A stretch of 64,000 bases of DNA from the NCBI GenBank assembly GCA_023250955.1, contig JAHEZQ010000011.1:1-64000 (forward strand). The letters run 5' to 3'. This document shows positions 1-64,000 of this stretch, one piece after another. Position 1 is the stretch's first letter; the number at the start of each line of letters is the position of its first letter. The notes under the pieces are model-generated. The model was given only the letters and a program-made list of their open reading frames with translations, ran no database searches and was not told the DNA's origin. The translations under genes and the position numbers were made by a program. The DNA is from Melioribacter sp. (lineage in GTDB: Bacteria > Bacteroidota > Ignavibacteria > Ignavibacteriales > Melioribacteraceae).

Positions 1-1035
1 CCATTGATTATTGTAAAATCTAACAACAGCAAAATAGTTTGTCCCTATCCAAATACCTCCATTTTTATCTGCAGCGAGACTATTAACCCAATTTTCCGGC
101 ATACCGGATGATTTGTTAAAGGTTGTAAATTTAATATTATCATATTTTGCTAACCCATAAATCGTACCGATCCAAATGTTTCCATATATATCCTCTTCTA
201 ATGCAGTAACAGCATCTGACGGCAACTCACTAACAAATCTCTGCCAACTTACACCGTTATAAACATATAATCCGTTGGGAGTGCCCACCCACAAACGATC
301 ATTGCTGTCGATTAATATATCGGTTATTATTTTGGTACTAAATATTCCCGAGTTCTCATAAGAAATCCAGTTTTTCCCGTCATATTTTATTAGACTATGA
401 TTAAGGGACGCTATCCATTTATTGTTATACTTATCAATAACGACTTTGCTCAATTCGTCGCTTGGTATTTTTGAGTTAATTGTTCTGTAATCTACACCGC
501 GTGTTGTATCATCTAAAATCCTTTCTATTAAAGCGTATAGTCCTCCTTTAGCCTTCACATTTACACTATCATCTCTGCAACCACTTTTAATAAATTTTAT
601 TTCGTAAAATCCCGGATAAACTTTTTTAATGATCGAGGGAGTAATTTCCCCCGTGGATTGATCATTTACATAAATACTTGCACCTGACGGAATAGTAGAA
701 CAAATAAGGTTCGACCAAAAGCGAGGGTTACTTATCATGTCAATAGAAAAAGATTGAACTTGATTTTTGTTAAGCGTAAATAACATACTGGAGTCAGAAA
801 ACAATTCGTGTTTTAACGAGAGTTTATGTTTTCCTTCAGTAATCCACAATGCCGAATCGGGGGTCATTACACTCCAGTTTTTATTATCAATAAAAATTTT
901 ATAACCACGGGGATTACTGCTGACAAATATTTTTCCATATTCAGGTATCGGAGGATCTATAGGTCCGGTAAATACATCTTTTTCACAAGAGATAAGTCCA
1001 AATATTGATAAAGATATAATTAAAATTCTTTTCAT
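1..1035 (-). CDS. PEGA/seven-bladed-propeller surface lipoprotein (partial, C-terminus cut by window edge)
   Basis: The frame is open from the ATG at 1035 to base 1, giving 345 codons with no stop. The N-terminus is a lipoprotein signal ending in LISC followed by EKDVFTG, which matches the three related genes at 1130-2602, 2709-4166 and 7577-9028. Two PEGA-like beta domains follow (roughly residues 35-95 and 107-175). Then come the first four propeller blades, marked by NNKWIA, DRLWVG, GNIWIG and GGIWIG. By analogy with the complete paralogs about 145 residues and three blades lie outside the window. It is the third propeller gene downstream of the receptor at 5133-7379. It shares WSV-x-TPDS and a Cys pair (CSTIPS, CRDDS) with the 7577-9028 paralog rather than with its tandem neighbours. 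The ligand is unknown. Confidence 0.85.
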   Translation of the reverse strand, partial: MKRILIISLSIFGLISCEKDVFTGPIDPPIPEYGKIFVSSNPRGYKIFIDNKNWSVMTPDSALWITEGKHKLSLKHELFSDSSMLFTLNKNQVQSFSIDMISNPRFWSNLICSTIPSGASIYVNDQSTGEITPSIIKKVYPGFYEIKFIKSGCRDDSVNVKAKGGLYALIERILDDTTRGVDYRTINSKIPSDELSKVVIDKYNNKWIASLNHSLIKYDGKNWISYENSGIFSTKIITDILIDSNDRLWVGTPNGLYVYNGVSWQRFVSELPSDAVTALEEDIYGNIWIGTIYGLAKYDNIKFTTFNKSSGMPENWVNSLAADKNGGIWIGTNYFAVVRFYNNQW

Positions 1036-1129
1036 TTTTTATAATCATAGAATAACTATCTATAGAACTAAATTGAATCGGATTCCATTTAATAGGTGAA
1101 TGACCCAGAAACTAATTTTAGTAAATAAA

Positions 1130-2602
1130 TTAGAACGTTCCTTTTTTAAGTTTTGCTATTCCCCCGCCTTTTGTAGCCAACCAACCATCTCCGTTCAAAT
1201 CAATAGAGAATGATGTACACCACTTGGAAAAATATCCATAGCTATCTGAATCATAAAACTTAAACTGCTGGGTAGTGTTATATTTAACCAAACCACCATT
1301 GAGTGCCATCCAAATATTATTACCAGTATCCAGATAAAATGATTCTACATCCAATGCGAAAAGTAAATTCAATCTTAGCTCTTCCCATTGAGCACCATTA
1401 AATCTAATGAGCGCACTTCTAACTTCTAAAGCCTGATCGTAAATATGGAATGAATATAAATTCCCATTTTTATCAACAATTAAATCTTTAATGATATCCG
1501 AAATATCAAGTATTTGCGATTCATTAAAGAATATAGACATTGCAACTGTTGTAATGTTGATCCATCTATTTCCATGATATCTTAGTATACCGCTTCCGCT
1601 GGTACCAACCCATATATCTCCATTGTTAGAACATGCAACTGATGATAAATTCAAAAATTGTACACCCGTATTTCCTGAGTTAAATACTTGGTACGAACTG
1701 CCATTGTATTTTACAAGAGCATTTATAGTAGCTATCCAGATATTTCCAATAAAATCTTCGTCAAGTGCAATAACATTATTTGACGGAAGGTTATTTGTCA
1801 TATTCATCCAGCTAAATCCATCAAAAGTGAATAGACCTTTAATTGAAGCAACCCATAATTTCCCGTTTCTATCAATAAGTAAATCCTGAATACGCGATCC
1901 TTCAATCACTCCGGCATTCTCATACGAAGTCCAATTCTTTCCGTCAAATTTCATCAAACCATGATCAACGGTTCCGATCCATTTATTATTATATTTATCT
2001 ACAACAACTTTATTGACCTGATTGCTTGAAATTTTGGAATTATTAGTTCTATAACTTATTGTACGGCTTGTATCTTCGAGTATTCTTTGGATCTCTATGT
2101 GTTCTCCGCCCTTAACTATTATATCTGTGCTATCATCTCTACAATCTTTTTTTGATAATTTTATTTCATACTTACCGGGAAAAACATTTTTGATTGTAGC
2201 CGGAGTTGTTACATTATTCACTAGTCGGTCATTAAAATAAATTTTTGCTGATGAAGGAATTGATGATAAGGTTACATTTGCGAAGAATCGCGGATTCTTC
2301 AACATATCTACTGAAATAATTTTTATCACTGATTTATCAACTGTAATTGTTAAAGTAGTATCAAGATAAAAATCATGTCTCAAATTTAATTTGTGTTGAC
2401 CTTCGGTTAGATATAACACAGTATCTGGAGAAACGATACCCGTATTTTTATCATCTATAAAAATTCTATAACCGCCAGGATTACTGCTTATAAAAATTTT
2501 ACTGTACGTTGGTATTGGACTTTCAACGAGTCCTGTAAATACATCTTTTTCGCATGAGACTATACAGATTAGAATTAATAAATATGTTGAGATTTTTTTC
2601 AT
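1130..2602 (-). CDS. PEGA/seven-bladed-propeller surface lipoprotein
   Basis: 490 residues. The lipobox is IVSC with the modified Cys at residue 17, followed by EKD; acidic or lysine-rich residues after the Cys fit outer-membrane or surface lipoprotein sorting in Bacteroidota. Two PEGA-like domains lie at about 35-95 and 107-175. Seven blade motifs of the two-component-regulator propeller type follow: NNKWIG 205, GKLWVA 247, GNIWIA 286, GDIWVG 328, GNLYSF 380, NNIWMA 428, GDGWLA 471. No kinase or transmembrane sensor part is attached, so the propeller is a stand-alone extracytoplasmic domain, probably for binding or scaffolding (inference). It is the middle member of a tandem set of three downstream of a TonB receptor and DUF4249 gene. 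The gap to the next paralog is about 106 bases. Confidence 0.88.
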   Translation of the reverse strand: MKKISTYLLILICIVSCEKDVFTGLVESPIPTYSKIFISSNPGGYRIFIDDKNTGIVSPDTVLYLTEGQHKLNLRHDFYLDTTLTITVDKSVIKIISVDMLKNPRFFANVTLSSIPSSAKIYFNDRLVNNVTTPATIKNVFPGKYEIKLSKKDCRDDSTDIIVKGGEHIEIQRILEDTSRTISYRTNNSKISSNQVNKVVVDKYNNKWIGTVDHGLMKFDGKNWTSYENAGVIEGSRIQDLLIDRNGKLWVASIKGLFTFDGFSWMNMTNNLPSNNVIALDEDFIGNIWIATINALVKYNGSSYQVFNSGNTGVQFLNLSSVACSNNGDIWVGTSGSGILRYHGNRWINITTVAMSIFFNESQILDISDIIKDLIVDKNGNLYSFHIYDQALEVRSALIRFNGAQWEELRLNLLFALDVESFYLDTGNNIWMALNGGLVKYNTTQQFKFYDSDSYGYFSKWCTSFSIDLNGDGWLATKGGGIAKLKKGTF

Positions 2603-2708
2603 ATCGGTATTCGAAAAATTACATCTACAAAATCCGGAGTGTAAATAAATTGTTCTGCTTATATGAATAAAATCAATTGATCAGTAGATTTCAATAGAAC
2701 AAGAGAAA

Positions 2709-4166
2709 TTAAAAACTTGATTTTTTAATTTTTGTAATTCCCCCACCCGAAGTTGTTAACCATCCATCTCCATTTAAATCAATACAAAAAGATGATGATT
2801 GATTAGAAAAGAATCTGTAAGTATCCGAGTCGTAAACTTTCATCGAAGAGGGATCATTATATCTGATTAAACCGCCATTTATTGCCATCCAGATATTATT
2901 TTTATCATCGAGATAAAAAGATGAAACTTCCAATGAGAAAAGCAATGGCAATTGTACAAATGACCAAAAAGTTCCGTTGACTTGTGAAAGTCCTCCGGCT
3001 TTTCCCTCAGTGGGTAGGCTCTCATGAAAGATCAAGACCTTACCATTATTATCAGCGATAAGATCATTTATTTGATTCGACATTCCAGATAACTGATCTT
3101 TCATACCAGTGTTAAATAAAGTCCATCTGCCGGTATTATATCTAATAAATCCATCATTGCTCGTCCCTATCCAAACATCACCATTACTTGAAGCTGAAAT
3201 TGAAGATATAGATTTCAATGGTACATCAGTATTGGCAATTGTAAAAATTTGAAATGAGTTATTATTATATTTGACTAAACCATCAGGTGTACCAATCCAA
3301 ATATTGCCAAACGAATCCTCTTCAAGTGCAGTAGCATTATTAGATGGAAGATTATTTGTTAAGTTCTTCCATGTAATACCGTCGTAATTAAATAATCCTC
3401 TAATAGTTGCAACCCAAACTATTCCCTTTTTATCAACAAGAATATCTTGAATACGAAAACCTTCAATTACACCTGTATTATCATACGAAGTCCAATTATT
3501 TCCGTCAAATTTCATAAGTCCGCGGTCTATCGAACCAATCCATTTATTATTGAATTTATCAACCACGACTTTACTCAACACATTACTAGATATTTTTGAA
3601 TTATTAGTCCTATAACTAACAGTCCGGCTTGTATCTTCAAGTATTCTTTGAATATCAGTAAATTCTCCGCCTTTAATGACAATATTTATACTATCAGCTC
3701 TACATTCTTTTTTAACTAGTTTTACTTCAAACGTACCTGGATAAATATTTCTTATTACAGCCGGAGTTGCAACATTATTAATTAATTGGTCATTCAGATA
3801 TATTTTAGCTGCCGAAGGAATTGATGACAAATTTATTGTTGCAAAGAAGCGGGGATTTTTCAACATATCAATTGAAATAGTCTTTACATCAGATTTACTT
3901 ACAGAAATAGTCAATGTTGTATCTGTATAGAAATCGTGTTTCAAATTCAGTTTGTGTTGACCTTCGGTTAGATATAAAACAGTATCAGGAGAAACAACAC
4001 CCATATTTTTATTATCAATAAAGATTTTATAACCACCGGGATTACTGCTGACAAATATTTTACCATATGTAGGTATAGGACTTTCAACGAGTCCTGTAAA
4101 AACATCTTTTTCGCAGGAAACAAGACTGATGATAATTAAGAAACAGGATAATATTTTTTTCATCAT
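2709..4166 (-). CDS. PEGA/seven-bladed-propeller surface lipoprotein
   Basis: The same frame opens further upstream at 4244, but that start would lie inside the DUF4249 gene and put about 26 residues ahead of a good signal peptide. The ATG pair at 4166/4163, just after the DUF4249 stop at 4171, gives MKKILSCF...SLVSC and is preferred. The architecture matches the 1130-2602 gene: lipobox, EKDVFTG, two PEGA-like domains, then seven blades (NNKWIG, GIVWVA, GNIWIG, GDVWIG, GKVLIF, NNIWMA, GDGWLT) and a C-terminus in KIKKSSF. It shares SPDTVLYLTEGQHKL with the 1130-2602 gene, so these two look like a recent tandem duplication. Ligand unknown. Confidence 0.87.
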   Translation of the reverse strand: MMKKILSCFLIIISLVSCEKDVFTGLVESPIPTYGKIFVSSNPGGYKIFIDNKNMGVVSPDTVLYLTEGQHKLNLKHDFYTDTTLTISVSKSDVKTISIDMLKNPRFFATINLSSIPSAAKIYLNDQLINNVATPAVIRNIYPGTFEVKLVKKECRADSINIVIKGGEFTDIQRILEDTSRTVSYRTNNSKISSNVLSKVVVDKFNNKWIGSIDRGLMKFDGNNWTSYDNTGVIEGFRIQDILVDKKGIVWVATIRGLFNYDGITWKNLTNNLPSNNATALEEDSFGNIWIGTPDGLVKYNNNSFQIFTIANTDVPLKSISSISASSNGDVWIGTSNDGFIRYNTGRWTLFNTGMKDQLSGMSNQINDLIADNNGKVLIFHESLPTEGKAGGLSQVNGTFWSFVQLPLLFSLEVSSFYLDDKNNIWMAINGGLIRYNDPSSMKVYDSDTYRFFSNQSSSFCIDLNGDGWLTTSGGGITKIKKSSF

Positions 4167-4170
4167 AATC

Positions 4171-5136
4171 TTAAATTGGCGGTACAACATCTGCCAAACC
4201 GGGTGTATAGCCAAATGATTTAATGTATGCATGGGTAAAATCAAAGGACCAATAGTTACGTAAAAATACTCCGAAAATTCCGATACCGTTATTAATATTA
4301 GTGTAATCTAATTCATTGAGATTAACCGTATAAGCATCATTTGTCCGCGCTATAGAATTAAAATAAGTACTCATACTTTTATTGAAGGATGCGACTTCGA
4401 GATAAGGACCAAGTATTACATAATTACTTTTGTCCGGATCTCCTTCCGATATCAACTGCATGGTTTTACTAATTGTTTCAACATCGAGAACAAATTTATT
4501 ATTATTACTTGGTTTAGGATATATTGCAAATGACCTTCCATCTTGATTAACATATCTAGCCGGGACATATGCAATTCTTGTTTTTCGTTGCGGATCGTTT
4601 TTCTTATAATAATAAATTGAAACTTGGGTTAAGTAAGCATTATCAATTGTTCCAACATCCCAAATAAATTCAACATATGTTTTTGTTAAAGGTGGAACAA
4701 CTTTATCAACATAGCTGAATTTGATTGGATTCGGAATATTAGATTGAGAAGTAAGTCTCATTCCACTTGGAAGAATTGCTTCTATTTCTAATTTATCGCC
4801 GACTAATGTAAATTTATTTGTATAATAAGCGTTATAAGGAATTTGATATTTGCTGTCATCTTGTCTATTAAAAGTAGTATCTCTAAAAATTACAACAGAA
4901 TCTCCATTCCAAACTCTAATAAGAGCACCTTTTACATTCGGATCAATTGTGTTTGAATAAGGATTATAATTGTCATTGGCGTAAGTCCGGGTAAGGGTTG
5001 CTACTTGAAAGGTTGTATCACCTCTTATAATGCAATTGAGCGCATATTTCTCTTTTAGATTTCCGAACGGCTCAAAACTTTCTTCACATGAGACGAAAAT
5101 GATAAAAATAAATATTATAGAAAGATATTTTTTCAT
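4171..5136 (-). CDS. DUF4249 family lipoprotein, receptor partner
   Basis: 321 residues. The signal peptide ends FVSC-EESFEP, an acidic post-Cys stretch compatible with outer-membrane or surface anchoring. The mature start (KYALNCIIRGDTTFQVATLTRTY) is typical of DUF4249 proteins, whose function is unknown and which are habitually encoded next to TonB-dependent receptors. Its ATG overlaps the receptor stop by 4 bases (ATGA, 5133-5136), so the two are translationally coupled. The most likely role is an accessory lipoprotein working with the receptor, loosely like SusD with SusC, but no SusD fold is visible and this is inference. A homolog follows the other receptor at 9029-9997. Confidence 0.85.
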   Translation of the reverse strand: MKKYLSIIFIFIIFVSCEESFEPFGNLKEKYALNCIIRGDTTFQVATLTRTYANDNYNPYSNTIDPNVKGALIRVWNGDSVVIFRDTTFNRQDDSKYQIPYNAYYTNKFTLVGDKLEIEAILPSGMRLTSQSNIPNPIKFSYVDKVVPPLTKTYVEFIWDVGTIDNAYLTQVSIYYYKKNDPQRKTRIAYVPARYVNQDGRSFAIYPKPSNNNKFVLDVETISKTMQLISEGDPDKSNYVILGPYLEVASFNKSMSTYFNSIARTNDAYTVNLNELDYTNINNGIGIFGVFLRNYWSFDFTHAYIKSFGYTPGLADVVPPI

Positions 5137-7379
5137 AGTTCAATTTTTATAGTAGCAGTTGGAAGAAACGGCAACATATTTACGCGTTCACCGGTATCCC
5201 GTTTGTAATAAAAAATATTTTGCCGATTATAAACATTAATTATGCTGAAGCTTAAATCAATGTTAAACGGATCGAAAATAAACTTTTTTGATACCGTAAA
5301 ATCTAATCTATGATACGTTGGCAATCTTTCAATATTCTGGACACCGAGAATTCCATATGGTCTTCTGGGATCAAAATTCACCCAGCTTGTAAAAATGTTA
5401 TCGAAATAATATTTATCGTAGAAACCTACAATTTGCGTGAACGGTAATCCTGAATTATAAATCCAAACAATTCCTGTATTCCAACCACTACCTAAATTGA
5501 ATTCCAAAGATGCATTAAAACTATGGCGTATATCATACTTCGGATAATATCTTAAACTATTTACAGTTCGGTAGGCATAAGCGAGAGTATAAGAAGTTGA
5601 AAAAGTTACTGGTTCAATATCTAATTTAATCGAAGATTCTATCCCGTATGATTCACCTTCCCCACTTATAAAATCTCTATCAGTGCTGGATATTTTTTCT
5701 TTATTAACGATGGGTAAATTATTTGTCCGTTTGTAATAATATTCAAGACCAAGATTAAGAGAAGTAAATGGTGTGTAATCAAATCCAATTATATAATGAG
5801 TTGCTGTTGTTGGAGGGAGATAATCGGGAATAACTATCCAAGGTTCAAAAATATTTATGACTTCGTTCTCATCGTTTATAGTTGTTAGCTCCTGCTGGAA
5901 TATTCCCGCAGAACCTTTGACCGAAAAATTACTAAATGGAATTAAAGTCAAATTTATTCTCGGTTCTAGTCCTTTCTTTGAGCTGTTTCTCGATAGGGTT
6001 GTTAGATTGACTCTGGTTCCGAAATCAAGTTTGAAAAAATCAAATTGAGCCAATTTATATATTCCATAAAAAATAATATTGGCACCGGATGTATTAAAAG
6101 TTACTGGTGCGCCTAAGGCATTAACAAAATTAAGATCAGTAGCTATTTGCTGTACATGGAATCCTACATTAATTTCACCGCGGTTTTCAAATACATAAGT
6201 AAAATCCATTTTTAGAGCAAGGTCAGATACTTTGTTATCGAGAGGAGTCTTGCCGCTAAATTTTGGAACCGTAGAGCCGTTAAAATTGCTGACTGACAAA
6301 CCAAGTTCAAAAAATAATGGTGCATCGGATGCCTGAAACCATTTAAAACCAAATGCATTTGATTTCCAATTGTAATCTTCAATACTTGGATCTGCATTGT
6401 TCAAATTATCAGAACTGGAAAATCCGTTCACGGAAAACTTAGAGCCGGGTAAAAAATCAGCATCAATATAATTTGCCTTGAAAGATATATCGTAAAAATC
6501 AACCGGAACATTATTTTCATTCAAGAATTTTTTAATTATCTGATTAGAAAAACTTTTCCTGCCGGTAATTATAAAGGAACCTTCACCCATTGGACCCTCA
6601 ACTAAGAATTTACCGCTAAGAAAACTTCCGGAAAGCTTTGAAGAGAGCCGGTTTTTATTTCCGTCTTTCAAAATAATATTCATAACAGAAGAAAGTCTTC
6701 CGCCAAATTGTGCACCAAAACCGCCCTTAAAAAATTCTATACTATTAACAATATCCGGATCAACTACACTAAACAACCCTAATGCATGGAACGGATTATA
6801 AATTGTAATGCCATCAACAAGAACTAAATTCTGATCGCTTGTTCCTCCGCGAACATAATAACGTGCAGACACATCACTTGTTGAAGTTACACCGGGCAGA
6901 TATTTTATTGTTCTAAACACATCAGACTCGACACCTTTAGGAGTTAATTCCAATTGCTTAGCGCTAATTCTATCAATACTAATTTTTGAATCGGTTGCTT
7001 TAATGCGTTCCCCAATACTCTCAATCGTCCTCATTTGAATATTGGCCGGGGCAAGTTTGATATTATAATGGCTTAATTTCCCTTTTGATACACGTATTGT
7101 CATTGTTTTGGTACTATACCCAACATAAGAAACGACTAAAGTAAAATTTTGATTTGCAGGAACTGATGTGATTAAAAAATATCCGCGGGTATCTGTGTTT
7201 GCGCCGATCTTTAATTCTTTTATATATGCGCTGGAAAAAGCTAACGCTTCTGCGGTAGTTGAATCTGTAACTAAACCTCTAAGTATTCCGGTATCTTGAG
7301 CTAACGAATTATTATTGGGGAATAATAAAAAGATTTGCAGCAAGAAGACGAATAAAGATAAATGGTAGGCCTTTCTCAT
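5133..7379 (-). CDS. TonB-dependent outer-membrane receptor with carboxypeptidase-regulatory-like domain
   Basis: 748 residues. Signal peptide ending in SLAQ (about 28). A carboxypeptidase-regulatory-like beta domain covers about 31-112 (LRGLVTDS, NTDTRGYF, VSYVGY). The plug covers about 135-240, with YVRGG at 175-179, LVDG at 187-190 and FGGRLSSV at 225-232. The rest is a beta barrel ending in INVYN...RDTGERVNMLPF and a final strand. It would import a substrate across the outer membrane using TonB/ExbBD energy. The substrate is not predictable here: no siderophore, vitamin or sugar genes adjoin. It leads an operon with a DUF4249 lipoprotein and three propeller lipoproteins. The 197-base gap upstream is the likely promoter region. 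Confidence 0.9.
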   Translation of the reverse strand: MRKAYHLSLFVFLLQIFLLFPNNNSLAQDTGILRGLVTDSTTAEALAFSSAYIKELKIGANTDTRGYFLITSVPANQNFTLVVSYVGYSTKTMTIRVSKGKLSHYNIKLAPANIQMRTIESIGERIKATDSKISIDRISAKQLELTPKGVESDVFRTIKYLPGVTSTSDVSARYYVRGGTSDQNLVLVDGITIYNPFHALGLFSVVDPDIVNSIEFFKGGFGAQFGGRLSSVMNIILKDGNKNRLSSKLSGSFLSGKFLVEGPMGEGSFIITGRKSFSNQIIKKFLNENNVPVDFYDISFKANYIDADFLPGSKFSVNGFSSSDNLNNADPSIEDYNWKSNAFGFKWFQASDAPLFFELGLSVSNFNGSTVPKFSGKTPLDNKVSDLALKMDFTYVFENRGEINVGFHVQQIATDLNFVNALGAPVTFNTSGANIIFYGIYKLAQFDFFKLDFGTRVNLTTLSRNSSKKGLEPRINLTLIPFSNFSVKGSAGIFQQELTTINDENEVINIFEPWIVIPDYLPPTTATHYIIGFDYTPFTSLNLGLEYYYKRTNNLPIVNKEKISSTDRDFISGEGESYGIESSIKLDIEPVTFSTSYTLAYAYRTVNSLRYYPKYDIRHSFNASLEFNLGSGWNTGIVWIYNSGLPFTQIVGFYDKYYFDNIFTSWVNFDPRRPYGILGVQNIERLPTYHRLDFTVSKKFIFDPFNIDLSFSIINVYNRQNIFYYKRDTGERVNMLPFLPTATIKIEL

Positions 7380-7576
7380 TAATTAATAATTTTATTAACG
7401 AATAATTAGATGAAGAATAATTTCGGTTAGTAAGATAAACCTTTATGGGAGAATTTCCAGTCCAAAAAATGTATATATACTTTATTAAAGAAGTAAACCG
7501 GTTACAATATATATTTTTAACATTTTTTAACTACACCGTGTATAATAGCTATTTAACAATGACTATTAAATTATGA

Positions 7577-9028
7577 TCAGAAAAAACCTTTCTTAAGTTT
7601 TACAATACCGCCCCCAAGTGTTGTAAGCCAGCCATCACTTTTAAGATCAATACAAAATGAAGAACATAGTTTTGAGAAAAATCCATTTGTATCTGAATCA
7701 TAAAATACTAATGGTTTAAATTCATTATATCTAAGTAACCCACCACTGTATGTCATCCAAATATTATTTTCATCATCGTTATAAAAGGAATGTATATCCA
7801 CGTAAAATAATAAAGGCAATATTAATTCTTCCCAAGTTTGCCCATTATATTTTATTAATGCGCCTCTATAATGTTCTCCCGAATCCGGCATACAATAGGC
7901 GTAGAGATTATTATTTTTATCCACTATAAGATCTTGGATTTCATTCGAGATGCTTGGATCAAGATTCATTTTTGAAATTGTGTGTTGATAAAATTTCTTA
8001 CCATCATATTGGATAATCCCCCATGTAAATGATCCAATCCATATATCTCCATTTTTAGAAGATGACAAAGACCATAGATTATTTAGAGGAACACCCGCCT
8101 CAGTACTTGTAAATGTATGGAATGAAACATTATCATATTTTATTAAAGCGTTAAGATTTGCAATCCAGATATTTCCGTTAACATCTTCCTCTAATGCTGT
8201 TACATTAGCAGACGGCAGTTTATCAGTATATGATTGCCAACTAATTCCATCAAAGACAAATAAACCTTGAGCACTTCCAACCCAAAGTCTTCCCTTTTTA
8301 TCAACCAGCAAGTCATTGATACGTGACCTGTCTATTATTCCGGTATTTTCATAATTAGTCCAATGCTTTCCATCAAATTTCATAAGTCCATGATCAATAG
8401 AGCCGATCCATTTATTATTGTAATTATCAACGACAACTTTATTTAAAACATTACTCGACATTGGGGAGTTGTTCATGCGATAACTTACTGTTCTACTTGT
8501 GTCTTCAAGAGTTCTTAGTATTTCATAATACTTTCCTCCTTTAATTAAATACGTAGAGCTGTCATCACGACAATTTGCTTTTTGAAATTTGATTTCATAT
8601 TGACCTGGATAAATGTGAGGTATTGTTGCTGGTGTTGTATAATTTGCTATTTGATCATTCAGATAAATCTTTGCAATAGATGGAACGGTTGAGCAATATA
8701 TTTTTGCATAGAAACGTGGATTGCTCATCATATCTATATTAAAATTCTGAACTGTTGACTTCTTTACAACTACAGTCATACTCGAATCTGAAAAAATATT
8801 ATGCTTCAATGTAAGTTTATGATTGCCTTCAGCTAACCATAATACTGAATCTGGTGTAATCACACTCCAATTTTTATCATCTATAAAAATTTTATAACCT
8901 TTTGGATTTGTGCTAACAAAAAATTTCCCAAATTCGGTGATTATGGGTTCATCAACCCCAGTAAAAACCTCTTTCTCACATGAGACGAATCCAATAATTA
9001 AAATCGATATTAATAATATTTTTTTCAT
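7577..9028 (-). CDS. PEGA/seven-bladed-propeller surface lipoprotein
   Basis: 483 residues. Lipobox FVSC then EKEVFTG. Two PEGA-like domains contain a Cys pair (CSTVPS and NCRDDS) that the 1130 and 2709 paralogs lack in part. Seven blades follow (NNKWIG, GRLWVG, GNIWIA, GDIWIG, NNLYAY, NNIWMT, SDGWLT), ending GGGIVKLKKGFF. The ATG follows the DUF4249 stop with no gap (TAA-ATG), so it is almost certainly cotranslated with that gene. This is the single propeller gene of the 12240-to-7577 operon, and defines the minimal unit receptor, DUF4249, propeller. Exact role unknown. Confidence 0.88.
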   Translation of the reverse strand: MKKILLISILIIGFVSCEKEVFTGVDEPIITEFGKFFVSTNPKGYKIFIDDKNWSVITPDSVLWLAEGNHKLTLKHNIFSDSSMTVVVKKSTVQNFNIDMMSNPRFYAKIYCSTVPSIAKIYLNDQIANYTTPATIPHIYPGQYEIKFQKANCRDDSSTYLIKGGKYYEILRTLEDTSRTVSYRMNNSPMSSNVLNKVVVDNYNNKWIGSIDHGLMKFDGKHWTNYENTGIIDRSRINDLLVDKKGRLWVGSAQGLFVFDGISWQSYTDKLPSANVTALEEDVNGNIWIANLNALIKYDNVSFHTFTSTEAGVPLNNLWSLSSSKNGDIWIGSFTWGIIQYDGKKFYQHTISKMNLDPSISNEIQDLIVDKNNNLYAYCMPDSGEHYRGALIKYNGQTWEELILPLLFYVDIHSFYNDDENNIWMTYSGGLLRYNEFKPLVFYDSDTNGFFSKLCSSFCIDLKSDGWLTTLGGGIVKLKKGFF

Positions 9029-9997
9029 TTAATTAGTTCTATAACCCAATGATCGAATCATATTTGTTAATGGCACCTCTTTTTTTATCGTATACATTGT
9101 TCCAAAAATACCTAAACCACCATTTAAATTTGAGAAATCAAATAACGTCAATCGTACAGAAAATTCGTCTTTATAAGTTTGCTGTGATGCAATATAAGTG
9201 GCAAAATTTGCATCAAGAATATTGAGCATGAAAAAAGTATTTAGAATAATATAATTTTGTTTGTTGGGATCTTCGTAAGAGATTTCTTCCAGTGCAGTTC
9301 TTATTGTTAATGTATCATAATCAAGAAATTTTTGAACAGGCATTATTGATGGAAAAACTGAAATATTAACATTTTTAACCATAGAATAATAACGTGGTAT
9401 AACTTTTTGATAATTAACCCAATTTCCATTTTCGTTCTTAACATATTTCACAATAAATTCACCAAGGCAATAGCCATTTATTCCCTCCCAATCAAATGTT
9501 AAACGATCTGGGTAAACGGGTTTAGGATTTTTTTGAATAAAATTATTAATTAAATATTGATCTATAATTATCGGCTTAGTTGTTGCAGTTAATTTTTCCC
9601 CATTAGGTAATATTGCTTCAATTTTAATATTTCCTCTATATAATGGTTGAAAGTTTTTTAAATAGTAAAAATGTAATGGTGTTTTATATCGTGACGTATC
9701 CGATCTTGTTATTGAAGTATCTCTGAACTGATATACTTGCGCTCCATACGGTGAATCGTAAGTTAACATAATCTTCGCCCCTTCTAAAAATGGGTCATTC
9801 ATATTTGTGCTCGGATTATAACCTTCAACACCATAAGAGCGGGTTATTGTTGCAACTTGATATGATGTATCACATCTTACTACACAATTCAATAAGTAAA
9901 CTTCATTAAAATCTGTTTTGGGTTCTACTTGATCATTGCAAGAAAGAATTAATATTACATTAACTATTATGAATAAAAAGAATATTAACTTTCTCAT
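9029..9997 (-). CDS. DUF4249 family lipoprotein, receptor partner
   Basis: 322 residues. The signal peptide ends ILSC-NDQVEP. The mature start (YLLNCVVRCDTSYQVATITRSY) aligns with the same region of the 4171-5136 protein, as do ILPNGEKLTA and the near-terminal LGIFGTMY region. The start codon overlaps the receptor stop by 4 bases (9994-9997), preceded by a GGTGGAA ribosome-binding site inside the receptor gene. Like other DUF4249 proteins it has no known biochemical activity. Position and lipidation argue for an outer-membrane accessory of the adjacent receptor. Divergence between the two DUF4249 copies is higher than between propeller copies, which may reflect different ligands (inference). 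Confidence 0.85.
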   Translation of the reverse strand: MRKLIFFLFIIVNVILILSCNDQVEPKTDFNEVYLLNCVVRCDTSYQVATITRSYGVEGYNPSTNMNDPFLEGAKIMLTYDSPYGAQVYQFRDTSITRSDTSRYKTPLHFYYLKNFQPLYRGNIKIEAILPNGEKLTATTKPIIIDQYLINNFIQKNPKPVYPDRLTFDWEGINGYCLGEFIVKYVKNENGNWVNYQKVIPRYYSMVKNVNISVFPSIMPVQKFLDYDTLTIRTALEEISYEDPNKQNYIILNTFFMLNILDANFATYIASQQTYKDEFSVRLTLFDFSNLNGGLGIFGTMYTIKKEVPLTNMIRSLGYRTN

Positions 9998-12240
9998 AGT
10001 TCCACCTTTAAATTAACCGAAGGGAAAAACGGAAGCATATTTACTCTTTCGCCCGTGTCCCGTCTGAAATAAAATAAATTTTTCCTGTCGTAAACATTTA
10101 GTACACTTAAATCAATTGACATCTTAAAATTATTGATTTGGATTCTCTTCGATAAACTCAGATCGAGCCGATGATAATCCGGAAGTCGTCCTATATTTGT
10201 TGCGGATAACATTGTAAACGGAGAATATGAATTTAGCAAAAACGGATTATCTCCAATTTGAATCGGAGTAAGTTTATCATAATAGCCTGTTATTTGAGTA
10301 AAAGGCAGACCAGACGTATAAACCCACATAGCGCTTGCCGACCAGCCGGAACCAAGATCGGTTTCCAATGTTAGATTAACATTATTCCGCGAATCGAATC
10401 TTGGTGGATAAGTAATTCCTCTAACTACTCTCAACGATTTCATCCATGAGTAAGAAACAGTAAAGTTAAAAGGATGCAGCTGATATTTAGTCTGAAACTC
10501 TAGTCCGTATGCTTCACCTGAACCAGGAATAAGATCCGGGTCGTTTATAAAAAATTTTTTATCGTTCACAATTGCAAGATTGTGCATTATCTTATAATAA
10601 CCCTCAATATCAAATGAAAGATTAGGTGCCGGATTAATCTCTATTCCGGCTATATAATGAATAGCGGTTGGCGGTGGTAAATAGAGAGGAGTAATCACCC
10701 ATGGTTCAAATATTAAAATCGTTTCATTCTCATCTGAGATAGTTACCAAATCTTGCATGAATAATCCCCAAGATCCTTTCAAAGCAATTTCCGGAATTAA
10801 TCTCAGCGTAAAGTTTACTCTTGGTTCAACAATAAACGTAGCACCTCCTCCTCCAGCGAGTCGCGTACCGTGTGCTCTGATTCCAATGTCAGATCCAATA
10901 AATGAATTTCTTAACCACTGATATTTTAAGTATGCACTTAAACTTACACCTTTAAGATCTATTGTTGATTCTTGCCCGATGTTATTTGTTAATGTTTGGT
11001 AAGAATAAACTTCTGTAATTTTTATCCCTCCGGCTAATACATCTTTGCTGTCATAAACATAATTGAAATCAGCGTGCATTGAGTATTCGTTAAACTCGTT
11101 TTTCATATACTTGCTTCCGCTTTCATTCGGTATTCTTTCTCCGCTGAATGAACTCAGTGAAATATCAACTTGATAAAACAACGGCGTATCAGATAGCTGG
11201 AAATAATTAAACTCAAGTGTATTGTTCTTCCACTGGAAATCTTCCAAGAGCGGATTTTCATTCATTACTTTATCTGAACTGAAAAAAGTACTGAGAGAAA
11301 ACTTTGCGTCTTTCATAAAATTATCATCAGCAATATTTATTTTTGCAAATATGTCGTAGAAATCCGACGGAATGGAATTATCGTTCCTAAACTTTTTGAG
11401 AACTACATCTGAATAATTTTTTCTCCCGCCTAGAATAAATGAACCGCCCGGAAAGGGTCCTTCAAGAAAAAGTTTTGCGGTCAATAAACTTAACCCAGCT
11501 TTTCCACTGATTGAATTTTTATTTCCGTTCTTAGTATTGATCTTTAATACGGAGGATAGACGACCGGTATATTCAACCGGAAATCCTCCTTTATAAAATT
11601 CCAATGAGCTTATCATATCAGGGTCAATAGCGCTTAAAATTCCCATTGCGTGAAATGGATTATATATTGGTGTATTATCAAGAAGAATTAGGTTCTCATT
11701 GCTTGCGCTACCGCGAACATAAAAACGCGCTGACACATCACCACCCGTTTGAACACCGGGCATTGTCTGTAAAACACGGAAGATGTCTAATTCAATTCCT
11801 TTGGGTAAATTTTCTAAATCTCGTATTGTAATTCTCTGTAAGCTCAAGTCAGTATCATTTTCTTTTGCAACTCTTTCTCCAGTTGTTTCAATCGTTCTCA
11901 GTTGAATGTTTGTAGGTGCGAGCCGGGCTTTTACGTCGTACACTTTATTCGGTTCGATTCTAACTGTGAGTTGTTGAGATTTGTAACCTACATAAGAAAT
12001 TGTAACTGTTAATTTTGAAGACGGGAGAGAAGCAATAATGAAGTACCCGCGGAAATCAGTATTTGCACCGCGGTTTAACTCTTTGATATAAACATTTGCA
12101 TAAGGTAATGCCTCACCGCTGAGTGAATCTGCAATGAATCCGCGAAGAGTTCCTTTGTCTTGAGCGTTCGAATGAGAAGTAATGTTTACTAACGATATTA
12201 TTAATATAAAAATCGTGATGGTAATTTTAGAACGAGACAT
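9994..12240 (-). CDS. TonB-dependent outer-membrane receptor with carboxypeptidase-regulatory-like domain
   Basis: 748 residues, the same length and plan as the receptor at 5133-7379. Signal peptide to SNAQ (about 27); a carboxypeptidase-regulatory-like domain (LRGFIADS, NTDFRGYF, ISYVGY); a plug with YVRGS, ILLDNTPIYNPFHAMG and YTGRLSSV; and a barrel ending RDTGERVNMLPFF and a last strand. The plug-region motif PFHAMGILSAIDPD matches PFHALGLFSVVDPD of the other receptor, so the two are paralogs of one subfamily. It heads the operon receptor, DUF4249, propeller lipoprotein. A short palindrome (12296-12313) lies about 56 bases upstream of the start and could be an operator, or the acs terminator. 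Confidence 0.9.
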   Translation of the reverse strand: MSRSKITITIFILIISLVNITSHSNAQDKGTLRGFIADSLSGEALPYANVYIKELNRGANTDFRGYFIIASLPSSKLTVTISYVGYKSQQLTVRIEPNKVYDVKARLAPTNIQLRTIETTGERVAKENDTDLSLQRITIRDLENLPKGIELDIFRVLQTMPGVQTGGDVSARFYVRGSASNENLILLDNTPIYNPFHAMGILSAIDPDMISSLEFYKGGFPVEYTGRLSSVLKINTKNGNKNSISGKAGLSLLTAKLFLEGPFPGGSFILGGRKNYSDVVLKKFRNDNSIPSDFYDIFAKINIADDNFMKDAKFSLSTFFSSDKVMNENPLLEDFQWKNNTLEFNYFQLSDTPLFYQVDISLSSFSGERIPNESGSKYMKNEFNEYSMHADFNYVYDSKDVLAGGIKITEVYSYQTLTNNIGQESTIDLKGVSLSAYLKYQWLRNSFIGSDIGIRAHGTRLAGGGGATFIVEPRVNFTLRLIPEIALKGSWGLFMQDLVTISDENETILIFEPWVITPLYLPPPTAIHYIAGIEINPAPNLSFDIEGYYKIMHNLAIVNDKKFFINDPDLIPGSGEAYGLEFQTKYQLHPFNFTVSYSWMKSLRVVRGITYPPRFDSRNNVNLTLETDLGSGWSASAMWVYTSGLPFTQITGYYDKLTPIQIGDNPFLLNSYSPFTMLSATNIGRLPDYHRLDLSLSKRIQINNFKMSIDLSVLNVYDRKNLFYFRRDTGERVNMLPFFPSVNLKVEL

Positions 12241-12295
12241 AAACCCACCCAGCTAATAATCTATTGTAAGCTAACGTTCCAAGTTAAGTAATTCG

Positions 12296-12313
12296 GTGCA
12301 TAAAATTATGCAC
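12296..12313. repeat. Short perfect palindrome between acs and the receptor operon
   Basis: Arms GTGCATAA (12296-12303) and TTATGCAC (12306-12313) are exact complements separated by AA. The site sits downstream of the acs stop (12355) and upstream of the receptor start (12240). There is no U-tract on the minus strand, so a dyad operator for a regulator is at least as plausible as a terminator. It is seen once in the window; function is inference. Confidence 0.35.
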
Positions 12314-12354
12314 AACAAAATACTTGATAGCCGAAGATTATTTAGATAATAAGA

Positions 12355-14247
12355 CTATTCTTCCAGCGTTGAAATATTTCCGGGATCTTGTCCGAGTGCT
12401 CTTGCTTTGAGTACACGTCTCATAATTTTTCCGCTGCGGGTTTTTGGAAGTGAATCCACAAACTCAATGTGTTCGGGTTTTGCAATCGGACCTACTTCAT
12501 GACTAACATGCTGACGAAGTTCCTCAATAAGTTGTGGACTCTTTTCAATTCCGGATTTTAGAATCACATAAGTATAAATCGCATTCCCTTTTAATTCATG
12601 AGGAAGACCAATAGCAGCAGCTTCCGCAACAGAATGATGACTTACCAGTGCACTTTCTATCTCCGCAGTACCTAAACGGTAACCGGAAACTTTTATAACA
12701 TCATCAACTCTGCCGATAATCCAGAAATATCCGTCTTCATCTCTGCGTGCGCTGTCACCGGTTAAATAAATTCCAGGATATTTACTCCAGTATTGACTTA
12801 TATAACGTTCGGGATCTTTGTAAACAGTTCTTATCATTGCCGGCCAAGGAGTTTTGATAACTAAAAATCCTTCTTCATTTGCTTTAACAGATTTTCCGGA
12901 TTCATCAACAATATCCATTTCAATTCCCGGAAATGGTTTTGTACCTGAACCAGGTTTAAGCGGAACACTCGGCATTGGAGTAATCATGAACATTCCGGTT
13001 TCTGTTTGCCACCATGTATCCATAATCGGACATTTTTCTTTTCCTACAACACGATGATACCATTTCCAAGCTTCTGGATTTATCGGTTCACCAACTGAAC
13101 CAAGTAATCGTAAAGAAGAAAGATCGTGCCGATTAACCCACGATTCACCAAAACGCATTAATCCGCGTATGGCAGTTGGTGCTGTGTACAAAATATTTAT
13201 ACCGTACTTTTCAATCATAGCCCACCAACGATTTGGATACGGAAAATTTGGAGCGCCTTCATACAAGAAAGAAGTTGTTCCATTAAGAAGTGGTGCGTAA
13301 ACGATATAACTGTGCCCTGTAATCCATCCTGGATCTGCAGCGCACCAATAGCGGTCTTCTTCATGAATATCAAAAACATATTTGAGAGTTGCATAAGTGC
13401 CTACCATATATCCGCCGTGAGTATGAAGAATTGCTTTCGGTTTTCCTGTTGTCCCGGATGTATATAAAATAAAAAGCGGATCTTCAGAATCTACAATTTC
13501 AAGTGCGCAATTTTGTGTTGCTATAGGAAGATTCATTAATTCGTGATACCACATATCTCTTCCTTGTTCCATATTTATTTCTTGGCCGGTTCTCTTGATA
13601 ACTAAACAATGTTCAACCGTTCCGCAGCGCTGAAGTGCTTCATCAGCAATTTGTTTTAGGTGAACAATTTTTCCTCGTTGGTAAGCGCCGTCCGATACAA
13701 TCAATACTTTGGAATTGCTGTCTTCAATTCTTTCGGCAAGAGATTCAACTGAGAATCCGCCATAAACGACAGAATGAACGGCACCAATTCTTGCACAAGC
13801 AAGCATTGCAATTACAATTTCCGGCGTTCTCCCCATATAAATTGTTACGCGGTCTCCTTTCTGCACACCAAGACTTTTTAGAATATTAGAGAATTTACAA
13901 GTCTCACGGTGTAGTGCAAAATAAGAGTAAGTTTTGCTTTCGCCATTTTCACCTTCCCATATAAGAGCAAGTTTATTTCTACGAAATGTTTTTGTATGAA
14001 CATCCAAACAGTTATAAACAATATTTGTTTTTGCACCTGTGAACCATCTATAGAATGGCTTGTTGGAATCATCAATCACTTTATCCCACTTTTGAAACCA
14101 GTGTAGTTCATTAGCAATTTCACTCCAGAAACCGGAATAATCTTTTTTCGCCCGATTGTCTAAATCATCTCTATCTTTTATATGAGCTTTCTCAATAATT
14201 TTTTCTGATGGAAAGTAAACTTCTCCAGATAATTTTTTGTTAGACAT
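12355..14247 (-). CDS. acs: Acetyl-CoA synthetase (AMP-forming)
   Basis: 630 residues, close to the usual 640-660. It converts acetate, ATP and CoA to acetyl-CoA, AMP and PPi in the cytoplasm. Visible motifs: the ACS N-terminal region (SGFWSEIANELHWFQKW), the adenylation P-loop YTSGTTGKPK at 262-271, WWQTETG in the acyl-adenylate site, and the C-terminal PKTRSGKIMRR with the catalytic, acetylation-regulated lysine at about 607. The start is fixed by a strong GGAGG four bases ahead of the ATG. It appears monocistronic and is divergent from the metal-uptake operon at 14400. It serves acetate scavenging or fermentation-product reassimilation. Confidence 0.96.
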   Translation of the reverse strand: MSNKKLSGEVYFPSEKIIEKAHIKDRDDLDNRAKKDYSGFWSEIANELHWFQKWDKVIDDSNKPFYRWFTGAKTNIVYNCLDVHTKTFRRNKLALIWEGENGESKTYSYFALHRETCKFSNILKSLGVQKGDRVTIYMGRTPEIVIAMLACARIGAVHSVVYGGFSVESLAERIEDSNSKVLIVSDGAYQRGKIVHLKQIADEALQRCGTVEHCLVIKRTGQEINMEQGRDMWYHELMNLPIATQNCALEIVDSEDPLFILYTSGTTGKPKAILHTHGGYMVGTYATLKYVFDIHEEDRYWCAADPGWITGHSYIVYAPLLNGTTSFLYEGAPNFPYPNRWWAMIEKYGINILYTAPTAIRGLMRFGESWVNRHDLSSLRLLGSVGEPINPEAWKWYHRVVGKEKCPIMDTWWQTETGMFMITPMPSVPLKPGSGTKPFPGIEMDIVDESGKSVKANEEGFLVIKTPWPAMIRTVYKDPERYISQYWSKYPGIYLTGDSARRDEDGYFWIIGRVDDVIKVSGYRLGTAEIESALVSHHSVAEAAAIGLPHELKGNAIYTYVILKSGIEKSPQLIEELRQHVSHEVGPIAKPEHIEFVDSLPKTRSGKIMRRVLKARALGQDPGNISTLEE

Positions 14248-14399
14248 ACAGCCTCCAGACTCAAAAGGATTTAGATTTATTTATTTGATACTTTGGGAAC
14301 GAAGTTACGTTTGGATGGTAAGAAAATCAATAAGAAGGCATAATGTATTTTTTATTTGAACTCAATTATATATCTTCTATGTAAGAATAAAAACAATTT
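14248..14399. promoter_or_regulatory. Divergent intergenic region, acs and metal-uptake operon
   Basis: These 152 bases separate two divergent starts, so they must contain both promoters and probably the metal-responsive operator of the uptake operon. The region is strongly AT-rich. I could not identify a Zur-, Fur- or MntR-type palindrome by eye, and no promoter hexamers stand out. Confidence 0.45.
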
Positions 14400-14750
14400 A
14401 TGAAACGTAAAAAAATATATATTAATAGAATAGCTGCCGCTTTCCTCTTCTTCTATTCTTTCTTTTTGGTCTTTGCTGCTTTTCATACACATAAGATCAA
14501 TCTTCAAAATGGAAATGCCTACCATTCAGAAGAATCGAAATCCTCTAACAACCAAGCTGATCCTTTTCTTGATGGGAATTCCAAATGTCGGCTTTATTAT
14601 TTTACAACGAACAAATTTATTGCCACACCTACAATACATTTATCTGTTGATGTACCTGAACAATCTTCCAATCAACAGAAGAATTATACAAACCACTACC
14701 TCACCAAATATTTTTACAATTTTGATTTAAGGGCACCTCCGCTTTCATAA
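14400..14750 (+). CDS. Small membrane-anchored protein, DUF2946-like, first gene of metal-uptake operon
   Basis: 116 residues. A basic start (MKRKKIYINR) is followed by one hydrophobic segment (about 11-28: AAAFLFFYSFFLVFAAFH), then an H-T-H and a polar, Ser/Asn-rich periplasmic tail ending DLRAPP-LS. A short protein with one N-terminal segment and a C-terminal R-[A/G]-P-P recalls DUF2946-type proteins, which are found near metal-handling genes. This is a resemblance, not a proven assignment. It lies 50 bases ahead of the outer-membrane barrel gene, so it is likely cotranscribed. A second frame overlapping it (14473-14730) has no such features and was discarded. Confidence 0.6.
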   Translation: MKRKKIYINRIAAAFLFFYSFFLVFAAFHTHKINLQNGNAYHSEESKSSNNQADPFLDGNSKCRLYYFTTNKFIATPTIHLSVDVPEQSSNQQKNYTNHYLTKYFYNFDLRAPPLS

Positions 14751-14800
14751 TTCAATTCCGTTTTAATTAATATTTTTTATTTAATAGTAATGGAATCATT

Positions 14801-15970
14801 ATGAATAAATTATTATTTGCACTCTTCTTATTGGTTATTGTATCCGGTAGTATAGACGCACAATCGAGTATTAATCCGGATATTAGCTTAATCGGGACAT
14901 TCAACACATTTACCAATTTTATTAAAGGAACTCCGGAATACGGTAAATTAAATTTCGGTGATCCAGAAATGGAATTATTTGTTGACGGATATTTAAATCC
15001 TTTTGCCCGCGCAACAGCAAACATCTCATACGAGAATAATACGTTCGGAGTAGAAGAACTTTACGGAAACATTGTTCGCGGTCTACCTTTTGATATGCAG
15101 ATCAAAGCCGGTAAATTTTTAGTTGGTTTTGGGAAATTAAACACAGTTCACCCTCACGCATGGCCATTTTTAGAGCGACCTCTTTTCCACCAAGTATTTT
15201 TTGGCGAAGGCGGTCTTAATGATGTTGGAGTTAATTTTAGTTTCCTTATACCAACCGGAGACGTTTTTACAAATCTTGATCTTGGGATATTTAAAGGGAA
15301 ATCAATGATTCCGCAAACGGATAGTAATGCAATAGATCATGGTATCAATCCAATCTTTGTAGGAAGACTAAGTACATTTTGGTCTTTGGATGATTATACA
15401 AATCTTGAAGTAGGATTGAGCGGCTCTTATGGTGCTTATTCAAAAGGGAATTTGATTCTTTTCAGTATTATAAAAAATGTAGATAATATAGAAACATTCA
15501 ACTATTTGTACGGTGGTATAGATTTTAAGTTCAAGTATGCGCCAGATTCTTACACTGTTCTTACAATTCAGGGAGAAGGAATATTAAATCATCGTACAGT
15601 TCCGCGAGTAGATTTCTTTGGCGTTGACAACACTACTGCTTCTTCAAAAAAAATATCAAACTCCGGCTTTTTTATTTATGCAGATTATAAATTCCAGAAG
15701 CAATTCAGTTTTGGCGTTAAGTATGATTACACAGCAGGCATATTAGGAGACTTGCCAACATTTTATTCATTGAGTAATGATGATAAAAATTCCACTCAAG
15801 GATTTGAAACTTGGTTTTCATATTACCCAGTTGAAGAGACCTCTGTAGTACGTCTAGGTTTGCAGCATTTAATTTATGATTACGATGATGGGACAAGCCG
15901 TCCTGCAGAAACAACAATTAAATTACAATTTTTATTTTCACTTGGACCGCATAAAGCTCATCCATTTTAG
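14801..15970 (+). CDS. Outer-membrane beta-barrel protein of the zinc/manganese uptake operon
   Basis: 389 residues. Signal peptide ending SIDAQ (about 21), then a long series of alternating amphipathic strands with aromatic girdles (for example LFVDGYLNPFARATANISY, FGVKYDYTAG), ending in LQFLFSLGPHKAHPF. There is no plug or TonB box, so it is a porin-like barrel rather than a TonB receptor. Several His lie in a likely loop (TVHPHAWPFLERPLFHQ), and the C-terminus has two His. It is separated by 14 bases from the binding-protein gene, which suggests it passes the metal across the outer membrane (inference from context). The ATG has GGAAT upstream. Specific family not identified. Confidence 0.7.
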   Translation: MNKLLFALFLLVIVSGSIDAQSSINPDISLIGTFNTFTNFIKGTPEYGKLNFGDPEMELFVDGYLNPFARATANISYENNTFGVEELYGNIVRGLPFDMQIKAGKFLVGFGKLNTVHPHAWPFLERPLFHQVFFGEGGLNDVGVNFSFLIPTGDVFTNLDLGIFKGKSMIPQTDSNAIDHGINPIFVGRLSTFWSLDDYTNLEVGLSGSYGAYSKGNLILFSIIKNVDNIETFNYLYGGIDFKFKYAPDSYTVLTIQGEGILNHRTVPRVDFFGVDNTTASSKKISNSGFFIYADYKFQKQFSFGVKYDYTAGILGDLPTFYSLSNDDKNSTQGFETWFSYYPVEETSVVRLGLQHLIYDYDDGTSRPAETTIKLQFLFSLGPHKAHPF

Positions 15971-15984
15971 TTAAGAGGACAATT

Positions 15985-16866
15985 ATGAAAAAAATAATAT
16001 TAATATTAATATTACTAATTGCAATCGTAAGCTCGAATTATGCAAATATAAAGGTCGTAGCGTCAACAACGGTTATTTATGACTTAGTAAAAGAAATCGG
16101 TAAGGATAAAGTCGCAGTTGATTTCATTGCACGTGGAGATCAAGATCCGCATTTTGTAGAAGTATTACCAAGTTACATGTTGAAACTTCGCAACGCAGAT
16201 ATATTTTTTAGAATCGGGATGGGATTAGAAATGTGGTCAAATCAACTTATTGACGGCTCACGAAACAGTTCATTGAAAGTAATTGATCTTTCAACAGATA
16301 TTGATAAAAAGGAAGTTCCAAATTATAAACCTGATGCAAGCTACGGAGACGTTCATCCATTCGGTAATCCTCATTATTGGTTAGATCCTGAAAATGCAAA
16401 AGTAATGGCTAAAGAAATCTATGAAACACTAGCTAGTGAGTCTCATCAGGACGAGGCTTTCTTTAAAAAGAATTTAGATGAATTTAATTCCCGTATTGAT
16501 AAAAAAATGCAAGAGTGGACAAACACAATGCAAAAAGTGAAGGGAAAGTCAGTACTCTTTTTTCATGCAAGTTGGATTTATTTTGCAGATAGATTCGGGA
16601 TTAAAACTGCTGGATTTGTAGAACCAAAGCCGGGTATAGCACCATCACCTTCTCACAATGCTGAACTAGTACAAATAATTAAAAGTAAAAATATCAAAAC
16701 AATTGTAATGGAAAATTTTTACAGCGACTCAGCTCCTAATCAACTTGCTCAATTGACGGGGGTTAAAGTTGTAAAAGTTGCAACTGCTGTCTATGGAATA
16801 AAAAGTGTGAATTCTTACATAGATATGATTGACAATATTGTAAATCAAATAATTCAAAACAGTTAA
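15985..16866 (+). CDS. znuA: Zinc/manganese ABC transporter substrate-binding protein (TroA/ZnuA family)
   Basis: 293 residues with a signal peptide ending near NYA (about 20). It binds a divalent metal in the periplasm for the ABC importer encoded downstream. The four expected ligands of the family are present: H56 (DPHFVEVLPS), H130 (GNPHYWLDP), H194 (FFHASW) and D248 (FYSDSAP). The long His-rich loop of classic Gram-negative ZnuA is absent; only GDVHPFGNPH is found. Metal choice (Zn or Mn) cannot be settled from sequence. The start has AAGAGGA eight bases upstream. Gene order barrel, binding protein, ATPase, permease supports the call. Confidence 0.9.
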   Translation: MKKIILILILLIAIVSSNYANIKVVASTTVIYDLVKEIGKDKVAVDFIARGDQDPHFVEVLPSYMLKLRNADIFFRIGMGLEMWSNQLIDGSRNSSLKVIDLSTDIDKKEVPNYKPDASYGDVHPFGNPHYWLDPENAKVMAKEIYETLASESHQDEAFFKKNLDEFNSRIDKKMQEWTNTMQKVKGKSVLFFHASWIYFADRFGIKTAGFVEPKPGIAPSPSHNAELVQIIKSKNIKTIVMENFYSDSAPNQLAQLTGVKVVKVATAVYGIKSVNSYIDMIDNIVNQIIQNS

Positions 16867-16871
16867 TCTTT

Positions 16872-17627
16872 ATGAATAAAGAAATAATAAAATTTACCGA
16901 TGCATCAATTGGTTACGGTAAAACAATTGTTGCTTCAGGTATAAATCTTTCTATTGCTGAGAATGATTTTGTTGGAATTGTTGGACCGAATGGTGCTGGA
17001 AAAACAACTCTTCTAAAATCACTCTTGGGTAATATCAAATTAATTAGCGGAAATCTTTTTAAAGATCAAATACGATTTGGTTATGTACCTCAACGAGATA
17101 CTGTCCAACCGCTACTACCATATACTGTATCGGATGTTGTTATGATGGGAAGATACTCTCTATCCGGTCCATTTCAGAAAATGAGTAATTACGATAAGAG
17201 AATCGTAGAAGAAAGTCTAGCATACATTGGGATGAGTGAATTGAAGGACAAAAATTACAATTCACTATCCGGCGGACAGAGACAGCGTACATTGATTGCC
17301 CGAGCATTAGCAGTCGAACCTACTGTGCTAATTCTTGATGAACCGACTAACGGAATGGATACACCCTCACATTATTCACTTTTAGATTTAATAACCAGAC
17401 TCCACAACGAAAAAAAATTAACAATCTTTCTCGTGAGTCACCTTTTAACTGATGTCGCAAACATCGTTAAGAAAATTATTCTAATAGACAAAAAATATTT
17501 TCAGTTCGGTAATATCGAAGAAATACTTTCCGAAACTAATCTGCGCAACACTTATTCTTCGGATTTTCACGTTTCTTTGATTGACGGCGAATACGTAATT
17601 ACACCTAAACATTTGAAGAAAAATTAA
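16872..17627 (+). CDS. znuC: Zinc/manganese ABC transporter ATP-binding protein
   Basis: 251 residues, the usual size for a family-9 metal importer ATPase. Walker A GPNGAGKTT at 38-46, Q-loop Q74 (YVPQRD), signature LSGGQ at 132-136, Walker B LILDEP at 153-158, and H-loop in VSHLL near 194. It powers uptake through the adjacent permease from the cytoplasmic side. It starts five bases after the binding-protein stop, and its own stop overlaps the permease ATG by one base (TAATG at 17625-17629), so the three genes are coupled. Confidence 0.93.
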   Translation: MNKEIIKFTDASIGYGKTIVASGINLSIAENDFVGIVGPNGAGKTTLLKSLLGNIKLISGNLFKDQIRFGYVPQRDTVQPLLPYTVSDVVMMGRYSLSGPFQKMSNYDKRIVEESLAYIGMSELKDKNYNSLSGGQRQRTLIARALAVEPTVLILDEPTNGMDTPSHYSLLDLITRLHNEKKLTIFLVSHLLTDVANIVKKIILIDKKYFQFGNIEEILSETNLRNTYSSDFHVSLIDGEYVITPKHLKKN

Positions 17628-18505
17628 TGGAGACTTTACATCAATTAGTTGGATTATTCCCTTATGCTATTTTAGGAAGTATCTTAGCGGGAGTTATCTG
17701 CAGCTTTTTAGGAATATTTATAGTATCGCAAAGAGTTGTTTTCCTAGGTGCAGTATTAACTCAAGTTGCGATCGCGGGAGTTGCTTTTTCATTCTTACAC
17801 ATAATCCACATCGAAACTTTCATTGCAAACATTTTGGGCGTACCCGTACAAGGGAATGATTTCCTCCATAACTTTGAACCGATATTCTATTCCTTACTAT
17901 TTGCAATATTAACAGTTATTGTGTTTTCGCAAACTCACCACCAAAAATATTTAACACAAGACGGAATTCTAGGAATAATATTTGTTGTTACTATTGCGGT
18001 GAGGATAATGTTTATCCAAAAGAGCCCAATTGCAGATATTGCCGAGGTAGAATCAATTCTCAAAGGAGATATCTTATTCATCAGTCAGAAGGAATTCATA
18101 ATTCTTGCCTTAATATTAATTTTTACTTTATCAGTATTTACAATTTTCAGAAAGCAACTACAGTTCGTTACTTTTGATGCAGAATCAGCGAGTGCTCACG
18201 GAATTAATTCGAAAGTGTGGCTGCTAATATTTTATATTATTGTTGGAACGGGAATTTCTCTTACTACACGTTTTGTTGGTGATGTTTTTGCTTTTGCTTA
18301 TTTAATAATCCCCTCTTCTATTGGAATATTACTTTCCAAAAAGGTTAAAAATGTTTTTCTAATTGCCGTTTTGGTAGGAGCTATTGTCCCGCCAATTTCT
18401 ATTTACTTCGCATTCAAGTTTGATTTCTCAAGTGGCCCCACTGCAGTTGTTACAGCTTTCATTTTGTTTTTGATTGTATTCTTAATAAAGAAATGGAGAG
18501 GATAA
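17627..18505 (+). CDS. znuB: Zinc/manganese ABC transporter permease (ABC-3 family)
   Basis: 292 residues with about eight hydrophobic spans, typical of ABC-3 inner-membrane permeases. The family-type N-terminal stretch AILGSILAGVICSFLGIFIVSQRVVFLGAVL-like region (residues about 13-45) and the late TRFVGDVFAFAYLIIPSS segment (about 213-233) are recognisable; the latter is the transmembrane region conserved in ZnuB/TroC-type permeases. Last gene of the operon starting at 14400. No clear terminator directly follows it; the tRNA gene begins 93 bases downstream. Confidence 0.91.
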   Translation: METLHQLVGLFPYAILGSILAGVICSFLGIFIVSQRVVFLGAVLTQVAIAGVAFSFLHIIHIETFIANILGVPVQGNDFLHNFEPIFYSLLFAILTVIVFSQTHHQKYLTQDGILGIIFVVTIAVRIMFIQKSPIADIAEVESILKGDILFISQKEFIILALILIFTLSVFTIFRKQLQFVTFDAESASAHGINSKVWLLIFYIIVGTGISLTTRFVGDVFAFAYLIIPSSIGILLSKKVKNVFLIAVLVGAIVPPISIYFAFKFDFSSGPTAVVTAFILFLIVFLIKKWRG

Positions 18506-18559
18506 TACATAGCCCGAATTTATAAATAATTTTTCTCAACATAATTCAAGGTTAAGTAT

Positions 18560-18567
18560 TATATTTG
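18560..18567 (+). promoter_or_regulatory. Possible Bacteroidota-type -7 promoter element before tRNA-Ser
   Basis: TATATTTG matches the TAnnTTTG -7 consensus known from Bacteroidetes sigma factors, and lies 31 bases before the tRNA 5' end. No convincing -33 TTTG was found at the expected distance, so this is only suggestive. Confidence 0.3.
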
Positions 18568-18598
18568 CATCGAAAATTTACTGAAATAATTTCAGCAC

Positions 18599-18690
18599 GG
18601 AGAGATGGGTGAGTGGCTGAAACCAACGGTTTGCTAAACCGTCGTAGTGGGAAACTGCTACCGAGAGTTCGAATCTCTCTCTCTCCGCCA
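18599..18690 (+). tRNA. tRNA-Ser (anticodon GCT)
   Basis: The acceptor stem GGAGAGA (18599-18605) pairs with TCTCTCC (18680-18686), followed by discriminator G and an encoded CCA (18688-18690). The anticodon stem ACGGT/ACCGT encloses loop TTGCTAA with anticodon GCT, which reads AGC/AGT serine codons. A long variable arm follows (GTAGTGGGAAACTGCTAC), as expected of a class II tRNA. The T-arm is GAGAG-TTCGAAT-CTCTC. All stems pair without mismatch. Confidence 0.97.
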
Positions 18691-18700
18691 CCTTTATATG

Positions 18701-18730
18701 AGCTCATAATCTTTCCGATTTTGAGCTTTT
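18701..18730 (+). terminator. Hairpin terminator after tRNA-Ser
   Basis: Arms AGCTCATAATC (18701-18711) and GATTTTGAGCT (18717-18727) pair over 11 positions with one mismatch and a 5-base loop, followed by TTTT. It lies between the tRNA and the convergent gene ending at 18759, and may serve both strands because the minus strand also runs out through an A/T-rich flank. Confidence 0.6.
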
Positions 18731-18758
18731 GAGTTCCATATTTCAGCCACCAACTATT

Positions 18759-20849
18759 TTATTTCATCAGAACAAACTTTTTGATATTTACAAAATTACC
18801 AGCCCACATCCTGTAAAAATACACACCACTGGATAATTTACTTCCATCGAATTTAACTTCATATTTTCCGGCAATCTTCTCTTCATTTACTAGTGTCGCA
18901 ACTTCCCTTCCTAAAATATCATAGATAATTAATTTTGTAAAAGCATTATCAGATAATCCGAATCTAATCGTAGTAGATGGATTAAATGGATTAGGGTAGT
19001 TCTGATCTAAACTGAAATGAGTTGGTAAGTCGATCGAAAGTCTTTCCACTGATGTGATCATCTCTAATAGTGGTCGTTTCCATATTCCGCTGCCAAATGT
19101 GCCAGCAAAAAGATTTGGACCAGAGATGGCAAGAGCATAGACAACAGCATTGTATGACAAACCAATATTTACTTGATTCCAGTTTGTACCGTTATTAGTG
19201 GAAAGAAAAACGCCACTTCCAAAAGTTCCAGCAAAAATATTTGTACCGGAGACAGCCAAAGCAAAAACCATACTATTTGCCAACCCATTATTAATTGAAC
19301 TCCAACTTGCACCATTGTTGGTCGAAAGATAGACACCGCTTGCAAGAGTCCCGGCAAAAAGATTTGAACCAATAAAAGTAAGAGACTGAACAGAAGCGTT
19401 AGGAAAGCCATTATTCACCGCAGTCCAGTTTGTACCATTGTTGGTTGATAGAAAAACACTGCCACTTGTTCCAGCAAAAATATTATTTCCAGAAACTGCC
19501 AAAGACCGAATATTATTTATCGATAAACCATTATTTACAGCAGTCCAGTTTGTTCCATTGTTAGTTGAAAGAAAAACTCCGCCGTTAGTTCCTGCAAAAA
19601 GATTCGTTCCGGATACAGCAAGAGCATAAACATAAGTATTCGTTAAGCCGTTCTTAACCGCAGTCCAGCTTGTACCACTGTTAGTAGATATAAATACACC
19701 TCCATGAGATGCTGCAGTATGAGTTCCGACAAACAGATTTGCACCAGATACAGCAATAGCATGGATACGAAGATCCTCCAATCCGTTATTTACAGCAGTC
19801 CAGTTTGTACCGTTATTAGTTGAAAGAAAAACTCCGCCACCATAAGTTCCGGCAAAAAGATTGTTCCCGGAAGTGACAAAAGCATCGTAGAGTGTGTTCG
19901 TCAAACCGCTATTGCTAACAGTCCAACTATTTCCATTGTTGGTGGAAATAAAAATACCGCTATAAGTCCCAGCAAAAAGATTTGTACCTGAGACAGCAAG
20001 AGCATTAACATTCAAATTCGTCAAGTCAGTATTAAATGCAGTCCAGCTTGTACCGTTATTAGTAGAAAGGAACACTCCGCCTCCAGAAGTACCAGCAAAG
20101 ATATTTGCGCCAGCGATCGTAATATCATTTATAAAAGTTTCCGTTAAACCGTTATTGACTGCAGTCCAACTTGTGCCGTTATTTGTAGAAAGAAAGATAC
20201 CGTAGCCATTAGTTCCGGCAAAAAGATTTGTACCTGAAACGGTAAGAGCATAGATGCAATAATTATTCATCGAACCGGTATTTACCTCAGTCCAGTTTGA
20301 ACCGTTGTTGGTGGAAAGGAATACGCCGCCGTTAGTCCCAGCAAAAAGATTTGTACCAGATACAACCAGAGAATTGACAGATGTATTTGTTAAACCATTA
20401 TTAACCGGAATCCAGCTTGTACCGTTGTTTGTTGAGAGAAACACACCACCATAAGTCCCAGCAAAGAGATTAGTTCCGGATACAGCAAGTGCAGGGATAT
20501 AAGTGTCCGTCAAGCCGTTACTAACTTCAGCCCAGCTTGTACCGTTGTTAGTAGAAAGAAACAAATAGCCATCTGTCCCAGCAAAAATATTTGTTCCAGA
20601 TACGGCAAGAGAATAAACTGAAGGATTAGTCAAACCGTTATTTACAGGAGTCCAGCTTGCACCATTGTTAGTCGAAAGAAATATACCTCCTACAAAGTTA
20701 CCTGCGAAGAGATTTGTTCCGGAGACGGCAAGAGTAGAAACGGGAAAACCGTATGGCCCGTTAGTTTGTGTCCATTGCGGATAAATAACATTTGTTAAAA
20801 TGAAAAGAATAAACATTGATAAATGTAAAAAACTATAGAAAGTTTTCAT
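18759..20849 (-). CDS. T9SS-secreted repetitive propeller protein
   Basis: The frame opens at 20864, but ATG 20849 gives a compact signal peptide (MKTFYSFLHLSMFILFILTNVIYPQ) and is preferred. About 696 residues. The mature part is 13 full copies plus one partial copy of a 42-48 residue unit built on 'ALAVSGTNLFAGT-GGVFLSTNNG' and 'W-AVNNGLTNT', which resembles sortilin/BNR-type propeller blades and probably forms one or two propellers. The last 80 residues are a type A T9SS sorting domain (NYPNPFNPSTTI, YDILGREVATLVNEE, SGVYFYR, final KKFVLMK), so it is exported and surface-attached or released. Function unknown; adhesion or ligand binding is a guess. It stands alone between the tRNA and the pilin-like genes. 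Confidence 0.85.
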   Translation of the reverse strand: MKTFYSFLHLSMFILFILTNVIYPQWTQTNGPYGFPVSTLAVSGTNLFAGNFVGGIFLSTNNGASWTPVNNGLTNPSVYSLAVSGTNIFAGTDGYLFLSTNNGTSWAEVSNGLTDTYIPALAVSGTNLFAGTYGGVFLSTNNGTSWIPVNNGLTNTSVNSLVVSGTNLFAGTNGGVFLSTNNGSNWTEVNTGSMNNYCIYALTVSGTNLFAGTNGYGIFLSTNNGTSWTAVNNGLTETFINDITIAGANIFAGTSGGGVFLSTNNGTSWTAFNTDLTNLNVNALAVSGTNLFAGTYSGIFISTNNGNSWTVSNSGLTNTLYDAFVTSGNNLFAGTYGGGVFLSTNNGTNWTAVNNGLEDLRIHAIAVSGANLFVGTHTAASHGGVFISTNSGTSWTAVKNGLTNTYVYALAVSGTNLFAGTNGGVFLSTNNGTNWTAVNNGLSINNIRSLAVSGNNIFAGTSGSVFLSTNNGTNWTAVNNGFPNASVQSLTFIGSNLFAGTLASGVYLSTNNGASWSSINNGLANSMVFALAVSGTNIFAGTFGSGVFLSTNNGTNWNQVNIGLSYNAVVYALAISGPNLFAGTFGSGIWKRPLLEMITSVERLSIDLPTHFSLDQNYPNPFNPSTTIRFGLSDNAFTKLIIYDILGREVATLVNEEKIAGKYEVKFDGSKLSSGVYFYRMWAGNFVNIKKFVLMK

Positions 20850-21224
20850 CGGTGAGACCTGCATCTATTAAAGAATTTGAAATTCAATTTCAGATTTGAA
20901 ATTTCAGGAAGAAAATCAGAATGCAATTTGGTCTGCTAAGACAGTGGAGTTAATTTATCCGTTGTTGATTTGCTTAGCGAAATATTGTTTCCTGTGAAAT
21001 ATACTTAGTAAGAATTACATTGTAAAAGATAATTTTTACCCAAATTTCTTTTTACAAAAACTTTAATGTATTTTTATCAAAGTTACACATGGGCATATCC
21101 AAACTCAGTTCATAAAAAATAAAATTATCTAAAATAGTTAGGACGCTTTTAGAACATCATTTTTTCAAAAGCATTATTATAAAATATTTAAGCTACTTAC
21201 AATCCGAGAATACTGAGAAATCAA
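20850..21224. other. Non-coding gap between propeller gene and pilin-like operon
   Basis: This AT-rich stretch must hold the promoter of the minus-strand gene starting at 20849 and the end of the pilin-like transcript. A weak inverted repeat GCTTTT (21145-21150) / AAAAGC (21167-21172) is the only hairpin candidate. I see no gene, RNA or strong promoter in it. Confidence 0.5.
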
Positions 21225-22346
21225 TTACTCATAGTAAGAGACGGAAACCGGTCTTGAGTTTGTAGCAGAAGGCCAAAATTGATTTGTTAGTGCCGCATTA
21301 GCAGGTCTATAACGAATTGTAGGATTACCGGACAGTTCAATATTTCTTCTCGCAGTCATTGAACCGATAAGAGTAAAATTCCCACTGGCTTGAATGTTTC
21401 CGCTAGCATACATTTGACCAGTTAGACTAATATTTCCGCTAGATTGAATATTGCCAGCAGCATAAAAACCTAAATTACTTCCATTTGGGTACTGAGTATT
21501 TACAGTGACATTACCATTAAAATTTATATTGCCAGTGGCAATAAAAATACCATACCCATTTGTAGAACCACGAAAATTAATATTACCATTTACATAATAA
21601 ATGGCTGGATGACTTTTAGTCCCAAGTGTAGTTGAACCATTAATTGTAAGATCTCCATTCGTTATACTGGTTGCAATACCTATATAGTCAGTTGGGTTAA
21701 ATGTTGGTATAGTTATTGGCGGAATCTTAGCGGTAACAGGATCAGAATTTAGATTTACATTAGGAACAAAATTGACTTGGTGTGATTCAAGTTTATCTGA
21801 ATAAGTGCCAAAACCTCTTACGCTATAAGCATTTCCAGAAGTCTCTAATTTTCCATTGGAATGTACATTTGCATTCCAACTGGCATTATAATCATCTCGT
21901 ATATTAATACTTCCTTCTAATTCTAAATCTGAGCCGGATGCTATGGCATAATCAAGAAAAGGTGGAACTGTTTGTGGACTTGCTAATTGTAATACTGATT
22001 GAATTGTAACTGTTTGATTATTCACAACCCCGATACTTGTAATAAGTCTCATTCCAGTTAAATGCATATCGGGTCCACCTGGATAACTGCTAGTAGTATT
22101 TGAAACTGAAACAGTTAAAGTACCATGTGCAATTTGTAAATTACTTATACCTGACCATGTTGTATCAATATTCAATTCTGAAATTGCCTTCTCTATTCCA
22201 CCGGCTGCAACATTATTAGCTTGTATATTTTCATATTTCTCAATTGTTGTATTAACTAAACGTGAATTACTGTAGTTAATATTCAATGATGCAAAGCTGA
22301 ATAAAGCTCCAATTCCTAATACCAAAAATAAAAGCATTCTACCCAT
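21225..22346 (-). CDS. PilX-like pilin-related protein with beta-helix (polymer-forming) tail
   Basis: 373 residues. It starts MGR and runs straight into one hydrophobic helix (residues about 4-21, MLLFLVLGIGALFSFASL), as in PilX-type pilus-assembly proteins. An extracytoplasmic part follows. From about residue 235 short repeats such as NGNINFRGS, TGNINFNGN, AGNIQSSGN and SGNIQASGN recall bactofilin-type beta-helix turns. A TGA lies in frame just upstream, so the two-residue leader is genuine unless a non-standard start is used. It is the third gene of a set of three with 17- and 8-base gaps. Likely a surface or pseudopilus component (inference); no partner ATPase or peptidase is in view. Confidence 0.65.
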   Translation of the reverse strand: MGRMLLFLVLGIGALFSFASLNINYSNSRLVNTTIEKYENIQANNVAAGGIEKAISELNIDTTWSGISNLQIAHGTLTVSVSNTTSSYPGGPDMHLTGMRLITSIGVVNNQTVTIQSVLQLASPQTVPPFLDYAIASGSDLELEGSINIRDDYNASWNANVHSNGKLETSGNAYSVRGFGTYSDKLESHQVNFVPNVNLNSDPVTAKIPPITIPTFNPTDYIGIATSITNGDLTINGSTTLGTKSHPAIYYVNGNINFRGSTNGYGIFIATGNINFNGNVTVNTQYPNGSNLGFYAAGNIQSSGNISLTGQMYASGNIQASGNFTLIGSMTARRNIELSGNPTIRYRPANAALTNQFWPSATNSRPVSVSYYE

Positions 22347-22363
22347 AATTATTCAAATTTGAT

Positions 22364-22894
22364 TTAGTGGTTATGAATGAAATATCTTCTTCTATAATAA
22401 GAGCCAAAATTATCAGAAGTATCTGATCTAAAGGAATTATTATTTATAACAACTTGTACATCTACACTTTTAATAATTGATAAAGTGGAGGTAGCGTTAT
22501 TCAATGTATCATATCCTTGTACTACAAAATTATTTATTACAACTTGTGATTCTTTAACCGAACTTATTGTGGTTCTTCGAACAAGATATCGAATACCGCT
22601 TATTACACGTGTAAAATATTTTATACTATCGACAGAACCATTGTTATTGAGATCCGATAAAAAGGCAATAGAAGAATCATTAATAGCACATATCTTGGGA
22701 TTTGCACTTACCCTGTAACCAATTTTATTAAAATCATAATCCATTACATTCGCCATACTTGTCATACTAGATTCAGTAAATTCATTTATAATTTGTGCCC
22801 GATTAAAATCTGTAACTCTAAAATTTATATATAGTAATGCTACTAGTATAATCGCACCTACTATAAATGATCCTGATAAAGATATATTTCCCAT
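22364..22894 (-). CDS. Minor pilin-like membrane-anchored protein (PilW/PulJ-like)
   Basis: 176 residues. It starts MGN followed by a hydrophobic helix (about 5-26, GSFIVGAIILVALLYINF) and an extracytoplasmic domain with NNNGSVDSIKYFTRVISG, a pattern usual in PilW/PulJ-like minor pilins whose middle part carries a reported result field. The usual basic leader and the Glu at position 5 after the processed Gly are missing. It sits between two similarly organised genes, which supports a shared role in one filament or pseudopilus tip. Assignment rests on layout more than on motifs. Confidence 0.6.
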   Translation of the reverse strand: MGNISLSGSFIVGAIILVALLYINFRVTDFNRAQIINEFTESSMTSMANVMDYDFNKIGYRVSANPKICAINDSSIAFLSDLNNNGSVDSIKYFTRVISGIRYLVRRTTISSVKESQVVINNFVVQGYDTLNNATSTLSIIKSVDVQVVINNNSFRSDTSDNFGSYYRRRYFIHNH

Positions 22895-22902
22895 AATATT
22901 TC

Positions 22903-23385
22903 TCAGTAACTTGAATAATAATATAGCCTAAGCGTATCAGGCAGATACATTGATTTTGCTTTCACTTCTATTCTTTTCATTCGAGTTCTTGACGAAACTA
23001 AAACATCTACGTCATTTGTGTTAACATAACCAACATTAACTAATACTGAAATATTTCCTAATCTAGGAGTATTAACTATCGTACTATAATTTTTATAATC
23101 ATCAACGTCATTAAATGAATTTGCCGTTTCACCAGATTCAGGGCCCAATGAAGCAGGTGCGGTAAAATTATTAATATCTGTAACAGCAGTATTGACAGTA
23201 GATTGATCAAACGATTTAGATTTAATAAGATCGATCGTCTGTTGAGCAACGCTAGTAGTTGCAGTGATTGCTTGAGCTTGTAGTGTATTATCAGTAGATG
23301 ATAATATTGTTCTATTCACATTAAGTACTAAAAGAGCAAGAAGGACTATTGCTCCTAAGACTAAAAACATCTGATTTTCGCCCAT
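22903..23385 (-). CDS. Minor pilin-like membrane-anchored protein (PilV-like)
   Basis: 160 residues. It starts MGE, then a hydrophobic helix (about 6-22, MFLVLGAIVLLALLVLNVN) and an Ala/Thr/Gln-rich helix continuing from it (TLQAQAITATTSVAQQTIDLIK), as in the N-terminal spine of pilins. A small beta-rich domain ends in aromatic residues (LRLYYYSSY). An in-frame TGA nine bases upstream rules out a longer leader. First gene of the three-gene set; the promoter should be in the 229-base gap at 23386-23614, in which no hairpin or clear promoter was found. Confidence 0.6.
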   Translation of the reverse strand: MGENQMFLVLGAIVLLALLVLNVNRTILSSTDNTLQAQAITATTSVAQQTIDLIKSKSFDQSTVNTAVTDINNFTAPASLGPESGETANSFNDVDDYKNYSTIVNTPRLGNISVLVNVGYVNTNDVDVLVSSRTRMKRIEVKAKSMYLPDTLRLYYYSSY

Positions 23386-23614
23386 ATTACTTCAAATCAC
23401 ACTTATTTGTCAAAATTGATACATATATTGTTAAAATATGTTAAAAATATAAGCAGTTTATAATTTCTAAACAAGTTATTTTACCTTATAATCCTATTAA
23501 TAAACAGTATTTTGACCCCCAGCGCAATCTCTGTTTGACAAGTATTTACTAATTATTAGGCAAATCATTTTCGGCTGAAAAATTGAAATTGTAAGATATT
23601 ATAAGAAAGATTGG

Positions 23615-24847
23615 TTACTTAATAGCCGAAGCAATTAATGAGTCTGCTAGTGCTTTGTTTGAGAGTTTCTTCGTGATTAAAAATTCTTCCCCTTTTGCAA
23701 CCAACAATTCAGACGGCATTGATCTTAAATTATAAATACTGCCCATTGAATAACAATAAGCTCCAGCATTTTTAATAATAAGTTTGTCCCCTTCACGAAT
23801 CTCCGGTAATTCTCTTTGCTCGGCAAAGCAATCACCGGTCTCGCAAATATTCCCGCATACATCATAAATTTTTAATTCACCGTCTGGATTACTAATATTT
23901 TCTATTTGATGATAAGCATCATAAAGCAAGGGACGAATAAGGTGATTGAATCCGGAATTAGTACCTGCAATTAATCTCCCCCTGTTGTTTTTTATCGAAT
24001 TCACTTCCATTAAAAGATAACCTGATTCAGCAACTATATATTTACCGGGTTCAAAATAAATATATAAATCTTTTCCATATCTTTTACAAAAATCAGAAAA
24101 GATAGAACTGATCTTTTCTCCAAATCCCGCATAATCAATTCTTGCACTCGTGGGTTTATAAGGGACTTTAAATCCACCACCGAAATCTATAAACTGCAAA
24201 TGTGGAAAATCCTTTTGATGAGCAATCTCAAGCAAGTTGGTCATACTTTTATAAATTTTATCTGTCTCACTTATTCCTGAACCTGTGTGTTCATGAAGTC
24301 CAACTACTTTGATATTGTATTTACTAGTAATTTCTTTTATTCGATCAACCTCCGACAACAATACACCAAATTTTGTAATCGCTCCACCGGTTTGAACATG
24401 TTTATGTTCTCCAGCATAAACATCCGGGTTAAATCTAATGCAGACTTCACTTTCTGGATAAGCAGCAGCAAATTTTTGTAACCTGCTCAATGAACCGATA
24501 TTAAAGAGCACGCCGGTTTTTTTAATTTCTTGCATTTCATCATCGGTAATATTATTTGCAGTGAATAATATATCTTCCTTCGAGAATCCCAATTTTAATG
24601 CAAGATGTACTTCTGCCGGGCTAACTGTATCGAGAAAAGCTTGATTATTTTTTAGCAAATTCAAGATGCCGATATTATAATTTGCTTTCATCGCGTATAA
24701 TATTTTTAGCTTTGGCCACTTAATATAATTGTAAAGTTCTTTGTACCGTTTTACAATTAGATCTGCATCATATATGTATAATGGGGTACCATATTTTTCG
24801 GCATAATGAATAAATAAATTTTTATCAATCGTTGTAATTTTTTCCAT
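23615..24847 (-). CDS. lysA: Diaminopimelate decarboxylase
   Basis: 410 residues. A PLP enzyme (fold III) that decarboxylates meso-diaminopimelate to L-lysine, the last step of lysine synthesis. Visible: PLP lysine K54 in YAMKANYN, HEHTGSG at 184-190, the phosphate-binding FGGGF at 221-225, EPGKY at 265-269, and the active-site loop CETGD with C334, which is characteristic of this enzyme against ornithine/arginine or carboxynorspermidine decarboxylases. GAYCYSMGSIYN near 361-372 completes the site. Last gene of the minus-strand operon starting at 30413; 44 bases after the oxoamine-synthase gene. Confidence 0.93.
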   Translation of the reverse strand: MEKITTIDKNLFIHYAEKYGTPLYIYDADLIVKRYKELYNYIKWPKLKILYAMKANYNIGILNLLKNNQAFLDTVSPAEVHLALKLGFSKEDILFTANNITDDEMQEIKKTGVLFNIGSLSRLQKFAAAYPESEVCIRFNPDVYAGEHKHVQTGGAITKFGVLLSEVDRIKEITSKYNIKVVGLHEHTGSGISETDKIYKSMTNLLEIAHQKDFPHLQFIDFGGGFKVPYKPTSARIDYAGFGEKISSIFSDFCKRYGKDLYIYFEPGKYIVAESGYLLMEVNSIKNNRGRLIAGTNSGFNHLIRPLLYDAYHQIENISNPDGELKIYDVCGNICETGDCFAEQRELPEIREGDKLIIKNAGAYCYSMGSIYNLRSMPSELLVAKGEEFLITKKLSNKALADSLIASAIK

Positions 24848-24891
24848 TGATTTCAGTTTTTCCCTTAATAGTATCTAATAATTTTAAATAT

Positions 24892-26019
24892 TCAGATAAT
24901 CTTTTTCAGCTCATAGACTAAATTATCAATTTGCTCGGAAGTATGAGAAGAAAACACAACAATTCTTAACGCACCATCTTCTCCCGTACCAATATATTGG
25001 ATGTACTGTATCACAATATCTCTTTTCATCAATTCTTTTTGGATTTTTTGCATTTCTGATTTACTATTCATCACCCATGCTACGATCGGCACATTTGTAT
25101 CTTCCACTTCAATACCCAAATCCCTTAAACCGGTTTTCAATCTTTTTGCATTCTCCCACAATTTAAATTTCAATTCTGGTTTCGATTTAACCAATCTTAA
25201 TCCAGTTAAACTTGCAGCTGCAGCAGATGATGGCGGTGGGGTAGCCCCATTTTGTATTTGATTATTCTTAATCTCATCAATAAATATTTTATTCCCGGGA
25301 ATGATTCCGCCAAATCCTCCGAAAGCTTTCGAAAAGGTTCCTCCAAAATAAAATCTTTCAGAAGTTAAATCATAATGTTCATAAGTGCCTCTCCCGTTAG
25401 GACCAAGGATACCGAGCGCATGCGCATCGTCAACCCATAAAATTCCGTTAAACTTTTCTATTATACTCAAATATTTATGAACAGGTGCAATCTTGCCAAA
25501 TATCGGAAATATTCCATCGGTTATTATCAACGGTTTTTGACCTTGTTGAAGATATTTAAAAATTTTTTCTTCGAGATCAACATCATTTAGATGTGAGAAT
25601 TTATAAATTGGTTTACCGCTTAACTTTGCTGCGTATTCATTGCTGTAGTGAGAAATTTCATCAATAAAAACAATATCAAACATTTTTCTACTTGATAAAG
25701 CATGTACTGCGGCCAAATCAGTTAAAAATCCGGAAGGTAAATAAACAGCATCATCACAATTAAAATAATCTGCGGCTTCTCTTTCAACTTCTAGCAAAAG
25801 TTGTGTTGTACCATAACTACTTCGTGAAGATGAACTATTAATTCCATATTTTTTTAATGCGTTGATTGCTGAGTTGATTACTTCTTCATTCTTATGCAGT
25901 TCGTAATAACTAGTACCTCCAAAGTAAAAATATTCTTTCCCGTTTATCTTTGTTATTGCACCAGGTGCGCTATCCATTAGATAAAGCTGCTCAATATTAT
26001 CATGATTAGTAGTTTTCAT
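24892..26019 (-). CDS. Alpha-oxoamine synthase family PLP enzyme (KBL/BioF-like)
   Basis: 375 residues, fold-type I PLP enzyme. PLP lysine K231 in GGTFSKAFGG, the DDAH cofactor motif at 197-200, and the N-terminal substrate region SSSSRSSYGT at 62-71 with GTTQL. Family members condense an amino acid with an acyl-CoA (8-amino-7-oxononanoate synthase, 2-amino-3-ketobutyrate CoA ligase, serine palmitoyltransferase). No other biotin gene and no threonine dehydrogenase is nearby, so the exact substrate is unclear. It follows the FAD/Fe-S oxidase by four bases and precedes lysA, implying a joint transcript. Confidence 0.82.
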   Translation of the reverse strand: MKTTNHDNIEQLYLMDSAPGAITKINGKEYFYFGGTSYYELHKNEEVINSAINALKKYGINSSSSRSSYGTTQLLLEVEREAADYFNCDDAVYLPSGFLTDLAAVHALSSRKMFDIVFIDEISHYSNEYAAKLSGKPIYKFSHLNDVDLEEKIFKYLQQGQKPLIITDGIFPIFGKIAPVHKYLSIIEKFNGILWVDDAHALGILGPNGRGTYEHYDLTSERFYFGGTFSKAFGGFGGIIPGNKIFIDEIKNNQIQNGATPPPSSAAAASLTGLRLVKSKPELKFKLWENAKRLKTGLRDLGIEVEDTNVPIVAWVMNSKSEMQKIQKELMKRDIVIQYIQYIGTGEDGALRIVVFSSHTSEQIDNLVYELKKII

Positions 26020-26023
26020 AAGG

Positions 26024-28969
26024 TTACTTTTTTATAAGAGCATTGTAAATTATTTCAACCGGATGAAATGCTATTCTATCCGTTCCATCTTTAATTTGGT
26101 GTCGGCAACTTGTACCTGGTGCACAAATAATAGTATCGGAATTTTCTTTTCTCACTGCAGGGAATAAAACCAACTCCCCAACTTTCATTGACAAATCATA
26201 ATGTTCTTTTTCATAACCGAATGCGCCCGCCATACCACAGCATCCGGATGGAATTTCTTCCACTTCATAATTTTGCGGTAATGAAAGGACATCAATCGTT
26301 GTTTTTGTAGATGCAATAGCTTTTTGCTGGCAATGCCCATGAAGTTTAATTTTCTTGAAATCATTTGTGAAAGATGAAGAAGATATTTTTCCCTTTTTGG
26401 TTTCCACTGAAAGAAATTCTTCAATCGTAAAAGTTGATTCGGATATTCTATCGGCATCTGTTTTTAAGTTAGCGTCAACAAGATCAAGGTATTCATCCCT
26501 AAAAGAAAGAATTGCAGAAACTTCAATTCCTACTAAGGGTGTCTCTGAATTAATAACATCTTTTAGCAATGATATATTTTCATTCGCTATTTTTTTCGCA
26601 TTTCTTAATAAACCTTTGGTAATGAATGTTCTTCCACTTTCCAAATGTTTTGGGACAACAACTTCATAGCCCAAATGAGTAAGAAGCAGAAAAGTCTTTA
26701 CACCTAATTCTGATTCATTATAATTGGTGAACTCATCAATGAATAAAAATAATTTTCCGTTTGGATAATTTATTTTTTTATACCGGTTTTTATTTTTTTT
26801 ATACCAATTCAAAAAAGTATTCTTGGATAATAGAGGAAGATTGCGACTCGAACTAAATCCTATTAATTGATTTATCAGCTTAGACTTTAGGAATAAATTT
26901 ACAATGCTAGAATAATTTGATATGATTGAATTAATTTTTGGTAAGTACGCAATCAATTTTGTTCTTAAGGGTATTCCATTCGCATCATAATAATGTTGTA
27001 AAAACTCGCTTTTCATTTTCGCCATATCAACACCTGAAGGACATTCGGACTTGCAGGCTTTACATGAAAGGCACAGATCCATTACTTCATAAATCTCGTT
27101 ATGATCGAACGGATTTGTTTTCTGAGATCTTGTCAGGAGTTCCCGTAGTGCATTTGCGCGCGCTCTTGTTGAATTCTTTTCTTCACGCGTCGCTCTATAA
27201 CTGGGGCACATCGTTCCACCAATCAAATCGGTTTTTCTGCAATCCGCCGACCCATTACATTTTTCAGCAGCTCTTAAAATTCCTCTGGTTGCTGAGAAAT
27301 CATAAATGGTAGAAATTTCTTTAGGTTTCTTATCAACTTCAAATCTTAAATTAGTATTCATTGCAACAGTATCAACAATCTTACCCGGATTAAAAATATT
27401 TTTCGGATCCCAAACTTTTTTTATTTCTTTACACAACTGATAATTATATTCACCAATCACAATGGGAATAAATTCACCTCTTAACCTACCGTCACCATGT
27501 TCACCGCTTAATGATCCTTTATATTTTTTTACTAGATGAGCAATTTCTTTGGTTATTGTGTAGAACAGTTTTACATCGAATGAATCTTTCAAATTCATCA
27601 TCGGAGTCAAATGAAGTTCACCAGAACCAAGATGTGCATAGTAAGCTGAGTCAAGATTATTCTTTTTTAATATCTGTCGAAACTCATTCATAAAATTCGG
27701 TAAGTCAATCGGACGTACACATGTATCTTCAATAAACTGTTCCGTTCTTTTATCGTCGGGAATATTTCCCAATAGTCCTAATCCTGCTTTTCTAAGAGAC
27801 CACACTTTATTAACATCATCATTCAGTAACAAAGGAAAGTGATAACCATAATTTTCTTTCCTCAATTCCCTTTCCAGTTCATTCGCAATCTGTTTTATTT
27901 CTTCTTCGGAATCTCTTGCAAAGTCAACAACCACCAAAGCAGCCGGATCACCTTTTATAAAGAAACGATTCTTCTTTTGTTCAATATTAACTTTTGCATA
28001 CTCAAGAATTTTCCCATCAATTAATTCAACTGCACCGGGTTTAAATTTCAATGCAACAAGATTTGCTTTAAATGCCTCTTCCAAAGAATTCATATGAATA
28101 GCAATTACTCCCACAACTTTTGGAGGAAGCGAAACTAAGTTTAATTTTATTTCTGTAGTGAATGCTAATGTCCCTTCGGAACCGGCTAGTAGTTTGCAAA
28201 CATTAAAATCGGCTTCACCCATTCCAAAAGCATTACATTTTAAGAGTTGATCAATTGCGTAGCCGTTATTTCTTCTGTTTATTTCTTGAGTCGGGTATTC
28301 ATTAATTAATTCTTTTTGATTTTTTTGATCGGATAATATCTCATATAAATTTTTATAAATTTTATTTTCTAGGGAAACCCCGTTGCATTTTTCAACCAGC
28401 TCTTCTTTTTTCATTGTTTTGAAGCAGACTCCTGATCCGTCGCTTAAAATTACATTTGCTTCAAGAACGTGATCGCGTGTTGAACCGTATAGAATGGAAT
28501 GTGAACCGCACGAATTATTACCAAACATTCCACCTAACATACATCTGCTACCTGAAGCTGTTTCGGGACCAAAAAACAATCCGTGTCCCTTCAGAAAAAT
28601 ATTCAGCTCATCCAATACGACCCCGGGTTGAACTTTAACCCATTTTTCCTCTGTGTTCAACTCTAGAATTTTATCCATGTATTTTGAAATATCTACAACA
28701 ATACCGCCGCCTACTACCTGCCCGGCTAGTGAAGTTCCGGCTGCCCGCGGAATAATCGAAATATTATTCTCTAATGCAAACTTTACAATTAATTTTACAT
28801 CATTTTTTGTTTTAGGAAGTACTACCGCTAGAGGTTTTTCTCGGTAAACTGAAGCATCTGTAGCATAAATAATTTTTGATAATTCATCTAATAGAATATC
28901 ACCTTCAAAATTCTTTCTTAATTTATCATAATCTATATACATTTCTCGATTATCAAACCCTGTCTGCAT
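26024..28969 (-). CDS. FAD-binding and Fe-S oxidoreductase, GlcD-GlcF fusion type (D-2-hydroxyacid/lactate dehydrogenase-like)
   Basis: About 981 residues from ATG 28969. The frame can be read from TTG at 28993, but 28969 has GGAA eight bases upstream. Either start overlaps the glycosyltransferase stop (28953). N-terminal PCMH FAD domain ([26 protein letters not shown]), C-terminal oxidase cap domain with [11 protein letters not shown] and [11 protein letters not shown], then a ferredoxin-like region with CNGSADC near 578 and [12 protein letters not shown] near 640, and a C-terminal CCG-type domain ([18 protein letters not shown] near 914). Such fusions oxidise 2-hydroxyacids such as D-lactate at the inner membrane. 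The substrate is not proven. Confidence 0.87.
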
Positions 28970-30413
28970 TTTTATTTTTCCATTGACGCGCAAGCACTTC
29001 GATCGTTCTTAATCTATCTTTATATTCATTGTAATAATTTTGTTTGTCAATATCTAAAGCTGCGTCCGAATTGCCTTCCCATCTTCTGCAAAGATAAATA
29101 GGTTCGTAAATTCTACCAATTTGATAGTCTCTCGATATCATCAATCCAATAGCATAATCTTCACCGTAACTCACATTTGGGATTTTATATTTACGAAGAA
29201 GCGGAGTATAAAAGGCTCTTGGTGCGCCAAGACCATTAATTCTAAGCGCATTATTTCGTCCGTTATCAGGTGTCCATTCTCTATGGTCAATTGTGCCTGG
29301 GGAAATTTCTTCGAGCTTAAAATTTGTCATCTTGTAAGTGCCTATAACCATTGCGCATTTTTCTTTCTTAAAAGTATCCACTACTGTTTGGACAGTATTT
29401 TCATTTGCATAAACATCATCGCTATCTAATTGTATTGCAAACCTTCCGCATAATTTACTATGGACAGCTTCATTCCAGCAACCACCGATTCCTAAATCTT
29501 TTCTTTTAGGAATAATATGAATTAAGCGGGAATCATTTTTTATCAATTCTTTTATTTTTTCGGTAGTACCGTCATCTGAAAAATTATCAACAACAATAAT
29601 GTTGAATTTAAAATCAGTTTTTTGAGAAAGGGCAGAATTAATAGCATCACTAATAGTGCTAACTCTATTTTTTACAGGAATTATAACTGAGGCAGCAAAT
29701 TCGAAAGTGTCATTTTCAATTTCAATCCTCTCGAATTTCGGAGCGAGGTATGCATTAATTTTCTTTAAATGATCAGTAACGACTTTTTCCATTTCAATTT
29801 GGACATCTCTGTTCTTAGGATTAACATAATCAAATTGTTTAACACCACTTTTTCTTGAGTCTGTTTCGACAGTTGTGTATAAATATTCAGGTATTCTTAC
29901 AAATTCACTTTGTCGAGAGAGATACAATCTTAAGTTATATATTCCTGAATACTTGTATTCGTTTTCACTTTTTAATGATTTAAGCAATTCAGCATTTAAA
30001 AACATTATATTACCAAAATCAAAATCATCTCTTAAACTACCCAATTGATAATCGTTTACAGGATGACGAGTAACCGAACTATCTTTAATTAGAAAATAAT
30101 TAGAATAGACTAATCCTGCATCTGTACAGTTTATGACATTATAAAACCGTTCGATTGCAAACTGACCTAATTGATATTTGCTGTCTTGGGTAAACAACAA
30201 GATGTATCTAGTTTGAGTTTTTTGAATAATCAAATCAACTGTGGTTGAGCTGGTCAAATCATTTACTTTAATAATTTCACAATTATTTGGAAGTTTATAA
30301 TTTTCATCGTTAGCTAATAAATAAATTTTAGAAATGAGATTACAATTAAATAATTCATTTATTGTATCAATGCTGTGGAGCGAACCGCTATAAGGAAGAA
30401 ATACAGTGATCAT
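28953..30413 (-). CDS. Family 2 glycosyltransferase with duplicated GT-A-like front half
   Basis: 486 residues. The C-terminal half (about 243-440) is a classic GT2 domain: [31 protein letters not shown], and the metal-binding LDSDD motif near 330. A later GEDYAIG and WEGNSD resemble acceptor-side motifs. The N-terminal half (1-210) begins ITVFLPYSG and has [18 protein letters not shown] and [11 protein letters not shown], which suggests a second, degenerate GT-A fold lacking a clear DxD. It is cytoplasmic, with no signal or membrane segment. The sugar and acceptor are unknown. It is the first gene of the operon ending with lysA and overlaps the next gene. Confidence 0.83.
28978..28981 (-). 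promoter_or_regulatory. Ribosome-binding site deciding the start of the FAD/Fe-S oxidase
   Basis: Minus-strand GGAA lies eight bases ahead of ATG 28969. The alternative TTG at 28993 has no comparable site, so this favours the shorter protein. Confidence 0.45.
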
Positions 30414-30514
30414 CTAATTTTATATCTCATATGCTGTATATTCCACTTGGGAAAAATTAAAAAAAATAGAAATAATTTATGAAGAGAGTGAATATTTGCT
30501 ATTCCATTTCAAAA

Positions 30515-30550
30515 GAATTCCCCTCTTAAAAATTTTTAAGAAGGGAATTC
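30515..30550. terminator. 36-base near-perfect palindrome downstream of the PorV-like gene
   Basis: Two 18-base arms (30515-30532, GAATTCCCCTCTTAAAAA; 30533-30550) meet with no spacer and differ at one pair only. In RNA the centre AAAAATTTTT would form the loop. It lies 32 bases beyond the PorV-like stop (30582) and ahead of the glycosyltransferase start (30413), so it probably ends the 38106-30582 operon. The palindrome being nearly complete, it would work on both strands. Confidence 0.55.
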
Positions 30551-30581
30551 TAGATTAGTTAAACTTGATAATTCCAAAGAA

Positions 30582-31619
30582 TTAAAAAACTATCCCGATA
30601 TCAATATATTGGATGCTTTTTAACCTTCCGTAATCTCCATAAGCATAATTTATTTTTAAATTTAATCCCGACTTCATTTCATAATTTAGACCTGCGCCTA
30701 AAGTAAAACTTTGTTCGCTGTTAGATAAAAAGAGAGATTTATAACCGCCCCTAATAAAAAACAATTCATCATAAGCCAATTCAATACCGGCATTAACATA
30801 TTCAACGTTATCATTTGGATGAGTGGCATCAAAAGCGGTTTTGACTCTAATGTATCTTGTCTTAATTACATCCATAGAAAAACCGATTCTAAACGTCAGA
30901 GGAAGATCATATTTATCCATTTCAAATTGAGCAGGAATGTTATTTGGTCCTGTATTTTGATTATTATCAGGATCATAGTTTATTTGAATATCTCTTCCAT
31001 CCATTTTCATTTTCGTACCAAAATTTGAGACACTCGCACCAATAACTAAATCATTAAATGGTGTTATGTAATAAGTACCAACATCTAGTGCAAATCCACT
31101 TGCTGAACTACTCCATATTGATTCATTAATGTACTTCGCGTGAAATCCTATAGAGAATCTATCAGTAAGACTCATTGCAAAACCCGCACCGAAAGAAACT
31201 GAGCCGGCATCCCAAACTTGTCCATTACCTTCTGGAAATTCAAAAGTTCTAACTTTTTCCTCCGGAACGCGTAATGAAGTGACGGTTATAAATAAAGTAC
31301 CAAACGATTCAACATTCAATGATGCTGCAGCAAAATCGTAATTTATGTTCGCCAACCATTGTGTATGACTAAACGCAACTTGACCATTCCCCTTACTAAT
31401 TGCTAGTCCCGCCGGATTATAATACACCGCATATATATCATCACTTATTCCCACATACGTTCCACCCATTCCAAGCGCTCTAGCTCCTGGTCCTATCTTT
31501 AAAAATTGACCAGCAGTAGTACCGACTTTAGTAATATCTCTAAATATCTGTGAGTATAAATTAGAATTACTAAATAGAATGAAGATGCTTAATGTTATTA
31601 TTAGAAAAAACTTTCTCAT
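30582..31619 (-). CDS. PorV/PorQ family outer-membrane protein
   Basis: The frame opens at 31649, but ATG 31619 begins a clean signal peptide (MRKFFLIITLSIFILFSNSNLYSQ), giving 345 residues. GARALGMGGTYVGISDD followed by YYNPAGLA is the N-terminal signature of PorV/PorQ-type (FadL-like) barrels. The remainder is strands ending in a terminal aromatic (YIDIGIVF). PorV is the shuttle that carries T9SS cargo to the attachment complex; paralogs in this phylum are often encoded with their cargo. Here it follows a large T9SS protein and a TonB receptor. Whether this copy is the general PorV or a dedicated paralog is unknown. Confidence 0.83.
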   Translation of the reverse strand: MRKFFLIITLSIFILFSNSNLYSQIFRDITKVGTTAGQFLKIGPGARALGMGGTYVGISDDIYAVYYNPAGLAISKGNGQVAFSHTQWLANINYDFAAASLNVESFGTLFITVTSLRVPEEKVRTFEFPEGNGQVWDAGSVSFGAGFAMSLTDRFSIGFHAKYINESIWSSSASGFALDVGTYYITPFNDLVIGASVSNFGTKMKMDGRDIQINYDPDNNQNTGPNNIPAQFEMDKYDLPLTFRIGFSMDVIKTRYIRVKTAFDATHPNDNVEYVNAGIELAYDELFFIRGGYKSLFLSNSEQSFTLGAGLNYEMKSGLNLKINYAYGDYGRLKSIQYIDIGIVF

Positions 31620-31657
31620 ACTCAGCTTTCTCCGTAAATTCATTTTCATTTAAGTAT

Positions 31658-31680
31658 GGGACAAATTAAAAAACTGTCCC
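31658..31680 (-). repeat. Stem-loop in the leader of the PorV-like gene
   Basis: GGGACA (31658-31663) and TGTCCC (31675-31680) are exact complements with an 11-base loop, placed between the stop of the large T9SS gene (31697) and the PorV-like start. There is no U-tract after it on the minus strand, so RNA stability or partial attenuation is more plausible than full termination. Confidence 0.3.
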
Positions 31681-31696
31681 TAAAAATTATCCACTA

Positions 31697-34600
31697 TTAT
31701 TTTATTACAGCAAATTTTCCTATTACTTCTCCAACATTCGGAATATCAACATGATAAATATATACACCATAGGCTATTCTCATGCCTTCTGAACTTAGAA
31801 GATCCCAACTTGCAATACTTGTGAAATCATCCTTTTCGATCTTATCAATTAGTTCACCGGTTATTGTATAAATTCTTATAGTACAAGTATGCGGAAGATT
31901 TCTAAATTGTATTTCTCTATCACCTCTATTCGTAAATGTTCTACCAGGATTTTCGGAAATACTATATGCAACGTATGGATTGGGTACCACATAAATATCA
32001 TTTAGACTTTGTTTTATGACTTCATTTTTTATTTCAGCCTTTTTGGTTGAGAAAACAAATAAATCATTTTTTTCAAAAGGTTTTTTTGTTTTGATTTGAT
32101 AGATATCACCATTCTTTGGAAGTTTTTGAATAGGAGCAGATTTATTTAATGATAAAATTATTTCGTAACTGGTTGATGCATTAGTTGCCCCTTGTGGCTG
32201 AAGTACTATTCCTTCACCCCAATCCCATCGTTTATTATTTTTTTTGCCCGGGACTAATTCATCTATAACAAAAGTTGCTGGTGCATTTGCAGTTACGTTA
32301 AATATTTGAAATGGCATTGCGAAAGTACCTGTTAAGGTTTTAACTGTATCAGCAAATTTCCAACTCCCATTTGTCAAAGTATCTACATCCTTCCATCTAA
32401 TTTCCCAATCGGCACTTATTTTTGTCCTTAAACTTGCTATACCTATTAAGGCCGGATAAAATATGGTATCCAAAACAGTTACATCGCTGTTATGTATAAA
32501 CTTGGAATTTTCTGCATCAAAGTTTAATTCATCATTCTGAACAAACACTTTTAAACCATCAAATGTGGGATTTGCATCTTCATTATTTAGCAGGTTGCTC
32601 TTGTAAAAAGGATAATATCTATATTTGATTTTATAGGTACTACCTGTTATAAGATCACCGTGTTTTACTCCGGCAATTTGACCAGAAGTATAATTTACAA
32701 TATACTTTGATGGATTTACTAAATTGTTTGATTGATCAAAGACATTAATACTTCCTACACGAATATTTTTATGAGCCAAGTTTACTAAAACAGTGTCTTT
32801 CGATCTAAATGTTGTTTCAACACCTGTAGAATCAAGTACGCTATAAGACTGAGCTTCATTGAATTCAATTCTGTATAATTTATCACCAACCGCTAAATCA
32901 TCCATCACCTTTATAGATATTTTACCGGTAGCATCGGAATTAATTGATACTGGGGATCCGTCAATTCCTACTTCCGGAGATACTACTCCTTTGGATATTG
33001 GTCCTGGAGTTACTTGAGCAGTATTAACATCAAAAATTAATTTACCAGTTAATGGATCCTGTTGAATAACTGATTGAGTTTCCGTTGGTGGCAGATCAGG
33101 AGAACCGCGATCATAAGCAACAACAGCATAGTAATAAGTAATTCCGTTTTGAACAGTTGAATCTACATACTCATGCTGCAAACCAGTATTACTACCTAAA
33201 TAAAATTTAACTCCGCGTCCATCATACTCTCTTTGTGCCAACCCCGAGTAACTATCTATTAAATCAAACTGTGCTCTTTTACCTGTATTAGGATCCAGTA
33301 GTGCCTGACCAAGAAAAGGAACACCATTTGCATCTGTTATATTATAAACATCAGAAAAATTAAAATTTCTACTGCGATAAATTTTATAGCCTTCAAAATC
33401 CTTATCCTGTGTTAATGGATCAATTGAATCTTCTGACTTAGCATCCCAGTATAATTTGACTTTTCCATCTTCAGCGACAGCTTTAACAATAGGTTTTGCC
33501 GGTGGTTGAGCAAATCTGTAATCTGCTTCCAAAATTCTTACTGAAGTAATAGCATTAAGAATTAAATCATCTTTATTTTCACCCATAATGATAGCCATTG
33601 AAAATCTTTGAGTTTCACCTTTTTTTAATGACATCGGACCGGTTGAAAAACAAAAAATATTGTCTCCTTCTTCCTTTAATAAAGCCTGCTCAGGATCGAT
33701 TTCCGGTTTACTAATCCATTGCCAAATTAATTCATCTTCTTTGGGAAAATTAGGAGCGCCATATCTTGCGGCAGTAAATCCCGTTAAACCAATCATATCT
33801 GATTCAGAAATATCTCTATAACCAAAGTTCGGTTCAGATCCAGCCCATTTATAACCGGGAAGTTGAATATCACTTAAAGTACCTTTTTCTTCTTTATCAA
33901 ATATTCCATTATTATTTAGATCTTTATAAAACGCTTGCGATGGTACTCCATCACCTTCTCCGTAATCAGGACCAGGATAGTTTTTAGATTCAGGACCAAT
34001 ACCATCAATACCTACATCATGTTTTTCCGGATCCCAATCGCCATCTTCGTCTCCTGACCATCTTGGCTTTGGTGCACCATAAACTTTAGTATATTTTGCT
34101 ACATCATAAATACCATAAGTTAATGGAGTAGCAACACCATCTATAAAAAATCCTTTGTCATTAAATGGACTCTCGTCTATTATGCCGTCATCGTCATCGT
34201 CTTTTCCATTCTTATCAAATGAGGGAGATTCTAGAAATTTCCATCCAAAATATCCCGGTACTTTTCCACCCATTCCTTTAAAATCAGCATCCCAAGCATA
34301 TACCATGCTTCTTGCTCGTTGATTATATGATTCAGCAAGTACTCCTTTGGGAGGGATAAAAAACGCACGATCATCAAGATAGTCAGTTGATCCGCCAACG
34401 TGCGGATCGCCAAACATACCAACGTAAACTTTATCTAAATCTTTTTCGGAAGCATTTGTAATTTGATAAACCATAAAAATAATATCTTCAGCCATTGGAT
34501 TGTTGAACTGAAGTATCCTTACAGTTGCTTCTAATCCCAAACCTCCTTTTGTAAGATCACTTGGGAATGGTTGATATCTATCAATAAATTCATAATTTGT

Positions 34601-35242
34601 ATAGTCATCGATTGCATAAAAAACTTCTTCATCAGGCGCAGTTGCCATATCACCCAAAAAAGCTGGCCATAAATATTTACCGGCACCAGGAGAATACCAG
34701 TTTTCTGGCCATGAGTCAGGTTTCCCATCTCCATTTTTATCTTCAGAATTTAAGGAAGCTACTTTATCTTGGTTGTTATCAGAGTAACCAGGTCTCGGTA
34801 ACCATCCATACTTTAATGAACCGTTTGGGCTGTAATCACCTTCGGTTGGTCTAACATGTGAATCACTTATTATATGAAGAGTATCACCATTAACGTCTAT
34901 AACTTCAGCCCCGGCTATAAAACCGAATTCAAAACCATATCCTAAACCATTCCAAACCAAATCTTCAACGTTAGATAATACATTTGGAGCGCAGACAGAT
35001 CCATAATTATAAAGGATTGTTGTGATTTTATTACCTTTGATAGTAATATCTTTTATTTCTCTTTTATCACCTGCAATCTTATTTAATTTAACACCTTTAA
35101 TCGGGCCAAAAATTTTCAAGGCTTGTTCAGGAGTCAAATTTTTATAATAATAATCATCTAATTTGTTCTTTACCTGGCCTATGGTTAATTCTGATAGTAA
35201 GAACAAGCATAGAATAATCGAAATATTTTTCTTTGTCATCAT
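31697..35242 (-). CDS. Large T9SS-secreted surface protein
   Basis: 1181 residues (a second ATG one codon in is equally possible). Signal peptide ending LTIGQ (about 23). The first 600 residues have no family I recognise but contain acidic calcium-type stretches (KNGKDDDDDGIIDESP, GDEDGDWDPEKHD, LNNNGIFDKEE). An FN3-like segment follows near 605-680 (PPAKPIVKA, GYKIYRSRN). The end is a T9SS sorting domain: VVPNPYVA, RNLPHTCTIRIYTITGELI, YGVYIYHVD, final GKFAVIK. It sits between a TonB receptor (17 bases after its stop codon region) and the PorV-like gene, a layout suggesting a surface complex. No enzymatic motif was seen. Confidence 0.8.
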   Translation of the reverse strand: MMTKKNISIILCLFLLSELTIGQVKNKLDDYYYKNLTPEQALKIFGPIKGVKLNKIAGDKREIKDITIKGNKITTILYNYGSVCAPNVLSNVEDLVWNGLGYGFEFGFIAGAEVIDVNGDTLHIISDSHVRPTEGDYSPNGSLKYGWLPRPGYSDNNQDKVASLNSEDKNGDGKPDSWPENWYSPGAGKYLWPAFLGDMATAPDEEVFYAIDDYTNYEFIDRYQPFPSDLTKGGLGLEATVRILQFNNPMAEDIIFMVYQITNASEKDLDKVYVGMFGDPHVGGSTDYLDDRAFFIPPKGVLAESYNQRARSMVYAWDADFKGMGGKVPGYFGWKFLESPSFDKNGKDDDDDGIIDESPFNDKGFFIDGVATPLTYGIYDVAKYTKVYGAPKPRWSGDEDGDWDPEKHDVGIDGIGPESKNYPGPDYGEGDGVPSQAFYKDLNNNGIFDKEEKGTLSDIQLPGYKWAGSEPNFGYRDISESDMIGLTGFTAARYGAPNFPKEDELIWQWISKPEIDPEQALLKEEGDNIFCFSTGPMSLKKGETQRFSMAIIMGENKDDLILNAITSVRILEADYRFAQPPAKPIVKAVAEDGKVKLYWDAKSEDSIDPLTQDKDFEGYKIYRSRNFNFSDVYNITDANGVPFLGQALLDPNTGKRAQFDLIDSYSGLAQREYDGRGVKFYLGSNTGLQHEYVDSTVQNGITYYYAVVAYDRGSPDLPPTETQSVIQQDPLTGKLIFDVNTAQVTPGPISKGVVSPEVGIDGSPVSINSDATGKISIKVMDDLAVGDKLYRIEFNEAQSYSVLDSTGVETTFRSKDTVLVNLAHKNIRVGSINVFDQSNNLVNPSKYIVNYTSGQIAGVKHGDLITGSTYKIKYRYYPFYKSNLLNNEDANPTFDGLKVFVQNDELNFDAENSKFIHNSDVTVLDTIFYPALIGIASLRTKISADWEIRWKDVDTLTNGSWKFADTVKTLTGTFAMPFQIFNVTANAPATFVIDELVPGKKNNKRWDWGEGIVLQPQGATNASTSYEIILSLNKSAPIQKLPKNGDIYQIKTKKPFEKNDLFVFSTKKAEIKNEVIKQSLNDIYVVPNPYVAYSISENPGRTFTNRGDREIQFRNLPHTCTIRIYTITGELIDKIEKDDFTSIASWDLLSSEGMRIAYGVYIYHVDIPNVGEVIGKFAVIK

Positions 35243-35259
35243 TAATATCCTATAAGTAT

Positions 35260-38106
35260 TTATTTAAAGATTATAGAGAATCCAAGTCTAACTTCTCGAG
35301 GTCTGTTAACACGTTCTGGACGTTGAGAATAATAATCGTCAAGATAGCTAACATCAATCATACCTGGATCACCTCTGCCTATTCTGTAACGTAAATCATT
35401 AAATTGATTAGCATTTAATTTCTGCTCAACATTAGATAATGACTTTCCAGAACTGGCATAAACAGATTGGTCATTTTGTGTATCAAATAAGTTATTTACA
35501 TTAATAAATAATGATAATGTATTAGAGCCCAGTGAAAAGAATTTTTCAAATTTCAAATCAACTTCCCATTGCATTGATTTATTTGAAGAGTTTTGTTCAT
35601 AAGTGATAGTTGACAAACTTGGAGGTAACTGTACAGTATAAGGTGTTCCGGCTTGGATGTTATAAATGACTCCCAACGACCATGACTTAGGATCCGAAAA
35701 ACTAAATGTACCATTTATTAAATGAGATCTATCAAAGCTGAGGGGAACAAGAAAAGTTTCAGTTTGTTTTCCTGCAGCTTCACTAAAAAATAAATCCACT
35801 TGTGGTTCAGTTCTATTCCCTTCAGCGATCTGAAAAGTATAATCTAAAGTTGCTGCGAATATACCGTCGACTGCACGTCTTTTAAGTAAAGAAAGAGTAA
35901 TTCCTCTAACATTGGAATAAGCTAAGTTTGTTAAAATATTATACTGCCTAGCTTTCTCGGTATAGATAGTTTGAGTAAAAATGTAATCGCGTACATCTTT
36001 ATAATAAGCAGTCAGATCAAATTTAAAATCATCTGTTAATTGCTGCTGAAGACCAATTTCATACTGAATCGATTTTTGAGGTTTAACATTGGGATTGCCA
36101 AATGTTGGAACTGATGATACGTTAGCAACCCATCTTAAATCATTTTGATATAAACTTGACAATGATCCAATCTGATAAAAGTGTCCGTAGGAAAATCTTA
36201 TTACTCCTCTATCTGTTATCGGATATGAAACACTGAATCTTGGCGATAGCATATGTTTAACTTCAGCAGGCCTAAGATAAGCGTTCATATATCCTGATAA
36301 AGAATCTGTGAGATTTTTTGAAATGTCATAGTTATAATCGGAAGCGGCATCAAAGAATTCATATCTTAAACCAATATTTAAAATTAAAGTCTTAGCAAGT
36401 TCCATTTTGTCAAGAATGTAAACAGATCCTTGAATTGGATTTTTATCATAAGTTGAAACGCTTTGTATTCCACCGCGTTGAATCGTAAGTGCACGATCAT
36501 ATAATAAATCATTAACACTTAATGATGTAACTGATGGAACTCCGTTAATTACTTTATATTTATAAAAATCTAGCGTAAACCCATCTCTTTTAACATTGTG
36601 TTTTCTAACTTCAAATCCGGCTCTAATCTCATGAACTCCAAACATTTGAGAAACTATATCTCCCTTAACACTAATAGTTGTAGTTGCTCTCCTTACAATA
36701 TCATTATCCGTTCCACCAGCATAATAAGTTGTGTTGCCAATTGTTTTTCTGTAAAAACTAGGTAGGTATCTCGGATCATTGGGGTCATCATAGAGATAGG
36801 ATTCTGCTTTATTATACGAATAGGAAGCTTTTAATGTATAAAAAGTGTTATTACTTAAAGTGTGAGTTAAATCTAAAGTATTTATAACCCCTCGGCTATA
36901 ATCCCAACTAACTCCATCAGGATTAAAAAGGTAGCTTCTATCAAATGATCTTGATTTTGCTCTATCATAAACAAACTCATATTTTAATTTAATGTACGAA
37001 CCAAATCTTTGACTGAGGTTAAATTGCAAATTCAATGAATTACTTGGATTCATAGCGACTGATTGTTTATCGCCTGATGGTAAACCATTACCATTAGGAT
37101 CAAATGGATTAAAAAAGTATGCCCCGGTTGCGTTGCCATATCTTGCATCAGTGCTTTTAAAATTATCCGGAGTTAAATAAGAATCGCTCGGATTATATAA
37201 TCTATAACCGTAATAGGTCCCTTTATTATTTTCAAAAACACCCGAGAAGAAAATTCTTGTTGATTCAGTAAATGGAATTGGCCCGCCTAATGTAGCTTCA
37301 ATTCGGCCAGCATTAATGGCATCTATTTTATCAAGATTGGTAAACAAATTTGTTCTAGGTGTTACATAATCTCCGCCATAAGCTTTTACGCTAAAAGTAA
37401 ATTTCTCGCCCCCTTCTTTGGTAACATAATTTACAACTCCGCTTAGAGCATTACCAAATTCGGCACTAAAAGTTCCAGTTGAAACAGATGCTTCTTGAAC
37501 AGCATTTGTAGCAAGCCCAACTGCTCTAGAATTTCCATACGGATCGTTTAAGGAAAGCCCATTTAAAGTATAAGCTACTTCGTTACCATATCCACCTCTA
37601 ACATGAATACTTCCATCATCCCCTGTAACAACACCAGCTTGTAATTTTATTACATCGCTTATATTAAAAACAGGTAAAATATCAACCGATTCTGATGTGA
37701 TTGCAACAGTGGGGTTAGTCAAATCTTGTCTAATCAAAGGATTTCTTTCGCCCTGAACAATAATAGCAGTTAAAGTAACTTCACCTGGAGATAATTTGAT
37801 ATTTAATGTAGTAGTAAATCCAACATTAACCGTTACAGATTTTATTGTAACTTTTTGATAACCAATATAGGATGCTGTAACATTATATACTCCTGGTGCA
37901 ATATTCAATATTACAAAATTACCTTCTAAATCCGATGCAGAACCTAATGTTGTACCATCAACCACAACATTGGCAAATGGGATTCCTTCACCAAGAGATG
38001 CATCTATAACTTTGCCCATAATTTTACCGGTAGATTGAGAGTATGAGGGATTAGAAATTACTAGAAGAAATGCCGCAACAATAATTAGTAAAAAAACTTT
38101 ATGCAT
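35260..38106 (-). CDS. TonB-dependent receptor with carboxypeptidase-regulatory-like domain
   Basis: 948 residues. Signal peptide ending PSYSQ (about 24); carboxypeptidase-regulatory-like domain about 26-112 (GKVIDASLGEGIPFANV, SDLEGNFVI, ASYIGYQKV). Plug with VIKLQAGVV, IHVRGGYGNEVAYTLNGL and FSAEFGNALSGVVNYVTK. Long barrel with a C-terminal strand (RPREVRLGFSIIFK). The motif set differs from the 748-residue receptors at 5133 and 9994, and there is no DUF4249 partner. AGAGG precedes the ATG. Operon with the 1181-residue T9SS protein and PorV-like gene. Substrate unknown; in this phylum such receptors may also act in protein surface complexes rather than nutrient uptake. Confidence 0.9.
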   Translation of the reverse strand: MHKVFLLIIVAAFLLVISNPSYSQSTGKIMGKVIDASLGEGIPFANVVVDGTTLGSASDLEGNFVILNIAPGVYNVTASYIGYQKVTIKSVTVNVGFTTTLNIKLSPGEVTLTAIIVQGERNPLIRQDLTNPTVAITSESVDILPVFNISDVIKLQAGVVTGDDGSIHVRGGYGNEVAYTLNGLSLNDPYGNSRAVGLATNAVQEASVSTGTFSAEFGNALSGVVNYVTKEGGEKFTFSVKAYGGDYVTPRTNLFTNLDKIDAINAGRIEATLGGPIPFTESTRIFFSGVFENNKGTYYGYRLYNPSDSYLTPDNFKSTDARYGNATGAYFFNPFDPNGNGLPSGDKQSVAMNPSNSLNLQFNLSQRFGSYIKLKYEFVYDRAKSRSFDRSYLFNPDGVSWDYSRGVINTLDLTHTLSNNTFYTLKASYSYNKAESYLYDDPNDPRYLPSFYRKTIGNTTYYAGGTDNDIVRRATTTISVKGDIVSQMFGVHEIRAGFEVRKHNVKRDGFTLDFYKYKVINGVPSVTSLSVNDLLYDRALTIQRGGIQSVSTYDKNPIQGSVYILDKMELAKTLILNIGLRYEFFDAASDYNYDISKNLTDSLSGYMNAYLRPAEVKHMLSPRFSVSYPITDRGVIRFSYGHFYQIGSLSSLYQNDLRWVANVSSVPTFGNPNVKPQKSIQYEIGLQQQLTDDFKFDLTAYYKDVRDYIFTQTIYTEKARQYNILTNLAYSNVRGITLSLLKRRAVDGIFAATLDYTFQIAEGNRTEPQVDLFFSEAAGKQTETFLVPLSFDRSHLINGTFSFSDPKSWSLGVIYNIQAGTPYTVQLPPSLSTITYEQNSSNKSMQWEVDLKFEKFFSLGSNTLSLFINVNNLFDTQNDQSVYASSGKSLSNVEQKLNANQFNDLRYRIGRGDPGMIDVSYLDDYYSQRPERVNRPREVRLGFSIIFK

Positions 38107-38182
38107 TATCGCGCCTCTTAAAAGAATTTTGGAGGAGTTTTTATTAAAGATTAAAAAATAAAAAAGATACTTCTTAATACAA

Positions 38183-38272
38183 GAGGCTGATTCAAAAATA
38201 AATCAATAGATTAAACAAAAAACTTAAGCCTTAATTTGTTCAGCATCAATTTATAATTTTTGATTCAGCCTC
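38183..38272 (-). terminator. Long-loop inverted repeat downstream of the FG-GAP gene
   Basis: Arms of 17 bases at 38183-38199 and 38256-38272 (GAGGCTGA(T/A)TCAAAAAT) are complementary with one mismatch, enclosing 56 bases. On the minus strand it begins 22 bases after the FG-GAP stop and is followed by a T-rich run, so it may be an unusually large terminator. A small structured RNA cannot be excluded. Confidence 0.45.
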
Positions 38273-38294
38273 CCATCAAGAACAATCAATTATA

Positions 38295-40232
38295 TTATTT
38301 CAGTAAAGTCATCTTTATGGATTTAGCAAAATTACCATAGGTTAATGTTGCAATATAATTACCGCTGGCTACCCTAGCGCCATAATTGTTTGTTCCATTC
38401 CAAGTTATCTTGGAGTTTCCCTTCTCATAAACTTCATTGTCAATTAGAGTAATCACCTCTCTACCAAGCATATCATATATTTTTAGAGATATTTTTTTCT
38501 CTAATGGAAGACTGAAATTTATAGTTGTACTTGGATTGAATGGATTCGGATAATTATTTTCCAATATATAATCATCGGGAGTTACAATCTTGTATCCCTC
38601 ATCTTTTAGTCCGGTTGTTCCAGTATACTCTAGAACACGTATAGGAATACGATAATAATTTATAACTTTATGAGAAGCAGCATTATCACGTTCCCACGAC
38701 TTAGTTGTGGGAGCCCATACATAATGTATTACCGATGTTGAATCATAAACACTTTGCTCAGATAGAACAATTTCCATATTACTGTCTTTATCAATATCAA
38801 CACCATCTGCAAAAATATAAGATGTGAACGGAGTCTCTTCCTTCACTGTATCAATTTTTGTTGGATCTAAAACATAGGTAGTATCAGTGAATGTAATAAC
38901 AGTATCAACTCTACCATGATAAATTTTAATCGTTGCAAATACTTCTCCACCTTCACCCTTGTAAACTAAATTCGAGAAATAATTGTTTTTATCTAATAAA
39001 CTACCTGTACCTTTGTATTGAACAGCAATTAGATTTATTCCTCTTCCACCCCCGGTATAAATTTCATCTTTACCATCTTTATTAAGATCACCTTTTACAC
39101 ATGGCCAGAACTCAGCTGCAGACTTACCACCTAAAGCTTGTAAATCTGTTCTTAAAGCTATTCTTCCGAATCTGTTTGAGATTTCGGTTGCATCGCTACT
39201 AAATAAATTAGCACTTGTGTCTGTAGGTGTGAAAGAAAATAAAACCATATCAAAATTATCTTGGTACAATGTACCAGCAATTTCATCTCGTCCATCGCCA
39301 TTAACATCTACAGCAGCCATACCAAAATAACTAACTCCATCTTTTAGAGTAGGTGTAGTAGGTGAATATTTATTGTAAAAACCTGGTTTGCTTTTATCAG
39401 GGAAGGTATAAGAATTCGGTCCTTTAACTTGAATAGCCCACATGCCGCATGCATTCCAGTGATGATTAATAATTTCAAGTTTACCATCACCATCAATATC
39501 AGCAGGTGTTGAACTCCAGTGTGAACCTGTAGCCCAATCTATTCCATTAGAAGAAGTACCTGGGCGACCTCCTTCCATAACTAGAGATGCAAATCCCGGG
39601 AACTGACCATCAATTCCTAAGATGTAAACGTCTCTATTACTATTTCCATATGAGTGAGTTATTATCTCAGATCTTCCATCCCCATCAAAATCTTTAACAG
39701 TCAAAACTTCTCTATTTAATCTTAAAGTATTGCCTGATGTTGCTGCTTTTGCACCGGCAGCTATAAACATAGCATTAGTTATCTCATAAGCGGGTAAAGT
39801 TCCCCAAGAAACACCATCCCACTCATAAAAAACTATCCTATTTTCGCCGGCTTGTTCAAAAATAATTTCCGGCATTCCGTCACCATCGCAATCCCCTACT
39901 TGTGGAAATCTTGGTGTGGATCCGCTGGAAGTCCTTGAAACCGGAGATGACCAGACTATTTCGAGAATACCAGCACCATTATATTTCAAAACGTGAACTC
40001 TACCACCATTTGAGTAATCAGTAGCAATAATCTCCTGTGTGCCATCATTATCGGCGTCAGCAACAATCACTCTTCTTACACCTAAATCTTTATAGTAAGG
40101 TCTAGCGGTGTCTGCTGTTTGTACTGCAAAGGCATTGTAAGTTGCCATTTTTGTAACATTAATTGGAGACTGTGCCTGAAGAGAAGTAACAAACAAGAAA
40201 ACTAGAGAAAAAAGTAAAAATGTCTTTTTCAT
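38295..40232 (-). CDS. T9SS-secreted FG-GAP/VCBS propeller protein
   Basis: 645 residues. Signal peptide ending SLQAQ (21). Seven FG-GAP-like calcium loops can be counted: DADNDGTQEI, GDCDGDGMPEI, KDFDGDGRSEI, ADIDGDGKLEI, VDVNGDGRDEI, GDLNKDGKDEI and VDIDKDSNMEI, which fits one integrin-alpha-like seven-bladed propeller. The C-terminal 85 residues are a T9SS type A domain (NYPNPFNPSTTI, YDMLGREVITLID, final SIKMTLLK). AGAGGAAAG lies upstream of the ATG. Role unknown: surface binding or attachment is usual for such proteins. It lies 188 bases upstream of the TonB receptor gene with an inverted repeat between, so it is probably a separate transcript. Confidence 0.87.
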   Translation of the reverse strand: MKKTFLLFSLVFLFVTSLQAQSPINVTKMATYNAFAVQTADTARPYYKDLGVRRVIVADADNDGTQEIIATDYSNGGRVHVLKYNGAGILEIVWSSPVSRTSSGSTPRFPQVGDCDGDGMPEIIFEQAGENRIVFYEWDGVSWGTLPAYEITNAMFIAAGAKAATSGNTLRLNREVLTVKDFDGDGRSEIITHSYGNSNRDVYILGIDGQFPGFASLVMEGGRPGTSSNGIDWATGSHWSSTPADIDGDGKLEIINHHWNACGMWAIQVKGPNSYTFPDKSKPGFYNKYSPTTPTLKDGVSYFGMAAVDVNGDGRDEIAGTLYQDNFDMVLFSFTPTDTSANLFSSDATEISNRFGRIALRTDLQALGGKSAAEFWPCVKGDLNKDGKDEIYTGGGRGINLIAVQYKGTGSLLDKNNYFSNLVYKGEGGEVFATIKIYHGRVDTVITFTDTTYVLDPTKIDTVKEETPFTSYIFADGVDIDKDSNMEIVLSEQSVYDSTSVIHYVWAPTTKSWERDNAASHKVINYYRIPIRVLEYTGTTGLKDEGYKIVTPDDYILENNYPNPFNPSTTINFSLPLEKKISLKIYDMLGREVITLIDNEVYEKGNSKITWNGTNNYGARVASGNYIATLTYGNFAKSIKMTLLK

Positions 40233-40470
40233 AGTGCTTTCCTCTTTTATTAGAAGTAATATATCTTATTTGAAAATAAAGACTATCTGAATTAAATCAA
40301 AACAAATTTTTTATTAAATCATTTTGATATTTCATTAAGTATTAAGCATTCAAAAGTTTTTTCTCTAAAATTTTTCATAATAACAATTTTTTCTAACAAG
40401 GACATTGTCATACTAGGATTCAATTTATAAAGCAATTCAATATTACTGATATCAAATTACCATGTTGATA

Positions 40471-42852
40471 CTATTTTATTAGCATCATTTTTTTACTTAA
40501 AATATGCGATCCTGATTGTAATATATAGATGTAAATTCCACTTGGATAATTTCCAGAATTAAACTCCGTAGAATAAACTCCTGCAACTAACTCTTTATTC
40601 ATTAATTCACCAACCTGCTGCCCTAATAAGTTGTATATCTTAATAACAGTAAACCCATTTTCAGGAATAGAAAATGAAATTCTCGTGGTTGGATTAAATG
40701 GATTAGGGAAATTCTGATTCAGTACATATGATGTTGGGATTGATTCATTTTGTGCTACATCAGATGGTGCGGCAGTTTGAAACTTAAACACAATTGCAAA
40801 TCCGCTAAAACCATATGTATTCATAGCCCCCACTGACCATGTATAGATTGTATTTCCTTTCAACGTACTTAGAATAAATAAAGTATCAGTAACATCAGTG
40901 TCTACAATGGTTTTTGAGGGAATAATTGATAATCCCTCAGCCACGATAAGTTTATATTTTGTTGCTGAGTTACTTTTTTGCCATACTAAGGTTGGAGTAA
41001 GACTTACTCCTCTAGATGTATCTGCAGGCAACAATAATTGAGGGGGGACAGGAAATCCTGTTGTGAAACTCCTCTCATTTGAGTAAACACTTTCTCCTGC
41101 TAAGTTTGATGCAGTAATCCTCCAGTAATAAGTGGTGAGACCTTTGAAACCTGTTACAGTCTTAAAAGTATCTACAATGTTATTTTGATTAACAATTAAA
41201 TCATTAAAATTTGGGTCTGAAGCAATTTGTAATCTATTATAATTAGAATGTGCTGTGTTTTCCCAAACAAATTTAATAGTATCTCTTTGATTGACTGCAA
41301 GTTCTGCGGGGGAAATAACTATCGGTTTAGATGGAATTGTAATTTGAACTGGAATTATTGCGCTAATATCACTTTCATTATTGTTTTTGTCTAATGCAGT
41401 TACACCAAAATACATTGTCTGTGATACATTTTCTGTTTTTATTTTAGCATATATAGTACCAACAATATTATTCATGTTAGAGGAATTTTCAAGATCTGAT
41501 GGTTGAATAGTTGAAGCAGTAAATTTATAAACTACATACTTGGAAGCTATATCACCATCTGGAGCAGGCGAAGGTGCATTCCAATATAATCCATCTCCTC
41601 TACTATCAGCTAATTTATCATATCGTAAATTTGATGGTGGATTTGGTATTACGAAATCCTTCCAATTCATAACAGGTGGTATTGCAGGATATTTGTATAA
41701 AACTTTTAGAGAATCATAAAAACCTAGAAGATTATTTAATGTTGAAGTCGTATTATATAAAACACTTCCCTGACAATTATTATCCGTCCAGTTGAAACGA
41801 ATTTGTCTTGGGATTTCATTCGCGTAAAATGGAATTTGGGGTGGTGTTGCACCAGCTCCAATTCTATAAACAGCATGTCCAACATACATATGTCTTCCGT
41901 TAGCTCCGGCAGAGTCAGCCCACCATGGCATCAATTTTCCATAATCTTGAGGTCCGGTAAATGCCCAATACAATTGCTGATTAATGTAATCAATAGATTT
42001 AGCACGCAGCCAAGCCATAGCATCACAATAAATGGAATTATAATTATCATTTCCTGTTATTGTTGAATCAGGATATCCAGGACGCCATATACCGCGTGGA
42101 CTAATCCCCCATTTAACATTTGGTTTCACTAACTGAATATTATCATAAATCATTTTTACTAACGTGTTAACATTATTTCTTCGCCAATCTTTTAGACTAA
42201 GACTTGTTGGATTATATGATGCAAAAGTAGCGGCATCTTCTGTTCCCATTCCATCAAGATAAAAATAATCATCAAAATGAATTCCATCTACATCATATCT
42301 ATTAACAACATCCATGATCACCGAAAGAACATAATTTCTTACTTCAGGAATTCCTGGGTTAAGAATCTTAACTGTTCCCTTTGTAAAAGTCCATTCAGAG
42401 TGTGTCTTCGATACATGTTTTGAAGCTGTCGGATAATTACCAACAATCCTTTCTACTCGATAAGGATTAAACCAAGCATGCAATTCAATTCCTCGTTTAT
42501 GCGATTCCTCAATTGCAAACTGAAGCGGATCGTACAATGGATTTGGTGGTTGACCTTGAACACCGGTTAACCAATATGACCACGGTTCAATGTCAGAATA
42601 ATATAATGCATCACATTCCGGTCTAATCTGAAACATAACTGCGTTAATGTTTACAGCTTTTAAACCATCAAGAATATTTATTAATGCTTGCTTTTGTGAA
42701 GCAGTTGAAGCCCCTTTTGTAGGCCAATCAATATTCGCTACTGTTGCTATCCAGGCACCTCTAAATTCTCTTTTGGGACTTATTGATTGGGCAAAAGCGT
42801 TTATTGCTTGCAAGAAAAATAAAAAATAAGCCAGATAGACAGTTCTTTTCAT
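40471..42852 (-). CDS. T9SS-secreted GHL10 glycosidase-like protein with FN3 domains
   Basis: 793 residues. Signal peptide ending NAFAQ (22). GHL10 (DUF187-type) domain about 28-390: REFRGAWIATVANIDWP, FQIRPECDALYYS, HAWFNPYR, GIHFDDYF, WGISPRGIWRP. GHL10 is a TIM-barrel family related to glycoside hydrolases and implicated in polysaccharide or glycan breakdown. Two or three FN3-like modules follow (about 410-690), then a T9SS type A sorting domain (NFPNPFNPTTRI, YNLLGQQVGELMN, final KKMMLIK). It is therefore an extracellular enzyme candidate. It is divergent from a GHL10 lipoprotein gene at 43139, its close relative. Confidence 0.87.
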   Translation of the reverse strand: MKRTVYLAYFLFFLQAINAFAQSISPKREFRGAWIATVANIDWPTKGASTASQKQALINILDGLKAVNINAVMFQIRPECDALYYSDIEPWSYWLTGVQGQPPNPLYDPLQFAIEESHKRGIELHAWFNPYRVERIVGNYPTASKHVSKTHSEWTFTKGTVKILNPGIPEVRNYVLSVIMDVVNRYDVDGIHFDDYFYLDGMGTEDAATFASYNPTSLSLKDWRRNNVNTLVKMIYDNIQLVKPNVKWGISPRGIWRPGYPDSTITGNDNYNSIYCDAMAWLRAKSIDYINQQLYWAFTGPQDYGKLMPWWADSAGANGRHMYVGHAVYRIGAGATPPQIPFYANEIPRQIRFNWTDNNCQGSVLYNTTSTLNNLLGFYDSLKVLYKYPAIPPVMNWKDFVIPNPPSNLRYDKLADSRGDGLYWNAPSPAPDGDIASKYVVYKFTASTIQPSDLENSSNMNNIVGTIYAKIKTENVSQTMYFGVTALDKNNNESDISAIIPVQITIPSKPIVISPAELAVNQRDTIKFVWENTAHSNYNRLQIASDPNFNDLIVNQNNIVDTFKTVTGFKGLTTYYWRITASNLAGESVYSNERSFTTGFPVPPQLLLPADTSRGVSLTPTLVWQKSNSATKYKLIVAEGLSIIPSKTIVDTDVTDTLFILSTLKGNTIYTWSVGAMNTYGFSGFAIVFKFQTAAPSDVAQNESIPTSYVLNQNFPNPFNPTTRISFSIPENGFTVIKIYNLLGQQVGELMNKELVAGVYSTEFNSGNYPSGIYIYILQSGSHILSKKMMLIK

Positions 42853-43138
42853 TTTACTATGGACCCAATGAATCTTCAGAAATGGAAATACAAAATAAAT
42901 TTGTTAACAACCAAACTTATTTCCACTACACTAATATTAAGATTTTCAAATTAATATACATTTCTTTTGAAAAAATACAATACGAATTTAGTGATAGTGA
43001 AAATCTACCATAGAAAAATAATATTAAACTACTCAATAATGTTGTCTGAATTATCTTGTCTTAAATATTTTCCTAAATAGTTGATATAAATATTTTTATG
43101 AAATAACTTACTTTAACATAAAATCATACGGTACAATT
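42853..43138. promoter_or_regulatory. Divergent promoter region of the two GHL10 genes
   Basis: 286 AT-rich bases lie between divergent starts at 42852 and 43139 and must hold both promoters. No palindrome or clear hexamers were seen. A short frame reading rightward from 42783 overlaps the opposite-strand coding start, has no recognisable content and is not taken as a gene. Confidence 0.4.
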
Positions 43139-44683
43139 ATGGTGAATAAAAGAGTTATAAAAGTTGTTATCGTTCTATTAATAATTATTTCAGGTTGCAC
43201 TTCTTTACAACTCGATCAATCAGAAAAAACCTTGCCGAATATTCCTAAAGTAGAACGGGAATTCCGCGGAGCTTGGATTGCATCCGTTGCTAATATTAAT
43301 TGGCCTAGCAGAAAAGATCTTACAACAGATGAGCAAAAAAAAGAAGTGATAGGTATTCTTGACAAACTTAAAAATGATAATTTCAACGCAGTAATATTTC
43401 AGGCTCGTCCGCAGTGTGACGCTCTCTATAAAAGCAGCATTGAACCATGGTCATATTATTTAACTGGTAATCAAGGCAAAGCACCCGATCCATATTACGA
43501 TCCTTTAGAATTCTGGATTGATGAAGCACATAAGCGTGGGATGGAGTTGCATGTTTGGTTGAATCCTTACAGAGCTCATCATATCGCTGGAGGAGAAGTC
43601 ACAGAATTTTCTGTTGTTGAAAAACATCCCGATTGGGTTGTGAAACTTAAAGAGGGATACTGGTGGTTAGATCCAAGTAAAAAAGAAGTTCAAGATTATT
43701 CAAATAGTGTTGTCGTAGATATTATTAATAGATACGACATTGATGGAATTCATTTCGACGATTATTTTTATCCGTATCCTTCATATAATAATGAAGAAGA
43801 TTTTCCTGATGACGAAAGCTGGAAAAATTATTTGAACAATGGTGGTACATTAAGTAAATCAGATTGGCGGCGAGAAAATATTAATGTCTTCATTCAAAGA
43901 GTTTATAAAAGCATAAAAGAGATTAAACCGAATGTAAAATTTGGATTAAGTCCGTTTGGAATTTGGAGACCTAAACACCCTGAATCAATTGAGGGATTTG
44001 ATCAATATGATAAATTATATGCCGATGCAAAACGGTGGATTAATGAAGGATGGGTTGATTACTGGGTTCCACAACTTTATTGGAAAATAAATACTATTCC
44101 CCAGAGTTTCCCAGTCCTTTTAGGTTGGTGGAAAAATGAGAATTTGAAAAACAGACACTTCTGGCCAGGTATTAATATAGATAGGGAGAATAATGAATTA
44201 AATAATTCAGAAGTGATTAATCAAATTATGATTGTAAGAGGAATGCTACCTGATTCACCAGGCAATTTATTCTGGAGTGTCGGCCCCATTCTAACTAACA
44301 AGGAATTATCCGATGCAATTGTAAATGGGCCGTACAAAAAACAAGCATTAGTTCCTCAAACCCCTTGGTTCAAGAATACTCCCCTTGCATCACCGGAAAT
44401 TATCACCTTAAAAGAAAATGATATGATTAAAATTTCTTGGTCACATGAAAACAATAAAAATGTTTTTAAGTGGATTGTATATTTCAATTATGGTAACAGG
44501 TGGGATTACACAATTTTAAATAGCGATACTTTTTCATATGAAGTTCCTCTAACTTTCGAATATAAGTCTACCAATGATAATGACAAAAAAAATATTAAGA
44601 AGTATGTTCTAAATGAAGTTGCTGTATCTGCTGTAGATAGAATTAGTAATGAAAGTATTCCGACTTTTCGTAAAATTGAATAA
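43139..44683 (+). CDS. GHL10 glycosidase-like lipoprotein
   Basis: 514 residues. Lipoprotein signal with ISGC (Cys 20). GHL10 domain from about 40: EREFRGAWIASVANINWP, FQARPQCDALYKS, HVWLNPYR, GIHFDDYFYPYPS (paired Asp), FGLSPFGIWRP, WVPQLYW. A C-terminal beta module (about 420-510) may be FN3-like. It lacks a T9SS domain, so it stays in the envelope while the divergent paralog is secreted. It is followed by the amidase lipoprotein, amino-sugar kinase and AmpG-like permease, which points to glycan-strand cleavage during wall turnover (inference from family and neighbours; no substrate is proven for GHL10 here). Confidence 0.88.
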   Translation: MVNKRVIKVVIVLLIIISGCTSLQLDQSEKTLPNIPKVEREFRGAWIASVANINWPSRKDLTTDEQKKEVIGILDKLKNDNFNAVIFQARPQCDALYKSSIEPWSYYLTGNQGKAPDPYYDPLEFWIDEAHKRGMELHVWLNPYRAHHIAGGEVTEFSVVEKHPDWVVKLKEGYWWLDPSKKEVQDYSNSVVVDIINRYDIDGIHFDDYFYPYPSYNNEEDFPDDESWKNYLNNGGTLSKSDWRRENINVFIQRVYKSIKEIKPNVKFGLSPFGIWRPKHPESIEGFDQYDKLYADAKRWINEGWVDYWVPQLYWKINTIPQSFPVLLGWWKNENLKNRHFWPGINIDRENNELNNSEVINQIMIVRGMLPDSPGNLFWSVGPILTNKELSDAIVNGPYKKQALVPQTPWFKNTPLASPEIITLKENDMIKISWSHENNKNVFKWIVYFNYGNRWDYTILNSDTFSYEVPLTFEYKSTNDNDKKNIKKYVLNEVAVSAVDRISNESIPTFRKIE

Positions 44684-44754
44684 TCTAAAACTTCCTCTTA
44701 GTTATTAGAATGTTGAGTAATGGAATTTTTTGTTAGTAGGTCTTGAAATCTTTT

Positions 44755-44762
44755 GGAGAAGG
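44755..44762 (+). promoter_or_regulatory. Ribosome-binding site fixing the amidase lipoprotein start
   Basis: GGAGAAGG immediately ahead of ATG 44764. The frame could also open at TTG 44743, but that lacks such a site and would displace the signal peptide. Confidence 0.6.
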
Positions 44763-44763
44763 A

Positions 44764-47451
44764 ATGAAAAAATATATTAGCTGTTTTTCATTAATTATGA
44801 TTATTGCAACTGCATGTTCCACAAGTGTTGATGTTACAACAAAAGAGACAGTAACCCAACCCGCTCGTTCACAATATTTTAAAGATAAAATTTCAGTCAT
44901 AAATTTTGGAAACGAGAATTTAACCGCATCCGATTCGGCCAGGCAGAAAATTATAAATGAAATTTTAGCTTCGGCAAAACAAAATTATGATGCTGTTATT
45001 TTCAAAGCAATCAATCTTTCCAAATTAATGTTAGCTTCTTCTAGCTCAGAACTCATATTCCCAGATATTATTAAGTATGCAAGTGAACTAGCCCATAGCA
45101 ATGGATTGGAATTTTTTATTGGGATTGACTTCAACGAATTGGATAGATCAGTAATTCCATCTTCCCGAAATACTGTAATAAAAAATAATTTTAATAAACT
45201 TGTAAAAAATTGTGAGCTCGATGGATTCATTTTTAATGGTATAAACATTTCATCAAAAGATGATAACAATTTATTCGAAGATATAGTTGTAGAAAGTCTT
45301 TTACTAAAACCTTTTTTAATTGTTGCTATTCCAAATAAATTTAGCGAGACGCATAGAACGTTGGTTGATAAATATTTAGAAACATGGATAATTGATTTTC
45401 TTATTGACAACGAATTTGGCAACTCAATTATTTACAACAAGAATATAAATTATGGTGAAGACGAAAAAATTCTAAATAAATATTTGAAACGATTATCTCC
45501 CGAACATTTCATTTCATTTAATCTCTCGGAAGTAACTGATAAAAGTGTTACTGATGTTGATATACTAAGCGAAAACAGAATCAAGAATATTGATGCAAAT
45601 ATGAAGCTGAATTTTATCTTAACTGGGAAGACTGATACAGTCGAAATAAAAATCGGCAACAGAAATTTTAAACTTTCAACGAATGATTGGGCAATACCAT
45701 ACAATTATTTATTGAATAAGGATAATACCGTAAGCCGTTATGGAAACTGGGTGGAATTCAGAAGACCTTTTGCTAAAAATTCAGGCAACGATATTTACAA
45801 TTTACTTTGCAAAACAAAATATCCTTCTAAGGTTTTCATCAACGATGATTCAGTAAAAATTTATAAAACAGGCGTCTTCTTCAAAAAAATAAAATTGAAA
45901 GAGGGGTTGAACAAGTTAAGAGCAGAAGTAAAAGCTGATAACGGTGAAACAACCATTTATGAAGACCGGGTTTTGTTTCAGAAGAAAGATCCTTCAATAG
46001 TAGATTTGAAATTATCTATTAATGATAATTCAATTGAACCTGCAGAGAACATTACTCTAACACCAGAAGATTATTTAACTGTTTCGTTCAACGGTACAAA
46101 ATCTCAAAGAGGGTTTGTTGAAGTAACCCCCGGCAATTTTTCTTTTGAATGCCAAAGAAAAGATTTTAGCGGATCAAGCCGTTATGAAATTCAAATACCA
46201 CTTAAAAATTTTATTAAGAATCAAAAGTATAGTATCAAGTTAATTCTGAAATCAAGTGAAAATAATCCCGATCAAAATTCAATTGAGAAATTACTCGACA
46301 GTACTCTATTAATAAAAGATGAAACGGAATTTCCATTATTAACAACCACACAAGATAATTCTCTTTTGACTTTCACTCTTGCACCGATAAGATTAGGTGC
46401 GCCAATTAGAAATGAACTTCCGAAAAATGTTATTCTAAAATCAAATGGAATTTTCGGAGATAATTATAGAATACATTTAAGTGATTCTGAAGAAGGATAT
46501 ATAAACCGCGAATTTGTAAAAGCACTTCCCATAGGTTCAAAAGTTCCGAGCTATTTTATTAATCCTCTTTCATGTTATACTTCTGCTTCCGCCGATATTA
46601 TTAAAATCCCTTATTTGGAAAACGTACCTTATGAAATTTATCCCGATCCCGAACAGAAAAGAATTATCATAAGTTTATACGGAGTTAAAACAAGCAGCAC
46701 GTGGATTATTCACAAAAATAATTTACGGTTTATTGAAAATGTAACATGGCAGCAAACAACAAAAGAGACTTATAAAATTTATGTCAATTTAAAGACATCA
46801 AAAATTTGGGGTTATGATATAAAGCCAAATGCGAAAGAATTAATCTTTAGAATAAAATATCCGCCGACATATAATGTTGAAAATAACTTACCGTTAAAAG
46901 GAATTAAAATTTCCTTAGAAGCCGGACATGGTGGAAGTAATATCGGTGCAGTTGGTTTATCCGGCTTAAAGGAGAAAGAAATTAATTTGAAACTTTGTAA
47001 AATGCTTGAATTACTCTTCAAAGAACGCGGTGCTGAAATTTTACAGGTTAGAGATTCCGATAAAGATATGACGCTAACTGCAAAACGTGATACCGTAACA
47101 AACTCTGATGCAAACATTCATTTAAGCATTCATGCAAATTCAAGCGAACCATCAAATGAATTTTTAGGAACGTCAGGCACATGCACATTTTATCATAATC
47201 CTTTTTGGACCCAATTAGCCGAAAAAGTTTTTGGCAAATTAATCGAACTGGATGTTAAACCATTCGGTGCTGTCGGGTCTTTCAATTACCGTGTTACTCG
47301 AATGTCTGATATGCCTGCAATTTTGGTTGAACAGGCGTTTTTATCCCAAGCCGAAGATGAAGAAAAACTTAATGATGATAATTTCCGCCAACAAATGGCC
47401 GAAAAAATTTATGAGGGTTTAATAGAATATTTAAAGTACATGAAAGATTGA
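44764..47451 (+). CDS. N-acetylmuramoyl-L-alanine amidase lipoprotein (C-terminal Amidase_3)
   Basis: 895 residues from ATG 44764, chosen for its strong ribosome-binding site. Lipobox ATAC with Cys 18. About 650 residues of uncharacterised sequence come first: an N-terminal TIM-barrel-like part (residues about 40-220), then beta-rich modules. The final 190 residues are Amidase_3, which cleaves the MurNAc-L-Ala bond of peptidoglycan. Zinc and catalytic residues are visible: His in EAGHGGSN, Glu in LKEKEINLKL, His in LSIHANSS, and catalytic Glu in LVEQAFLS. The size is far above the usual 200-450 residues. It is downstream of the GHL10 lipoprotein (60-80 bases), so both likely act on the same substrate in the envelope. 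Confidence 0.9.
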   Translation: MKKYISCFSLIMIIATACSTSVDVTTKETVTQPARSQYFKDKISVINFGNENLTASDSARQKIINEILASAKQNYDAVIFKAINLSKLMLASSSSELIFPDIIKYASELAHSNGLEFFIGIDFNELDRSVIPSSRNTVIKNNFNKLVKNCELDGFIFNGINISSKDDNNLFEDIVVESLLLKPFLIVAIPNKFSETHRTLVDKYLETWIIDFLIDNEFGNSIIYNKNINYGEDEKILNKYLKRLSPEHFISFNLSEVTDKSVTDVDILSENRIKNIDANMKLNFILTGKTDTVEIKIGNRNFKLSTNDWAIPYNYLLNKDNTVSRYGNWVEFRRPFAKNSGNDIYNLLCKTKYPSKVFINDDSVKIYKTGVFFKKIKLKEGLNKLRAEVKADNGETTIYEDRVLFQKKDPSIVDLKLSINDNSIEPAENITLTPEDYLTVSFNGTKSQRGFVEVTPGNFSFECQRKDFSGSSRYEIQIPLKNFIKNQKYSIKLILKSSENNPDQNSIEKLLDSTLLIKDETEFPLLTTTQDNSLLTFTLAPIRLGAPIRNELPKNVILKSNGIFGDNYRIHLSDSEEGYINREFVKALPIGSKVPSYFINPLSCYTSASADIIKIPYLENVPYEIYPDPEQKRIIISLYGVKTSSTWIIHKNNLRFIENVTWQQTTKETYKIYVNLKTSKIWGYDIKPNAKELIFRIKYPPTYNVENNLPLKGIKISLEAGHGGSNIGAVGLSGLKEKEINLKLCKMLELLFKERGAEILQVRDSDKDMTLTAKRDTVTNSDANIHLSIHANSSEPSNEFLGTSGTCTFYHNPFWTQLAEKVFGKLIELDVKPFGAVGSFNYRVTRMSDMPAILVEQAFLSQAEDEEKLNDDNFRQQMAEKIYEGLIEYLKYMKD

Positions 47452-47498
47452 TCTGATAAATTATTAAATTCACATAACTTTTCTGCACTAGGTAACAG

Positions 47499-48422
47499 AT
47501 GGATAAAAAATATTTAATCGGTTTAGATGGCGGTGGTACAAAAACAAAATGCGTTATAACCGATTTTAATTTGCATCCTTTGTACACATGCCAAGGAGGT
47601 CCGTCTAATTTTCTTTTGATCGGAACGCAAAAAGTATCTGAAACTATTCTTTCTCTGATTCTCGAATCAACATCATATCTAAAAGTTTCACCAGATCAGG
47701 TCGCTTCAATATTGATCGGTACTACAGGAGCTGGAAGACCAAGCGATGCTCAAAAGTTGAAAGATGATTTTCTTCTATATGCTAAATCAAAAGGTTATTC
47801 TTTCAATTCATTTAATGTTGATAGTGATGCACGAATTGCACTTGAAGGAGCTTTTCCCGGCAGCCCTGGTTCGTTGTTAATCGCCGGAACCGGATCGGTA
47901 ATTTTTGGTAAAGATAAAAACAACCGAATACATCGCGTTGGCGGATTTGGGAAATTAATTGGTGATGAAGGAAGCGGCAGCACATTAGGAAGACGAGGAC
48001 TCAATCAAATTGCAAAAGACTATGATGGTAGAGGTGAGAAAACAATTTTAACGGAAATCTTAAAACGTGATTTTGGTATTTCTGATTCTTCTCAATTAAT
48101 CACAGAAGTTTATAGAAATAATTTTGACGTCGCCTCATTCGCTCCCAAAGTTATTGAAGCTGCTCAGAATGGAGATGGGATTGCAAAGAAAATATTAGAT
48201 GAAGAATCAGATGAACTTTTACTACACGTCAAATCAATATATAATATGATTGACGAAGAAATCTTAAAACTTTGTTTGATCGGGGGAACAATAGCAACGG
48301 AAAATTTTTACTCAAAAATGTTTATTAAGAAAATTGAACAGTATCTATCAAATATAAAAATAGTGTCTGCAGAAAACCCTCCGGAGATCGGGGCGGCTTT
48401 CATGGCCAAAGCTATGTTATAA
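47499..48422 (+). CDS. BadF/BadG-type amino-sugar kinase (GlcNAc or MurNAc kinase)
   Basis: 307 residues, ASKHA-fold kinase. GLDGGGTKTK near the start binds phosphate; IAGTGSVIFG (about 126-135) and GGFGKLIGDEGSGSTLG (about 148-164) are family motifs, and LIGGTIA near the end belongs to the adenosine site. It phosphorylates N-acetylglucosamine or N-acetylmuramic acid in the cytoplasm. MurQ (58746) in the same region acts on MurNAc-6-phosphate, so a MurNAc/GlcNAc kinase of the MurK type is attractive, but the choice cannot be made from sequence. It lies 47 bases after the amidase and 41 before the permease. Confidence 0.87.
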   Translation: MDKKYLIGLDGGGTKTKCVITDFNLHPLYTCQGGPSNFLLIGTQKVSETILSLILESTSYLKVSPDQVASILIGTTGAGRPSDAQKLKDDFLLYAKSKGYSFNSFNVDSDARIALEGAFPGSPGSLLIAGTGSVIFGKDKNNRIHRVGGFGKLIGDEGSGSTLGRRGLNQIAKDYDGRGEKTILTEILKRDFGISDSSQLITEVYRNNFDVASFAPKVIEAAQNGDGIAKKILDEESDELLLHVKSIYNMIDEEILKLCLIGGTIATENFYSKMFIKKIEQYLSNIKIVSAENPPEIGAAFMAKAML

Positions 48423-48463
48423 ACTATGTTAAAAATCATCCACTAATACCGAGGATATTTTTT

Positions 48464-49732
48464 ATGCCCTTTCAAAAAAGAACTTCTAGAAATCCTTGGG
48501 TGTGGATCCCAACTCTTTATTTTGCCGAAGGTATTCCATATATATTGATAAATACCGTATCAGTAATTTGTTATAAAAAAATGGGTATAGATAATGCTCA
48601 AATTGCATTTTGGACAAGTTGGCTTTATCTGCCCTGGGTTATTAAAATGTTTTGGGGTCCGCTAGTTGATAATATTTCTACAAAAAGAAATTGGATTCTC
48701 TATACGCAGCTATTCATGGCGGGATGTTTGAGTTTTATTGCATTTACATTACATCTTCCTGTTTATTTTACGGTTTCATTGTTTGCATTTACAATTGGTG
48801 CGTTTGTTTCTGCCACTCATGATATTGCAGCGGATGGACTTTATCTACTTGCGTTAAACAAAGAAGATCAAGCTTTCTTTGTAGGAATACGATCAGTCTT
48901 TTATAGAATTGCGATGATATTTGGTTCCGGATTATTAGTTTATATAGCAGGACAATTTGAAGTATCACTAAAAAATATTCCTCTTAGCTGGACGATAGTC
49001 TTTGGTATATCGGCATGCATTTTTCTTTTAATTTTTATTTATCATCGTTTCATTCTACCATACCCCGAAAGTGATAAACCTAGAATTTCAAGAGATCGAA
49101 CTCCCTACGTAAAAATATTTGCTCAATACTTTTCTCAAAAAAGAATTTGGGCAATACTTCTATTTATACTCTTTTACCGATTCGGAGAAGCAATGCTTGT
49201 TAAACTAGCTTCACCTTTTCTTCTTGATAAACATGAAGTCGGGGGACTTGGTCTATCTACTTCGGAAGTAGGGATTGTATATGGAACAGTGGGAGTAATT
49301 TGTTTAATTCTTGGAGGAATTGTCGGCGGTTGGGTAATTTCTAAATATGGTTTAAAAAAATGTATTTGGTTTTTTGCAATCACCTTGAATGTCCCACATC
49401 TTGCATATTTATATATGGCTTACGTACAACCTCCAATACAACTAGCTTTTCCTTTAGTTGCAATTGAACAATTTGGTTATGGTTTTGGTTTTACTGCATT
49501 CATGGTTTACTTGATGTATATTTCAAAAGGTGAATACAAAACATCCTTCTTTGCTATATCAACCGGTATTATGGCTTTGGGAATGATGTTGCCAGGTCTA
49601 ATAAGCGGCTATATCCAGCAAGCGGTAGGATATAAATTATTTTTTATTATAGTATTATTAATGGCAATACCCGGTCTTGCTACTTTATTTTTTATTCCAT
49701 TTGAAGAAGATGAAAATAAAGAGACTACTTAA
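48464..49732 (+). CDS. AmpG-like MFS permease (muropeptide import)
   Basis: 422 residues with about 12 hydrophobic segments. The N-terminal region (PTLYFAEGIPY, YLPWVIKMFWGPLVD) and the following ATHDIAADG motif (about residues 125-133) are characteristic of the AmpG/major-facilitator group that imports GlcNAc-anhydro-muropeptides. The second half is less conserved (GGIVGGWVISKYGLKK). It sits in the inner membrane. Gene context, kinase before and NlpC/P60 and dipeptide epimerase after, supports wall-fragment uptake. AmpG-like proteins for other substrates exist, so the ligand is inferred. Confidence 0.83.
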   Translation: MPFQKRTSRNPWVWIPTLYFAEGIPYILINTVSVICYKKMGIDNAQIAFWTSWLYLPWVIKMFWGPLVDNISTKRNWILYTQLFMAGCLSFIAFTLHLPVYFTVSLFAFTIGAFVSATHDIAADGLYLLALNKEDQAFFVGIRSVFYRIAMIFGSGLLVYIAGQFEVSLKNIPLSWTIVFGISACIFLLIFIYHRFILPYPESDKPRISRDRTPYVKIFAQYFSQKRIWAILLFILFYRFGEAMLVKLASPFLLDKHEVGGLGLSTSEVGIVYGTVGVICLILGGIVGGWVISKYGLKKCIWFFAITLNVPHLAYLYMAYVQPPIQLAFPLVAIEQFGYGFGFTAFMVYLMYISKGEYKTSFFAISTGIMALGMMLPGLISGYIQQAVGYKLFFIIVLLMAIPGLATLFFIPFEEDENKETT

Positions 49733-49801
49733 TAACTGTCCTTTATATGTGAAATTGGAAATAAGTAAATAAGATTTACAAAATCATTTTTTGAGTGTTA
49801 T

Positions 49802-50998
49802 ATGAAAACAACAAGACTAATTTTTTTATATTTTTTTATATCATGTGTTTATTTAAATGCACAGGAAGTAACTATGAATGCGGCAACAAGAGTTATAGAA
49901 GAAATCAAAAATCAGTACGCACCTGATAATAGGACAGCTATTTTTGAAATAGGAGCAAATAAAAATGCAGAACGATTTACATTATCCGGTGAAACAAATA
50001 TTCCAGAAGCGAAACAAGAGTTATTAAATAAACTAAAAAAACTTAACCTGAGCTTTACTGACGAAATTAATCTATTACCGGGAAAAAGTCTTGGCGACAA
50101 AATATACGGCGTAGTTAATCTATCTGTTGAAAATATCAGATCGAATCCCAATGATCGAGCAGAATTAGCAACACAAGTACTTTTAGGAACACCGATTAAG
50201 ATTTTTAAAAAAGCGCCGGAATATTATTTAGTTCAAACACCTGATAATTACATCGCGTGGATTAGCGAAACCGGTATAGTCCGAATGACAAAATCCCGGT
50301 TTTATGATTGGATGAAATCAGAAAAAATTATCTTCACAAAAGAATTTGGATTTTCATATTCGCAGCCAAACGAATTATCTCAACGTGTTTCGGACTTAGT
50401 TGCCGGGAATTTATTATTGGTCATTGGAGAGGAAAACAATTTTTTTAAAGTAAAATATCCGGATAATAGAATTGCTTACATTGAAAAATCAAACTGTGAA
50501 TTATTTAATTCATGGTTAGAAAAAAGAAACACGACAGGAGAAGATATAGTAGCAACAGCGAAATTATTCATGGGAATTCCATATTTGTGGGGCGGGACTT
50601 CTGTTAAAGGAATGGATTGCAGTGGTTTTACTAAAACGGTTTATTTCTTAAATGGTATAGTTCTTTCACGAGATGCATCCCAACAAGTTAATACCGGTAT
50701 TTTGGTTGATACAAAAAACGGATTTGATAATTTGCGTGCAGGTGATTTGCTTTTTTTTGGTTCCCAGGCAACTGATTCAACGAAGGAAAGAGTTACACAC
50801 GTTGGAATTTATATTGGTGATTTAAGATTTATTCATGATTCCGGCATGGTAAAAATAAATTCCCTTGATAAAAGCGCAGCTGACTTTAGCGAGTTTCGGT
50901 TGACTCATTTTATACGTGCAAAAAGAATTCTAAACTCAATAGATAAAAACGGGATCTCCTCTATAAAGGGAAATAAATTCTACATGGGAGAAATGTAA
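49802..50998 (+). CDS. NlpC/P60 endopeptidase with SH3-like domains (YkfC-like)
   Basis: 398 residues with a cleavable signal peptide ending YLNAQ (21). Two SH3-like modules (about 95-165 and 180-235) precede an NlpC/P60 domain (245-380): catalytic Cys 273 in MDCSGF, His 333 in VTHVGIY, and third residue His 345 in FIHDSG. The layout matches YkfC-type gamma-D-glutamyl-L-diamino acid endopeptidases that split muropeptide stems. It would work in the periplasm or outside, liberating L-Ala-D-Glu. Its stop overlaps the epimerase ATG by one base (50998), so the two enzymes are coupled in the pathway as well as in the operon. Confidence 0.92.
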   Translation: MKTTRLIFLYFFISCVYLNAQEVTMNAATRVIEEIKNQYAPDNRTAIFEIGANKNAERFTLSGETNIPEAKQELLNKLKKLNLSFTDEINLLPGKSLGDKIYGVVNLSVENIRSNPNDRAELATQVLLGTPIKIFKKAPEYYLVQTPDNYIAWISETGIVRMTKSRFYDWMKSEKIIFTKEFGFSYSQPNELSQRVSDLVAGNLLLVIGEENNFFKVKYPDNRIAYIEKSNCELFNSWLEKRNTTGEDIVATAKLFMGIPYLWGGTSVKGMDCSGFTKTVYFLNGIVLSRDASQQVNTGILVDTKNGFDNLRAGDLLFFGSQATDSTKERVTHVGIYIGDLRFIHDSGMVKINSLDKSAADFSEFRLTHFIRAKRILNSIDKNGISSIKGNKFYMGEM

Positions 50999-52143
50999 TG
51001 AAGCAGAGCCGTAGAAAATTTATTATAAGTACAGGGTTACTCGGCGGGACAATATTAACCGGTGGATCAAATACGAATGTTTTTTCTAAAAATATCAGTA
51101 TCATAAAAAAGAATTCGAACATGAAACTAACATTTAAACCTTACACGCTGGAATTAAAACACGTTTTTACATTAGCAACAAGTTCCAGGACAACAACACC
51201 AGTAGTGTTGACGCAAATTGAATATGACGGAATCATTGGTTATGGTGAAGCTTCAATGCCTCCTTACTTAGGTGAGTCTCATGAAACAGCAACAAAATTT
51301 TTATCGAAAGTAGATCTCTCTCAATTCAAAGACCCTTTTGAGATGGAAAGCATTTTAGAATATGTTGATAATGTTGATAAACTTAATCCGGCAGCAAAAG
51401 CTTCTGTTGATATTGCTCTCCACGATCTCGTCGGAAAATTAATTGGAAAACCATGGTTTAAAATATGGGGATTCGACAAAGACAAAACACCTTACACATC
51501 ATTTACAATAGGCATAGATACAAATGAGGTTGTTAAACAAAAAGTAAAAGAAGCGGAAGAATATAAAATTCTAAAAGTTAAACTTGGCCGCGAGACTGAT
51601 AAAGAAATGATAGAAACAATTCGTTCCGTTACAGGCAAACAAATTACTGTTGATGTAAACCAAGGCTGGAAAGATAAATTCTTTGCATTGGATATGATTA
51701 ATTGGTTAAAAGAAAAAAATGTAATCTATGTTGAACAACCGATGCCAAAAGAAATGGTAGATGAAATGGCTTGGCTGACTGAGAGAAGTCCTCTCCCAAT
51801 TTTCGGAGATGAATCAGTTCAAAGGATTCCCGATGTAATTAAAGCTCACGGAGTTTATTCCGGGATTAATATTAAATTAATGAAATGCACCGGTTTAAGA
51901 GAAGCATATAAAATGTTAACCTTAGCAAAGTCACTTGGGATGAAAATTATGTTGGGTTGTATGACGGAAACATCTTGTGCTATTTCCGCAGCATCTCAAT
52001 TAGCACCGGAAGTTCAATGGGCGGATCTTGATGGTAATCTTCTTATAAAGAATGATCCTTTTGTAGGAACGAAAGTTATTGATGGTAAAATAACTTTAAA
52101 TGAAAATCCCGGTATTGGATTATCGGAAGTTTTGCCGCATTAA
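50998..52143 (+). CDS. ykfB: L-Ala-D/L-Glu dipeptide epimerase, exported form
   Basis: 381 residues, enolase superfamily. The start (MKQSRRKFIISTGLLGG) is a Tat-type signal, unusual because YkfB/YcjG are cytoplasmic; an internal ATG at residue 42 (MKLTFKPY) would give the usual cytoplasmic form. Catalytic pattern complete: KVK at 193-195, metal ligands D219, E246, D271, and a second lysine near 293-296 in NIKLMKC. The reaction is epimerisation of L-Ala-D-Glu to L-Ala-L-Glu. It is coupled to the preceding NlpC/P60 gene, which would release its substrate. Downstream is a palindromic element. Confidence 0.9.
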   Translation: MKQSRRKFIISTGLLGGTILTGGSNTNVFSKNISIIKKNSNMKLTFKPYTLELKHVFTLATSSRTTTPVVLTQIEYDGIIGYGEASMPPYLGESHETATKFLSKVDLSQFKDPFEMESILEYVDNVDKLNPAAKASVDIALHDLVGKLIGKPWFKIWGFDKDKTPYTSFTIGIDTNEVVKQKVKEAEEYKILKVKLGRETDKEMIETIRSVTGKQITVDVNQGWKDKFFALDMINWLKEKNVIYVEQPMPKEMVDEMAWLTERSPLPIFGDESVQRIPDVIKAHGVYSGINIKLMKCTGLREAYKMLTLAKSLGMKIMLGCMTETSCAISAASQLAPEVQWADLDGNLLIKNDPFVGTKVIDGKITLNENPGIGLSEVLPH

Positions 52144-52147
52144 AGCA

Positions 52148-52210
52148 GTAGAGCCGCATTCGATGCGGCTCTTAACTTTTACTATTGAGAAGCACTCGGT
52201 GCGTCTCTAC
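52148..52210. repeat. REPIN-like composite palindromic element
   Basis: Two hairpins sit head to tail in the convergent gap. The first is GAGCCGCAT / ATGCGGCTC (52151-52171) with a 3-base TCG loop, perfect over 9 bp. The second is GAGAAGCAC / GTGCGTCTC (52187-52207), 9 bp with one mismatch and also a TCG loop. The outer ends GTAGAG (52148-52153) and CTCTAC (52205-52210) are themselves complementary, so the whole 63 bases forms one larger inverted repeat. Intergenic placement between convergent genes fits REP doublets. The first hairpin followed by TTAACTTTT can also terminate the epimerase operon. Confidence 0.6.
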
Positions 52211-52221
52211 GCAAGATATAA

Positions 52222-54573
52222 TTACTCTGTTACTTTCTTCAACTCTCTTGTATGTTTATAGAACTCCTCAAGACTAAGTTCTCTTAGGAATAAAATTCCT
52301 TTTGCGGCTCTAATTCTTGGATGAGGATGTTTTAAAAAATAATCTTTCCCAAGACAATCTCTTAACACATTATACTGCTCGACCTGAATTCTTTGAACAA
52401 GCCTGTTGAATGGGCCGTCATATTCCCAGCTTGGGAAACTCGCACCTTTTTGAGAACTAAAGCTTTTCATAAATGTATTTTCAAGAATTGCGAATGAGTT
52501 TAAACTTACTGGCACATACAGATTAGCTTCTGCAGGATGGAATCTGTACCAAACATTTCTGTAACCCCAAACTTTAACGTTGGAATTTCCGGAATATTTT
52601 TCATAAAGTTCCAACGCTTCGGCAATCGCTTGCATAACTTTATAATGTGTATCTGGACCGCTTCCTTCCGGATCAAAAGCTACAGTAACAATTGTAGGTT
52701 TTATCTTTTTCATCAATTCAAAAATCGGTAATACATCCCTATCCATTTCAGGTAATTCGGTAAAAATATCTCCTTGATAAAAACCGAGCCGCAAATGCGA
52801 AACATCTTCAACACTGAAACCGTAATACCCCCAAAATATTTCGCTCTCAAATTCTCTTTGCATGCCTTTTAGTTTTTGTACGTAGGCAATATCTTTTTTC
52901 CCCGGGTATTGAGTTCTAAAATAATTTATTAATTCATTTACTCTATCTTTTATATAAACCAAATTTTCCTCTTCATATATATCCATAATATTTCTTAATG
53001 ACCTTCTTGCTAATGCTTCATTATGAAGAGTACGACTGTGCCCTGCTACGCCATCTAGATAAAGCATTACATCTCGATTCTTACCATCTATATTCAGACG
53101 GTTAAAATAGTTTGAACTGAATTTTTTAGTGAAAGCGCCTGAATTCAAAAAGTTTAATAAATTTTCCATCAACTCAAGCATAAAAGAATTAGTGACCGCA
53201 GTAAATCCGCTTGTCATGTAAGAAAAATGATGTTTGTTTAAAGGGGTTCTAACTAAATGTGTTATGTACGGTAAGTATGCTAATTCAATATCATCATGAT
53301 GAGGTGCTGTATGTAATATCACCTCATTCTCAATTAGCTTCATTCCCTTCTCAAGCCGACAAATTAAATTTTCTTCAATACCCTTTGTAATTTTTTCTGC
53401 CGGCTGTTTCAAATTTTTCAGAACTAGATCAGTAATTTTATTTTCTTTGAAGTCATCTTTATTTAATTCGAAAAGTGTTTTAACTTTTTCTACAACAAGA
53501 TTAATAATACTTCTTTCAACGGTATGTTGACTCATTGGCGATTCAAGTGTAGCGTCAACAAATCGTCTTTCACCCAATCTTATAGCAGCACCGTGTGTTA
53601 AATAGAATCTTGCGTTTTTAAGTTTTTGTAAAGCTGTAGCTGGATATTTATTTGAATATGAATTTTGAATTGAATCTCTAACAATATTTGCTTTTGCTTC
53701 ACCTGCTGCAATTATTATTGCAGTAGCATTGTTATTATAAATTATTGTTTCAAGTCCAATTGTTATTACGAGCCGGTTACGCGCAATCTCAATTCCGCCA
53801 AGATCGACCGCCGCTGCTGCTTGTGTTTCATAATTTGTTTGGATTAACCTTGTAGTGGAAAAATGATCACTTCCCTGAACGTTAAAACCGATGTGCCCGT
53901 CAGGTCCGATTCCGCCAAGGAAAAATCCGATTCCACCCAGCTCACGTATTTTTCTTTCGTAGTTTGAACAATACTCATCAACAATTTCGATTGTTTCTTT
54001 TTGCAACCGTTCTAATCTGGAACTTGCCCAGCGTGTTCTTAACGAAAGATCAACTTTCTGCTCGTGGAAGATTTCATTAAGCGATAAATTTTCTGCCGTT
54101 GGAATTTCATTTATATTCATCAATAAAGCGTTTTTCGGGTTTAATCCCCAAAGTCGGAAATAAAAATTTTGTATGTAATAGTAAAAACTGTTATGCTGAT
54201 TAATATCAATCGGATAAAACTCATCTATCTGAACAAATCTAAGATTTTCAAGAGTCGGTTTATTCTTTGCAGTTATTCCAACTTCTTTAATTAGATTTTG
54301 AATTGGTTGAGTGTTCCATTCCTTAATAATTTTTGCGACCCATTTAATAAAATGCTCGGGAGTTTTACCTGTAGGGAGAGAAACTACTCCATCTTGATTT
54401 TCAATCACCCATTCAATAAAACGTAATGCTGTAAGCTTACCAAGTTCGGGAAAACTTTCTACTTGGATAACAGGAATCTTTTCAACCGGTTCATAGATAA
54501 ATTCTTTCCCCGATAAGGCAAGATAAGTTTGCTCAACTTTTGATTGTGGTATTATTTGTTTTGTTTCAGACAT
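52222..54573 (-). CDS. NagB-like glucosamine-6-phosphate deaminase fused to PIG-L-like deacetylase domain
   Basis: 783 residues, cytoplasmic. NagB-like part (about 30-360): LPTGKTP 66-72 binds sugar phosphate, DEFYPID 117-123 supplies the catalytic Asp, GGIGPDGHIGFN 220-231 includes the catalytic His. It is longer and more divergent than E. coli NagB (266). The C-terminal part (about 415-780) begins with APHHDD at 423-428, the variant AHPDD motif of PIG-L/MshB-type zinc deacetylases, and has a later GPDTHYK with the third zinc His. Together these could deacetylate and deaminate amino-sugar phosphates. A similar fused family exists in Bacteroidetes. Convergent with the epimerase; no NagA gene is in view. 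Confidence 0.83.
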   Translation of the reverse strand: MSETKQIIPQSKVEQTYLALSGKEFIYEPVEKIPVIQVESFPELGKLTALRFIEWVIENQDGVVSLPTGKTPEHFIKWVAKIIKEWNTQPIQNLIKEVGITAKNKPTLENLRFVQIDEFYPIDINQHNSFYYYIQNFYFRLWGLNPKNALLMNINEIPTAENLSLNEIFHEQKVDLSLRTRWASSRLERLQKETIEIVDEYCSNYERKIRELGGIGFFLGGIGPDGHIGFNVQGSDHFSTTRLIQTNYETQAAAAVDLGGIEIARNRLVITIGLETIIYNNNATAIIIAAGEAKANIVRDSIQNSYSNKYPATALQKLKNARFYLTHGAAIRLGERRFVDATLESPMSQHTVERSIINLVVEKVKTLFELNKDDFKENKITDLVLKNLKQPAEKITKGIEENLICRLEKGMKLIENEVILHTAPHHDDIELAYLPYITHLVRTPLNKHHFSYMTSGFTAVTNSFMLELMENLLNFLNSGAFTKKFSSNYFNRLNIDGKNRDVMLYLDGVAGHSRTLHNEALARRSLRNIMDIYEEENLVYIKDRVNELINYFRTQYPGKKDIAYVQKLKGMQREFESEIFWGYYGFSVEDVSHLRLGFYQGDIFTELPEMDRDVLPIFELMKKIKPTIVTVAFDPEGSGPDTHYKVMQAIAEALELYEKYSGNSNVKVWGYRNVWYRFHPAEANLYVPVSLNSFAILENTFMKSFSSQKGASFPSWEYDGPFNRLVQRIQVEQYNVLRDCLGKDYFLKHPHPRIRAAKGILFLRELSLEEFYKHTRELKKVTE

Positions 54574-54628
54574 ACATAATTCTCACAAAAATTATTTTCA
54601 TGTTCTTCGAACTTGTTCTTTGTTTGTA

Positions 54629-57025
54629 TTACTTCAGTAATATTAGTTTTTTACTTTCAATAAAATTTCCGGATTGAATTCTATATATATACATTCCACT
54701 TGCTAATCCATCAGCGTTAAAAACTACTTCATACTTCCCTGGTGCTTTATCTTCATTAACTAGAGTTGCAATTTCCCGTCCAAGCATATCATAAACTTTT
54801 AATGTTGTATGTACAACCGTTCGCGTCATATCAAATGGAATGGAAAATTTAATTTTTGTTGAGGGGTTAAAAGGATTTGGATAGTTTTGATCAAGATGGA
54901 ACTCGCTTGGTAAATTCTTCTCACCATGTACATCGGTAATTATATTTGAAATGCATTCGTCAAAAAATATTATGCCGCTGGTATTTCCTGATCCGGTTTG
55001 AACTACATTAATACTTTTAAATTGAATACTGCCTGTACCTGGGATTTCGTTCAACCATATTTTCTTTAATTTCCATCCTGTCCAATTTATAGTGTCAATC
55101 TTTACATTTTCAGAAATGGAGTTATTTCTTGAGAATTTATATTCTAAAATATTTTTACTGTTATCTCCAAACACCCAAATGCCAAAACCTGCAGGTGAGC
55201 TTTCTCCCAGTTCAATTGGATTTAATAAAGCTAGATCAACCAATCCGTTGTTACCTGAAAAACCGTATACAAGTTTTCCCGCATTATTACCGCTCTTCTC
55301 TCTTTCTGTAGTAATTGTAAAATTTGTCTGGTCATTAATTATACCAATAGTATTGGGAGATAATAAAGGTGACTGCCACACATTACCCAATTCAAATCCA
55401 TCTAAAATATTTCCGGTAAATGTGTATTTATTTTCCGTTCTAAATTCTATTATAACATCTTGAGGGAAAGTTACATTTTCAACATCACCTATCCCTGCTT
55501 TCAGTGTTATTCTATAAAGAGTATTATTTTTCAAAGGAACTTGGGGTTCAAATTCTATTATCCCAAAACTGTATTTGCTTGGATTTACCCTAACTAGTAC
55601 CGGATTTCCATTACCATCAGTTAATGTAACTCTGTATGGTAATGTTGAGGCAATTATTCCTTTATCAAATTTTACATTTATTAAAACAGATGTGGAAATA
55701 TCCACTGCACCGGTATCGGGATAAGTATAAATTAAATTTAGTTTTGATCTTGTAGTAAAGTAAAAAGAATTTTGCTGCTGCAAGTTAATACCAAAATAAG
55801 TTTTAGCTGCTGTCGAGATTGAAACTGTATATTTTGTACCGGGTACGTAACTTGTTGTTGGAGTAAAGATTAACCTTTTGTAATCATTTTCCCATTTAAA
55901 ACTTCCTGCAACACTTGGCGAAATTGTAATTGCATTCTGTGTTGCTGTAACATTCATTCGAATATTAAACTCAAAAACAATATCCGAAATATTACTTACT
56001 TCATTAATGTTATCTACTGGAAAATAATTTAAGATCAACGGCGGATCAAGAATAGGATTCAGTACCAACAATTTATCATTAAAAACAGATTCGTTAGCAT
56101 AAACAACAGTTGAAACCGAATCGGTTTTCATTCCATCAGCATCAAAATATAATTTATAATTGCCGGGAGTTACATTATCGAAAAAATAATATCCATTATT
56201 GAATTCGTCACCATTATAAATTCTTCCACCAGGCTCTAGTCTGACTTTTATTTTATTAATAGGTTTATATTTATCAAGTCCATTAGTAGGTGTATATGGA
56301 ACGGTTTCCAATTCATCTCTTAAAATACCAGCTAATATTCCGTTTTGGAAACTCCCTCCCATAAAATATATAAGGAATGCACGCGCAATTGCCCAAGCTT
56401 CATGTTTAAGATAACTATCATTTTTCAGCCTCCAACTTTCTGGAGTGTAATCATGCATTGATCCTTCCGATAATGTTCCAGGCATATTTAACCATTTGAA
56501 TACACCCAGGTAAGCTTGACCGGTACCGTAAAAATCGAAATCACCTGCAATCATCTTTTTCGTTGTTCTATTTACTTTAAAAATTTCATCTGCAAGGTAA
56601 TTTGCCACAGTAAGAGCATCACCATAAGTAGGTTCGTTTGTATGTCCCTGAAAAAGAATTAAAGTATAATTGCTCGCACCACCAGCATTACTGTGGATTG
56701 CATGAAAGTAATCCACGTTATATGAGTTAGCAATTGCAGCCATCTGTGTTACTTGTATATCGTCTGCCGTTGTATTTGTCGTTCTCGACATAATTACAGT
56801 TGCACCCAAGTTTTCAAGTATAGTTTTTAAGTAGAGACCTTTGGTTAAGTTGCCTTCAGATTCCCAAAATGTTACTGTTGAACTTAAAATTATTTCTCGA
56901 TCATTGGCTGGATCATGCCCTCCATGTCCTGGATTAATGAAAATTTTATAACCGGCTAATGATTGGGCTTGTAGGTTTGATAAACCTAGCAATGCTATAA
57001 CGATAAATAATTTTATTTTTTTCAT
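54629..57025 (-). CDS. T9SS-secreted N-acetylmuramoyl-L-alanine amidase
   Basis: 798 residues. Signal peptide ending NLQAQ (21). Amidase_3 domain from about 26 to 225: NPGHGGHDP (H34), a Glu at 55-57 (ESEG), AIHSNAGG (H111), and a late GTLSEGSMHD Glu near 185. A PEGA/CarboxypepD-like module (about 245-320), then Big_5-type beta modules (about 330-520, for example YTYPDTGAVDIST), a carbohydrate-binding-like jellyroll (about 540-690), and a T9SS type A sorting domain (NYPNPFNPSTKI, YDMLGREIATLVNE). A wall hydrolase with a surface anchor would act on peptidoglycan outside the cell. Distinct from the lipoprotein amidase at 44764. Confidence 0.88.
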   Translation of the reverse strand: MKKIKLFIVIALLGLSNLQAQSLAGYKIFINPGHGGHDPANDREIILSSTVTFWESEGNLTKGLYLKTILENLGATVIMSRTTNTTADDIQVTQMAAIANSYNVDYFHAIHSNAGGASNYTLILFQGHTNEPTYGDALTVANYLADEIFKVNRTTKKMIAGDFDFYGTGQAYLGVFKWLNMPGTLSEGSMHDYTPESWRLKNDSYLKHEAWAIARAFLIYFMGGSFQNGILAGILRDELETVPYTPTNGLDKYKPINKIKVRLEPGGRIYNGDEFNNGYYFFDNVTPGNYKLYFDADGMKTDSVSTVVYANESVFNDKLLVLNPILDPPLILNYFPVDNINEVSNISDIVFEFNIRMNVTATQNAITISPSVAGSFKWENDYKRLIFTPTTSYVPGTKYTVSISTAAKTYFGINLQQQNSFYFTTRSKLNLIYTYPDTGAVDISTSVLINVKFDKGIIASTLPYRVTLTDGNGNPVLVRVNPSKYSFGIIEFEPQVPLKNNTLYRITLKAGIGDVENVTFPQDVIIEFRTENKYTFTGNILDGFELGNVWQSPLLSPNTIGIINDQTNFTITTEREKSGNNAGKLVYGFSGNNGLVDLALLNPIELGESSPAGFGIWVFGDNSKNILEYKFSRNNSISENVKIDTINWTGWKLKKIWLNEIPGTGSIQFKSINVVQTGSGNTSGIIFFDECISNIITDVHGEKNLPSEFHLDQNYPNPFNPSTKIKFSIPFDMTRTVVHTTLKVYDMLGREIATLVNEDKAPGKYEVVFNADGLASGMYIYRIQSGNFIESKKLILLK

Positions 57026-57036
57026 GAGTAGTTTGA

Positions 57037-57957
57037 TTATTCGTACTTTAGTTTAATTTTTCTAATTTGTCCGTTATCTGTGTTATAATAAATTTCAGAA
57101 TTAGTAGCTCCCCATTTTGGATAAAGCTCAATATTATCTCTTTGCAATGTCAAATTGAAATATTTTCCGGTATTTATATTAACTATATAAATATCAGACG
57201 CTGTAATTGTCTCACCGTTATCAATATCCTTCATAAACAAAATCCAATTTCCATCAGGCGACCATGACGGATAATTTGCATAGCCAATTTTATTGAGTAT
57301 GGTTCCATCTAAGTTGGAAACGTAAGTCCCATTTCCCGCAAAAGTAAAAAGCAGTTTGGTTTTATCCGGTGATAAAGAAGGCCAAATGTAATTTCCTTCG
57401 CCAAGCGGCAGAATAACTTTCGTAACATTATTTTCAGAAAGCACAATTTTAGAATCTTGAATAAAGATCACACGCTCCTGCGCAGAAGTTTTTTGCAGCA
57501 TTCTTTGTTTCAAAGTTGTTTTGACTTCAGTTCCTCTCACATAATTCTTAAATGCGTTACTGTAATCTCGGCATATTTTTAAATCTCTTATTCCTTCTTC
57601 TATAATTACAGATTTTTTTGATGTGATATCGTAAGAATGCAAGGATGTAAATCTTTTCCCTTTAATAAACTTATCTTCTCTAAAAAGTATTTCTTTGCTT
57701 ATCGTACTAAATCCAGGCTCATAACCGGCGCCGATAGCATCTGTAATCTTTACAATTTTCCCAGTTGATAAATTTTTAGACCACAATCCTTTATAACTTT
57801 CGCCCGAAAACAAAAGGCTTATTCCATCCGGACTAACAGTCGGATAATAAAAAGCTCCTTCTTTCGAAGTTGTTAAAGCAATATCTTCAATAACGGTAAC
57901 ATTTTGCGCAAGCATAGCAGCAACAGTTATGAATAATATCAAAAATATTTTTTTCAT
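57037..57957 (-). CDS. TolB/PD40-type beta-propeller exported protein
   Basis: 306 residues. Signal peptide ending AAMLAQ (17 or so). Repeats of the WD40-like PD40 type: YYPTVSPDGISLLFSG, YIWPSLSPDKTKLLF and NYPSWSPDGNWILFM are the clearest, with two or three weaker copies. GGAG precedes the ATG. This family occurs as TolB-type propellers and in many free-standing periplasmic proteins; no TolB N-terminal domain is present. The stop is 12 bases upstream of the amidase start (57025), so the two are probably one transcript. Role unknown, perhaps substrate or wall binding. Confidence 0.82.
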   Translation of the reverse strand: MKKIFLILFITVAAMLAQNVTVIEDIALTTSKEGAFYYPTVSPDGISLLFSGESYKGLWSKNLSTGKIVKITDAIGAGYEPGFSTISKEILFREDKFIKGKRFTSLHSYDITSKKSVIIEEGIRDLKICRDYSNAFKNYVRGTEVKTTLKQRMLQKTSAQERVIFIQDSKIVLSENNVTKVILPLGEGNYIWPSLSPDKTKLLFTFAGNGTYVSNLDGTILNKIGYANYPSWSPDGNWILFMKDIDNGETITASDIYIVNINTGKYFNLTLQRDNIELYPKWGATNSEIYYNTDNGQIRKIKLKYE

Positions 57958-58105
57958 ACTGACTCCAAATAAAACTTATTTTTTATCATATATAAATTTA
58001 TCATAATTACTTATCGAAGGAAAATTAATGTTAAATTAAAATACATTCGGTAAATTAAATTACCTGAATTAGTTTAATACTAACAATCAATGTTTTTATC
58101 GTTTT

Positions 58106-58708
58106 ATGAGTTTAATTATTCGACCATATAAGAAGTCAGATCTGCCAAGACTGTACGATATTTGCCTTAAGACCGGTGACAGCGGAAAAGATGCAACCGA
58201 ACTTTTCAAAGATCCAATGTTGCTTGGTAATTTTTATTCTGCCCCATACGCTGTAATTCATCCGGAACTAACTTTTATTTTAAGTGATAATGATATTCCA
58301 ATAGGATATATATTAGGTACAAATGATTCGGAATCATTCCATCAAAAAACTGAAAAAGATTGGTTCCCGCCACTTAGAATAAAATATTCCTTACCGGATG
58401 AAAGTAACAACACATCAGATGCCAGAATTATTAGATTAATCCATAAAGGATATATTCCAAGACCGGAACTGATTTCATTCCCTGCACATTTACATATTGA
58501 CATCTTACCGGAAGGGCAAGGAAAAGGAATGGGGAAAAAATTAGTTGAAACATTTTGCAGCAAACTTATAGAGTTGAAAGTGCCCGCTCTTCATTTAGAA
58601 GTTGGGAAAAGAAATACGGATGCTATAAAATTTTACGAAAAAATCGGTTTCCAACAAATCAAAGAATATGAATGGTCAATTGCTTACGGTATATTATTAT
58701 TAAATTAG
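58106..58708 (+). CDS. GNAT acetyltransferase resembling the OGA C-terminal domain
   Basis: 200 residues. The acetyl-CoA loop EGQGKGMGKKL (about 137-147) and VGKRNTDAIKFYEKIGFQ near the end make it a standard GNAT. The unusual part is the middle: LGTNDSESFHQKTEKDWFPPLRIKY, then FPAHLHIDILPEGQGKG. This order resembles the acetyltransferase-like domain at the end of O-GlcNAcase. A bacterial relative with an intact acetyl-CoA loop could acetylate an amino sugar or a related small molecule. It lies 37 bases before murQ in the same direction, which supports an amino-sugar role (inference). Confidence 0.78.
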   Translation: MSLIIRPYKKSDLPRLYDICLKTGDSGKDATELFKDPMLLGNFYSAPYAVIHPELTFILSDNDIPIGYILGTNDSESFHQKTEKDWFPPLRIKYSLPDESNNTSDARIIRLIHKGYIPRPELISFPAHLHIDILPEGQGKGMGKKLVETFCSKLIELKVPALHLEVGKRNTDAIKFYEKIGFQQIKEYEWSIAYGILLLN

Positions 58709-58745
58709 AATAAATAGTTAAAAATTTTTCGGGAATAATGATTAT

Positions 58746-59669
58746 ATGAATGATAGGAAAAAATTGTTTGAGGAAATTAGTTCTTTATCTACAGAACAAC
58801 GTAATGTTAATTCGATGAACATAGATAATGAAAGCATAAGCGGTATTCTGAAGATTATAAATAATGAAGATAAAACAGTTGCGTACGCTGTAGAGAAGGA
58901 ATTACGATATATTGGAAAAGCTGTTGAAATAATAGTAACTGCAATAAAGGACGGTGGAAGATTACTTTATTTCGGTGCAGGCACAAGTGGAAGACTTGGT
59001 GTTGTTGATGCATCGGAATGTCCCCCAACATTTGGAACGCCTTTCGGTTTGATTGAAGGTTATATCGCCGGAGGTAAAGAAGCAATGTTTAGAGCTCAAG
59101 AAGGCGCGGAAGATAAAGAAGAGAATGGCGCCAAAGATGTAATCTCTGCCAAAGTAAAAAACAAAGATGTGGTTTGCGGTATTGCAGCAAGCAGAAGAAC
59201 TCCATATGTAATCGGGGCAATTAAAAAAGCAAGCGAGTTGGGTGCAAAGACTTTATACATCACTTGTACACCGCGTAAATCTTTTAATCTGAACAATGTT
59301 GATGTTGCTATCTGTGTTGATGTGGGACCTGAAGTGATCATGGGTTCAACAAGAATGAAAAGCGGTACAGCACAAAAATTAGTTTTAAACATGCTTACCA
59401 CTGCTTCTATGATTCGCCTTGGAAAAGTTTATGAAAATATGATGATTGATCTGCAAAGGACTAATAAAAAATTAGTAGAAAGATCAAAAAGAATAGTAAT
59501 GACAATAACCGGTGTTACGTATGAAGATGCCGAAGAATATTTAACAAAATCCAAAGGACATGTTAAAACTGCACTTGTTATGATACTCGCTAAAGTAGAT
59601 TATAATGAAGCACAATTAAGATTGAAAAAAGCAGATGGTTTTGTTCGTAAAGCAATCTTAAACAAATAA
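58746..59669 (+). CDS. murQ: N-acetylmuramic acid 6-phosphate etherase
   Basis: 307 residues, the usual length. It cleaves the lactyl ether of MurNAc-6-phosphate to GlcNAc-6-phosphate and D-lactate in the cytoplasm. The SIS-domain phosphate site GAGTSGRLGVVDASECPP (78-94) contains the first catalytic Glu (E91); a second Glu cluster lies near 118-126 (QEGAEDKEENG), and GSTRMKSGTAQK is the C-terminal family signature. It follows the GNAT by 37 bases and precedes a serine hydrolase by 20. D-lactate released here could feed the D-lactate-type dehydrogenase at 26024 (inference). Confidence 0.95.
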   Translation: MNDRKKLFEEISSLSTEQRNVNSMNIDNESISGILKIINNEDKTVAYAVEKELRYIGKAVEIIVTAIKDGGRLLYFGAGTSGRLGVVDASECPPTFGTPFGLIEGYIAGGKEAMFRAQEGAEDKEENGAKDVISAKVKNKDVVCGIAASRRTPYVIGAIKKASELGAKTLYITCTPRKSFNLNNVDVAICVDVGPEVIMGSTRMKSGTAQKLVLNMLTTASMIRLGKVYENMMIDLQRTNKKLVERSKRIVMTITGVTYEDAEEYLTKSKGHVKTALVMILAKVDYNEAQLRLKKADGFVRKAILNK

Positions 59670-59689
59670 GTTATTTAATATTTAGTGTT

Positions 59690-60928
59690 ATGAAGAAACC
59701 AAAAATTATCATATTCTTTCTTTTAGTTGCACTCTCACATTGCTTATATGCACAAAATAATTTTATTGAAAAATTATTGGATGACAATAAAAATTTATTT
59801 GGTGATGTTCTCACAAATATAGATAGCTTCGAAGTACAAATTATTTATACTCAAATTGATCGCGACAAGAATAACTTTCCCTCATTTACTACTTATAAGT
59901 ATAGAGTAGATCCCAAAGAATATTTTTATTCCGCCAGTACTGTAAAATTACCGACAGCTATTTTAGCATTAGAAAAGTTGAACAATCTTAATATAGATGG
60001 ATTAAATAAAAACACTTCTCTAAAAGTTGACAGCGTTAGAGCACCTCAAACACCGGTTACATCGGATTCCTCTTCAACCACAGGCTTACCTTCAATTGCA
60101 AACTACATAAAGAAGATTTTCCTTGTTAGCGATAACGATGCCTATAGTCGTTTGTACGAATTTATTGGACAAAAAGAAATTAATGAAAGTCTCCATAAAA
60201 AAGGTTTTAATGATGTAAAAATTACTAACCGTTTTGCAGCCGGTTTTTCCGCTGAAGATAACCGGTATACCAATCCGTTTGAGTTCTACAAGCAAGATAA
60301 AATTATTTACAAACAAGTAGAGCAATACAATAGTGAGAATTATTCCTTTGATTTAAATAAATTGAAAAAAGGTATCGGCTATATTGATTCAAAAAATAAT
60401 CTAGTTAAAGAGCCATATGATTTTTCAGCAAAAAATTATATTTCTCTTGAAACTCTTACCGAAATATTAAAAGCAGTTATTTTCCCGGAATCTCGTCCTT
60501 CTGAATTACGATTTAATCTAACTGACGATGATTATAAATTTATATATAAATATATGTCAATGTTTCCTCGCGAAAGCAAACACCCCTTTTATGATTCAGT
60601 TTACTATGACAGCTATGTAAAATATTTTATATTCGGCGATTCACACGAACCCATAAAAAATAATATAAGGATTTTTGATAAGGTTGGATTAGCGTATGGT
60701 TATCTCACAGATGTTGCCTACATAGTTGATTTTGGAAATAATGTTGAGTTTATGCTTTCTGCTGTAATACTTGTTAATAAAGATAAAATCTTCAACGACG
60801 ATGTTTATGAATACGACAAAATTGGAAAACCTTTTTTAGCCAACTTAGGTAGGATTATTAATAATTATGAATCAAAGCGCGATAAAAATATCCTTCCAAA
60901 CCTTTCTAAATTTAAATTCGATTATTGA
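59690..60928 (+). CDS. Exported serine hydrolase, class A beta-lactamase-like
   Basis: 412 residues. Signal peptide ending LYAQ (22). S83-x-x-K86 in YSASTVKLP and SDN at 147-149 (VSDNDAYSRLYEF) match the first two motifs of penicillin-binding or beta-lactamase-type serine enzymes (beta-lactamase2 family). The third, KTG, is replaced by KVG (FDKVGLAYGYL), which argues against efficient beta-lactam hydrolysis. It may act as a peptidoglycan peptidase or esterase. The length is above the roughly 290 of class A beta-lactamases, and the insert before the SDN loop is long. In line with murQ upstream. Confidence 0.8.
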   Translation: MKKPKIIIFFLLVALSHCLYAQNNFIEKLLDDNKNLFGDVLTNIDSFEVQIIYTQIDRDKNNFPSFTTYKYRVDPKEYFYSASTVKLPTAILALEKLNNLNIDGLNKNTSLKVDSVRAPQTPVTSDSSSTTGLPSIANYIKKIFLVSDNDAYSRLYEFIGQKEINESLHKKGFNDVKITNRFAAGFSAEDNRYTNPFEFYKQDKIIYKQVEQYNSENYSFDLNKLKKGIGYIDSKNNLVKEPYDFSAKNYISLETLTEILKAVIFPESRPSELRFNLTDDDYKFIYKYMSMFPRESKHPFYDSVYYDSYVKYFIFGDSHEPIKNNIRIFDKVGLAYGYLTDVAYIVDFGNNVEFMLSAVILVNKDKIFNDDVYEYDKIGKPFLANLGRIINNYESKRDKNILPNLSKFKFDY

Positions 60929-61024
60929 AGAAACTTCATCACACTGCATCAAAACTTAAGAGAAGAAAATTGCATAACACATTAGAATTTTATAGATTAA
61001 TTTGTAATCAGTAATGGGAAAATT

Positions 61025-61561
61025 ATGAAATTCTTTTTAAGCAGTTCATCAATCTACCTGAGACCCTGGCAAGACGAGGATATTGATCTTTTATTTAAGG
61101 GAATTAATGACCCTGATGTTAGAGAAACTCTTTTTACTTTTCGTCCTAAATCTAAAGATGAATTGATGGAAGAGATTAAAAAAGATCTATCAACTGAAAA
61201 AAATATTTTATTAACCATTTGTGAATGCACATCAAACCAACCAGTAGGCATTACTGCATTTTACCGAATAGACTATGTAAGCAGAGCCGCCATATTTTTC
61301 TTATCACTCTATGATTCTACCAAGTGGAATCGCGGTTACGGCTCCGAAGCAACAAAATTAATGATAGACTACGCATTTAATATCTTAAATCTTAACCGCA
61401 TACAGCTTCATGTCTCAACTGAAAATCCAAAAGCAATTTCAATTTATGAGAAATACGGGTTTATTCAAGAAGGTACTCTGCGAGAGGCAATGTATCATAA
61501 TAATCGTTATGTTGATTTTTATGTAATGTCGATTCTTCGAAGTGACTTTTATAAAAAATAA
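61025..61561 (+). CDS. GNAT acetyltransferase, RimJ/RimL-like
   Basis: 178 residues. N-terminal LRPWQDEDIDLL, the acetyl-CoA loop NRGYGSEATKLM (about 112-123), HVSTENPKAISIYEKYGF and the final motif FIQEGTLREAMYHNNRYVDFYVMSIL fit RimL/SpeG-like GNATs, which acetylate ribosomal protein N-termini, amino acids or polyamines. Substrate cannot be named. Separated from the serine-hydrolase gene by 96 bases with no hairpin, and convergent with the transpeptidase gene ending at 61590. Confidence 0.85.
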   Translation: MKFFLSSSSIYLRPWQDEDIDLLFKGINDPDVRETLFTFRPKSKDELMEEIKKDLSTEKNILLTICECTSNQPVGITAFYRIDYVSRAAIFFLSLYDSTKWNRGYGSEATKLMIDYAFNILNLNRIQLHVSTENPKAISIYEKYGFIQEGTLREAMYHNNRYVDFYVMSILRSDFYKK

Positions 61562-61589
61562 TTTAGCTTTCTTCAATAGAAAATCATCT

Positions 61590-62627
61590 TCAGTTTAGAT
61601 TTAGAATTAAGCTGATCTTCTTAAATTCACTTTCAGTTAACTGAATTAATATTGGTTTCTTATTTACGTCGAGCCAATGAAGTAATTTCACTAACTGCTC
61701 TTCAGGCAAAGATGTACAACCGGAAGTTGGCTTTCCAAATCCACTCTGTATATGTATGAAAATACACGATCCGCATCCTGGAATCTGGGGACTCGAATTA
61801 TGGTCTACAAATATTCCAAACTTGTAAAGCTCGTCATCCCTTCGCATTATTTCTGAACTATTCCAAGTTTTGTTCGTTTTGTTGTCATCGACTAAAGTAT
61901 TATAATACATTGAAGTTGTGTCATCCACACATTCGACCTTTGTTGTAACTTGTTTATAAGGATACTTAAGCCAACTAACGCTCTCTATTGGTAAGTAACC
62001 GAATGCATATGATAGTTTAAAAATACCGGCTGGAGCTCTACCGTCTCCTTCGTGCTTTATTGATCCGGAAGACGTATTAAAATCAATCAGCCCATTTCCC
62101 CATCCCAGACCGGATCTACCAAGATTAACAGGAATATTTTCGCTCATATTCATCATCTTACCATCTTTTTTCTCATAATATATCAGATTCGCTTTAGTGG
62201 AATCCCAATCTTTGGATGTAACAATTAAAAATTGTTTTGAATTTTTAATGATTTTTTTAAGATCAGAAAAAAATGTAGCTCTAAAATAGTTGTCTCTAAT
62301 TTTATCGTACTTTATTTTTTCTCCAGGAAGCATGGCTGGGATTTTAATAGTTATACCGTCGAGTCTTAAACTCTGGTTTTTAATTAGGGTTTTATTAGCC
62401 ACATATAAAACAGGCCATGCAAATGGATTATTATAGATATCGCGTCTGCCGGCAATTTCTTTAAGAGATTCGTTTCGTTTTACTGTGTATGTTTTCTCAG
62501 ATCCATTTTGTGATTGTAATTCAACTTTAGTGTTTGATTGATAACACTCACCGCGATTAAAAGAATAGTTAACAAACATTAATAAAAATGTTAGAATTAT
62601 TAAATAGAATCTGAGTTTTGCATTCAA
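61590..62627 (-). CDS. LysM-containing L,D-transpeptidase
   Basis: 345 residues with an N-terminal hydrophobic signal (about 8-25). A LysM-like region (about 45-95, YTVKRNESLKEIAGR ... IKIPAMLPGE) binds wall glycan. A YkuD-type domain follows, with catalytic motif IFIH near 290 and TSGCTSLP with the active-site Cys about 11 residues on. These enzymes form 3-3 cross-links or attach proteins to peptidoglycan in the periplasm. Within this stretch of wall-turnover genes it is the one likely wall builder. The spacing of the His and Cys motifs is typical. Confidence 0.87.
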   Translation of the reverse strand: MNAKLRFYLIILTFLLMFVNYSFNRGECYQSNTKVELQSQNGSEKTYTVKRNESLKEIAGRRDIYNNPFAWPVLYVANKTLIKNQSLRLDGITIKIPAMLPGEKIKYDKIRDNYFRATFFSDLKKIIKNSKQFLIVTSKDWDSTKANLIYYEKKDGKMMNMSENIPVNLGRSGLGWGNGLIDFNTSSGSIKHEGDGRAPAGIFKLSYAFGYLPIESVSWLKYPYKQVTTKVECVDDTTSMYYNTLVDDNKTNKTWNSSEIMRRDDELYKFGIFVDHNSSPQIPGCGSCIFIHIQSGFGKPTSGCTSLPEEQLVKLLHWLDVNKKPILIQLTESEFKKISLILNLN

Positions 62628-62807
62628 TTTTTTCTCGCTATTTTTTAAATTTTATATCATCCTGATTATCTGTTGTGCTTATCTAAAACTTAATCCAAAT
62701 GGGAAAAAGTTAATTCACACATTAATCTATATTTTTGTTTTCCTTAAAACAACATTCAAGGCCATTAACTTCAAACCTTCTATTAGACTATTGGTATAAT
62801 GAAATCT

Positions 62808-63386
62808 CTACTTAACTTTCATTATCTGAAAATCATCGAACCAAACTTTACCCCCATTATTTCCGGAACTTGTAATTCCAGCCCTTATCAGAATTTTTGA
62901 TGTACCTTTTGGCAAACTAAAAATTGTTTTCACGTTCTGCCAATTTTTCGTTCCAGTAACTAAACAACTTTGTAAAGTAGAAGCTGTACCGATCAATTTA
63001 ATGCTGTTCCAGCATTGTACATCTATGAACGGAGAATTTTTTATTCCCTCAGTCTTTACCCAACCTTGCAACTCATAAATTTCCCCTTCCTTTAACCCGT
63101 CAACTCTTCTGATCCAATTGTAAAAAGTAATTTCCGGAGGATGGTTATTAAAGATTGAAATGAGAATGGACTTATCTCCAGTATGCGCTACAGAATTGTC
63201 CACCACTAATTCAGCATATTTTTTTGTTTGTGGTAGATTGTTAGCGAACCAACCGTCTGGGTTTGTTCCATCATACGTATCTTCGAATCCACCATTTATA
63301 GAATCATTCACTTTTACACTATTACAAGAGACAAAAACAACTATTACAGAAAAAAGAATGTTCGCTAAAATGATTTTGGTTAGCAT
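62808..63386 (-). CDS. Lipoprotein with carbohydrate-binding-like jellyroll
   Basis: 192 residues. Lipobox FVSC with Cys 21. NGGFEDTYDGTNPDGWF, then ELQGWVKTEGI and VWFDDFQIMKVK at the end, form the pattern of CBM4/9-like galactose-binding modules, which usually accompany glycan-active enzymes. No catalytic domain is attached. It stands alone, reading leftwards, with an upstream start that gives a complete signal. It could bind a sugar or wall component on the cell surface; specificity unknown. Confidence 0.72.
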   Translation of the reverse strand: MLTKIILANILFSVIVVFVSCNSVKVNDSINGGFEDTYDGTNPDGWFANNLPQTKKYAELVVDNSVAHTGDKSILISIFNNHPPEITFYNWIRRVDGLKEGEIYELQGWVKTEGIKNSPFIDVQCWNSIKLIGTASTLQSCLVTGTKNWQNVKTIFSLPKGTSKILIRAGITSSGNNGGKVWFDDFQIMKVK

Positions 63387-63469
63387 AATTAGAATAATTC
63401 TTTTTTGTAATTTTTTGAGAAGAGTAAATCAGTGGTTTACATTATAAATTATTTTTCTTCAAAATGATA

Positions 63470-63964
63470 TTAGAAAAAAAATCTCGCGCCAATTCCGGCA
63501 TCAATTCCAAAACCGGTTGAGTTAACAAGTAAAAGTGTCGGCACAACTTCAACAAAAATATCCAACGGGGTTGAACGCGGAAGCCATGCGATTCCCAAAA
63601 CGCCTCTAACACCAAACGTTCCTCCGTACTCCGGACCAGTATTTATTCTCCCTCCTATTCCATAAAATAACGGGAACTCGCCACTGTAACTTATCGCATT
63701 GAACGAATGCCAGAGGTAATCAACATGTATATGTGATCTGGTTACTCTATTATAATCAGGATCAAAACCGTTAAACCGGTATCCTTGTACCGACCAGCCC
63801 AATCCAAAAGCTAGCGCATTATTATTTGATGTCCACAGCTTTGCACTCAAACCGGTTGGCTCCCCTATTATTACCCCAAGGCCAAATTTTCTGCTTTGAG
63901 CTTGAGTAAATGAAAATGATAACGCTAGAAAAATAATTGCTAACACATAAAGGATATTTTTCAT
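63470..63964 (-). CDS. Small outer-membrane beta-barrel protein
   Basis: 164 residues. Signal peptide ending FTQAQ (23). GLGVIIGEPTGLSAKLW and alternate strands to the end (IDAGIGARFFF, a terminal aromatic) fit a small eight-stranded barrel of a type widespread in Bacteroidota and spirochaetes. No function is assigned to the family. The gene is complete, and the last 36 bases of the window hold no further gene. Confidence 0.7.
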   Translation of the reverse strand: MKNILYVLAIIFLALSFSFTQAQSRKFGLGVIIGEPTGLSAKLWTSNNNALAFGLGWSVQGYRFNGFDPDYNRVTRSHIHVDYLWHSFNAISYSGEFPLFYGIGGRINTGPEYGGTFGVRGVLGIAWLPRSTPLDIFVEVVPTLLLVNSTGFGIDAGIGARFFF

Positions 63965-64000
63965 TATTACACCATTGATAATTTTTTGAATATTTTTATT

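Follow-up and report, generated by a model that had tools for sequence, protein, structure and literature searches.

Two receptor operons with propeller lipoproteins

The window (the whole 64,000-nucleotide stretch of Melioribacter sp. DNA analysed here) opens with two minus-strand operons that share one gene order: a TonB-dependent receptor, a DUF4249-type lipoprotein and a lipoprotein with two PEGA domains and a propeller. In operon A, TonB-dependent receptor A (9994..12240, 748 aa; CarboxypepD_reg-like domain, plug and barrel by gene calls and Pfam) overlaps by 4 bases the gene for DUF4249-type lipoprotein A (9029..9997, 322 aa), whose stop codon is followed at once by the ATG (9029/9028) of PEGA-PEGA-propeller lipoprotein 1 (7577..9028, 483 aa, Cys17). 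Operon B holds receptor B (5133..7379, 748 aa; gene calls and Pfam), again with a 4-base overlap into the gene for DUF4249 lipoprotein B (4171..5136, 321 aa), and then, after 4 or 7 bases according to which of two candidate ATGs is taken, propeller lipoprotein 2 (2709..4166, 485 aa). Gene order, receptor length, overlaps and junctions had all been described in an earlier sequence-only reading of this DNA, and the gene calls bear them out.

Two further propeller genes of operon B were absent from that reading: lipoprotein 3 (1130..2602, 490 aa), separated from propeller 2 by 106 bp, and lipoprotein 4 (1..1035, with its first 345 codons in the window), 94 bp further on. Propeller 4 is cut at the contig start and resumes on contig C31 (3-536), which joins the window start by an exact 119-base overlap; the full gene has 483 codons plus a stop. 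Operon A thus has one propeller gene and operon B three in tandem, all on the minus strand.

Domain composition and predicted folds

Both receptors gave CarbopepD_reg_2 and Plug matches in Pfam (Plug PF07715, 50.3 bits in each; cut-off 23.9), which together with a barrel-sized C-terminal region places them among TonB-dependent receptors; the STN domain was matched in neither. On the SusC/RagA profile TIGR04056 receptor A reached 61.8 bits against the 368 required and receptor B was not listed, and no module protein matched SusD in Pfam, by which SusCD membership was ruled out. The best PDB match of the receptor profile was 9gbc_A (E 5e-13, profile positions 6-255).

DUF4249 lipoprotein B matched PF14054 at 24.2 bits, below the 28.5 cut-off. 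Lipoprotein A had no PF14054 match in Pfam and owes its label to 33-35% identity with B and to its relatives: in family alignment A5, where the window genome contributes its four DUF4249-type proteins, 20 of 24 members matched PF14054 at E<=0.01, and the module's DUF4249 proteins look like a divergent branch of that family. Lipoprotein B is predicted to adopt a two-sandwich fold (pLDDT 90.1), for which the fold search gave nothing beyond weak and generic matches of Ig/fibronectin-III type (VIA Z <= 8.1).

Each propeller protein carried two PEGA and three Reg_prop stretches in Pfam, and the AlphaFold2 model (pLDDT 92) predicts seven blades, counted from its strand list, atop the two PEGA domains (in lipoprotein 1, PEGA at ~34-100 and ~107-173 and propeller at ~177-482). 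This is the architecture that had been proposed from the letters alone. Reg_prop was present in 22/22 propeller family members. Kinase, response-regulator and STN domains were not matched in the ten window proteins scanned with Pfam, nor kinase or response-regulator domains in the 22 family members, and the AlphaFold2 model ends at the last blade. DUF4374 was likewise not matched, in the window propellers at E<=1 or in the 22 members at E<=0.01.

By structure and sequence the propeller came closest to the sensor portions of three hybrid two-component proteins, BT3049, BT4673 and BT4663 (VIA Z 32 to 29; profile E 4e-72 to 3e-46), with unrelated propellers nearly as close by fold, many at Z 27-28. 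Neither BtuG nor XusB was among the nine PDB profile matches or the top fold-search rows, which leaves room for homology. The type IX secretion protein PorZ (NF052228), also a Reg_prop propeller, gave a weak profile match but was ruled out as an identity: its cut-off is 260 bits, and the propellers scored 37-47.

The module recurs across the family

Across 56 family genomes, a propeller lay directly after DUF4249 in at least 39 of 80 DUF4249 genes, against a chance expectation of ~0.01 such adjacencies, which rules out coincidence. Such chains held 53 of the 64 propellers found and occurred in 34 of the 37 propeller genomes; some of the 11 propellers not behind DUF4249 may lie at contig ends. 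A receptor stood directly upstream in 71/80 cases. The propeller total is a minimum (>=64), as at most 28 candidates per genome were scored (5 in an earlier round) and some may be missed; a profile search was used, a single-sequence search at 1e-40 having undercounted (54 propellers).

A second set of 78 loci, sharing some contigs with the first, was fetched by receptor alone, since an alignment of the propellers was too divergent to scan named genomes with. Here a propeller came next in 48 of 75 evaluable pairs, or 50/76 once two contig-end loci had been inspected. The receptor-DUF4249 overlap was exactly 4 bases in 74/79 junctions and the DUF4249-propeller gap fell between -14 and 15 bases in 39/48 (one locus with its receptor in two pieces, L141, was left out of junction counts and trees). 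The sequence-only reading had staked itself on the propeller standing beside the pair elsewhere too. It does (39/80; 48/75), and the module is conserved in the family and not local to the window.

The same reading had called the propeller a constant partner, and this does not hold. DUF4249 was present in all 37 propeller genomes and was also found without a propeller: 5 of 42 DUF4249 genomes had none detected, two of the four receptor/DUF4249 pairs of the window genome lack one, as do about half in the family, and none of 30 PF14054 loci (29 of them from outside the order; a receptor lay upstream in 20) had a PEGA-propeller within 1.5 kb. At the other extreme, propeller arrays reached five genes per operon, one of the five broken. 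Record titles for the order carrying the module name mainly groundwater, fen, sediment and similar samples.

Lipoprotein signals

We know of no surface export signal established for Ignavibacteria. Both lipoproteins carry lipid-attachment cysteines, and two or more acidic residues at +2 to +6 were found in 68/79 DUF4249 proteins and 37/55 propellers, against 7/29 other lipoproteins of the same loci. In DUF4249 the acidic residue was at +2 in 64/85 and at +3 in 71/85; the propellers mostly read C-(E/D)-K-(E/D)-V. This approaches the Bacteroidota surface export signal given in the published text available to us, C-X-K-(D/E)2-X (PMC5080379), but only in part, with V at +5. The earlier suggestion that acidic residues after the cysteine fit surface export is thus plausible, and both lipoproteins may plausibly be surface-exposed.

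Upstream control and neighbouring genes

An Rfam scan of window positions 1-20000 found a tRNA and no riboswitch, and riboswitch control was dropped. A simple word and repeat count over 83 upstream stretches of 200 bases gave no shared operator, the commonest 8-mers all being AT-rich. Ahead of receptor A, beginning 73 bases before it, lies an inverted repeat of GTGCATA and TATGCAC separated by 4 bases, which the count did not show upstream of the other receptors. The gene acs lay immediately upstream of 12/50 propeller pairs (4 without upstream DNA) versus 3/26 propeller-less pairs (5 without), and citF or aconitase occurred in the locus of 21/50 versus 2/26; none of these neighbours gives a recognisable substrate.

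Probable separate histories of operons A and B

Two neighbouring copies of one module had been proposed, and the trees speak against it. Receptor A sits in a receptor clade otherwise without a propeller and DUF4249 A inside a set otherwise without one, whilst receptor B falls among propeller-linked receptors; the propeller of operon A shares one clade with those of operon B. (Partial propellers below 430 aa were excluded from this tree, except window propeller 4, included as cut.) This suggests that operons A and B are not duplicates. As we read it, a propeller of B's clade was probably acquired by receptor/lid pair A; counts of changes on a tree do not distinguish gain from loss. Operon A may represent a natural exchange experiment. 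Tandem arrays have expanded locally in several lineages, with a broken copy in L119. The C-terminal propeller half was less similar than PEGA1 in 19/21 within-locus pairs, and it is also the more variable part across the whole family.

A predicted lipoprotein-assisted uptake system

We consider it somewhat probable that the module is a TonB-dependent uptake system assisted by lipoproteins, with DUF4249 as lid and the propeller as an accessory capture head. The receptor would move a small ligand through the outer membrane, powered by TonB. Nearly every such receptor is encoded together with a DUF4249 lipoprotein, which would close the barrel. The PEGA-propeller, anchored by its lipid and held away from the membrane by its two PEGA domains, would bind the ligand or the ligand's carrier with its seven blades and, on contact, pass it to receptor and lid; the propeller can be multiplied or be absent, and may be acquired by another receptor/lid pair. 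Lid and capture-head roles are proposed because of the analogy with BtuB-BtuG-BtuH and XusAB, and the two lipoprotein lids suggested by the sequence-only reading are likewise putative. Linkage, junction coupling, the tree positions of operon A, the presence of DUF4249 in every propeller genome, the surface signature, these precedents and the receptors' lack of an STN match favour uptake; the sensor propellers as nearest solved relatives, the only partial fit of the propellers to the published export signal and the roughly half of pairs without a propeller count against it. Propeller arrays also match a 1:1:1 complex poorly. A more modular machine, whose propeller heads on PEGA stalks would form an exchangeable and expandable set serving a single receptor with its lid, is a tentative reading that we consider possible but less likely than not; were it true, substrate range could shift by duplicating or acquiring heads with the receptor unchanged.

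The propeller could itself be the working lid or ligand binder, with DUF4249 as scaffold or assembly partner. In both solved systems, as described in the texts available, a seven-bladed propeller lipoprotein caps the receptor, and 9gbc, the best PDB hit of the receptor profile, is the XusA entry; yet DUF4249 is the standing partner here, and neither the propeller-less half of pairs nor the 30 PF14054 loci fit a propeller that serves as lid, which makes this unlikely. Rather improbable is an origin of the propeller in a hybrid two-component system whose kinase was lost, leaving a ligand sensor that signals to the receptor or a regulator and takes no part in uptake. Sensor parts of such systems are the propeller's nearest relatives in fold and sequence, and a longer propeller-profile protein lies near the pair in L146 (1252 aa) and directly before the receptor in L150 (886 aa), but the ten window proteins scanned gave no kinase, response-regulator or STN match, the propeller is a lipoprotein and not membrane-spanning, and the word and repeat count revealed no shared operator.

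The local array expansion, the broken copy and the divergent C-terminal halves would suit a propeller that acts as surface adhesin or decoy, has no tie to the pair beyond the common operon and diversifies under phage or competitor attack. That variability is not special to arrays, however, and a hitchhiker would hardly track one receptor class so closely; we give this little credence. Least probable by our reckoning is a periplasm-facing propeller lipoprotein that helps to hand on the ligand after transport: the only partly canonical signal, in a class for which we know of none, is consistent with it, but the enrichment of acidic residues over other lipoproteins of the same loci argues the other way.

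Comparison with known systems

DUF4249 beside TonB-dependent receptors is prior art; a propeller partner of the pair was not found reported in a search of open-licence literature. In Bacteroides thetaiotaomicron, BT2172/BT2173 are a TonB-dependent transporter and a DUF4249 protein in a conserved operon, and disrupting either has a similar effect (PMC11003636). The pairing is that of our module, although the available part of that source describes no propeller partner.

The hybrid two-component sensors BT3049, BT4663 and BT4673 share Reg_prop with the module propeller, which unlike them is a single propeller with a lipid-attachment cysteine, two PEGA domains and no kinase match. XusABC, for xenosiderophore uptake in Bacteroides, resembles the module in combining a receptor bearing an N-terminal carboxypeptidase-like domain (XusA, 9gbc) with a seven-bladed propeller lipoprotein, there the lid. 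XusB is however a DUF4374 protein, whereas the module propeller is PEGA plus Reg_prop, and no DUF4249 is described in the part of that source seen (PMC13142918).

Bacteroides B12 uptake by BtuB-BtuG-BtuH also has a receptor, a surface lipoprotein lid and an optional second lipoprotein, BtuH being an additional B12-binding lipoprotein of some loci only (PMC10404256, PMC8941943, as far as these texts were available). In BtuBG the seven-bladed propeller near the receptor is the lid, whereas in the module DUF4249 lies between the two as standing partner, and no cobalamin riboswitch was found in window positions 1-20000. The module is conserved as a three-part form in which the probable lid is the standing partner and the propeller, which occurs in arrays, the accessory one; it makes testable the role of DUF4249, why some receptors pair with two lipoproteins, and head exchange between receptors. 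The solved propeller-lid systems described in these sources (BtuBG, PMC10404256; XusAB, PMC13142918) come from gut Bacteroides, and the module extends the comparison to another order of the phylum.

Organisation of the module in its own genome

Both minus-strand operons shared one design, as the sequence-only reading had described. In each, the gene for a 748-residue TonB-dependent receptor (operon A, 9994-12240; operon B, 5133-7379) shared 4 bases with that of a DUF4249-type lipoprotein (9029-9997; 4171-5136), and next came a lipoprotein combining two PEGA domains with a Reg_prop propeller, hereafter the propeller (7577-9028 in operon A). Operon B carried three propellers (2709-4166, 1130-2602 and 1-1035), a multiplicity that the sequence-only reading had left unmentioned. 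The window begins at base 1 of contig C26, which cuts the third; its remainder lies on contig C31, joined through an exact 119-base overlap, and the full gene has 483 codons plus a stop.

The whole genome (3.26 Mb, 67 contigs) encoded four receptor/DUF4249 pairs, two in the window and one each on contigs C22 and C4. Identity to pair A was 70% (receptor) and 52% (DUF4249) for the C22 pair, and 43% and 29% for the C4 pair. Neither had a propeller; their 3' neighbours were an RlpA-like lipoprotein gene and a convergent amylase-like gene, respectively (product names by reading of translations). The only full-length propeller relatives in the genome (E ≤ 0.001) were the window's four, the fourth split over two contigs. 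The propeller is therefore not the constant partner it had been taken for.

Two other loci of this genome encoded partial resemblances: a small lipoprotein-like protein of 112 aa (L042:1750-2088), weakly related to the propeller's PEGA-bearing N-terminal part and lacking the propeller itself, and a propeller-like protein of 552 aa whose C-terminus resembles, by reading, a type IX sorting domain (L041:4021-5679). Between acs and receptor A (12241-12354) lay an inverted repeat, GTGCATA and TATGCAC with a 4-base gap, beginning 73 bases upstream of that receptor's start codon; this repeat was not seen upstream of the other receptors. Divergent from acs (14400-18505) were genes for ZnuA and a 116-aa small protein (no Pfam match), together with, by reading, those for a probable outer-membrane protein of 389 aa and for the remaining metal ABC transporter components. 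A similar set adjoined the module in three other loci (L119, L149 and L167).

Occurrence across the family and phylum

The module is real and conserved. Among 56 genomes of the window's family, 42 carried DUF4249 genes (80 in total), 71 of them with a receptor directly upstream, and a 58-sequence profile detected 64 propellers in 37 genomes. Fifty-three propellers stood in a same-strand chain behind a DUF4249 gene, with individual gaps of -60 to 400 bases; 11 were unchained. Such chains followed 39/80 DUF4249 genes in 34 genomes, against ~0.01 adjacencies expected by chance, so the arrangement is not a peculiarity of this contig. Five of the 42 DUF4249 genomes had no detected propeller, among them both other genomes of the window's genus. 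In one of these two (G036), the B-type pair lies on a contig that appears, from matching coordinates, to be that of locus L158; this contig ends ~180 bases after DUF4249, within a propeller start.

A second set of 78 loci from named genomes, fetched by receptor alone, contained 75 evaluable pairs, 48 with a propeller and 27 without; four loci with DUF4249 at a contig end, two with the receptor at a contig end and one broken receptor (L141) were left out. Inspection of L158 and L117 identified their contig ends as propeller starts, giving 50/76. The receptor-DUF4249 overlap was exactly 4 bases in 74/79 junctions. Sources included Ignavibacteria groups, Melioribacter/Melioribacteraceae, Stygiobacter electus, unplaced 'Bacteroidetes bacterium' and 'bacterium' assemblies, and one Lokiarchaeota assembly, whose module-bearing contig (L161) is probably misbinned DNA.

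Variant arrangements were also observed. Two tandem DUF4249 genes followed a single receptor in L100:12241-14227, L160:12184-14224 and L169:12214-14104, with propellers in L169 only. Longer proteins matching the propeller profile occurred before the receptor in L150 (886 aa) and near a pair in L146:1049-4807 (1252 aa). Pairs without propellers also occurred in a second type of recurring locus (L100, L102, L103, L104, L108 and C22), flanked by carAB-like genes upstream and by an RlpA-like gene downstream. Among propeller-less pairs, carA lay upstream in 6/26 and rlpA followed in 6/26.

At the phylum level, the propeller profile (E ≤ 1e-60; five candidates per genome scored) matched at least 18/296 genomes, 17 of them in the window's order (27 order genomes included) and one a partial match elsewhere. 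The family-specific DUF4249 profile matched 28/296, 21 in the order and seven others in the class, and the Pfam family PF14054 was found in 46/118. We fetched 30 PF14054 loci (29 from outside the order, one from the window's family) with 1.5 kb on each side; 20 had a receptor upstream and none had a PEGA-propeller within that distance. From these ranges, receptor/DUF4249 pairs are widespread, and the propeller seems to have been added to them within the order.

Gain or loss of the propeller

In the receptor tree (83 rows), receptor A fell in an 11-member set with the C22 receptor, 10/11 without a propeller (SH-aLRT 100), and receptor B fell among propeller-linked receptors. The DUF4249 tree was concordant, placing DUF4249 A in a 12-member set, 11/12 without a propeller (support 98). 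The operon A propeller formed one clade (support 100) with the three of operon B and the L167 propeller; L167 carries acs (by reading) and a single copy each of receptor, DUF4249 and propeller. The simplest reading, given that trees by themselves do not distinguish gain from loss, is that a pair lacking a propeller may have come between acs and pair B and acquired a propeller belonging to the pair B locus. An equivalent site can lack the propeller, as in L152, which retained acs-like and citF-like genes around its pair (by reading). With L158 and L117 scored as propeller-bearing, propeller presence required eight changes on the receptor tree and seven on the DUF4249 tree.

Array propellers were each other's nearest relatives in L124, L126, L128, L136 and L149, and some were not in L119, L129 and L169. 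One of the five propeller genes in L119 (17896-19382) was broken into two frames (240 and 253 aa).

Predicted structures, surface signature and proposed role

The propeller model, built from the 58-sequence alignment (mean pLDDT 91.8, pTM 0.83), comprised two PEGA-sized sandwiches (~34-173) and seven blades closing at ~177-482 (blade count read from the strand list). Among solved structures, the sensor propeller of BT3049 scored highest (Z 32.1; 284 aligned, rmsd 2.4), ahead of that of BT4673 (Z 29.9); virginiamycin B lyase, BT4663 and PorZ (Z 28.1) came next. Fold alone says little on function, as unrelated WD40 propellers reached Z 27-28. Sensor propellers also led the sequence-profile matches (4e-72 to 3e-46; PorZ, 3e-18). 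The operon B DUF4249 model (mean pLDDT 90.1, pTM 0.81) had two beta-sandwich regions with weak matches to fibronectin-III and complement domains (Z ≤ 8.1). Against the PDB, the receptor profile had a sole match at E ≤ 1e-5, 9gbc_A (5e-13; N-terminal domain and plug), from the entry described as XusA with XusB (PMC13142918); the ferric enterobactin receptor 1fep came second (E 0.003).

Lipoproteins were selected with a simple lipobox pattern. Over positions +2 to +6 from the lipidated Cys, the mean number of acidic residues was 2.18 in DUF4249 (n = 79) and 1.71 in propellers (n = 55), compared to 0.66 in other lipoproteins of the same loci (n = 29). Propellers mostly read C-(E/D)-K-(E/D)-V, which is near, but not identical to, the Capnocytophaga canimorsus export optimum C-X-K-(D/E)2-X (PMC5080379).

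Seven-bladed propeller lipoproteins are described seated as receptor lids in BtuG on BtuB (PMC10404256) and XusB on XusA (PMC13142918). A study of B. thetaiotaomicron, which cites a preprint on lids, reported that DUF4249 and its receptor act together (PMC11003636). We propose that DUF4249 would be the lid here and the propeller an accessory capture head, because DUF4249 accompanies nearly every such receptor and the propeller about half. The first PEGA was more alike than the C-terminal propeller half in 19/21 within-locus pairs, which fits a constant stalk with a varied head, but the latter was also more variable family-wide.

The receptor/DUF4249 part is already known; our search of open-licence papers found no report of the PEGA-propeller partner. 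We infer lipoprotein-assisted TonB uptake, of which the module would be a variant form, new in that partner. The proposed role of the propeller is most like that of BtuH, although the fold differs: PMC8941943 describes BtuH as an additional B12-binding lipoprotein, present in some loci only, with no enrichment with BtuB or BtuG in the pulldowns it reports.
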